A stretch of 64,000 nt of DNA from Polytrichum commune (lineage: Eukaryota > Streptophyta > Polytrichopsida > Polytrichales > Polytrichaceae). The stretch lies in NCBI GenBank assembly GCA_950295325.1, contig OX485803.1, positions 31,425,554-31,489,553 of the forward strand, written 5' to 3'. Positions 1-64,000 of this stretch are shown here, piece by piece. How positions within the stretch are numbered: the stretch's first letter is position 1; the number at the start of each line of letters is the position of its first letter. Under the pieces are notes generated by a model. It saw only the letters and a list, made by a program, of their open reading frames with translations, searched no databases and was not told the origin of the DNA. The position numbers and the translations under genes are program-made.

Positions 1-1887
1 TTTTTTAGGTAGGTGGGTGGGTAGCTTAGGTTGCGTTTCCCCTTCCGGTGTATACAAAACAAAATACTTGCTTTCAAGGCATTATTGTCACAGTATTGGT
101 TGTGGATCGCAATATCGGTGGAGCACTGCTTGCTGCACAGGAGCTCGATCCCAAGTTTCGAATTTTATGGGCCATGGCAGAGTGATCAATATTCTCCCTG
201 ATCTCCCAAATTGCTTTGTGGAAGAAGATTTGGGTGCAAGCCTCTTCTTTTGCGTGTCTGTGTGAACGTCGGCTGACTTAATTGTGAGTTGATGATGGAG
301 CTGCTTCTGATGTGTGTTCCTGATCTTGGTTAGCTCAGAACTTCATTGTGCATGGTGGACATTTGTGGTGTTGATCCTCAGGTGGGTTGATTTAGCTGCT
401 TGTGTTGTCGGATTTTAGAGATTTTCTCGTGGAGGCTGTGGGATGAAGGTGCAGGTGAGTGGAGGGATGTGCTCGAGAGGTTAGACATGGTATAGCGTCA
501 TTAGCAAGTTGGGTAGGGTGACTGCGCAGCAGCGTTATGGTCAATGCTTTCTCCGCTGTAAGATTGTCGGACACAATCGTCACCATAGAATTGTGATACG
601 AAGGTTAGCTAGGATGGATAGATCTTAATTAGTTACCGCATCGGGTCGAAGTGCATGCTGAACGATTTTGTTTTTGTTTCTGTTTTCCCGCCGAGTACCG
701 TACTGCTGATCCTGGTGGAGAGGTGGTTGGAGTGTTTTGGGAAGGTTGAGTACGATCATCAGCATTATTAGTAGTGGCCTGGGGACGGTGATTGATGGTG
801 CGTTGTGCGCACCATTTGTCAAGGTGGTTCAATCCAATGAGGCCACCTGCACATGTTGATATGCTGCGAAGTTTTAAGGTTGTGTTGTGGGTGACAATAG
901 GAGACGTTATGCTAGCTACACATAGGTCGTCCCATCCACCTTCTGGCTTTTTGAAAGGAAAAAAAAAAGCGCGACCATTCCACTCCCGTCCTTTAGCTTT
1001 TGAGATGATGCACCAGTGGATCGTCACATGAGGAAGGTGACCACCGTTGACCCCCTAGACGGAAGTTGTTATTCCGATCGAATATTTCTGCGTCGCCACT
1101 CGTTTTGAGAAGCACTCTCGGAGGAGATTTCTTGAGATAGTTAATATATTGCAGTGCATTTCAAGTCCTTGCACTGTATCCTCTTGACTGTATCTCCTCA
1201 TCCTCAGTTCCAGGATAAAAAGAATTATCCGCGTCACCGCCGTCGAAACCTTCAGTCGAGATACTTAAGTTAACCCTGGATCGATCCAATAATTTGCTCA
1301 CCTAATAACGCGTGTTCTTGATTATTTTGCAGGTACCTGCCGTCAGTAACATCATCATTTATGAGTGCCAAGCCTAAGCAGATTCTGTGACCGAGGTTTC
1401 GGCAACCGACGCTCTGCGTGGTAGATATTTCGTAGTTCCGACGAACTGTACATACATGCACCGGAGATAGGGTTTAAAGATGCGAAACACGAGGGCTTTA
1501 GCGAATACTCCATATGCATATCGAGCTGCGAGACATGATAAGTTGACTTAGGGTGGTGTAAGGTCGCAAGGTAGGGCCACTAATCCTGTAGTCTGCGACC
1601 TGGAGATTGCGTAGGACAGGATTAATTTGGAGGACTCACTTGAAGGAAGTGAGCATTCAGTGTGTCGTGATGGTGGGCAGATGCGAGGACGGCTATGGTG
1701 AACACGAACTTGCAGGACTCTCTCGGTTGTGTGGTTTGGTGTTGGTTGTAAATGGCTTTCAACGAGAATTTTAAGTTGGGTCAAATTGTCACGAAGCCTT
1801 CTTCCGTTATGCGTCAGACGAAAGAATTTTTCTGAACCTGTTGCGGCTGGAGTAATTAGGTAGTGTTTGTGCCGCAAGAAAGTGGCG
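1..1887. other. Upstream flank of the glycosyltransferase gene
   Basis: I see no coding region with recognisable similarity here. Short open frames on both strands look random. The stretch before 1888 probably contains the promoter and 5' leader of the gene at 1888-4177, but I find no clear TATA box or transcription start. The first codon in frame after the preceding stop is a TTG at 1867, so the ATG at 1888 is the first usable start. Confidence 0.4.
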
Positions 1888-4177
1888 ATGGCGCAGGGGT
1901 GGAATTCCGCAAAGAAATCGCACGGGTGGTCATTTCAAACGGACCACTCCTGGATCCTTGTCCTGGTGGCAGTAGCTAGCATATGTTCCTGTGTTTATGT
2001 GCTGCAGCTGCTCTTTATTAACAGCAGCAATTGTATACCATTAGAAAGCATCTCGTATGGGTTTAGGCATCTTCCTCCGCAACAGATGATGAACATCTCT
2101 AGTCCCAGCATACTCCCTTCCACCGATGTTCACCATACTGCGTCTCTCGACGCATTGCCTGTACCTGTACCTGTACCTGTGGCGGTCCGCCTGCAGACAG
2201 CGAAGACAAGGAAGACGACGGACTTAACTCGAATTGTCTTTGGTATTGCCGGAGCTGCGAAAATGTGGGCAACAAGGAAGGAATACGTAACGTTGTGGTG
2301 GAATTCAGTGCAGGGACTCAGAGGGTATGTGTGGCTCGATGAAAAGGTGAATGAAACTTGGAGTACCGATGTGCCTCCGTTCAAAATCTCGGGGGATACT
2401 TCACGCTTCGAGTATAAGTTCAGAGGTGGGAAGAGATCAGCAATTCGGATATCGCGAATTGTTTCCGAAATGTTCAGGCTCGGGCTCCCAGATGTTGATT
2501 GGTTTGTTATGGGAGATGACGACACGTTCTTCTTCCCGGATAATTTGGTGAAAGTCCTCAACAAGTATGACCATAACCAGATGTACTATATCGGCAGTAC
2601 ATCGGAGACACACATGCAGAATGTTTTGTTTTCCTATAACATGGCGTTTGGTGGCGGGGGCTTCGCCATCAGTTATCCGTTGGCCAAGGAACTCGCCAAA
2701 ATGCAAGATGCTTGCCTCGCAAGGTAAACATTTCCCTCCCCACCATGTTGTTGTTTCAGCCACACATTCAATCTAAATTTAGGTGTTTCGATTGTCTTCC
2801 AATTGTGTTGCGCTTGGCATCGAGAGATGTCCACCATTGATTTCTCATGCGTGGATCTGTAACAGATATGCTCATCTGTTCGGTAGCGATGATCGAATGC
2901 ACGCTTGTATGTCGGAGCTCGGTGTGTCACTTACTAGAGAACTTGGATTCCATCAGGTCAGAATTGTCTCCTACTCGGCTACCGTGATATAGACATTCTT
3001 GCACAAGTCACCATCCTAATATGTGTTGAGGTTGCGCCATTTGCCATAAACAATTTGTCGTGGCCACGTCCGCCATTATCTCCAGATTTGTGTATGGCTA
3101 GGAGGCATATTAGGGATACTCTTCGAGGGATGAATCACGAGTTCTGTGGTTCGAATTGCAGATGGACATCCAGGGGGATGCGTTCGGCTTGCTAGCAGCT
3201 CACCCCCAGACTCCTCTTGTCAGTCTACACCACTTGGACGCCATCTTGCCCATCTTCCCTAACTACACACGGGGGGGAGCCTTAACCCATCTGTTGAAGG
3301 CATCGAAGATTGAACCGTCAAGTCTGCTGCAGCAATCGATCTGCTATGCACAAGGAAAAACCTGGTCAATCTCCCTTTCCTGGGGGTTCGTGGTCCAGAT
3401 TTACAAGGAGTTTTTGACACCACGTGTGCTGGAAACCACCATCAGAACCTTCGCCTCTTGCAGACGAAGAACGGACAAAGTTGATTTCCCTTTCAACACG
3501 AGGGATAACTCGAAGGAGGTCTGTCTGCGTCCCAGTCTGTTTTACATGGAGTCTGCGCAAGGTCCGAGTGCGGATACGGATGGATTTCTGGAGACTGTTT
3601 ATGTGAAGGAGGATGATTGGAAGAAACGACGAGCTTGCGACTCAAAATTGAAACCTCTTAGCTCTGTGCAACGAATCCGTGTCTTAAAGGAACCGATCAA
3701 GGAAACCTGGTTTTTGGTGAGCAGAATTCTCGTTTCTATTTCTCCGGTGTAGATGTTGGTGGTAAGAGATTCGTATGTGTGTTGGTGAGGGATTGTCACC
3801 TCCTACTGTAGTTGAGTAGGATGGTTGGTGAATGCCCTGGTGTTTGGTTTGTCAGACGTGAAGGGTCCAGGTCCGAAGCCTGAGAGGCCCGTGGAGAGGT
3901 TTTAATTGTGGTAGAGATTCGCTATCGCTTGATTGAGATTATCGATGAACCTACCTGCAACTACTTTCACAACTCCTTTCGGGTTTTTGTTATGGGAGTA
4001 TTAGGTTGTGTCTGTGATTTTGCAATAGCTCTTCGAAGGTAACATGATTGCTTCTCATCATGATTGCAGGCACCTCGAAGATCTTGCTGCCGGGTCACAT
4101 CCTGGCAGGAAGACATAATTGAGATGCACGTCGGTGCTTGTGAAGATGGTGAAGTTCTCATGAGCAGCTCACAGTGA
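1888..4177 (+). CDS. DUF604 / Fringe-like glycosyltransferase (GT31 type), four exons
   Basis: Predicted type II membrane glycosyltransferase of the plant DUF604 (Fringe/beta-1,3-galactosyltransferase-like) family, expected in the Golgi. Exons by splice signals and phase: 1888-2723, 2866-2956, 3162-3716, 4070-4177; the sum is 1590 nt, 529 residues. Introns are GT-AG. The start is the first ATG; a hydrophobic anchor lies at about residues 22-44. The metal and nucleotide-sugar binding DDD motif is at residues 210-212 (context MGDDDTFFFPDN). Exon 2 gives RYAHLFGSDDR and exon 3 has FGLLAAHP, SLHHLD, WSISLSWGF and FYMESA, which are typical of DUF604 proteins. The last exon supplies the family's APRR.CC ending plus a longer tail (stop 4175-4177). 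A short coding hexamer repeat near 2158-2182 gives repeated Pro-Val. The acceptor sugar cannot be told from sequence. Confidence 0.88.
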
Positions 4178-7100
4178 CGGATTAAACTTTGCCGAAATTA
4201 CGAATCGGGTATCATCCGTGCTATACATACTGCAACCTAATTCGTTGATCAACGCAATTTCCACAACAATCAATTCAGACACACCATCGCCAGCATTGAT
4301 CGGCCTGTATATCTATACCGAGAGGAGCTAGAGTCGAATAAACTTGATGCAGCAATAACAGATGAGAATGTGCGCATGTGCCATACAGATAGATTGTTCG
4401 TTGCCGAGATGCATACTTGTATATAAGAGCTATGCACTTTAGACAATTTGAGTTTAATTGTACACATCGTAGGCTCACCGAGGTTGCATTTGCCTCGCAC
4501 ATTAGTGGGACTAATCAACCGAGAGTAGTTATAGGAATTGCTCCTTAGATCTGGGCTGCTCGCACCTTCATCAACGATTGTAGCATCACAACAGAGAGTT
4601 TGGAGATAGATAGAATTAGCCATACCGCAGGGGAGGCAAATTATTTCGGAGATTGAGGAACAATACTGCACCCAGATATCAAAATTTGTCAGCACCGGTG
4701 ATCACTCGAACTTCAAATTGCTTGATCTTTCAGTTAATTTAGTACGAGTTTGGCAGCCTGCAGGAATGTTGATGATCGCATGCTCCACAGTGTCTGAGCA
4801 ATAGTTTATTCTGCTCTCTCTTGAAATTGCTCAAAACCAATGGATAGGGAGAACCGACTGCTAGTCGCAGATCAACCGGTTGAGTATGAGAAATTACCAG
4901 TTGAAGTCCAAAGCTTCAGGAAAACTACCGATCACTTTAGAGGAATCCAAAGATCATACCTGAAATCCATAAAGAAAAACCCAAAGATGTCAACATGTTA
5001 ACTGGTTGGACTTGGAAACACTAGGATTTCGACCGATTATGCCCGAAAATCTACCCGGTCACTGCTCAAAAACTTTGAGTTTGACTTGCATCGCTTCAAT
5101 GATCAACTGGCCGAGCTCAACTGTGGCTTTGTTGCATGAAGATTTTTAATTGTTTTGTCAATATCTCACTTAAACTCGAATGTCTCGAGCTGTTTGTGAT
5201 TCTGTATGACTTCCATCGATCCTTCAAGGTCAATTGTGGGTGGACTAAAGACCCAGGTGGCATGCCAACGTGGACTTTGTATAAGTCAAATAGGTAGGGA
5301 ATGGGTATAATATTGTGCCATTCTACTAACGGACCTTGTCAACCCCTCATTTAGGGTTCTTCCCCCTTGTCCATTATTGTGGTTCAAGCGCTGAGTCATA
5401 CTTCAGCTTGTAGATAATGGTTTCTTCTTTGACCTTTGCCACGTGGCAGTACTGCATTGCTTGAACCCCATGCAAAGCCCACGTGGAATTGAGAACATGG
5501 TATTGAAAAAGATTAGGTAATCGTGATACATCTTATGTTACTGCACTAAATGGTATTGTATTTCGGGTCATATGGTATTTTATGTCACTGTGGTAACTTT
5601 TCTAATGACACTGTTTATGAATAAGTTTTTGTTGTCATGGATGATTGAGATTTGCATGGCATCCATGCCAATTATTGAACAAAGTTATTCTGCATCTTAA
5701 CAATTATGTAATGAGGTATTTGTCATGGATGATTCAAATTTGGATGGGAAATTGGTTTGTGAGTGTCAGTAATTGCAACATTGTAAATCCATGATGTCCA
5801 AAATTTCTTACTAGGGATGACAAATAACGTTAGGTTTACATTTAGTGTTGGAGACACTACACGGGCATGTCACAATGTATTGAGCAAGACAAATAGAATT
5901 GGTGACACTAAATATAATATTCAGTGCAGTGTTTTGCACTCTCTTTTCACCATTAATGAAATGAAATGAAGTTGATTTTGAAGTCCGGGAAGCCAAAGCT
6001 AATGGGACTAGAAGTATGTCATGATGGTTTCAAGCTAGCTAATTCATTAGTGTGGTAGCCTCTGTGAGATAGAGGCTAATGTCAACATTGATGGTCCAAT
6101 TGAAAGAAATACTTAAGTCTCCCTTTGACTATTACTTCACATTGTGATGTAAGCTTATATCTAATGAGGTTGACATTCCAACACAAAAATGTGTCTCATT
6201 TCAACTACAATATAAGAATAAAATGTGTTGGCATAGTCTAGTATCTCTAGAGCTAGGAATAGTCATATATCATGTTTCAAAGTAAGTAGGTATATGTTGC
6301 ACTCATGGATTTCTATAGCAAGCCAAGGACATGATTAACTCGCCCAACAAAATTCATATTGGGCTATAAAGGAGAGCAATTGTAAGCTAAATCATAAAAA
6401 TGCGAGGAGCATAGAGTACTCATGAATTTCTTCCATTTTATCACATCGGTTCATACACACTATAGTGATGCATGAATAGCCATCATAAACAATGGAAAAT
6501 CAGTAGGAGAAAACAAAATCCAAACCATGAAGCTGAAATCCAAGTTTACCTAGAGAGCTTGCCAGTGTAATAAAAAAACACAATGTTTTGGGATTTTGAA
6601 AACCTGAAATTGGTGTAGGAAGTAGATTTCAAGAACTTCACTCATGTGCTTTATAAGTTTCTAAGCAAATGAATTCATCCTCCATGTTTAGACTGAGTTG
6701 ACCAACAATAAGCCGTAGCGTTGACCATCTTAAATCTTGTTGACATGTCATGTATTCATTGGACATGAGCATGATGAATACAAATCACTAACAAACATGC
6801 CTCACAACATGGTCAACATTATGTCCGATATTGTACATGTGTTGCTTTGCTACAAGTTGTAGCACGGTTCCTCGCGTGTAATTCTAGTACGTAGTTGGGA
6901 ATCCGTAAATAAATGGGATTATTCATAATTTAACACACAATATGTACATATTCAACTTTGAGGAGCACATAACTGGAAGGAAACCATTTTAAGTATAAGC
7001 ACTGACCAACACTTCAACAATGCAAAATAACTAGCCTTGAATTAGTTATGGCAAACTAAATTTTCATGGTTTTTGTTTGGGCCCTTCAACATGTAAAGGC

Positions 7101-8744
7101 TCCTCCAACTCTACAAACAATCTCAACAACTGAATCAAATCAAAATTGTATCATTAGGTTAGTAATTGCCATTCACAAAGATTGTCGTTACAAGTTTCAA
7201 AACCAAAGTTGAGATGCAAAATGTATAATAGGTCAATGTGAAGATTATCTTTTTCTTTAAGGGTCGCATAGACCCTTCTAGTTTATGTGACCTATAGAAC
7301 CTAGAACGGTGTCTATATCGTGAATACATAGTCCAATTCATTGCAACATGTGTATTTCTAGTTCCCAATTTCATCACCACAAGCCTTTCCACATGTGCAC
7401 TCGAATACAAATGTCCAACTAGAAAGATCAAAACATGAGACCCAAATGCTTTATTACCATCTCGAAGAGCATATTTGGTGGAAGTATACAAACCAACTAT
7501 TATGTCCATTCAAGCCTAATGTACCTTACGTACCTTCCAAGAACCCTCACAACAACTAGAGATATCATGCATTCTCCATTTCCTGATGATGTTCATAAAC
7601 TATACGTGTGTTAGCCACAAATCAACGTTTCTCATCAAGTGCCATGTGAACACATACAAACATATGGTCCCGGCCAATTGTTTTGCGTCACCGAAAAGTC
7701 TCCAAATCCATCACCATTGTCAAAACAATTGCTTAGGACTCATATGTTGGCAAACTAACTATCCCATTTAGTGCGTGTGGTCTTAATTTACGAAACACGC
7801 ACTATTTTGCCAAAACTCAAAATTAGTGAGGGTTGAATACTTACTTAGTGATACTAAATTTAGAATGCATGTTCATTTACCACACTCTTCAAAGAAAATT
7901 TGTGCATGTTGTAAGGTATATATGTTGGTGAGCTCGAAGAGGCTTCTCATTCTTTTCATTCAGCCATTCCCAAGGCATCTCCTAACACTAAGAAATCAAA
8001 CAAAGCTTGTATTGAAAGTTTCTAGCACTTTGACACTTTTGGAGGATTTTAGGCTCCCAAAACCCTAGAACTTTCAATAGCATTGATGTGACAAGGTAAA
8101 CAAACTTAATATCACATTCGTTAATTTCCCACACACACTATTACCCACAGAGGGCTTCCTATTTCATCTTTACATGTGCCAAAATGTAGTTTCCACGTGG
8201 GATACAAGTGATCGTGGCGAATGTGGACATGACACGTGGCATAATTCGAGGGAGAATAACTCTTTTGTGTCGTGTCGGAATAGAGAGCCCTCCACGGTAG
8301 CCGGACTTCAATAAATGGAATAATTAGTGTTGTGACGATGATTGGTCTTGAGAGTTGTGCATGCAGAGTGGGCTAGGTTGGAAATTGAGCCACGAAACAT
8401 GTATAAGAAAGCTAGGCACCTCATTGTGAATCGTGAAGAAGTTGCCCGGGTCCTCACCAAGTGTTTGAGCTTCACGACGAAAGTTTTGCCATTACGTCTT
8501 TATCAAGTGACTTGCGGGAAAAAGAGTTTCCGAGGGGCTTCAAAGTCTAAAGGACTACCTAGCTACCGACTACCTAGGCACCAAATTCACGCCTCTCTTT
8601 GCAAATTGCCGTGTAACTTATGGTATTGATGTCAAACATGAGCCAAGTTGCGTTCCCATGCCGTCACACTTGTTAGATCGTCATGTGCACCGACACCAAT
8701 GAAATCGTTCATTAATTTATGGCCACCCACATCCATTCAATCCT
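4178..8744. other. Gene-poor, AT-rich intergenic DNA
   Basis: No supportable gene. Open frames are short and lack recognisable similarity. A dispersed repeat occupies about 5540-5930 and is listed separately. Some CACGTGG-like words near 8193-8240 could be chance matches to plant regulatory boxes and are not called. Confidence 0.5.
5540..5930. repeat. Dispersed repeat, copy A
   Basis: This block is similar in order and wording to 26901-27254 plus 27708-27745. Shared words include tcatatggtattttatg, gtggtaacttttctaatgac, gatgacaaataac and gaattggtgacactaaat. Copy A is uninterrupted where copy B carries a TA-flanked insertion, so it represents the empty site. The repeat family is not recognised and no protein is encoded. 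Confidence 0.6.
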
Positions 8745-9890
8745 CTCTCCCAACGTCATGCAAAAGGCACGCTTTCCGACACCCACCCGCTCCTTTGATT
8801 TGTTGGTGCGAATCCCGTACCCGGTCTACAATAGCACCACAAGTCTTTGCACGAAAGTGGACTTCTCTTGCCATTTCATGGTGTGTATTGAAATTCCACT
8901 CCCATCAAGCTCAAACTTATGAAGAAAATCGTAAGGTGAGATGGAAAGCTCATTCAACAACATTCATTCTTGAACCATACCCACTATGCTCTCAAAATTT
9001 TATAATCTTTCTTTCATTTTAAAACACGCATCGACCACAACTTCTTGATGTCTTTGCAAAAGGGTCCGAGATGACCCTCGATTGTTGGGTGATAGTGGAG
9101 AGGTACCCATTTCCGAATGGAGTGGTTGGCGGTTCGATTCCTGCTGTGAAATCTTCCCTCTACTTTTCGGGAAAAAATTAGCTAGGTAGGTAGGAAGCCA
9201 AGAGCCCACCTACCGCAAGGTAGGCAGTAAACCCCACCCTGCATCAAGAGGATTCTTGCAGCAAGGTTGGGCCAACAAGCTCAAATTCATGTCGGATTGC
9301 CCAACGTTGGTTAATTATTTATTTGTTCCTTGCAAAAGACACAGTTTTCAATCTCATTAAATGTTTCGATTTGTAGGTGTGAATTTTGTACCCAATGTAC
9401 AATGACATAAGTGTTTACTCAAAAGTAAACTTCTTGACCATTTCATGGCATATTTGACTCTACTCCCATGAAGCTCAAATCTATAAAACTATATTATATG
9501 GTGAGATGGCAAACTTATGGTGACAAGCTCATTTAACAACATAGTTATGCATGATTCTTGAACAATACACTATGTTCTCTCTTAATTTTTTCATTTCCAA
9601 ATCACCCATCAAACAATCTTCCCAACGTCTTTGTGAAAAGACACGGTTTTTGACATCACCCATTGCTTTGCATTTATAAGTGTGAGTTCCGTAGCCAATT
9701 CACAAAAATAAAAGTCTTTGCACAAAAGTGGTCCCCATGGCCATTTCATGGTACATATTCAGCTCAACTCCCATAAAACTCAAATCTTCTTTTTAAAAGA
9801 TTCATAAAGTGATGGCAATGTGTGGTGGCAAGCTCCTTCAACAACATAAGAATGCATGAATCATTATTATGTCCTTCTATGTAGTGTAGT
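8745..9890. repeat. Three degenerate tandem units of about 270-300 bp
   Basis: Three diverged direct copies can be followed: about 8745-9062, about 9050-9062 continued at 9339-9620, and about 9625-9890. Shared words in order are gcaaaag.cac, ccatttcatgg, ctcccat.aagctcaaa, ggtgagatgg, caagctc..tcaacaacat and cttgaac.ata. The second unit is split by the SINE-like insertion at 9063-9329. No coding capacity is visible. Confidence 0.6.
9063..9329 (+). mobile_element. tRNA-derived SINE-like insertion
   Basis: A 267-bp insertion is flanked by the direct repeat ttgcaaaag at 9054-9062 and 9330-9338. Inside are a Pol III B box, ggttcgattcc (9131-9141), and an A-box-like word, tgggtgatagtgg (9086-9098), at tRNA-like spacing. 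The 3' end is T-rich (ttatttatttgtt). The uninterrupted third unit of the surrounding tandem repeat gives an empty-site comparison. A non-coding Pol III element mobilised by a LINE is the best explanation. Confidence 0.6.
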
Positions 9891-10788
9891 GTAGTCTAGG
9901 AAGCAATTTCGAATAGTTCTATTGCACTTATTCAAAAGTTCAAGAATCGTGGGAGGAAACATCAAAATTTTATTGAAGAGCAGTTGACCATTGATTGCTC
10001 ACCACGTCCAAATGTTATTGTTTTATTTCCTTGCATGTATTTCAGATGATTTTCGATTTGCTTGAAGGTCACATGTGTATCACAAGTCACGTTGAATGAT
10101 TGAAGGAGACTAGTATCTAGGTAATCCTGTACCTTTGATGAGTTCGAAAATAAGCAAGGAATTTTTGAAAATGTGAACACTAGTGCTTCCAGTGTTGTTA
10201 TTTGTACTTGCCATGTGGCCATTATGTAGATGATGGTATGCTAAAAGACCATGGACATGATTTGCGCATACATTTGACATCATAAAGAAGATATTAAAGC
10301 ACCTACACGACAACATTGTAGTCCAAAAGTGACCAAAAAGTCCATAATTATCTAAATACTACTAAAACATAGTTATAAATATTCAAGTAGTAAATTATAT
10401 TTATGTTGAGAATTGTTTTCATTCCATTTAAAACGTGCTTGTGCTTTGGAAGTGATGTTTTGGGATATGGTTGTGATGTAGAATTTGATAGAGGTGGGAA
10501 TTCATCTAAATTTATGATCACTTTAGGAGTGGGTACTTGCGAGGAACGTTCAAACATAGGAGGAGAATGTGTATACTGAATCAGTTTAAAATATTGAGAG
10601 GCATTCTTTGTATGTAAAGTAGAACATTCATACACGCATTCATAGTCATTTTTACATCTAGACATTATAAAGATGGATACTTTATTCCAACGATGGATGG
10701 GACGTTGCAAATATTCAACAATCCATAAAAATGCAGTGGAATCACCCCACAAACTTCTTAATGTGGCATTTTAAAGGCAATTTCTTTA

Positions 10789-11034
10789 GGGGATTGTCAA
10801 ATTGACCACACATTGGTTAGAACGACCACAAAGACACGTCGCACGGTCACATGACTTGTCAAAATATGAACAATTCTAGTTGTAAATTGAGATCTAAAGA
10901 AAGAGAAAGTAGAGTTGACACCTTGCTCCTCTTTGTGTGTGCGATGAAAAGACCAAAATTTGACAGGTCATGTGACCACGCAACATGTCTATGTGGTCAT
11001 GTTAACAAATTATGTGGTCAATTTAGCAATCCCC
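10789..11034. mobile_element. Foldback MITE, hAT-like, with 8-bp target duplication
   Basis: A 246-bp element begins GGGGATTGTCAAATTGACC and ends in its inverted counterpart; the inverted arms cover nearly 100 bp each. It is flanked by tttcttta at 10781-10788 and 11035-11042, a perfect 8-bp duplication as left by hAT transposases. It encodes nothing. A related single arm occurs at about 26615-26685. Confidence 0.75.
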
Positions 11035-11042
11035 TTTCTTTA

Positions 11043-11447
11043 TACATTCATGTTCATTGAATGCACTGGGATGTAAATCGTGTAAGACGACATGAGTTAC
11101 TTCACGAGCTTGATATAATCAAGTTTTCCATATTTAACAATAAATGTTGATTTAAACGGTTCATGATGTTTTGTCTTAATGAAGGATGTCAAAGAATAAT
11201 GCAACACATAGAAGATTGAGTAAAACAACCAATTGTTGACATCATATGTGTAGGCGAAAAATAAACGAAGATTATTTGAATGTAATTTTTGTGGGAAATG
11301 ATGGATTGACACCATAAGGTGACGTAGATTTATCTATTATATGAAAAAAGGGGATATACATCAAATTTAAAACTATAAGTCCAGTAATCTAACTAGTAGA
11401 TAAGATTTTGGAAACAAAATTTACAAGATGAAAAATGTAAGATTGTT
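11043..11447. other. Intergenic, nothing recognised
   Basis: AT-rich spacer between two inverted-repeat elements. No gene or structured element is visible. Confidence 0.4.
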
Positions 11448-12068
11448 GGGTGCAGGCATGGCAAAGTGGACAACTCCTAATCCACGCCTAAGTGCAAGTG
11501 AAAGTGATTAAAAAATATTCACTAACTTTGAGTTTTGTGACGAAAAAATTCACAAACATTTATAAAACATATTGACCTACAAAGCCAATCAATTTATGAT
11601 GTCAAAAAAAAATTACAAGAAAAGTCTACGATTTTTGAGAGGACGGTGCAAGTGGCATGCAAGTATGTGATATTCAACAAGTAATTGTCTATAATTTATT
11701 TACAATACGATAAAATTACATTAAATGAATAGTTTCCTCCAATTTTTGTGATGATGACCTCAAATATATAATGAATTCAAGGATCATGAAAAAGAAATCC
11801 AACTTCAAAATTTTCAAGGTAATGAAACTTACGTTCAAAACCATATCCAATCATGTGCTTTTGAGCATCACTTTTAATGATAAGTTCTGAATATCTCAAG
11901 TTGATATTCTACATTTTGAGTATTTAACACAACAATAAAGGTCATCGTGAAAAAAATTCCAATTTGAACAACACTTTGCTACTACTTGTAGGCCTTTGAC
12001 CCCTACTAGATAATATGGTTTTAGTATATCGGAGCACTATTTTGGTCCACTTTGCCATGCTTGCACCC
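11448..12068. mobile_element. TIR element, superfamily uncertain
   Basis: The left end reads GGGTGCAGGCATGGCAAAG and the right end is its near-exact reverse complement, closing at 12068. The match covers about 24 bp including AAAGTGGAC. Length is about 621 bp with AT-rich, non-coding content. I could not identify a clean target duplication, so the superfamily is open. Confidence 0.55.
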
Positions 12069-12150
12069 TACCAGTGCAAGAAAAAATGCAAAATTAAAAC
12101 CACAAAATAAAACAACATTGTAAGACAAAATGAAACTTGAAGACTATAAC

Positions 12151-12325
12151 TATATGTGGCCCACTCAATCATAGTGGGGGTATCTAATTGAACTGGATTT
12201 TTCCCAACCACATGGGAACCTAGGAGCTTGCCCTTGGAGGAGATAAGTGCAAGCTGGTTTGACCACGCCCAATCAAAGTGTTCACCTTTGAAAGGAGGCA
12301 ATTGTGTCCAGGGGGCTTTTATTCT
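12151..12325 (+). repeat. 5'-truncated copy of the 5S-derived repeat's body
   Basis: Read on + this block matches the reverse complement of 37180-37335. Shared words include cactatgattg/caatcatagtg, ccacatg.gaaccta, gggcaagc and aaggaggcaat. The 5S-like head present at 37362-37440 is missing here, as expected of a 5'-truncated retroposed copy. An extra stretch of about 26 bp lies near 12267-12292. Confidence 0.55.
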
Positions 12326-12389
12326 TGTGATGCCCGATCTAGAAATTGCATACAACGTTAGACCAACTTCAAGATAAAGCGACACCGTA

Positions 12390-12407
12390 ATTCACATGGT
12401 GACATTA
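12390..12407. repeat. Target-site duplication, left copy
   Basis: The 18-bp sequence attcacatggtgacatta is repeated exactly at 25952-25969. The two copies bracket the non-LTR retrotransposon and mark its ends. Confidence 0.9.
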
Positions 12408-13270
12408 GGAAGAGGGATGGCGGACGGAGCACTTCGGAGCTCAGAATTGCAGAACCTCGGCGAAGCCCAAGCACAGACAAGGCCTACACACAGGAGCGCC
12501 GACTCGAAGAACCTCGACTCCCAAGCCCGGAAGAAACTTACACATCAGAGCTCAGATCTGAAGGATCTCGGCGACGCCCAAACACCAAAACCACTTGAAC
12601 ATGTGCGGCAGTGCAACCGGAGAATACCGAACAGGAGACACTTGAAGCAATGGAAGTTAGTGTCAACAACAATTTTATTAGTGTTTTGGGCACTAATTGG
12701 CCTCTACAATACACTCGGCCACAAAAGCCACACCCTACTTGATGCATTTCCTCAATACCCTAACCCTAGATCTGCAGCTAAGGTAGTAGAAGACTCCTCC
12801 TCCCCTCAACCCGATACAGGACCTTGCCTCTCACATCTCCTGCACGCCATCCAACTACCTCCCCCACAAATCAAATGGAGCCGCCGCCGCCACTGCTGCT
12901 GTTGGAACTGCTGCAACGCCACCGCCCCCCTCACGAGCATATGGAGTTGCGGAATCAAGATCAGCAACTGTCGGGACCGACCACCTCAACCCGCACGCTC
13001 CACAAACATCCCCAACAAGTATGCACAACTCGCTCCCAACAAGCCCCCATCAGCACAAGATCAACATCGCACAGAAAGGTACCGCCTAACCCTAAAGCTT
13101 CATCTTGCAAAACGTATCCACACACAGACCACTCCGCTACACCTTCATACAACATTCACACAATCACAACCCCCCCCCCCCCAACAATCCACACATAGTT
13201 GGACACCTCACACACCAATCATACAATCGCAACATACAACACACAAAGGACACACGCAAAACAACGCCAA

Positions 13271-13390
13271 CATACCTTACATCTGTTGCCTCACCACCAT
13301 CCTCCAACAAGGGCTCCGAAAAAGAAGTCACACACCTTACATCTGCCGCCTCCCGACCATCCTCCAACAAGAGCTCCGAAAAAGGAAGCA
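13271..13390 (+). repeat. 60-bp tandem duplication within the LINE
   Basis: Two copies with an exact 60-bp period, sharing ccttacatctg, accatcctccaacaag and gctccgaaaaa. The period is a multiple of three, so the reading frame is kept. Confidence 0.8.
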
Positions 13391-13957
13391 CGAGCAGAGG
13401 GCTGCCCCCCGAAGCATGCACCACTCACCGACACCAACAGCCGACCGCCACACAAATCCCACAACAAGCACTAAAACTCCACCAAAACACTACAGAACCT
13501 TCCTCCTCAAACACACAAAACCTCACAATTCAATCCCCCACTCACAAAACCTCCCACTGCAACCCAGAGCGCACACCAAACAAACACAGCCTGGGATGAT
13601 CACATACAAACAACAACTCCAAACAAAGCAAAACAAAAACCCTCCCAGCCCCGAAGGGGCACCCTCACCTGATCGGAGGCAGACGCCATGTCGCAAAAGA
13701 CCACACCAACGCCACCTCAAAATACCGCCGCATCACCTCCCACGACCTCCCACAACTCACATTACAGCTCACACAAACTCAAAGTTTGCATCTGTCACAG
13801 ACTGCACAATCACAAACACAAACAGCCAATGGCCAAACACAGCCGACCACGGCCCACACACACCCACCCGCATTAGGCAAGGCAAACCACTACATAATCC
13901 ACTCCCTTCCCCACCCAATAGCACTCACCGCCCATCACTCTCAAGCAAGCACTTCGA

Positions 13958-14203
13958 ACACAGCTCCCACCACCCTTACTCCTCTACTCTCCTCCCATCT
14001 GCCTCTATCTCACATTCACCCCCCAAGGTTACACACAGTCACACCCACAGGCTTCAGCGAACTCTCAAGAAATTAGCCGAACACAGCTCCCACCACCCCC
14101 ATTCCTCCACTCTCCTCCCATCCACCTCTCTCACACACTCACCCTCCAAGGTTATACATAGTCACACCCACTGGCCACAACGATTTCTCACGAAATCAGG
14201 AGC
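13958..14203 (+). repeat. 123-bp tandem duplication within the LINE
   Basis: Two copies with a 123-bp period, starting acagctcccaccaccc at about 13959 and 14082. In frame 0 this is a 41-residue protein repeat beginning EHSSHHP. The length kept the frame. Confidence 0.8.
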
Positions 14204-17149
14204 CACCACCGCCAACGAACACCGCAACCAAGAAGCAACCAGCGCCGCGACAGAGACATCAGCGCCCCCCCAGTGCACCGCATCCATCCTCGACACCTCA
14301 CGCACACACATCGAAGGAGCAGTAGGCAACCCCAACTACAACATCATACACTTCTCCCACAAAATCACAAAGGTAAACACAGACCCCCCCTACCAACTCC
14401 CCCACATTGCATGCAGCAGCAGGATTACTAACTCAATTGAGCCATGCAGAATAGGAAAGCATGAGCAATCGCCCACACATGCCAAGCCCACACAGCACGC
14501 CCAACACACACTAGTAGCAGCGCAGCCAATAGATCGATGAAGCCCCCACCGAATTGCGAACCTGACAGGACAGAAGACCCCACCAGAAGCACTGGGTACG
14601 CCGCTGCAGCCACAAACGATCCCTGCACCCACCACAACACACATCAGCGACACCACACCAAGTCCCAATCCCAGCAAACACAACCACCCACCCCGAGAAA
14701 ACAAGGTACGCACACAACCTGCACACCACCATCTTAGAAACCATCCATTCAACAACAAATTCACCCCACAAAGTGGCCCCTGCAGATCACACACAACAGG
14801 TACAACAAACAGAAGAGGAGGCCCCAACCGAACACGGGCACACGACAACCTCCACACAACGACCACACTCGGAATCAAGACACCCAACCCCCCGAAGTCA
14901 CAAGGAGCACTCAACAGGCACATCCACAACCAAACCCACAGTGCTACCGAGACGAACGACCTCCAACGGCACTTTATTCAAGCAGGAGCTGACCCACTAC
15001 CCAACACCCGACCTCCAAATAACATGGCCCAGCCCAACCAGCAACCGCCACACCAGCTCAGCAGCCAATACATGGAATTCCGACAGCAAATCCATGCCCA
15101 GCCGCCAACCTCTCACACATCACCACCATCACATCAACAAAATCGCTCACATGTGCAAGCCGCGGAGGAGGACCTCGACATGGACGCCCAACTAGAAAAT
15201 GTGTCTCCCGAGCGAGGAGGAAGCTCCCTTCAAATATCATCCGAGAGAAACTCCATCTAAGCCGCACAATTGACGCCACATAAATCCGCACACAATACCG
15301 AGAGCACGCCACCAACGCTACACTACCGTAACCCGCGACTCGAAGACATCTCGGAGAGCCAAACCACCAAGAGAAGGAAAGCCGACGACTACACCGCGAC
15401 ATCCACACCCACAATACCAAGTAAGACCATACCACCCTCACCATACACGAGATCTAAGCGAATCGCTACTCTAGGAATCGACATGATTGGCCAAATGTGG
15501 ACAGGATTCCAAATGCATGAGGCAATCTCCATACAAAGGGGTAAAAGGGAATTGAAGGAGAATCGTAGCAATGAAGAGTTCAACACCCTAGGAACACCCG
15601 TCAACGAAATCCATGAATTTAGAACGGTTCGGAGGGCATTCCCACGAACCAAACAAATTCTCTATCCTACGGAGCGCCCGGATGCGGTCCCCGGACAACA
15701 CCTACATTTCACACAAATCCCCATGTATGAGAAGATCTCTCTAGACACGGGTCTCACCGAGGGATTCCATGTTACCATACGATTTGACGGAGAATACAAG
15801 AGACTTAGCCGAAAGGAGGTCAAAGCCGCATGCATGGAGCGACTACGACACATGAATATACCCCTAGGGACCGCATACTCCAACCCAATAGACATAGGCA
15901 TCAATACGGTCACAAGGAATTGGGCCGGCTTCATCAAACTTCATCTCCAACACCCGAAGAGAGACGGTTTGGCCCTCCTCCGGGGGGAACGAGCCTTTGT
16001 CATGGCAATGGGGGACGGAGAGCTAGTCATTGGCAAGGTAGAAAAAGGCTTCGAACTCATCACGAAGGCCAAAAACATGAGGCTCCACCTCAAAGGCGAA
16101 GCCCTCCGCAACAACACGGCCGTCGACATACTTAGGACACTCATGAGAGAATCTTACTACGACGGCCGAGAGGTAGAAATCTTGTCACTCACCAAGTCAG
16201 AGGTAGAGAAAGACTTCGCCTTCATCACCCTCACCACCGAAGAATCTAGAGATGACATCCTCAACAACGGCCTCATCTACCACTCCGAACGCCTTAGAGT
16301 GAGCATCACCAGGGATAAAGACATGGGCAACATCTCGGAGCTCCGAATTAGCACCACGCTAGTAGCCAACAACTTACCACAAAGGGAAGCTCAATCGACC
16401 ATCACAAAGACCCTCAAGAAGCTATTCGGAGAGGACAACATCACCGGCATCACTTTCGGTCACCAATCCATACACGGAGAAGATCGGCACGCCGGATGGT
16501 GCCACATCCAATGCCTTAATGCGGCGGTTTACACGGAGTGGCTAAGGAAATCAACGTACATCCTAGGAAGGCGGGTGGACTTCATCCCATACAAGGGGAG
16601 CATAGACGGCACCGAACCTAACCAAACGGCCATACACCTCGCACACGCCCCCGTTCGCGAAGTCATAGCTCAAAAAGCCCAAGCTATGAGCAACACCGCC
16701 GCATCTTCACCCCTCGTGTCGGAGAAGTTCTTCACCAAAACCATCAAGGAACTAGTCGAGACGGTGGATGGCAAGCTCACCACGCTAACCAACAACATCA
16801 ACCTCAACACGGATAAGCAAATTGAAGCATCCACGGATACACTCAAGGCACATGCAACTAACATGCATAGCATCATGAGCGCCATGGCGATGGAATTTCA
16901 ACAATCCAACAACCGTATCCATAACATCATGCAAACATTGGCCGCCACATCACCGGAACCTCCCCACCCCCACATCGCAAGACTCCCGCAAGCACCAAGT
17001 ACTTCCATGGCAAACACATATGCGGGAGACATCAACACATATCTCGCACCTCCAGGGTTTACCGGCATACACCTCCGATCCGAAGCCCCTCATCAAGCCT
17101 CCACAAAGATCAACGACATCCCAATGAATAGAAAGCTCCTAGCATGCCT

Positions 17150-17770
17150 ATTGAAGTGTCTCATCCGTATAAATTGTATTTTCTATTTTCTTATAAATAA
17201 AGAGTTATACATTACCACCACTACAATACTCCTAGCCAAGATCCGTAACACAACAAATATAAACATAACCAAAAAGCACACTTATCCAATAGCATCCACA
17301 TGGTCGATGATTACATACAACATTTATCTCCTAGTTTATACATATATAAATAAAAAGTGTACACGCACCAAGATACTCACTACTACTCTCATCTATGCCC
17401 TTATCGTCTTAATAATATGGGTCCACTTACACACATGGACGATACTCACACACATACTTTGTATTACCTACTTTTTTATTATAAATAAAAAGCATGCACT
17501 CCCATTCCTCAAAATCCGTACATTGGCCTCACTCGCCAACATCATTAGACTAAATCAAATAAATAAAAAATATTACCAAGCTACCACAAAGGACCAAACC
17601 ACCCTCATGAGTAATAAACCAATAGTATATATATGGACGATACTCACACATATCATATGTATTTTTCTACTCATAAATAAAAAGGGCATAAACACCCAAA
17701 AATTTTCCAACATACTTACCACTACATGTAATATACCAATAGCATATGGCCATTTCACAACACACCCCAC
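17150..17770 (+). repeat. Degenerate repeats with AATAAA-like words before the first 2A-like site
   Basis: Words such as ataaataaaaag recur at about 17190, 17346, 17484, 17563 and 17673. The segment tggacgatactcacaca occurs at about 17432 and 17635. The blocks recur at intervals of roughly 100-150 bp. In frame 0 they translate as hydrophobic stretches ending in an INKK-like tag. No stop interrupts them. Confidence 0.55.
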
Positions 17771-18041
17771 ACTAAATACAACAACACTCTTACACAACAC
17801 AAACTACTCACACCACAAAGCCCCCACCACCTCTCCATACAACATCCCCAATAACATGCACAACACACTAAACAACATCACACCCACATTACTAAACCAA
17901 TTCAACTCTCTAATCCCACCCATCTATACCATAACATACATAGGTAAATTTCAACACATAACACACATGCATTTTAAAAACCCCAAAGTTAAACTCCTCC
18001 AATACTACACATGGAATAATTCTATAATCATCCTCCTAGGA

Positions 18042-18068
18042 GGGGATATCCAAACAAACCCGGGACCT
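18042..18068 (+). other. First 2A-like ribosome-skipping motif
   Basis: The frame-0 codons encode GDIQTNPGP, preceded by the hydrophobic IIILLG. The canonical 2A core is D-(V/I)-E-x-N-P-G-P with release between Gly and Pro; here Gln replaces Glu. Such motifs are known near ORF2 starts in animal non-LTR elements. Activity of this variant is not known to me. Confidence 0.7.
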
Positions 18069-18419
18069 CAAACAAACACCCTCAAAAGTCTAATAACAAA
18101 ACACCCCCAAAAGCACAAACAAAACCTCACACACAACACACCCACACTTAAACCATATTATGGACACCCTCTACACCTATGCAAACAACACTATAACCAA
18201 CATACAACTTATCTCTCAAACAATAACCTAACCCCACTAAACCAACCAAACCCCACCTCACATACAACCAAATATACAAACATTACAAACACTAGACCAA
18301 AATCTCCCCCACCTCACATAACCCAATCCAAACATGTTACAAAAATTCCTAATAAAAAACTACAATTAAGCATAATAAATAAACATCATATCCAACAAAA
18401 TCTACTCATACTACAATGT
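18069..18419 (+). pseudogene. LINE: short peptide between the two 2A-like motifs
   Basis: Frame 0 is open across this 117-codon segment, which is rich in Asn, Thr, His and Pro. It has no recognised domain and would be released as a small separate protein if both flanking 2A-like motifs work. It could also be a spacer. Confidence 0.5.
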
Positions 18420-18446
18420 GGCGATATTCACCCTAACCCAGGGCCC
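18420..18446 (+). other. Second 2A-like ribosome-skipping motif
   Basis: The frame-0 codons encode GDIHPNPGP, preceded by LLILQC. Histidine replaces the canonical Glu of D-x-E-x-N-P-G-P. It lies 351 nt downstream of the end of the first motif, in the same frame and just upstream of the ORF2-type region. Confidence 0.7.
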
Positions 18447-19861
18447 ATGCCTAACCTACTACAAATACACCCAACCGCCCATAAAAGACGAAAAAACACA
18501 TACTTTTTACCAAGCACGATTAAATTCCAACCTGAATACCAACATCTAGCTAAAACATTTGGCCCCCTTTTCCAAAATACACACCAATTACACGAATACA
18601 CAACAACCGCATTACCATATTTATACAACTACATACAACAACACATAAGCCACCCCCCCCCACGAATCATATACGCATTAATCGTAACAATTAGCCCCTC
18701 CACGGAAGTATGTAACACATACTTACAACAACCATCACAACAAGATTGGACATCACAACTACTTGAAAAAATGACAACACTGTCCAATCCCCCATAAAGA
18801 CACATAGGCACCCCACATCCATACACACAATTCCGCGACATATATAAAGATATAATCACCCCTCCCGATACAATACACACAAAACTATACGACTACATTC
18901 ACCTAAACTCTAACACACGTAACATTCAAGACATAAGTGAAGCATTCCCGTACTTACCTAGACAACTACTAATAGAAGCATTAAGATATAACGAACCCAT
19001 AAATGAATACACTCACCCCAACCCCATCCCGACACAAAACTCATCGCCACCAAACGGACCACTTCCACTAACAAGTCAAGAAACATATGTTATAACATGG
19101 AATGCCTCCTCATTGAACACCGCCATGCCACGCCTACAAGACTTAATTGCAAACCCTCAAAAACCCCCCTCAATCATCACCATACAAGAAACTAAGTTAT
19201 CTGCCACAAAATCTACAAAGTACATCGAAAAATTATTCCCACAATACAAACTTTTCTTTAACAACACGGACAACATCACAAGAATCATACGTCAAAGAAT
19301 GACATACAGAGGTCATAAAGGCGGCCTACTGCTACTAATACATAAAAAGCATGCATTCCCATGTAACCTCTCCAAAATCCCCACACCCGCAGATATATCT
19401 CCATTCCTCCAAATAACACGTATAGCAAACCAACCCCTACAACCATGGCTCCTAATAAACTTATATATGGCCTCACACGAGGAAGACATACCTCTTATTC
19501 CCACCATACAAAATGTCATAACTAACCAAATAAATACACACCCCAATCACATATACATACTATGCGGAGACTTTAATCGGGACATCGCCTTAATAGGTAG
19601 ACAAAATGATCAACAAACCACTCCCCCACAAATAGAGGACTACTAATGACAGTCCTTTATAACTAGCCTCGAACTATCATACGTCCCAACAAATACAACA
19701 TTCTCCAGACAAGGAGGCCACAACTATACCCAAAGTAGTCTAATAGACGGTTTCTTCATCAAAACCCCTAACAACAACCAATACACCTCAAGTACAAACC
19801 AAAATATTCAGCTAAACTCCGACCACTTACCCATACAACTACAAATTCCCCAAACACACTC
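18447..19861 (+). pseudogene. LINE: APE-type endonuclease region
   Basis: After a leader interrupted by TAA at 18795-18797, frame 0 encodes an exonuclease III/APE-like domain from about 19090: ITWNASSLN, IQETK (Glu codon at 19188), GGLLLL, LLINLYMA, CGDFNRD (Asp at 19569), SLIDGFF and NSDHLPI (Asp at 19821). All catalytic signature positions I can name are present. TAA-TGA at 19644-19649 splits the domain. The enzyme nicks target DNA for target-primed reverse transcription. Frame 0 meets TAG at 19863, where the reading continues in frame 2. Confidence 0.85.
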
Positions 19862-20429
19862 ATAGCCAAGACACCACCCATTCCCTCTGAAATACCCCCT
19901 AGGCTACTAAATCCCATACCACAAGAAAAACTAGAAAAAATCCACACTACATTCTTTGAAAGACACTCAAACCAAATAGACGATCTTACACAGTTACTAA
20001 AAAACAACCAACTCACAAATGAACAATGGCAACTAGCCTGCACCTCATTTGACACTATCACAGACAACATCACCAACGCGGTCCTAGAAACATGCAGTGC
20101 CCCACCTATTCCCACACTACCAAACAACATTGCCCAACAAGGTGGATACCTCCCCAAGAAACCCCAAAAACAATGGAAACTAAACCTATCCACCTACCAC
20201 CTTATCCGTAAAATAATCTACATCACAAAAAACAATCCGAATTGGCGCAACCACCCTAATATCACTCAAGAAATAAACAGCCATACCCACAAGTCTATAC
20301 CCCCACCACCCAACTCATTATTAGAATACGATCCGTGGATAGAAGAATTAGCCACAATAGCAAAAGAAGCTAAAAACAAAGCCAGAAAAATCACGACAGA
20401 ATACACCAACAAACAAATCAAAAAAAACT
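19862..20429 (+). pseudogene. LINE: APE-RT linker, frameshifted
   Basis: The reading continues in frame 2 (IAKTPPIPSEIPPRLL and onward) to the A8 run at 20420-20427, then returns to frame 0. It is mostly helical and charged, as linkers between APE and RT commonly are. No catalytic motif is seen. Confidence 0.6.
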
Positions 20430-23400
20430 ATATCTAAATACCAACAACTATACGACAAAAGCCCCAAGAAAATAAACAGAAAAGTCTTTAAAAATACCGA
20501 CACCCCCCCACTCGACTGTCTCATAGATAGATATAATAACATCCTTACAAACCCAAAAGATATTGCACAAGAAATACACGCACAACAATCAATCAGCAAC
20601 AGACCCACCGTACCAACATGCCATTATCAACCAGACCACACACAAGACTGCATATGTGGTGTTAGACAATACCCGTGGCATGACCTAAACGGATATACCA
20701 TAGAAAAACGGGGGGAATCAACAATTTCCTTACACACATATCTGGACCAAGAAACATACGACATATGCCTCAAAAACTTGGCCAACGGAAAAACCCCTGG
20801 ACCTGATAAAATCCCTAACGCCATACTCAAAAACATGCCGCCAAGATTCCACAAACTTCTCTTCTTATTCTTCACACACTGTTACAAACAAAAACAAATC
20901 CCCGAATCTTGGAAAACAAGCCTCACAATTCTCCTATACAAAAAGGGAAACCCCCACCAATTTACCAACCATAGGCCAATTGCATTAGCCAATACAATAT
21001 ACAAACTATTTACTAGTACGCTCACAAGCATTATCTCCGCATATGGAGAAAAATATCAAATCCTACACGATAGTCAAGAAGGCTTCCGAGCTGAACGATG
21101 CACTGCCCAACAACTACAAACTATCATCGTCGCATTAGATGATGCAAGGCTCACCGATCAAGACATTTATATCCTATACATAGACTTTAAAAATGCATTC
21201 GGCTCTATTGACCATGCTAGACTCCTCGCTATTATGAAGGACCTATGTTACCCACAAGATGCGGTAGCCTTAATAGGTAATATTTACTCACAGTCCACTA
21301 CCACGTTTACCGGAGAACACTTCGATAAAACACAACCAATACCTATACAAAGAGGAACTATACAAGGAGACACAGTAAGTCCGTACCTTTTTATCATTTT
21401 TCTTGAACCACTCCTTAGATGGCTACAACGTGGAAATAACGGATACACCTTTAAAACCTCTTCTATGCAACTAAGCTCTGCAGCCTACGTGGATGACCTA
21501 GCAGTAATATCCAATAACTTGGCATCCCTCCAATTCCAACTAAACAAACTCGATAGATACTGCGAATGGGCAGGAATGGACCTGGGCATCCCAAAACGCG
21601 CAGTCACAGGATGCCCCAACAAATCCAAGCTAAAACCACAAGCCTTCAAAACACAATTAGAAAACGCTAATATAAATTTCCGGAACCAACCCATCCCTAT
21701 CCTAAGCCAACACGAACCATATGTCTACCTTGGAATTAATTTAGTCCCATCATTACAATGGAAAATACAAACACACATAATAACAACTAAACTAGTCAAG
21801 CAATGTAAATTATTAACCACATGCCCAGCTACTATGAAACAGAAAATACAAATGGTTGATACAGTCATAAGAGCTGGCATTGCCTATAGTTTCTATGCAG
21901 TCCCCTATTCGCTTCCCGCCATTAAGAAACTTGATAAAAGAATAATTTCCATACACAAAACTATATGTGGCCTGCCAAAATGTATGTCAAATGCAGTCAC
22001 ACAACTTCCCCAAGAAATGTTCGGCACAGAAGCATTCTCACTAAAAAATGCCTACATCACATGTATAGGAGAACAACTCATTCACGCCCTCAATGATAAA
22101 GGGAGACTTGGGAAAATATATAACGGATTAACAAAGCACATACTCGCCAAACATGGAGGATCACTAACCCTGCCACGCATATCTCAACATGACTGTAAAA
22201 AGTCACCAATCACAAGAACATTATACCTACTAAAAACTACCATTGGTGTCCATCTAAGAAGCAAACTCGAGAAATTCCCCCTTCTCCCCACACCACTTGA
22301 AACACAATGGATGCGCCAAGCACAACATACACCAACACTAACCCCCATAACCTCTCTAAAATATCTACACAAACTTACACTACACCATATAACTGAACTT
22401 AAACACATAACTCACCCAAATGGCACACAACTAATGACCAACGATGAATTTAAATACTATTATGACACACCCACTAACACAATTAAAGCCGCCTTAAACC
22501 AAGCAAGGATACTCTTTTGCGAACCGACATGTCACAACCAATGCTCAAATAATTGCCCAACACACGCCTTACCAAACACCTTACAAAATGCATACAAAAT
22601 ACAAAACCACCACATAGATCCAAGAACAAGAAGACACACCGAACACCCCCCACCACCTCCACCGCCCGAACACCCAAAACCACCACCGCACATTCCAAAA
22701 AATCCTACACAATTCCCAATACATTCCATAATACAGGACCGCCCCCACAACTACAAAGATAACAACAAAATTACAAAAAAATATACTTCCTATCTATGTC
22801 AATGGATACTCCCAAATGGATCAATATATAACAAATGGCTTCCCCAAAGAGACTTATTCCCATGGGAGAACCAAAACACAATAAATCATAACATCCTAAT
22901 ACTAACACAATATTACACACACAAACAAAATCAACACTTCGCCAACATCTTAAAAGAAAACTTCGATGAAACACAAATAAGAGACACAAGGCACATCCCT
23001 CCACCACACATCATACCCCTATGCCACATTAACATTAATGAATGTAACCCAGACACCGACATCGCCTGCACACAAACCACCATCCAAAGCCAACATGGTG
23101 AATCACATATCTTTGACGACGATGGACGCCACTTAATTACCATTCCAAAACAAAGGTTACAATGGCTATGGGAACAATACCAAAACACACTAAGTCAACC
23201 ACACAATTTCGAACCCCCCATACAATCATTTGAAAAGGAAGTTGCATGGCTATATCAACGATACAAATATAGAATGCCCAAAAACGACCCCCTCAAACTC
23301 TCCCAATACACACTACCAAATGCCATCTTAGAACACATTATCGACTCATTCCAAATTACCCATTCACACTTTTCATCACCAGTGACATGCCCCACCTCAC

Positions 23401-23480
23401 TAAAACAATTCTCTTCCCCATTCCCCAAAGATAAAGTATTCGGGTCAATAGGAACAACATTCCAACATAAATGGACTGGG
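20430..23480 (+). pseudogene. LINE: reverse transcriptase and C-terminal extension
   Basis: Frame 0 from the A8 run carries all main non-LTR RT blocks: GKTPGPDKIP, TILLYKKGN, NHRPIALAN, QEGFRAERCT, LYIDFKNAFGSIDH (block A Asp), QGDTVSPYLF (block B), AAYVDDLAVIS (block C, Asp codons 21492 and 21495) and YVYLGINL. This open stretch has no internal stop. After the thumb, from about 22500, comes a Cys-bearing segment (CEPTCHNQCSNNC), a proline-rich linker, and further ordered sequence (TSYLCQWILPNGSIYNKWLPQ) that I do not recognise. The frame is lost near 23480. Confidence 0.9.
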
Positions 23481-23904
23481 AATGGATACGCCCACCCTCA
23501 CCCAACAAGCCCTCCACTGGGCAAGACTTGCGGCCAAAAAAGACCCAAACACAATAACGATACTCATAACAACTGACCCTGACTGGTACCACAACCTCCA
23601 TCCACACACAAGTCCTTTCCCAGACTCACACGTCATCACACACTTCAGAGCAGATACCATTACATACGACGAACCCACAATACCACCGGAACTAAGAATC
23701 GAACCCTGAACAGAAAGTCGTGACATTAGAATAATATGTATACACCACAAAACTACACCCATCGACCCTATAGGCTACATGGACCGTATGCACAATATTG
23801 CCAAATCTTTACAAATACCCACCGTATTCAACACAACCGCACCTCCCACGCCAATAAACACACCTGTAAACCATAATAAGAAATGGTCTCAACTTCCATA
23901 CCCA
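23390..23904 (+). pseudogene. LINE: unrecognised ordered domain between RT and RNase H
   Basis: Starting in frame 0 (FGSIGTTF.HKWTGNGYAHP) and continuing in frame 1 from about 23483 (LTQQALHWARLAAKK, ITILITTDPDWYHN, DIRIICIHH), this reads like a folded alpha/beta domain. The YAHP near the start and the DPDWY later loosely recall an NPP(Y/W)-type methyltransferase-like module found in some retroelements, but that is only an impression. A TGA at 23707-23709 interrupts it, probably replacing a Trp codon. Confidence 0.5.
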
Positions 23905-23919
23905 CCCCCCCCCCCCCCC

Positions 23920-25465
23920 ACCCCCAATTCAAAATATCAATATCCCACCCATCACAAATCATGACATATGCCTACCCCTTAAATACCCACCACAATTTTG
24001 CTACTATACCGATGGGTCATTTATACCACCAAAAGCAATAACCGAAGAACATTGGCGACGAGAAAAGGCCGGATACGGCATATACAACCCTTTCAAAAAC
24101 CTTAAAATTGCAGAAAGACTACCAGGACTCCAAAATATACTAAGAGCAGAACTAATGGCTATCTATCACACGCTATGCCTCCTCACCACTACATATCACA
24201 ATGAACCTGCACATATTTTCACGGATTGCCTTAATGTTCTATACCTTCTAAACACACAAATGAAACACCCAACCTCACACAATAGTCATCTAGACAAGAA
24301 GATACTAGAATCCATAATTAAAATGCTACAATCCCGAACACAAACCACCACACTACATAAAGTCAAAGCCCACACGAATATAAGTGGCAATGAACAAGCA
24401 GATAAATTAGCCAAAATGGGGTGCGAATTAGACCATAGAGATGCCATAGCAACACACGAACATGCCCACCCCACGCCATACTACCTCCAAAAAGGTTGGT
24501 GGCACTCAATGCAAGAAACGCCGGATAAAGGTCCCATTCGACACCTTGGTAAATACATCACTAAATATGACAAAAAACACAACCTAGCCCTCATAGCTAC
24601 CCAAACACACCAATTACACAAATGGCTAGACAACAAAGATATAGACAAAACATTATCTAATGATTTCTGGAATAACCCTGTCATCACAGATAGACAAAAA
24701 ACATGTCTAATAAAATTCCGAACTGGACAATATATGGGACATGCTCGGAAACAACTCTTCTTTGGTAGAAATGCATACCCATCCCATACATGCCCTATTT
24801 GTAACTCACCAGAAGCAGACACATGGCTACATGTACTCCTAAAATGCAAACAACAACACATCCATGCGCTTATAACAAATAGGCATAACAAAGCAGTATG
24901 GGAAATACGCAAACTCCTCGTTTCAAACAAAGTAACAAGACACTACATACTTATGAATGCGGGCACATACAATGATCTACCCCAAGAAAACACAGTACCA
25001 ACATGGTTACTACCATGCACATGCGACACCCAAAGATGCCACTGTAACGCTCGGCTCAAACCCGACATAATATGTGTCATAGGCCACCCATACAATTCTC
25101 CACCACCCGAAGCACCTACACCCACAATCACAATACAATTCATTGAATTTACTTACTGCAACGACAGATTCTCAAATGAAACAAGAGAACGAAAAATTAC
25201 AAAATATCAACCACTCATAAACAATATTATCGCAAAGGGTTGGAACGTAGCCCCACTTATTGTATTAGCATCTGGTGCTAGAGCCACAACTCACATCCCC
25301 TCAATGAACGAACTCGAAACAAAGCTTAAACTTCCTACATCACAAATTAGGAACACATTCAAACAACTCAACATAATTGCCATACAATATGCACACTCAA
25401 TATTAATCCACAAAAGACGAATAGAAAATAAACAACCCATCACAGACTTACAAAACCATAATTAA
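23920..25465 (+). pseudogene. LINE: RNase H and restriction-like endonuclease
   Basis: Frame 2 after the C15 run first gives an RNase H: YYTDGSF (Asp at 24011), RAELMAI (Glu), IFTDCLN (Asp) and HTNISGNEQADKLAK (His, Asp); all are present. It is followed by the R2-type endonuclease signature: zinc knuckle CPICN...H...C (24791-24847, C-x2-C-x9-H-x4-C), RHN (24881-24889), KPD (25058-25066), Glu in FIEFTY (25145-25147), KYQPL and ASGARA. This order of knuckle, RHN, (R/K)PD, E and GAR is specific to RLE domains of early-branching non-LTR elements. The frame ends at a normal stop at 25463-25465. Confidence 0.87.
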
Positions 25466-25951
25466 AACTAGAGAGGGGTAGTGGTCATACCACTAGTTAT
25501 TAAAGTTACCACCTATAGCTCAGAAAGGCGGGGAGTAGCCGGTTGGTTGGCACAACTTTCCTGCCTATGATTACTCACTTGCAGCACCAAGTCAAAGTGT
25601 ATTGCACTAACACGCTCAGACGGATTCAACGCGAATCGAACCCGGACCGTATTAACACAACACGCACGTCCTTATCCAACCAACCTTGGAACCATGACTT
25701 GGCGACCAACTACATAACCAACCACCATTTATACTCCAAACAAATACGCTCGCCACTCGTCTCAAACAAAGTAGCAAGACCCACAAAATTCTAATTAAAA
25801 TCCATGCACCCTCTCCCCCCCCCCCCCGGTTTAACCGGTTAAAACCTCAGTTACTAACATAGTGTCTACTCCCTGTAAAGGGTGAAGTAGTATTACACCC
25901 AACGCCACTACCCTGGGGTATGGCCGCGGTTATCCTACGAACAGACACTTT
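25466..25951 (+). other. LINE 3' untranslated region
   Basis: Untranslated tail with a C14 tract (25814-25827), a ggtttaacc-ggttaaaacc hairpin beside it, and a G/C-rich terminus ending tacgaacagacacttt. There is no poly(A) tail. A short segment near 25757-25790 resembles coding sequence at 24918-24945 (tcaaacaaagta.caagac), a possible internal duplication. Confidence 0.6.
25620..25700 (-). repeat. tRNA-like A/B-box sequence in the LINE 3' region
   Basis: On the minus strand a B-box-like gggttcgattcgc (25643-25631) lies about 40 nt after an A-box-like ggttggataagg (25683-25672), the spacing of a tRNA-derived promoter. No full cloverleaf is evident. It may be an antisense SINE remnant. Confidence 0.35.
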
Positions 25952-25969
25952 ATTCACATGGTGACATTA
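25952..25969. repeat. Target-site duplication, right copy
   Basis: Exact 18-bp repeat of 12390-12407, immediately after the LINE's 3' end. Confidence 0.9.
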
Positions 25970-26900
25970 TCGGAGTCATTTATCTTTCTCTCTTTTGTTT
26001 AGAGCTCCAAACACTTGAGTGACAATAAACCATCACGTGTCCCACAATTAAAGTTAAGAAGGTAAGTGTAAGTTTGAACCACACTAACTTATATGTCACG
26101 TCTTAGACGACAATATATTTCAAGTAGAGGTATATTAGTGTGGGTATGTAGCTTCACCATTGGCTAGATAAAGATGTCATCGAAGTTAAGTTTATCACCA
26201 TTGTTATGCAAATATACTTTTTCCATAGGTAAGGATATTGAATGGAATCTTTGAACGGAACCATGAGCGGGGTAAGGTGTTGGAGTTTCCATTCATCCAT
26301 CTATTCATAAAATGTCCATAAATGTATAGGTGATATCATAGAATTTTGGAATGATACATGTGCAAATATCAAGTGGGCATCAATATTGGTACCCTGGTTT
26401 ACCATAGAATCATGAACAACGTCAGTGTCCAAATGTGATAATAATTCACAATCTATCAGATTGTGCGTCAAATCCACCATCAAATTTACAACACACAATT
26501 AGGAGACCATGGCACTTCTAAATCTCACAACTCTTGATTTCTTTTAGTTGATTGTATAGAAGGCCCCACACGATTACAATGGGAACGAAACAATGTTTGG
26601 TTGAGACCTTGGATGCACATATATTTACATATGTTTATGTGGTCATTTTAACTAGTGTGTGGCCAATTTAACAATCCTCTTAAGAGAAACCCTAAATTAA
26701 CCCTACGTTAACACCCCTTACTATAAATGTGAAAATTGCTGTGTATTCTCTTTTTCTCTACACACGGTCCTTTAGAGATTAAGGGCCATGAACATACAAG
26801 ATTCGATTTTATTTATCCACAGTATGGCCCTCACAATTGCGTGGTCACCGACCTTGGCCACAACGTAAAAGGGGCACTAATACCTATTAATGTTGAATCA
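25970..26900. other. Intergenic DNA with one MITE arm
   Basis: AT-rich spacer. At about 26615-26685 one arm related to the hAT-like MITE at 10789-11034 is seen in inverse orientation (ccaatttaacaatcc, tatgtggtcat); its partner arm is not recognisable. No gene is visible. Confidence 0.45.
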
Positions 26901-27750
26901 TCGGATAAGAATGCACTAATATTGTGTTCAATGTCATATGGTATTTTATGCCATTGTGGTAACTTTTCTAATGACACTTTACATGGAATAAGTTTACAAC
27001 TATTGTCATCCCAATTTACTTTTATTAAATCAAAGCTTGGTATGATTTGCACTCTAACAATTATAGAATGAAATTTTGTCACGGATGATTGAAATTTGGA
27101 TGAAAAATAACTTAGTAAGTGACAATAATTACAACATTATAATCTACAATATCCAAAATATTTTAAAAAGGAATGACAAATAACATTAGGTTTACGTTTA
27201 GTGTTAGTGACGCGACACGGGCGGTTTACAATTAGTATTGAGCAAGCCAAGTTACAGTCCACCCTCTATAAATGTTACACCTATAAGTGTTAACCCTCTC
27301 TAAATGTTAACTTTCTTCTACTCCCCACATATCGCACACTATAAATGTTAAATGTGTTAACTGTTAACAAAATGGTACTCCCTTCTTTGTAAATTTGACT
27401 CTATAAATGTTAACGAATGAAATACAACCATAACATGGATGATAAAAACTACACATCCAGTTACATTCCTCTCTCTCTCTCTCTCAAGTGATTTGTAAAC
27501 TTGATATTGAATAAAGTTTTGATTGGGTTTGCAATTTTATGAATGGTATTCTCTCACAAGGACTCTTCACAATTGCTTATATTTATAAATGTTAAGATTT
27601 GTATATTGCTCAAAAAAGTAATTTTATAATTGTTAACTGTTAACACCTCTATAAATGTTAACTTTGATCCACTCCCGAGGGTTAACATTTATAGAGGGTA
27701 GACTGTAGTTAGAATTGGTGACACTAAATGCAATAACTACTATTTAGTAA
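26901..27750. repeat. Dispersed repeat, copy B, interrupted
   Basis: Homologous to copy A at 5540-5930. It is split at a TA by the MITE at 27255-27705; the repeat resumes at about 27708 with gttagaattggtgacactaaat. Confidence 0.6.
27255..27705. mobile_element. pogo-like MITE with TA target duplication
   Basis: The left end is CAGTCCACCCTCTATAAATG; the right end, reverse complemented, is CAGTCTACCCTCTATAAATG. TA is present on both sides (27253-27254, 27706-27707). The 451-bp interior is AT-rich with further taaatgttaac words and no gene. The CAGTC start and TA duplication fit the pogo/Tc1-mariner group, like the Tigger element at 62481. Insertion is confirmed by comparison with the uninterrupted copy A. 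Confidence 0.8.
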
Positions 27751-27784
27751 GTAACTAGTAATAGTGAGTGAACTTCCGCTGTTG

Positions 27785-29004
27785 GGTTAAATTGGGAAGC
27801 ATACGAGGACCAATCAGGAGAAAATTTGGCTCTTTCGTATTCGAAATCCCTCCAACCCCCCCTTCAAAATTTGGCGCCCCCGCTGCCGACCTCCAGACGA
27901 AGATGAAACGCCCATAGGTCGCGCGATAATAATCCCAACGGAGGCTCGGGCGACCGGAGGTCAGAGCGGGAAGGCGGGGCCAGTTTGAACGGTAGTGTTT
28001 GTCGCTCGCCCAGTGGCTATGGCGATCATCTCCCTCGCTTTCTTTTCTCCCTCCATCGCTCCAGGCTCTCCTCCCCTCATTCCTTCCCTCGCTTAGACCT
28101 CCATCCTTGCCTCCTTGGCTGCCCTCCTTTTGGCGCTGAAATCATCTCGAACGGCTCGGTTTTGAGGGAGATAGAGCCGCGGGACTGATTGGGAGACAGA
28201 CAGCAAGCCGGCAAGTCTGTCATCACCGCTGCGGATTCCTCAATGTTCTGCGAGATTGGGAGGTATTCTGTGGTTGATTTTGAAGGTCTTGTTTAGGTTT
28301 GTAGAATTCTGGACAGGTTGATGCCCAAGAGCATCCTGAGGAAAGCTCCTCACTCAATGTTCTGCACAACTAGAAGGGGCAGAAGAAGTCAGGCAGGGGC
28401 AGCAGAGGCTTTAGATCTCGAGAAGAAATGCACATATGTTAGGTTGAAGAGCATCATCACTTGTATACAAAGTTGAGATGCTGTTGTGGAAGAATTAGGT
28501 TAGGTGTCCATGGTAGAATATTACGAAGTAGTTCCTTCTGCACAAGGAGCAGAAGAAGGCAGGCAGGGGCAGCAAGATACTTCACATCTTGAGAAGAAAT
28601 GCACATATGTTAGGTTGAAGAGCACTACCAGTATACAAAGTTGAGATGATGTTGTGGAAGAATTAGGTGCCCAGGTCTGTAGGATTTTGGACTGTAAAGT
28701 GCTTGTTTGTAAAGCTCCTCAATGTTCTGCACAAGTAGAAAGGAGGAGAAGAAGGCAGGGCAGGAGCAGGGGCAGCACATCTTGAGATCTGAGAAGAAAT
28801 GCACATCATATGTTAGATTGAAGAGCCTCATGGTTTGTATACAAAGTTGAGATGATGTTGTGGAGGCATTAGGTGTCCATGGTAGAATATCACGAAGGAG
28901 TGTCAAGCTATGGCGAGATGAGATGAGGCAGTTGACGAGGAGCAATCTACAATCATAGTTAAACCTGGAGAGAATCATACTGGCGGGCCAACCAGGCGGA
29001 GGCA
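27785..29004 (+). promoter_or_regulatory. CDC45 upstream region, probable promoter and 5' leader
   Basis: GC content rises from about 27790, with ttggcgccccc (27871-27881) resembling an E2F-type TTTSGCGC site, which would suit an S-phase replication gene. From about 28290 to 28900 a segment is triplicated (listed separately). No upstream coding gene is recognised. The transcription start is not visible. Confidence 0.4.
28295..28900 (+). repeat. Three tandem units of about 170-200 bp upstream of CDC45
   Basis: The anchor word cacatatgtta lies at 28431, 28602 and, with a 3-base insertion, 28802, giving spacings of 171 and 200. Units share ttctgcaca, agaagaagncaggcagggg, gagaagaaatgcacat, gtatacaaagttgagatg and tgttgtgga. 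They lie directly before the CDC45 ATG and may be transcribed as leader. Confidence 0.75.
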
Positions 29005-31362
29005 ATGGTTAGAGAGACCAATGTGGGGGCGTTCTATGAGAAACTTCGGAAGGCTGTTGGCGCCGCTGTTAGCTCTCCCCTGCTCATATTCCCATCAGCT
29101 GCGGACACGGATTCATTGTGTGCCTTGAAAATTGTTACTCACCTCCTTGTTCAGGACTCAATACGTTACTCTGTTTATCCTGTAGCGGGTTTCAACAGCA
29201 TACAGAGCTTAGCCGGGCGGTCACTGCGATCAGACGACGAGCCTGTGGTGATACTTTTGCTCAATTGGGGTGCTTCCCGGAACCTGCATCGGCTACTCAA
29301 CCTTGGCTCACAGGTCCAGGTCTTTGTTGTGGACAGCCATAGGCCCATTCATTTGCATAACCTTAACGAGTCAAATTTGCAGGTTACTGTATTGTTTACA
29401 CATGATGATGAGACACAGGCAGACATGCCATATGGGTTCATGTTGAACAGTTTGTCAAGGTTCACTACGACATATGACTCGGAGCCTGAATTAGATGTGG
29501 ATGAAGAATCTGATAGTGATGATGATAGTGATGATGATGATGATGATAACAATGAAGGGAGAAGGAAGAGGAGAAAGAAGGGAGGGCGGGATGACCAGGA
29601 GGAGCAACTTCTGAAGGCAGAGTACTACAGGATGGGGTGCTTTCATGGCCGCCCATCTGGATGTCTTATGTTTGACATCGCGCATTCGTTGCATAAGAAT
29701 ACCAGTGAGCTCCTTTGGCTCGCAATTGTGTCGCTAACAGATCAATTTGTACATGAGAGGCTTACTTTGGAAAGGTACACATCCACGCAGGCCGAGCTTG
29801 AGGGGTTTGTGACCCGTGCTGGCAGCTTGGAGAAGAATACAACCATTACACTAAAGGATGGGACGAAAGTGCGGGCGCCGGATGTGTCAAGGATCACTTA
29901 TGATTATGACTTGCGGCTAATGCTACTGAGAGAGTGGAGTCTGTATGAAGCTATGATGTGCTCCTTCTATGTTGCACCTAAGCTGAAGACATGGGGCGAT
30001 GTGGGCCTCAAAACCATGAAGCTTTTGTTTGCCAAAATGGGCATCTCACTTGCCGAGTGCCAGCAGCAATACCAGTACATGAAGAGCGAGACTAAGAAGG
30101 GATTGCGGCAAGAATTTAAAAATATAGGGCAGGAAGCTGGGTTAGGGGATCTTGAGTTTCCTACGTTCTTTAAGTATCATGGATACAATGACCAAGTGTC
30201 AGCAGCGGATGTTGTCTATGGCGTTACAGCATTGTTAGAAGCCTCAGCTGTGGATTCCAAGAGTGACTGGACGGACAACTTCTGCTCCGCCCTTGAAGCT
30301 CTCTCACCAGAGAAGTGGGAGAATCTGCGAGAAGGAATGCAGCTTGCAATCAAGGTGCAACAAGCGAGTATCAGTACTGGGAGTGCAGCCATCGTGAAGA
30401 AGGACCAAATCAAAATGTGCAAGGCCTTCAGGTTGGTGTCCTCCCATTCCATTTTCTTGTGCAATATTTGCAGCAAGCTTGTATTCACTACACAAGTGTT
30501 CTCATGTGCCATAAAATTGGCCTGGAAATCTCATCTTCTTTCTCTTAAGGAAAAAACCTTAATTCTGCCACATGGGTGAAATTTGTGCAATTTATCATAC
30601 TGGAAGGATCAATCTCAAATAGATTGATGTCTTCTAAGGTGTTAAATGCATTTGCTAGCATATGATGGTGGCAAAGCCCATGTTGCTGAAGCAGCCAGTG
30701 TTCTTTGCCGTCCAATTAATCAAAGAGAATTTCTGAACTCTTATGACTATCCACAAGTTTTAGCAGATTTTGATCTTCCAAGGGCACCATCTGTATAACC
30801 TCGTGTGCATTTGAGCAGAATCATGTGTTCTGCAATCACCTGCATCTAAATAGGTGCATAATTCCTTGGAATGCTTACACATCTGTTTTTAAGTGCTGCA
30901 GCTCTTGAAATTTTGCTAGTTATTGGCAATGCAAAAACTTACTTTGCCTACCTGTGGATATTATCTGAAGATGTCTGTGTCGTTGTTTCCTCCAGGTATT
31001 TTGAGCTTCCCAAATCCCTTGAGGCCCAGCTCCTGGCACATCCTTTGTCTCTTGTGAAGCTCTGCTACTTTCTGATGGATTCATTAAAGGAGCAAGGTCG
31101 GGCAGTGAAGCCTATGATCTGCATTGCAACCATTCCCGGGCCAGCTAACATGGCTCTTGTTGTGGGAGTCTCCCATCGACCACGACTTGGTGCTGCAAAT
31201 GGCAACAAATTTGGATTAATTTTCCGTGCTATAGCTGAAAAACTTGGCTCAAATTACAGCCATGATGCCTTTGAATCCTCTTGGATACATTTAGCTGCTG
31301 CTGATGTCACCCGCTTCATGCATGAGTTGCAAACTTCACTAGCTGGCTATAGCTCGCTTTGA
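29005..31362 (+). CDS. CDC45: Cell division control protein 45 (CDC45), two exons
   Basis: CDC45 is the DHH-phosphoesterase-like subunit of the CMG (Cdc45-MCM-GINS) replicative helicase in the nucleus. Exons: 29005-30431 and 30996-31362 (1794 nt, 597 residues), joined over a 564-bp GT-AG intron with an in-phase Arg codon. Supporting segments are LLIFPSAADTDSLCALKI and LLNWGASRNL at the N-terminus, an Asp/Glu-rich stretch plus basic run (about 163-195) typical of the family, MFDIAHSLHKNTSELLWLAI, LREWSLYEAM, MGISLAECQQQYQYM, and at the C-terminus LVVGVSHRPRLGAANGNKFG and FESSWIHLAAADV. Length matches plant CDC45. The acidic stretch is partly a (GAT)n repeat at 29515-29546. The ATG at 29005 begins the conserved N-terminus. 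Confidence 0.95.
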
Positions 31363-32989
31363 ATTGCTTTCAAAAGCTACTATTGCTGCTTAGTCAAAGG
31401 TGCCAGCTGTAATTGAATGTAATAATCTCTCCCCTCACGTTTGGGTGTGTGCACCCAAACTCTATGTAGGCTGTTTATATACGAGTGGCCCTCCCATGAG
31501 GGAACCCTCATTTGGGCCTACTGAAGGTTATTTAACCTTATCCTCCCAGTATATATTGGTGAGGTCATTGTGCTCAGTGTTCTGAATGTTCACTTCAACG
31601 AAAATCCTGGCACATTGGAAGCCAGAGCATTGTGCATTCACAGTATACCTTGTTATTTCTCCACTGAGATGCATTCTGTAGTGGAAATAGAATGGTGTTG
31701 TAGTGGTAACTCAGATCTTGCACGTACTTGTATGAAGGTGTCATTGAATTTCGACCTCTGTTAGTGTCTAATAGGAAGGATATTTCCATGGCTCCCTAGC
31801 CTGAAACAAGGAGGAACAAAGGCAAGGTAAGTATAGAGTATGTTGAAGCATTTTCTTTTCGAGGTTACACCGGGTCATAGTTGCCAACGAAGTCAAGTCA
31901 GAGCTGTTCAATTCTTGCTTTCATACATGTCCATTGTCCGGGCGCTTAAAACTACAGGTCAAGGTCAAGAATCATGGTCCAAGTGATGTTGAAATGTCAA
32001 TGGCTGCTTGGTATAAACCTGCAGTGTTTGTTTTATTGGATACAGTGCTTGAATCTTGGCTTGCCTGGAATTTACTATACCTCTTTGCTAGCATGAAAGT
32101 TTCCATGTGCCAATAGAGGAAAACGTTGCTGATGTAGAGTGTTTAACAGTGCCCAGACAGTTGTTGATGATGTATATAAGCAATAAATAAAGATGTGATT
32201 CGACAAATTCCTGGACCAATTTTATAAGTCTTACAGGTCTTTTTGTGACTAGATTGCAGCTGGGCCTTGAACGGAGTTTATCCCCACTGATTGACTCTTG
32301 ATTAACTTAGTTTAGTAGCTGGGAATCTGCATCCAACTTTACCCTGCTCAAGGGTCTTTTGTCATGTTGATAAGAGCACGAAATCCACATGAAGGTTGTA
32401 CTGTCCACACCTGGATTGTGGCCCATCCAAGTTGTTGCTGTAGTGCTTTGTTTCTCTTTCTTCCTTGGAGTTCTTGAGATAAATGAGGCTCTTACCAAAG
32501 GTCTTCCAGCCAGTTGAAGAGTTTCATAAGAAGGTGAAAGGCAAGGTCCATGGCCTTATTTTGGGCACTTCTAACTCCAGAGAAATTCCTGACCATTCAA
32601 TTGGCTTTAGGATTATCTCATCCAGTTAGCAATTGTGGGTCACAAAGTACCCATTTTGGATGTTGCGTGAGTAGGTTTAATGAACTTTATAGGTCTTGAC
32701 AGTTTAGATTAAATGAAAATAAATCCAGAATGTATGACAATTATGAGCAAGGTGCGACAACAAGTTTTTATGTAAATGAATAGTTTCACTAGGTTCCTCC
32801 TCCTCAAAGTCTAACTTCTCACTTTAATTCTGCCGACCGCTGATTCTCGTTCTTTGGAGAAACAATCATGTACATTTCCATGTGGAAAGGGGGAGTGGAG
32901 GTTTCAGATTACTGTGATCGGTGGTTTTTGCCAACTTAGCCAGCACATGAAGTGTGCCCTGATTACCGTGGTAGCATCTTAGTATGGCT
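31363..32989. other. CDC45 3' flank
   Basis: No gene recognised. An aataaataaag word at about 32182 could be a polyadenylation signal but is 800 bp past the stop, so I do not assign it. Short open frames show no similarity. Confidence 0.4.
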
Positions 32990-33190
32990 TTTGCTCTAGA
33001 ATGTGTCTTTGAATGGATGTGCTTGAGCTCAGGAAGGGAGACTCGTCCTCCCAGCCTCTCCCAATTTCAGAATCAGTTGTTGAGGACCAAGGTGCTAGAC
33101 AATCCCACCATGGATCTTGATTGATTTTATAAATGTGTCTGGTTACTGGTGTTCCCATTAACCCAGACACGACCCCGGGATTTCAGCTTT
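32990..33190 (-). pseudogene. Relic of a receptor-kinase 3' end
   Basis: On minus, this matches the C-terminal part of the last exon of the receptor kinase next door: MSGLMGTPVT corresponds to MSGLMGAPPS, and GRGWEDESPFLSSS to GRGSEDESPFLSST. The nucleotide match to 34130-34330 is also clear. The kinase body is absent. It is probably the remnant of an old tandem duplicate. Its ending lacks the MITE-derived tail seen in the intact gene. Confidence 0.65.
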
Positions 33191-33537
33191 CAATGTCACC
33201 CACCATCGTTGCCATTGACAATGTACATGCTAAATTGCTGCCTAGAATGGTTTGCTTCCTTGTGTTGAGTATTCTTGAATTTCACCTTGGGTACAGCCCT
33301 CACTGAGGATCTATAAAACTCAACAATGCACTCCACTTGAGGCCTTCCCTTTTGAATAACCAAATCAGATGTAAATGTTTGTCCACCCAATTGCCAAGAC
33401 AAGGGATGGCTCCTAGCAGTTTTTAAATAAGACATTCAGTGCCTTACACACATCAAACTTACAGAGAACCTCCGCTTAGGGTTTCGTTTTAATCAGTGGC
33501 CTGGTGGTTGATGATCAACAATTCCTCTGCTACCTTA

Positions 33538-34057
33538 GGGCTGGTTTACACCATGGACCATGAAATTCGACCATGGAAGATGGTCCATGGTCTGATTTCT
33601 TAAAAAACCATTTACAAAGCCTTTGGGCCTCTCACTAGGTGTAAACCAAATGTGGATCAAGAGGATTGACCATGCACCAAAAAGTGAATGTGTTCATTTT
33701 TTTAGTATATACCCAAAAAAGACAGTTTCAAGAAAAAATTTAAATCAAGTTTGACCATTCTCTTGTCTTCTCTTGTCTTCATCTTCTCTTCCCCACAAAA
33801 CATTTCATCAAAAAATAATTGCAACAACATTTTTTTGCCATGGGCCCTTGCCTTTTTCTACTAGAGCACCTCTTTTACCTCTCCCACTGCAAAACCCGTC
33901 AGGCCATGTCACTGGATAACGTAGCCCTTAAAATACGTCTCTTGGGGACCTCACGCTCCATGGTTCACTCTGACATTTTTTCCCTTGGTGTAAACCGGAG
34001 TGCTCCCGGGACGAGTTCAACAACCAATCACATATTTTACAAGGCCTTGAGACGACT

Positions 34058-34083
<26 letters not shown>
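33538..34083. mobile_element. Tourist/PIF-Harbinger-like MITE
   Basis: Left end GGGCTGGTTTACACCATGG; right end, reverse complemented, GCGGCTCCTTACACCATGG, continuing as ACCATGAA in both. Flanking TTA occurs at 33535-33537 and 34084-34086, the 3-bp TWA duplication of PIF/Harbinger elements. The 546-bp interior encodes no transposase. The right terminal repeat overlaps the last codons and stop of the receptor kinase. Confidence 0.7.
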
Positions 34084-47159
<13,076 letters not shown>

Positions 47160-49063
47160 GGTGAGTGATGATGACCAGTGCGTCGAAATCGCATCGTATC
47201 GCCCAAGTTGTTGCGAAGCCCACAAAATGCAATGATCCTAATATAACCCGGGCATCGATTGCTGCTCAGAAACTTGCAGCCATTCGACATTCATCGCTCA
47301 GACCTAACACACGGAATGAATTTCTTCCCCGTATAATATTAATTCCTTCGATCGAGTGCTGTCTCTTCCCACTCCCGCGTTGTCTCGGAAGTCCACTTGA
47401 CCAAAACTGGTCCAGTGCTGTTACAGTAGCAGGTTTCCTTCATCCGAAAGGGATCCTCCATAGCTGGAGTTTGAGTGATCAAATGCTGAATAATTGTTTG
47501 ACTCAAGTGACTTAATTAGTCACCGGCGTGCATGTGAGAGTCGTGGCATCCCAGCATTTCCAAAGTCAAAACCACTCGTAAAGGTCCTGTGGTCGTGCTC
47601 AGTGGTCACTCTTAACACTATATTCGTTAATAGGAGACTTTGGAAAGTCTCAAAATCAAATTCACCCATAGTTTGGGATGCCAATATTGTGAGCATACAT
47701 TATAATGGGAACATTGGGAAAATGATAGTTCATAAGTTTGTACGCAAAGAATATTCATATTACTAAATATAGTAATTTTAAATATTGTGATCAAAACATG
47801 AACTTCACATGGAAAATAACAATCAAATCTCCCAAAAAATGGTTTTATGTCATTATAGAGTCTAGGATGCGCATCCCATATGGAAAGGTCTTATTGAATT
47901 AGATGGCATATCCCAAACTTATTTAAAATAAGTTTGAATGTAGCCGCAATACAACCAAGTCTATACAATGCCCCTATTTTCACACTAATTCCAACCTATG
48001 TTATGTCCACCGAAAGATGTATCCACAAACACACCCACCACGATTGTCCCGTCAATATTGTCAGCCGATCGGGAAGAGAGTTCACATTCATTATCTAAAG
48101 ACGATGCATATGTCGACAACACAAAGGCACTATCTACTACATCCACTACCATCACACCTAAAAAACAACCATGGAATGGACAACCACATAACCGATGCTA
48201 TGCAAATAAGAGTGGACACACTATATGTGAGTATATATGACCTGAAATACATACATTTTCCAACTAAAGAGACAATAATGACTAGCAAACCAAAGACACG
48301 CTCGTATTGTGGACATTAAAAAGTAGGTGTTGGGATACCATTGGAGATTCTCATAAATAAACACGAACATGTGTTCCAAAACAATCTATGGTCAGGTGCA
48401 AATAATCCTTATTTTTCCATTCCAATAAACATGGGCATCACATGGTGTTATTTATTATCTTTAGAAGGTGTTGAAATGATTTGTTAAGTAACCATGGACA
48501 TGGTTCTACATCAATACAAGACATGATTTTCACATATGTTCACGAACGCGCGAATGTGAACATTTCATGATCAAATTGTGCATGGGACAAACAACACATG
48601 ATGTTAAAGATCACATGATACATATATTCACATTGGTGTCAAAGAACATTATACATGCATATGAAAAAAACTGAATGATATGGATTTAAAAAATATTAGT
48701 CGCATACACAGTCGATACGATGTATGTCGTCGATTATAGGCCCAAAATACAAAAAAATACGACTTGGGATATACGAATGGGCGTTCGTATACCTCCCTAT
48801 GCATATTCCAGGAGGGTATCTTTATGAACGGCCGCGCGTATGTCACATGTTGTATTTTTTATGGCAAATAAAATTTAGACTGTAATAATTGTGGTATTTT
48901 ACGGATGTACTTTCGCAAAACGTATGCCATCATACGGGTATTTGGGGCAATTGGATTGGTATACTCTATACGAATGGCCGTTCGTAAAGCTTTGGTAGGT
49001 ATCTTTATGAATGCCCATTTGTATATCATCATGACAGACTTGTATCATATATCATCATCATAT
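47160..49063. other. Receptor-kinase upstream region and AT-rich spacer
   Basis: The first few hundred bases beyond 47160 should contain the receptor-kinase promoter on minus. No motif is called. The rest is AT-rich with no recognisable gene; from about 48780 scattered cgaacg/cgttcg words appear that belong to the motif family described below. Confidence 0.4.
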
Positions 49064-49430
49064 TTGGGTCGATGCATAGATGTGTCTATGTATGGATGTT
49101 GTTTGGATACATAGACCATATTCACAGGTGGTATTTACAAACGACCGTTCATAAGGCTTTGGGTCATATCTTTACGAACGTGCGTTCGTATATCACCATG
49201 ACATATTGTTTGGGTCTATGCATAGATGTATGTCCATCTATGGATGTTCCTAGACACATAGACCATACTCATAGGTGGTATTTACGAACGCACGTTCGTA
49301 TATCACTATGATATATTGTTTGGGTCTATGCATAGATGTATGTCTATCTATGGATATTGCTAGATACATAGACCATACTCACAGGTGATATTTACGAACG
49401 CACGTTCGTAAACTCTTAGCCATCACATGT
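49064..49430. repeat. Short tandem repeat carrying near-palindromic acgaacg motif
   Basis: Three units start at about 49064, 49211 and 49321 with tgggtc.atgcatagatgt, continue with tctatg.atggat and acatagaccata.tcacaggt, and end in tttacgaacgcacgttcgta. The same near-palindrome dominates the adjacent foldback element. Confidence 0.7.
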
Positions 49431-49979
49431 GATTGAATTATTAATACAAATGCGTTCATTTGTGATTTACGAACGTGCGTTTGTAAACTCTCAACCATCA
49501 TCTATGTTTGAATCAATACTACAAATGCATTGATTTGTGATTTATATTTGTACCATAGGTTGGTTGAAGGCTTGAAGCTTAGAAACATTGGATCTGGATT
49601 CGGTTTGCGAAAACCACCTTTGACCAAAAACGTTAGCTAGTCATAAGGATCCGAAAACTCCACTATAGGTTGTAGAAGGTTACAAATGCCAGCTCTAAGC
49701 TTATATTATGGAAACAACATCTAAAAGTTGGCCATTCAGACAAAAAACGTGAGCTCGTAGGTAGTGTCCAAGACATATTTTTTAGCCTTAAACGGAAGTT
49801 TAAGGCGATCATACGTCAAAGGAGTTTTCTAGAGATGCACTAGGTTGGGAGGTGTTTTTGCAAGGCTTGGAAATGACTAGCAACAAAAGAATTAATGTAG
49901 CAAGGAATGACTGCAAACACCCATTAACAATGGGCTTTCATATATACGTACTATGCAGCATTTCGTTGCTACGCAGAAG

Positions 49980-50630
49980 TTTACAAAAATGTGGGCCGAT
50001 GTTTACAAATGCCCGTTCGTAAATGTGCATCGAGGTTTACGAATGCCCGTTGGTAAATGTGGGCCGAGGTTTACGAACGCACGTTCGTAACTGTGCAACA
50101 CTTGGTTGCTGCGCAGAAGCTTACGAAAATGTGGGCCGATGTTTACGAACGCCCGTTCGTAAATGTGCGCCGATGTTTATGAACGCACGTTCGTAACTGT
50201 GCAGCATTTGGTTGCTGCAAAGAAGTGTACGAAAATGTGGGCCGAGGTTTACGAACGCCCGTTCGTAAATGTGCGCTAACATTTACGAACGCACGTTCAT
50301 AACTATGCAGCACTTGGTTGCTGTGCAAAAGTGTACGAAAATGTGGGCCGAGGTTTACGAACGCCCGTTCGTAAATGTGCGTTGGCGTTTACGAACGCAC
50401 GTTCGTAACTATGCAGCACTTGGTTGCTGCGCATAAGTGTACGAAAATGTGGGCCGAAGTTTGCGAACGCCCGTTCGTAAATGTGGCTAAGGTTTACGAA
50501 CGCCCGTTCGTAAATGTGGCGGAGATTTACGAACGCCCGTTCGTAAATGTGGGCCGACGTTTACGAACGCCCGTTCGTAAATGTGCGCCGACGTTTACGA
50601 ACGCGCGTTCGTAAACCTCCGGAATACGCG
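49980..50630. repeat. Left array of near-palindromic acgaacg-cgttcgt motifs
   Basis: Repeated units contain tttacgaacgcccgttcgta or variants with gcac or gcgc centres, joined by aaatgtgggccgaggt and by gtgcagcacttggttgctgc-gcagaag-tacgaaa spacers. About a dozen palindromes lie within 650 bp. The frequent open frames translating as YERPFVNV-like repeats are by-products. Confidence 0.85.
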
Positions 50631-51829
50631 GCGGTATATGCGGTGGATATACGTTGTACATACATGAAGTGTGTAGTTTGGACGCATAGAAATGTGATAT
50701 GCGCGCACTCCTACAAGTCTCTAGAGCAGTCTCTAGAGCATGCCACAAAAAAGAGCTATGGTGTGGGGGGGGGGAAGACCTTTAAGTACTGCTCTAGGGC
50801 GATTCAAAATCCTTGGATGCTCTTTAAAAAGCGGATTCCCGCTGCCTACATTAACCTAACAATATGTCATTCTATCCATGCGAAACATGTATGACGCTAT
50901 GTATGGAATATGTATGGCATGCATGCAACATATTGAAAATATTAATGTCGCTCGCACACCTTAGGTGTTACCAAGGCCTCAGGATAAAAACATAAATACT
51001 ATAATAGTCAAATGTTATTGAAATATGATGATGCTTAACATTAAATAAATGATTTGCGACCAAGTTATGAAATCTAAGTTTTTGGGCAATTGATACCTAT
51101 ATGTTACCAAGGTCTAAGTGATATATATATATACACATACATACAATGAGGTAGGAGTGGGTCAAAATTAGTTGTGGAGGCCCCTAAAATTGTATATATT
51201 ATATGATTCACATCAAAACATATCCAGAATATGCTCACTAAGTGTGTGGACACCAATAAAAAGTCGGATTAATTTGGAATGGCTTGTAAGGTAGAGGAAG
51301 GATATGATATGAAACCATACCTAAATATAATGTAGGTCTTAATTTAAGTGCAAACCTAGATGTGGAAAGATTGAATTAATCCGGAATGTGTGGCAAGATT
51401 GAAATTAATTTGGAATGGTACATAAGGTAGAGTAAGCATATGAATTCAAAACATACCTAGGTCAAGTCACACTAATTGCATGTTTTTGCATCCTACGAGA
51501 AGTAGGTGCATAACTAAAAGTATTCATTTAAAGTTGAGTCTTAAGACATGCATGTTAGAATAAGATTAAGTATGGACTGTGTGATCAAAATGCACTCAAC
51601 ATTATTAAGGTGAAAGAGGAAGAATTCCAAACTTCATTTTTGACATAAACCAAAGTTGTATTTCAAATCCAATTTTGAATCTTGAAATGACAATCGGCAT
51701 GATTCTCAATAGTTGTTATTAACCGGATGAAGCAATATCCAATCCAACCAACATTGGTAGACCAGTTGGACATGCCCACATACCACAACATGGCCACATA
51801 TTTTGAATATTGGTAAGATTAAAAGATTT

Positions 51830-51880
51830 AGGGATGTAGGGTTTAGGGTTTGGGGTTAGGGTTTGTGAAAGTTGTGCATG
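51830..51880. repeat. Interstitial telomere-like repeats
   Basis: About four degenerate tttaggg units (tagggtttagggtttgg and neighbours) in the loop of the foldback element. The plant-type telomere motif is clear, but it is too short to be a telomere. Confidence 0.6.
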
Positions 51881-52654
51881 TCCGACAGTTAATACAATAG
51901 ATTACACACACAAACGATATTGACTACTCAATAGCCCATATTGCATTCACTTAATTATGTAGAATGCACATTTTATACTTGCCAAACATCCGATCACATG
52001 GCTCAAATACACTTAGTTCAAGTTGAAGTTAAAGTTCAATGCACTATACAAATGTTAGTTCAAGTTGACACCTAATTATATGAATTGATGACATGTTCGA
52101 AATCGAATTTCCCTCCACCTCTACTAAAATTAAGTTCACCCCCTCCCCCCAATCTCAAATTGTGTATTTTATGAAGCTAATAATGATTATAGGAACTAAT
52201 GAACAACTTGAAAGATATTTCATTCTTGAAAACAAAATATTTCAAAACACCATATGAGCATCCTTGGGGTTGAATTCTTCATCAAATTTCTACTAAATGA
52301 TGTGCATTGTTCACTACAAATTTATACTCCCTATGTACCTAATGTTTACAAAAGAACCAAATGTATAGGGACTAATAGAATGGGGAGAAAAAATTCATTT
52401 GTATTTATACTAAGCTATTCAAATCAATATGATAAACACCTATACTACATATACATAATACAATACATGAATTAAGCATGCCTTCATTACTTACAAATTT
52501 TACTTTTATTTTCATGCAAGAGAGTCATCGAACGTTTTTCCATCCTAATAAGTATGGACAAGGTAGTCATATGACTGCCTCCATAATATGACAACAATTC
52601 ATGTATCGTAACTTGGATGAAACTAACACATTTCAATGGTAACAAATTCCCTCC

Positions 52655-52740
52655 CCACCCCTATCCCATCCCATCCCAACCCATCCCATCCCATCCCATC
52701 CCATCCCCTCCCCACACCCCATCCCACCACATCCCAACCC
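52655..52740. repeat. (TCCCA)n microsatellite
   Basis: A run of about a dozen tccca pentamers with interruptions, within the foldback loop. Confidence 0.8.
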
Positions 52741-53574
52741 TTCTCACGTGGAGGAGGCCACGTAGCAACAATAGGGAAACCCTAGCGGCGTTGGCTACCT
52801 CCCCGCACCCCTTCTTCTCCTTTCATTGTCATTTGGAGCATAGAAAGGAGAAGCGGAACGCTGAGCACATGCGGAGCGGAGCTCTTGTCATTTCTTTAGT
52901 CATATCTTTTCTTTGTTTTGTTGGCTCGCGTGTTTGAGAGTCGCAGATTTCTTTTTAGAGTTGCAAGTTTGCTAGTAGAGAGCTTAAAAGCTACAAACTT
53001 GAAAGTTGCATACACATAAGAGTTGTTGCAAGGGTTTGTATGTAACGTGCGAGGGCTTAAGAGTGTGAGGGAGGAATGACTAATGTGAGGGTGCAGTAGA
53101 TTGAATTTACAATTCTGAGGTTTTTGAAGTTTTTCACTAAATGAGGAAGCACAAGTTTTGGATGTATACCAATTCAACGTGCATAGTGTAATCTTCCTGA
53201 ACTCACTTCCTTCACATTTTGAAATTTTTTTCATTATTGAATTCTATGTGTTTTTTTCCATGTATGTTGAGCTTTGGCATGTTTTGTTTGCAAGCTTCCC
53301 CATGTTTTTCGATTTAGTGTTCTCTCACAACCTGAAACTCAATTATGTTTTCATTCGGTTGTTTCAATTTTCATCGTTCTCAAGTTTTATCTTCACTTGC
53401 AGTATGTAAAGGCACCAATTCAAGGTTAATAAGTATCAATCACAAACCAAAAGTGGCAAGATGGAATGGACAAATCACTGATACATATCAACCACTCCAT
53501 TATAGACCAATGCATATTTGTATTTGTTTATATATGAATATAAAAAACATATGTACATGCGTAAATACCGAAGC

Positions 53575-54480
53575 ATGTTTACGAACGGGCGTTCGTAAAC
53601 TTCAGCGCAACAACCAAGTGCTGCACAATTACGAACGTGCGTTCGTAAACGTCGGCTCACGTTTACGAACGGGCGTTCGTAAATCTCGGCCCACATTTAC
53701 GAACGTGCGCTCGTAAACCTCGGCCCACATTTTCGTAAAATTCTGCGCAACAACCAAGTGCTGCATAGTTAGTAAATGTGCGCCGACTTTTACGAACGGG
53801 CGTTCGTAAACCTCGGCCCACATTTTCGTAAAATTCTGCGCAGCAACAAAGTGCTGCATAGTTAGTAAATGTGCGCCGACTTTTACGAACGTGCGTTCGT
53901 AAACGTCGGCTCATGTTTACGAACGGGCGTTCGTAAATCTCGGCCCACATTTACGAACGTGCGTTCGTAAACCTCGCCCCACATTTTCGTAAAATTTTGC
54001 GCAGCAACCAAGTGCTGCATAGTTAGTAAATGTGCGCCGACTTTTACGAACGGGCGTTCGTAAACCTCGGCCCACATTTACGAACGGGCGTTCGTAAACC
54101 TCGGCCCACATTTTCGTAAACTTCTGCGCAGCAACCAAGTGCTGCATAGTTAGTAAATGTGCGCCGACTTTTACGAACGGGTGTTCGTAAACCTCGGCCC
54201 ACATTTTACGAACGGGCATTCGTAAATCTCCGCCACATTTACGAACGGGCGTTCGTAAACCTCGGCCCACATTTTCGTAAACTTCTGCTCATCAACCAAG
54301 TGTTGCACTGTTACGAACGTGCGTTCGTAAACCTCGACGAGTATTTACAAATGCGCGTTTGTAAACCTTGGCCAACAACAAAGGTTGCATATTTACGAAC
54401 ATGCAATTGTGAACTTCGGCGTAATAACCAAGGGCTGCATGTTTACGAATGCACGCTCATAAACCTTGGCTACATACAAT
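53575..54480. repeat. Right array of near-palindromic acgaacg-cgttcgt motifs
   Basis: The inverted counterpart of 49980-50630, with tttacgaacgggcgttcgta and gtgcgttcg variants joined by aacctcggcccacatt and cttctgcgcagcaaccaag spacers. About twenty motifs. Spacers are the reverse complement of the left array's. Confidence 0.85.
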
Positions 54481-54922
54481 GAAAATGTACACCACCCCCC
54501 TGCTACAATAATCAATAGCGAATAGGAGTACGTATATATGAAAGCCCATTGTTAATGGGTGTTTGCAGTCCTTCCTTGCTACATTAACTCTTTTGTTGCT
54601 AGTCATTTCCAAGCCTTGCAAAAACACCTCCCAACCTAGTGCATCTCTAGAAAACTCCTTTGACGTATGATCGCCTTAAACTTATGTTTAAGGCTAAAAA
54701 ATATGTCTTGGACGCTACCTACGAGCTCACGTTTTTGGTCTGAATGGCCAACTTTTAGATGTTGTTTCCATAATATAAGCTTAGAGCTGGCATCTCTAAC
54801 CTTCTACAACCTATAGTGGAGTTTTCGGGTCCTTATGACTAGCTGACGTTTTTGTTCAAAGGTGGTTTTCGCAAACAGAATCCAGATCCAACGTTTCTAA
54901 GCTTCAACCAACCTATGGTACA

Positions 54923-55955
54923 TTTTTCAAGTCATTCTAACTACTTGCTCTAGACGTCTCCTATGAGTGTCACGTTCGCGCATACCCACCCTTTCTACTT
55001 TCTAATGCATTTTTTGTTCCTACATGACAAGTTGTCCAATGCACATTTTCAATAACACCTTCAACACCTTTGTCTTGCCAACACTAAGGACTATGTTATC
55101 TTAGAAGGAGAGCAGTAATAGGAGAATGCCAATAATGAATCTACTCTTCAAATCCCTCTTTCAACACTTTGTTGCTTGTTTTCCAAGACTGTTGTCCGTC
55201 TGGACTGCCTCACATTTCTAGGTCTAAACTTACAAGCATACACACCTTCTCTAAGAGTCTAAGCTATCTTCACATATGTGTACTAAGAGAGCCAAAAGGT
55301 TCTAGGACAATCTTTATATACCTCAAAACAACTACCTACTAGGTGGGTCAACTTGGTAGGTTACCACCCTGTCAAAACACTGCAACTAGCTGTCCTCACG
55401 CGTTTTTGCCCTTTGTCCAATACATGACCAACTGGCATACTGAGGTCATAAAAAATGATCAACTAGTCACAGAAATGCAATGCTATTTAATAACTTTGGA
55501 CCAACAAGTCATTATCTGACCAACTAAATTATTAACACCAAATAATTACTACTACTGAATAAATTGCTCAGTAGTAAAACAGTAAAAAACCAATTAGTGG
55601 ACGTTTTAACAACTAATTGCATTAGGGACAAATTTGACGTCAACTAGTAAACTAGCATTCTTTTGCCCTTTCGACAATTCGCGACCAACTAGTTAGTTTT
55701 TGATGGGTTGGTTTACTATGAACATTTTATGTTCTTAAAACACGGTGCTAACTTCTACCTTAACTTCTATCTTATCTATGTTTGTGCAAATAAACGAAAC
55801 CACTATACATATTTGCAAACACACATTCGTAAAAATACGTAATGTTGATTTACACATTACACATTACACTGATTTACGAACGGTTGTTCGTAAATATGCT
55901 ACCAATATCTACTTTAACAATTGAATGTGGATATACTTTATATTGTGCATAAAGT
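54923..55955. other. Intergenic, nothing recognised
   Basis: AT-rich spacer. One isolated near-palindrome, tttacgaacggttgttcgta, lies at about 55873, outside the foldback element. Confidence 0.4.
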
Positions 55956-56755
55956 ATGGTCTTGGAGAACACGGTGCCCATTTTCAAGTTCCTCATCTGT
56001 GATCTCCCAAGCCCTTGCCTCGTTCTCGGCCAAGAAGTATGCGATGAGCTAATTGACGAGAATGGTGTGCCAATGCCCAAGTTTGGTGGTCGAGGCGGAG
56101 GGCAACATTTCCTCAAGGTCTTGAGGTCCAGGTTGTGGCTAGAAGCCCCCCTATTGGAGGGAGTCCCCCACGGGAGCTGGCCAACTTTGGAGAACACCCT
56201 CCTCATCGACGACAACACCGCCAAGAGCCTTCTTTGTCCCCTCCTATTCTTTCACCGTTGCTCTCATTTTCTTGCATCTGCATGTTATGCACTTTACGAG
56301 CGCCCATCCCAAACCGCCCCTCCTTAATTTACCCACTCCACTCTGTCTATGATATTGTTTCACAGGTCGTTCCACGCTCGTTTGGTGGCCGACCCTCCTT
56401 GACTTCTTCATTGGAGACGCACACAACTCAAGGTTGCATCTTCCGAGTCCGATCGTTGTTTGGCCCTCCGGAGAAGTGCAAGACATTCTCTCTTGCAGAT
56501 CCCTTTGTATTCCACTACAATACCACTTCGTACAATTCGGGAGTGCGTTTGGACATATTGAAGAACGACACATATTCGAGGCCAGTCAACAAACTTGGCT
56601 ATAGTTGCGGGCCGGAGATTTTCAAAGCTATAGAGGCCATTGGAGCATTACAGAGAGAAGCCACCGTAAAAAATAAGGACATGGCCACGAGAAAAAATAT
56701 AGTGGGACGTACTAGTGGGACTATAAACGCCTATGGACTCCCTAAATGTGTGTAG
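55956..56755 (+). pseudogene. Fragment resembling an FCP1/SCP-type HAD phosphatase
   Basis: One frame (55956-56327) has CDELIDENGVPMPKFGG, FLKVLRSRLW and ENTLLIDDNTAKSLLCP. The last resembles the C-terminal signature of FCP1-homology phosphatases (NTLLIDDSP.KAL..P), which dephosphorylate proteins such as the RNA polymerase II tail. The DxDxT nucleophile motif is absent, so only the domain's later part is present. A second frame (up to 56755) continues with an ordered but unrecognised sequence (PSLTSSLETHTTQGC, DPFVFHYNTTSYNSG, KLGYSCGPEIFKAIEAIGA). A captured gene fragment or a decayed gene is likely; missing exons upstream cannot be excluded. Confidence 0.4.
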
Positions 56756-58030
56756 GGGTAGAGCATAGTGCTTGGTTATCCATTCTATTTGAAGGTCTTC
56801 AAGACATTAATGGTATTTCCATTATGTTTGTATTTCAAACCCGTTGAATAGATTCAATTTCCAATCATTCTCCACATCTTCCTGTCCATTAGCAACAATT
56901 TGTCATTTTATACACATATGTTTTCATGTATGATTCATTTTTTTGTTCACTTTGATGCATTTATGTTGATGATTATATCCAATGTTATACATATGGTATT
57001 TTAATGTTGTTAACATTGGCTCAAATTTGAAAACCACGTCCTTGAATAGTCTCAAAATCATCAAAAAGTCTCCGATTACCGAATATAGTGTTTCTTGTCT
57101 ATTGGACACGTTTGTTTGAGTGGTATACATATAAGTTATAGCAAGGCTTGAAGCCTTAGTTTGAAAAGGAGGCTCAAAAGACACGTGTCAGGATGGGATT
57201 GGACCATGGGCTCATAATATGGACACCAATCATTATAGGTGCAATAGTGAGCATGATTGGTTGGGTTGATGTAACCGTTTAATTAAGGAGAAATAAGGGC
57301 CACGTCACACGGGGTCCCAAGTCCTAAAGTCCCAACTCACTTGAGTTCAATCCGAGCAATCTCAGCCGTTGAGAGCATGAAAGTTGGGACTTACCACTTC
57401 ACATGGGGGTCCCAAGTCCTAAGTGCCAAGTATGACATGGATGCCTACATGGCATCACTTTCGAGGTGAGGCTCGGAACTTGTGTCAAGAGTTGGGTCGA
57501 GCAAAAAGCTAGACTTTGAGTCAAATCTCGACACGAGTCTTGAGAAAAATTTCGCATAAAATAATGAAACCTGATAAGATTTGGACCGTTAGATGAAACA
57601 AACCGTTTTTAGCCCTAGATGGTGGAGAAAGTGAATTTGTCTTCTTCTTCTTCTTCTTCCCCATCTCTTACTCTTTTATTTCTTTCTTGCTTTTTATTAA
57701 AATATTGCTTGATTGCATCTTCTGATTTGTGGTGTAGGGTATATAGATTGTTGAAATATTCGATTATTGTGATAAAAATGGAGGGTATTTTTAGGAACTA
57801 GTTTTTGAGAAGTAGACGAGAGGACTTCACATATTCATGTGTCCTTAAGTACCCACCATATTCATGTATGCCAATGTTTGCGTACCCACCATATGCATGT
57901 ATGTCCATTTCCATGCTCATTAGCCCCCCATGACTTGCCACCATGCCCTCATGGAGAGCTTTAAGAAGAAGAAGAAATGAACTTCCTTTTTGATTAAAAT
58001 GTCCTATTTTGTCATATTTTCAATGGCATG
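56756..58030. other. Intergenic DNA
   Basis: No gene. gggtcccaagtcctaa occurs twice (about 57319 and 57407), with gtcccaac/gttgggac inverted words between. A short (TTC)n run lies at about 57640-57660. Confidence 0.45.
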
Positions 58031-58592
58031 TTGCCACCCCGGGTATGCAACTCCCGTATTATATGGTCCTAATTATAATCACTTATAATGCGTTTTAGTC
58101 CAATATTGAGTGATACAATTTGTTTTAATGTAGGAAACCCTTGTAGCCCTTCTAACAAGGAATCCAAAAATGTAATTATATATAGGAAATGAATATATTT
58201 TGAAGCATATAATTGCATTAAAAACCTAATTATATGATTTTTTTAATACATGTACCATAGGTCAAACTACCCAACTTTTTGGACTTTTTAATAAAATTTT
58301 AACATTGTGAATGAATTATAATTTTAATGGGAGGCAACTATTCGTGGCTTATAATTTTAATGGGAGGCTTAATAAATATGCAACCCAACTTTTTTTTCAT
58401 CTCATTTTATTTAATTTGGTCTTTACCCAACTTTTTTTTCATCTCATTTTATTTAATTTGGTCTTCATCCAACTTTTTGATCATTTTAATTTGATATAAT
58501 TCGATATAATTTTTACAAAAGCCGTCCTCTAAGCTGTTTTAAGTACGATGCCCCCTGCGTATAATATGGGAGTTGCGTACCCGGGGTTGCCA
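58031..58592. mobile_element. Short TIR element, unclassified
   Basis: Left end ttgccaccccgggtatgcaa followed by ctcccgtattata; right end is its near reverse complement (tataatatgggagttgcgta, then cccggggttgcca). Arms are about 37 bp. The interior is AT-rich with two small tandem duplications (ataattttaatgggaggc twice; tttttttcatctcatttta twice). No clean target duplication. Related words occur near 38945 in a receptor-kinase intron. Confidence 0.55.
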
Positions 58593-61500
58593 CCTTAGCT
58601 CCATGCCTTTTTTTTGTTTTTGTTTTTAATTTTTTTTTCCTTTCTTTCTTTCTTTCTTTCTTTTATCACATTTTTGGGATTTTTTTTGACTTGTAGCCCC
58701 TTTAAAAATATAGTTGAACATGTACATGGGGGGTGCACTGTCCTAAACACATACAACTATACATGAGTGCACAAAAAGGGTATTAATTTGAACTTTTCCG
58801 TATTACGTTTACATATGTCCACACTTCATAAAATCTTACTTGTGCAAGATGTCATCCAATTTGCAACCCTAAAATTAAAAAATCACACCAACAAGACTAT
58901 AAGAAATGGAATCAATGATTTAACCCCCAACCAAGTCAAATATTTGCCTAGGGCCACCCAATCTCACCTCTAAGTGCTTGAAGTAAATTAAGGTTTGGAA
59001 GTAAATCTCGATTTGACGTCCAACGTGGTTGAAACTGCTATGGTAATATGGTAGAGTTTACCAGATAGCTCTAATGGTGCTTGCAATATTTTGAAGGAGA
59101 GAAGGAATTATCGTATATGAGCGTACCTCTCATCCATCCCACAAAAAACTGGACTCCTCATAGGTTTGTTGGTGATTCATCTCAAATGATCTCAAGTAAT
59201 ATAATTTGAAGTTTGTACAAGGAAAACACAAAAAAATTGATTGGGGTTTATGACTAATGTAGGTAAGAAAGTGCACTGATGACTAACACAATTTTTAGTC
59301 CTCAACCTGGTCATGTTGGATCAATTGCTCTAGACAAAATAACTATAGTCATATGGGATAATGTTCGTTCCCCATGGTGTGTTCCCCATGGGGTTTTGGG
59401 ACCTCGTTTTGGGCCGACCCAAGACCCTTTGTCATTTCTGACTGGATTTGTCATACCTATGTGACTATATTTAGTCTTTTGTTGTTGTTGTTGATGATGA
59501 GGAAACAATGGGTGGAAGATTATTTTGTGGAGAGAGCCACGAAGCTCAAGAGTATCATGAAAGGTAAACGGAAGACCTGAAATGCAAAGTGTGAGTTAAG
59601 CAGGGACAAAGAACATCACGGCCTAAGGCCCATATCCACTCCCATTGACACGACACCTGGTTCCCCTGTATTGAGGGGATGCAGGGTTCAAACCACAGAA
59701 GACGAGAACCGAGAGTTGGAAGTTGTGGAAGAGAATCCAGATTTGGAAGATGATGTTGTTTGACACTAGGAAGGGAGGTTGCATGGCAAAGACAGTAGCT
59801 ACAGGCGTATGTCTTTCTTTTTGTGATTGTATAGACTATGTATTTGCATATTGCAAAGCCAAGAAATAAACAATGATGTTGTGTGAAAACAATAGAACTC
59901 AAAAGCATTGCAAATAAGTAAAAAATGATTGTATAGTCTAAATTCAGTATAAAACCAACAAAAATGCCGTTGCCATAAAACATTTCTTGAAATGATCAAA
60001 GACCGGGGACTCATTACACGAATAACCACAAAGGAAATCCAAATGCAATATAAAAACCATTCACTATTGGGACTTGGAAACCGTAGTCAACTAAGTATTA
60101 ATCTTAGTCATGTGGTCTGTTATGACTACCATGAAAATACAAAATATTGAGAGAACATGTTCCCAACACGTTCTCTACACAGTTCTCATCCAGGTACTGT
60201 CCAATATGATTAAAAGCCTAGTCAAAGGTGACTAAAGTCACTTCTAGTCATCACTTTGGTTCAACATGACTCCCTTGAAATCGATAGTCATATCCAGTCA
60301 TATGGCTGTAGTCAATTTTTTCTTGTTTTTCTTGTAGTGAGTCTTTAAAACTAATTTGGTGTCAAATTCACTATAAAAAATAACCTTTGGATTGCATACT
60401 ATTTCAAAGCTTCTATGTTGGATGAATGAGAGGTACATTCATATCTGATAATTCCCTCTCTCCTACATTGAAGGTGCAAAATTCATGTTTGCAGTCACAC
60501 ATAAAGGATGGGCTGGTGAAATGGAGGTTGAAGAAGTTGCTGCACATCAAGGTGCCCGATATGAGTACTTACTTTGTATTGTTCTTTCACCAATGTAGGA
60601 TGATTGCCTAGGACTCAAATGCTTGTAATACTACTAACATATGAGTCCTTAGCAATTGTTTTGCATTACTAGAAATGAGCAAATCTATACCTACGTATGG
60701 TAGATTTGATTCTCTAGTGACAAAGGACAAATTTTCAGTGATGGAGACCAACCGCCCGTGACTCATGTGCTTGTAGGGTAGTGAAAGCATAGCATGACTA
60801 AAAACTAAGGTTAATTGCTTAATAATGGGGCTTGCACCTTTCATTAAAACCAAGAATCACGTGTGTTTGCAACATATTCTAAAGAACCCCCTATGCAAGG
60901 TTGTTGTTGTTGTTGTTGTAAAATTAAGCAATACATGCACAATTTCAATGATAAATTTATAAGTGAAAATATGTGCACATAAAAAAGTACATTCATATAT
61001 AATCTTTAATATAAGTATACAAATATACTTTTGAATAATGAAGGCTTTTTCATCAATAAAGTTGTTGAAGGCTTTTTCATCTACCAGACGTAACTCATAA
61101 GCATCTAAGTTTGTAATATATGTCATGTAAACTAGTGCAATTATTGTTTCTAAGTCCATTGAATGGTTAGTAAGATTGTATGTTCACTTGCTGTTGATTC
61201 GTTTTTAACACCAACATAAGTTAATCTCCATAATTGATGGCACGTCAATTGGATCCCTATACTCCACTGAACGATTACCAAACATTCTTCGCATCCTATA
61301 AACCCTCCCAAAATGCCACACCTTAATTAGAGCTGAATTTTTTGGTCTACATTGTTTTAAATAATTTTAGCTTCAAGTTTGTTAAAGAAACACACACCCA
61401 CAATCACAATCAAGATTCAAAATAATCACTTTACCATACAAGTGCAAATGGTGTATATATTTTTAGAAGTCCTTCATACATGTACATAACTACGAGTTAT

Positions 61501-61885
61501 AATTTGCGTAGCCTATGCATACATAAGGTGACAAAGTTCAAATTTCTACCCCCTTTGTGCACTCATGTATAATACAATACATCCCCGAGGGGCTTACTAA
61601 AACATGCCTTAATTATCAAAATCCTTATATGTTTTGATCTTGCATGCATGACAATGTCCTTTGGACAAGCTTGGAGAAAAGCTTGTAGCTGGGAAGAACT
61701 AAAATCAATATTGCAAGAAAATAATAATGTTACTTGGTTTGGACAACTAAATCCTAACTTAGAGACATACAATCACTACCACCATATGAGTCCCACATAA
61801 GATGTTTTGTGTCACTAAAAGATTTACAAAATTATTGAAACATTTGATGTGCAAATTTTACAGTGGCACTTAGATGTGTTGCAAA
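58593..61885. other. Intergenic DNA
   Basis: No gene recognised. T-rich homopolymers and (CTTT)n lie near 58610-58665. A word gggttcaaacca (about 59691) is B-box-like, but no partner A box is convincing. Confidence 0.45.
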
Positions 61886-61889
61886 GAAA

Positions 61890-62252
61890 CTTCATCTCGG
61901 GGGGGGGGGGGGGGGTAGTCATTGTTTGGAGTAGCAATATACGTGCGAACAAATGATAGGGTATTTTAAAAACATGGGGGCAAAAAATTATAAATGGACT
62001 TAAGAGTAATATAGGGTATCAAAAATGGCACTGGACATCTTTAAAGTACTATAGGGTATGGAATAATAGGTAATTTGGAATTATAAGTAATGCAAGCCAT
62101 TTTTCAATTAACCCAAAGTAGAAAATTACATAATGATAGCATGTGAAAAAAGAAGAGAATTGAAAGTAATACCCCCTATAAAATAGTGGTTGTTCGCACC
62201 TATATCCTTAACTTTTTAACACACTATCCCCCCCCCCCCCCCGAGAACTTCA
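61890..62252. mobile_element. Candidate inverted-repeat element with G17/C15 tracts
   Basis: A G17 run (61899-61915) preceded by cttcatctc mirrors a C15 run (62228-62242) followed by gagaacttcat. Further inside, gtgcgaacaa (about 61946) mirrors ttgttcgcac (about 62189). The 360-bp unit has no coding capacity. Ends and duplication are not resolved. Confidence 0.4.
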
Positions 62253-62480
62253 TATGGTGGTAATAAATGGACTTAGGATTCGTCACAAAATAGGTGTGAC
62301 AGTCGACCTAGTCGTCGACCATCACATTCATTATGATGGTGATGGGATATGAGTCATATGACACGCCCAGGACGAGCATTTTTTTCTAAACAAAGATTAA
62401 AATTTACTGGTTGAATCTACTGGTCAACAACTATATGAACGTCAACAAGACAGATCTGGTCAAATGTGATATTGAATATA

Positions 62481-63746
62481 CAGTCTAACCTCGTTAGTAC
62501 GACACTCGTTAAGACGACACCCTTGATATTACGACACATTTTTGCGCGACCAAACTTCTTAGTTCAAAACTCCCTCTTTTAGACGACTATGACCCTCGAT
62601 AATACGACACTTAGAGCGTGCATTTTGTCATATTAAAGAGGGAATAAATGCTAAAATTCCTTTCATCCATGATATGTACATCTAGAATACATCCATTTTC
62701 ACTTGGGAACTACTTGAGAACTTCACTTATCATTGGGAACTTAATGATAATTAGGGTTACAAGTGTAGAATGGACTTGGTTTAGGGTTAGAGGGGCCTCC
62801 TCTCTAGTATGTGTCCTCCCCCCCAATGTGACAAGCGTAGTGCAACCTTTGGATCAAGGTATAATAGCATCTTTCAAAATTCAATACAAGAAGAAACTTT
62901 TGCAGTGGGTTTTGTCACAATATGATGATGCTATATTGAAGGACTTAAGGAAGGTGGTGCCCAATATCAGACAAGCTATCATGTGGAGTTATGAAGTATG
63001 GAGTGAGTTGGATGCACAAATAGTCAGGAATTGTTGGAGGATGGCGCGTATATTACCTGCAACATGGAATGCCGATTTTGCCTTAGTTGATGAAAGGGAG
63101 AAGAATAGAATGCGAGAAGAATCAGATGAACTTGGTGCTCTGATTTCAAAATTGCGATTGGGTGATGATGAGATGTCTATCGAGACTTATATTCAGATGG
63201 AAGGGGAAGAGATTACTGAGCTAGAATTGACAACTGATGAGTTGGTGGATGCCGCTTTGGGAGTCAATCATGCACAAGGCTTTGATCTTAATGTTGATTT
63301 GCATTCAGTAGATGTGGATGATGTTGCTCCACCTACAATAAAGCTTAGTGATGCTAAACATCATGCATCATTGTTGTCTAATTTCTTATTAGACAACTCT
63401 TTACATTTTGGTGTTAATGAAATTATTAGTTTTCAAAAGCTAGTAGGGAATTTAGAGAAGATGACAGTTGCTAACTTAGGTAGGCAACACCAGAGATCTT
63501 TGAACTCTTATTTCAAGAGTTCTTGAGAATTTTTGTATTTGTTTGGAGTTATAAGTTATTATTTCATACACTTCCTAAACCCTAAACTCAATGTATATGG
63601 TTTGAATCTCATATTTCTTATGTTTTTGTATTCCCTCGATAGTACGACAATTTTAGGCCATTTGTCATATTAACGAGAAGACGACACCTCGATAATACGA
63701 CATTTTTTGCGTTTCCCAAAGGTGTCATACTAAAGAGGGAGAACAG
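62481..63746 (+). mobile_element. Internally deleted Tigger/pogo DNA transposon
   Basis: The left end cagtctaacctcgttagtac and the right end (reverse complement ctgttctccctctttagtat) are inverted repeats, both continuing gacac/gacacc, with TA on each side (62479-62480, 63747-63748). Subterminal words such as tacgacac recur at both ends. The length of 1266 bp is too short for an intact Tigger; the interior keeps only the transposase's C-terminal part. Confidence 0.85.
62648..63526 (+). pseudogene. Truncated Tigger/jerky-type DDE transposase
   Basis: The frame contains LPPNVTSVVQPLDQGIIASF, in which the Asp of QPLDQG is the third catalytic Asp of Tigger/CENP-B-related DDE transposases. It is followed by the usual C-terminal tail (W..A..LPATWN, then an acidic region). 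The N-terminal CENP-B-type helix-turn-helix DNA-binding domains and the first two catalytic Asp residues are missing. The first about 50 residues look like read-in from junction sequence. It cannot be an active transposase alone. Confidence 0.85.
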
Positions 63747-63748
63747 TA

Positions 63749-64000
63749 TTGAATTTGCTTCCCATGGACCTCAGGCAAGCGCAGTTGATTGACCGGTCAA
63801 AAACAATATGTAATTATAATCTCCTCTCAAGGATTCTCTCAAATACAAATGTGAATTGTACTTGAAGCAACTGTTGACACCATCACAACACAAAATCATT
63901 GCTCCATAATGTACCTTGAGTCATACACTTGCCATCGAAAGTGGATTGTGATCAACTATTTCTATCTCTAGAGATGATAGATAATGTCACTTTTGCTCTT
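63749..64000. other. Window end, nothing recognised
   Basis: Short AT-rich flank of the Tigger element. No gene is visible. Confidence 0.4.

Follow-up and report, generated by a model that had tools for sequence, protein, structure and literature searches.

The 64 kb window analysed here, that is, the whole stretch of Polytrichum commune DNA presented above, contains a dead but still readable Dualen/RandI-like non-LTR retrotransposon of 13.5 kb, and with somewhat better than even confidence we explain it as the remnant of a progenitor that encoded one polyprotein split by StopGo. In the proposed scheme, the progenitor would have possessed one long ORF in which an ORF1-type part was joined in frame to the APE, RT and RNase H parts via two StopGo sites, represented by the 2A-like motifs GDIQTNPGP and GDIHPNPGP. 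The nascent chain would, at each of them, arrest the ribosome on NPG and be released, with translation resuming from the next Pro, and the predicted products would be ORF1p, a basic middle peptide of 126 residues and an ORF2p starting with Pro-Met. The scheme supposes that both motifs were functional, that the TAA at 18795 arose by decay and that the single ORF extended further, across the RT and RNase H parts, which now lie after frame changes. The coordinates of the features are given in Table 1.

Table 1. Features of the retrotransposon and its flanking repeats, in positions of the 64 kb window.
Feature	Coordinates	Strand	Basis or remark
5' copy of exact 18-bp direct repeat (likely target-site duplication)	12390-12407		Exact match to 25952-25969
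LINE-like element, 13,544 bp	12408-25951	+	Between the 18-bp repeat copies
N-terminal low-complexity part, Thr/Pro/His/Ser rich	12417-15257	+	First ATG 12417; TGA 14538-14540 inside, TAA 15258-15260 after
ORF1-type part (long helices after a possible RRM/ferredoxin-like segment)	15261-17100	+	Position, weak fold hints
Repeated hydrophobic segments, several followed by INKK	17145-17672	+	Five 17-residue peaks above hydropathy 1.2
2A-like motif 1, GDIQTNPGP	18042-18068	+	Predicted break between Gly 18063-18065 and Pro 18066-18068
Predicted middle product, 126 residues, 14.5 kDa, pI 10.1	18066-18443	+	Low complexity, rich in T, N and P
2A-like motif 2, GDIHPNPGP	18420-18446	+	Predicted break before Pro 18444-18446; ATG 18447 directly after
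In-frame TAA between motif 2 and APE domain	18795-18797	+	Stop in the frame of the motifs
APE-type endonuclease (Exo_endo_phos)	19092-19595	+	Pfam E 7.7e-7
Reverse transcriptase (RVT_1)	20949-21740	+	Pfam E 1.9e-25
PCIF1-like stretch (PF12237), between RT and RNase H	23178-23489	+	Pfam E 4.9e-10 and 9.4e-11
RNase H	23996-24424	+	Pfam E 1.1e-14
Zinc-knuckle-like CX2CX9HX4C, then KPD...E	24791-25147	+	Motif reading
3' copy of exact 18-bp direct repeat (likely target-site duplication)	25952-25969		Exact match to 12390-12407

The element was recognized as a non-LTR retrotransposon (LINE) by an APE domain followed by a LINE-type RT in comparisons with Pfam and the PDB, together with the flanking repeat. 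This exact 18-bp repeat is likely to be the target-site duplication of the element: a match of this length is expected about 1e-4 times from composition, and in this window, which is rich in repeats, a match of at least 18 was obtained in one of 300 randomly drawn pairs of regions of comparable size. A skew towards C and A covers about the same span as the element and holds the LINE domains. The copy is dead, as it is broken by stops and frame changes. In its 3' untranslated tail, positions 25540-25700 partly resemble a minus-strand tRNA gene by eye, and neither ARAGORN nor Rfam called any tRNA or RNA gene in the 64 kb window.

Downstream of the motifs, the later part of the APE domain continues beyond the in-frame stops at 19644-19649 and, as judged by eye, reaches an SDHLPI-type domain end in the frame of the motifs. 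The nearest solved chains to the RT are those of R2 RT (best E 3.7e-27), followed by LINE-1 ORF2p from E 1.3e-15. In the C-terminal part, the KPD...E that follows the zinc knuckle is a possible PD-(D/E)XK (restriction-like) endonuclease, resembling by its motif the enzyme of this type in R2 and Dualen; the 26 residues between D and E are long for PD..E spacing, neither Pfam nor PDB comparisons of the C-terminal part supported a second endonuclease, and the model of this part (321 residues), folded without an alignment, had a pLDDT of 32.5 and was too poor to use. According to the available text of the respective sources, Dualen/RandI elements carry both an APE and a PD-(D/E)XK endonuclease (PMC3636483), and RNase H has been reported for them (PMC4640811). 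The Dualen label given in the first-pass annotation is plausible in view of the APE, the RNase H and an RT related to R2 and LINE-1; the possible PD-(D/E)XK-like endonuclease would be a further likeness, with the reservation of its long spacing and of the absence of a profile match. The available text on Dualen/RandI mentions neither a PCIF1-like stretch nor 2A motifs.

Of all parts of the element, the PCIF1-like stretch is perhaps the most unusual. It spans profile positions 6-106 of 176 and ends near a frame change, and its comparison with PCIF1 in the PDB gave E 0.002, or E 0.14 with a longer query. PCIF1 methylates the cap-adjacent adenosine; an active site was not seen in 23178-23489 or in the next frame, where Pfam (E up to 5) gave no family for 23479-23862. 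Among the matches listed in the literature on PCIF1, none described a PCIF1 domain inside a retroelement.

Upstream of the motifs, the first ATG of their frame, at 12417, lies 9 nt from the 5' edge of the element. The low-complexity N-terminal part that begins there contains in-frame tandem repeats of 60 and 123 nt, and at E up to 5 it matched no Pfam family over 12417-14537 and only TFIIA (E 3.2, below its cut-off) over 14541-15257. The part that follows, ahead of the motifs, is called ORF1-type from its position and from weak fold hints. Sequence comparison of the frame from 15261 to 18794 yielded nothing in Pfam at E up to 0.1 and nothing in the PDB at E up to 1. When the ORF1 part (480 residues) was folded without an alignment, the pLDDT was 39.6, which is too poor to name a fold, and a Foldseek search with this model returned 1176 matches at E up to 10, not one of which reached E 0.001; the top matches were ferredoxin-like ribosomal protein S6 permutants (best E 0.007), which is at most a hint of a ferredoxin-like fold. 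The hydrophobic stretch ahead of motif 1, in which a direct repeat is found at 17428/17626 with a spacing of 198 nt, may consist of membrane spans, and the ORF1 product may have been membrane-bound.

As stated in the first-pass annotation, the two motifs share a frame, are 117 codons apart and each follow a hydrophobic run, and the coordinates and the hydropathy percentiles agree on this. Both are in the frame with codon starts at multiples of 3, with 351 nt between the end of motif 1 and the start of motif 2, and with 126 codons from NPGP to NPGP. The seven residues before GD are SIIILLG in motif 1 and NLLILQC in motif 2, and their hydropathy is at the 99th and 95th percentiles of the frame, respectively. 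In the six frames of the window NPGP occurs three times, namely in the two motifs and at 34284, where it is not accompanied by D[VI]xx. The codons of the two motifs differ at five of the seven shared residues, which places the likeness at the peptide level and not in a fresh DNA duplication, and which fits either selection on the peptide or separate origins. Tandem duplication of the whole motif unit was also considered and was not adopted, as the alignment scores were insufficient: those for the 117 residues upstream and the 115 residues downstream of each motif were matched by 4% and 40% of 300 shuffles, respectively.

The frame of the motifs is far more open than expected. Over 12378-19646 it contains four stops, the last of which is the TAA at 19644, versus about 79 expected, this expectation being the mean of dinucleotide-model sequences summed over six segments covering the span. 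Three of the stops fall within 12417-19643 (TGA 14538-14540, TAA 15258-15260 and TAA 18795-18797), and an adjacent stop pair is located at 19644-19649. The span 15261-18797 holds only its terminal stop, versus 46.6 expected and versus 71 and 58 stops in the other two frames, and 15261-17099 holds none versus 18.2 expected. After 19649 the reading changes frame, being in frame 2 from 19772, in the first frame over 20361-23576 and in frame 2 again over 23870-25465. Codon-usage scores discriminate frames poorly in this C/A-rich element, and the stop counts were relied on instead; the scores hardly favour the frame of the motifs in 12378-14540, and between the motifs they are 0.012 in this frame versus 0.135 in the +1 frame, which holds stops, a result that counts against the polyprotein. 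The first-pass annotation had described one frame that runs from the ORF1-type part over the motifs to the APE domain, and such a frame is found; it is not an unbroken ORF in this copy, where the TAA at 18795-18797 interrupts it. The location of the motifs between the ORF1-type and APE-RT parts is supported by the Pfam, stop-codon and start-codon evidence. If there was a single ORF, the ORF1-type part would have been separated from APE-RT by the NPGP sites, unless the fusion was itself the working protein.

The in-frame TAA at 18795-18797 also counts against the polyprotein, since ORF1 could end there. In this case the element would have had two ORFs, with ORF2 translated by re-initiation or internal initiation and with the NPGP motifs being relics or having another role; the available text of one source (PMC5972666) reports termination-reinitiation in the LINE SART1 and gives it as a proposal for mammalian LINE-1. 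We consider such an arrangement improbable. The frame has no ATG between 18797 and 19125, and the latter position is already inside the APE match (19092-19595), which makes a separately started ORF2 unlikely; the 96 codons over 18798-19085 contain no stop in this frame, and their codon use in it is coding-like, with a score of 0.132 versus 0.002 and -0.188; and with four other stops by 19649 and the later frame changes the copy has clearly decayed, for which reason the TAA is read as decay. An ORF2p that starts at ATG 18447, in frame and directly after the NPGP of motif 2, with both NPGP motifs being coincidental, is scarcely credible. This ATG lies in a poor initiation context, with CCC on its 5' side and C on its 3' side, and is preceded within the element by 74 ATGs counted over all frames, so that scanning initiation for ORF2 is unlikely, and the chance expectation of the motif is near 1e-6. 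Least probable of all the readings is that both peptides arose by chance within a spacer of low complexity. T, N and P indeed abound in this stretch, whose complexity is low, and NPGP by itself is not especially rare, with 0.013 expected from amino-acid composition in the 1178-codon frame. However, the full motif is present twice in 126 codons, each time after a hydrophobic run, whereas about 1.5e-6 occurrences of GD[VI]xxNPGP are expected from composition in the same frame; 20,000 amino-acid shuffles produced at least one NPGP in 260 cases and at least two in two cases; and in a control with a viral-contig collection (2.9 million contigs by its description) a hydrophobic run was found in none of the three exact DNA matches to GD(V/I)(Q/H)xNPGP.

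With the StopGo-split polyprotein as the preferred reading, the likely activity of the two sites can be compared. Against the core (D/G/C/N)(V/I)ExNPGP, the fixed positions of both motifs are present except for p14, which is Gln in motif 1 and His in motif 2. According to the available text of a 2026 survey (PMC12846837), Glu occupies p14 in nearly all RNA-virus cores; His at p14 is a natural viral variant that was over 95% active in reticulocyte lysate in its own context, Gln at p14 did not reach the threshold in the viral survey, and E14Q mutants showed 56% or 26% activity in earlier work cited there. The reservation made in the first-pass annotation, that the missing Glu leaves activity open, is eased by these values and not removed. 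The available text of the same survey (PMC12846837) describes, as one natural upstream class, L-rich runs that terminate in (A/S/C)G ahead of D; by eye, ...LLILQCGD of motif 2 fits this class, and IIILLGG of motif 1 is near it but ends in GG. By analogy with these cases, motif 2 appears to be the likelier active site, and motif 1 was perhaps only partly active. A narrower form of the polyprotein reading, compatible with it, is that only motif 2 separates and that motif 1 is weak or dead, giving two products; we regard this as a serious possibility that falls somewhat short of even. The residues at p14 and the better upstream class of motif 2 speak for it, and the Gln and the GG of motif 1 weigh in the same way against the polyprotein with two working sites, but motif 1 retains an intact G-D-I and NPGP after a run at the 99th hydropathy percentile. 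The available text of a further source (PMC11512398) states that sequences with a canonical core are not all functional and that some natural sites seem to terminate translation without a downstream product; this also counts against the polyprotein, as does the fact that one copy only bears on selection on the motifs, and termination of this kind at the present sites would leave no ORF2p. The predicted spacer of 126 residues is within the range of about 50-150 residues given in that text for viruses with several 2A sites, and a sea-urchin 2A-like sequence was active in Nicotiana leaf cells (PMC4981915, available text).

2A-like sequences in LINEs are known, those of animals having an L-rich run before GD..NPGP, and it is the tandem pair, the Dualen-like setting and the plant host that look new. 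In 2006 Heras reportedly described a 2A-like sequence in L1Tc of Trypanosoma cruzi, and in 2013 Odon is said to have described 2A-like sequences in APE-type non-LTR elements of multicellular organisms. As in the 2A-bearing LINEs (L1Tc, those of sea urchin and others), the 2A-like sequence here is in frame with APE-type LINE proteins, whereas the tandem motifs, the Gln and His in place of Glu, the position between a long ORF1-type part and the APE domain, and the RNase H and other extra domains set the present element apart. Among the matches listed in the 2A and Dualen literature, a set mostly without subscription papers and without Odon 2013, none described tandem 2A in a LINE, 2A in Dualen or 2A in a plant LINE. 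The one literature match to the motif string was a mycovirus report with VHPNPGP, and the available portion of a 2013 table of plant LINEs, covering flowering plants and green algae, places RandI under green algae only. Searches of contig collections gave four pattern matches for the RT part and one for the C-terminal part among viral contigs, 26 for a longer RT part among genome contigs and none for the ORF1 part among viral contigs; no relatives were found among them, which says little as these collections consist of viral and prokaryotic records. The Paavivirinae picornaviruses, as described in the available text of PMC11512398, resemble the element in having at least two NPGP sites, with spacers in the range given above, between capsid and replication parts; they are viruses and not LINEs, and RNA-virus cores nearly always have Glu at p14, unlike those found here.

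In its fullest form, the proposal is that of a plant LINE with two tandem non-Glu StopGo sites, at which a single polyprotein would be divided into an ORF1p linked to membranes, a basic middle peptide and ORF2p. The polyprotein, which would have exceeded 4,000 residues provided that the ORF extended from 12417 to where the RNase H/C-terminal part ends, would include a PCIF1-related stretch, and the element would represent native use of StopGo in a plant. We advance this combination tentatively and hold it to be rather unlikely as a whole. If true, it would provide a native plant case of StopGo and two natural non-Glu cores, and a LINE that separates its ORF1 and ORF2 products as the multi-2A picornaviruses do. 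The available text of the 2026 survey (PMC12846837) reports no evidence of natural StopGo in plant viruses, although it is functional in plant cells.

In the surrounding sequence, genes of DUF604/Fringe-like and CDC45 type identified with Pfam flank the element. DUF604 is a plant family, which by itself suggests a plant host. The CDC45 gene at 28963-30579 is one intron-free open frame of 538 codons that covers profile positions 3-509 of 624. Further along, 49572-54907 has inverted arms of 381 nt, 97% complementary, which enclose arrays of TTTACGAACG-type repeats, and in this layout it resembles a DNA transposon with repeated sub-terminal sites. A fragment of a DDE_1 transposase is located at 62648-63526 (Pfam 3e-11).
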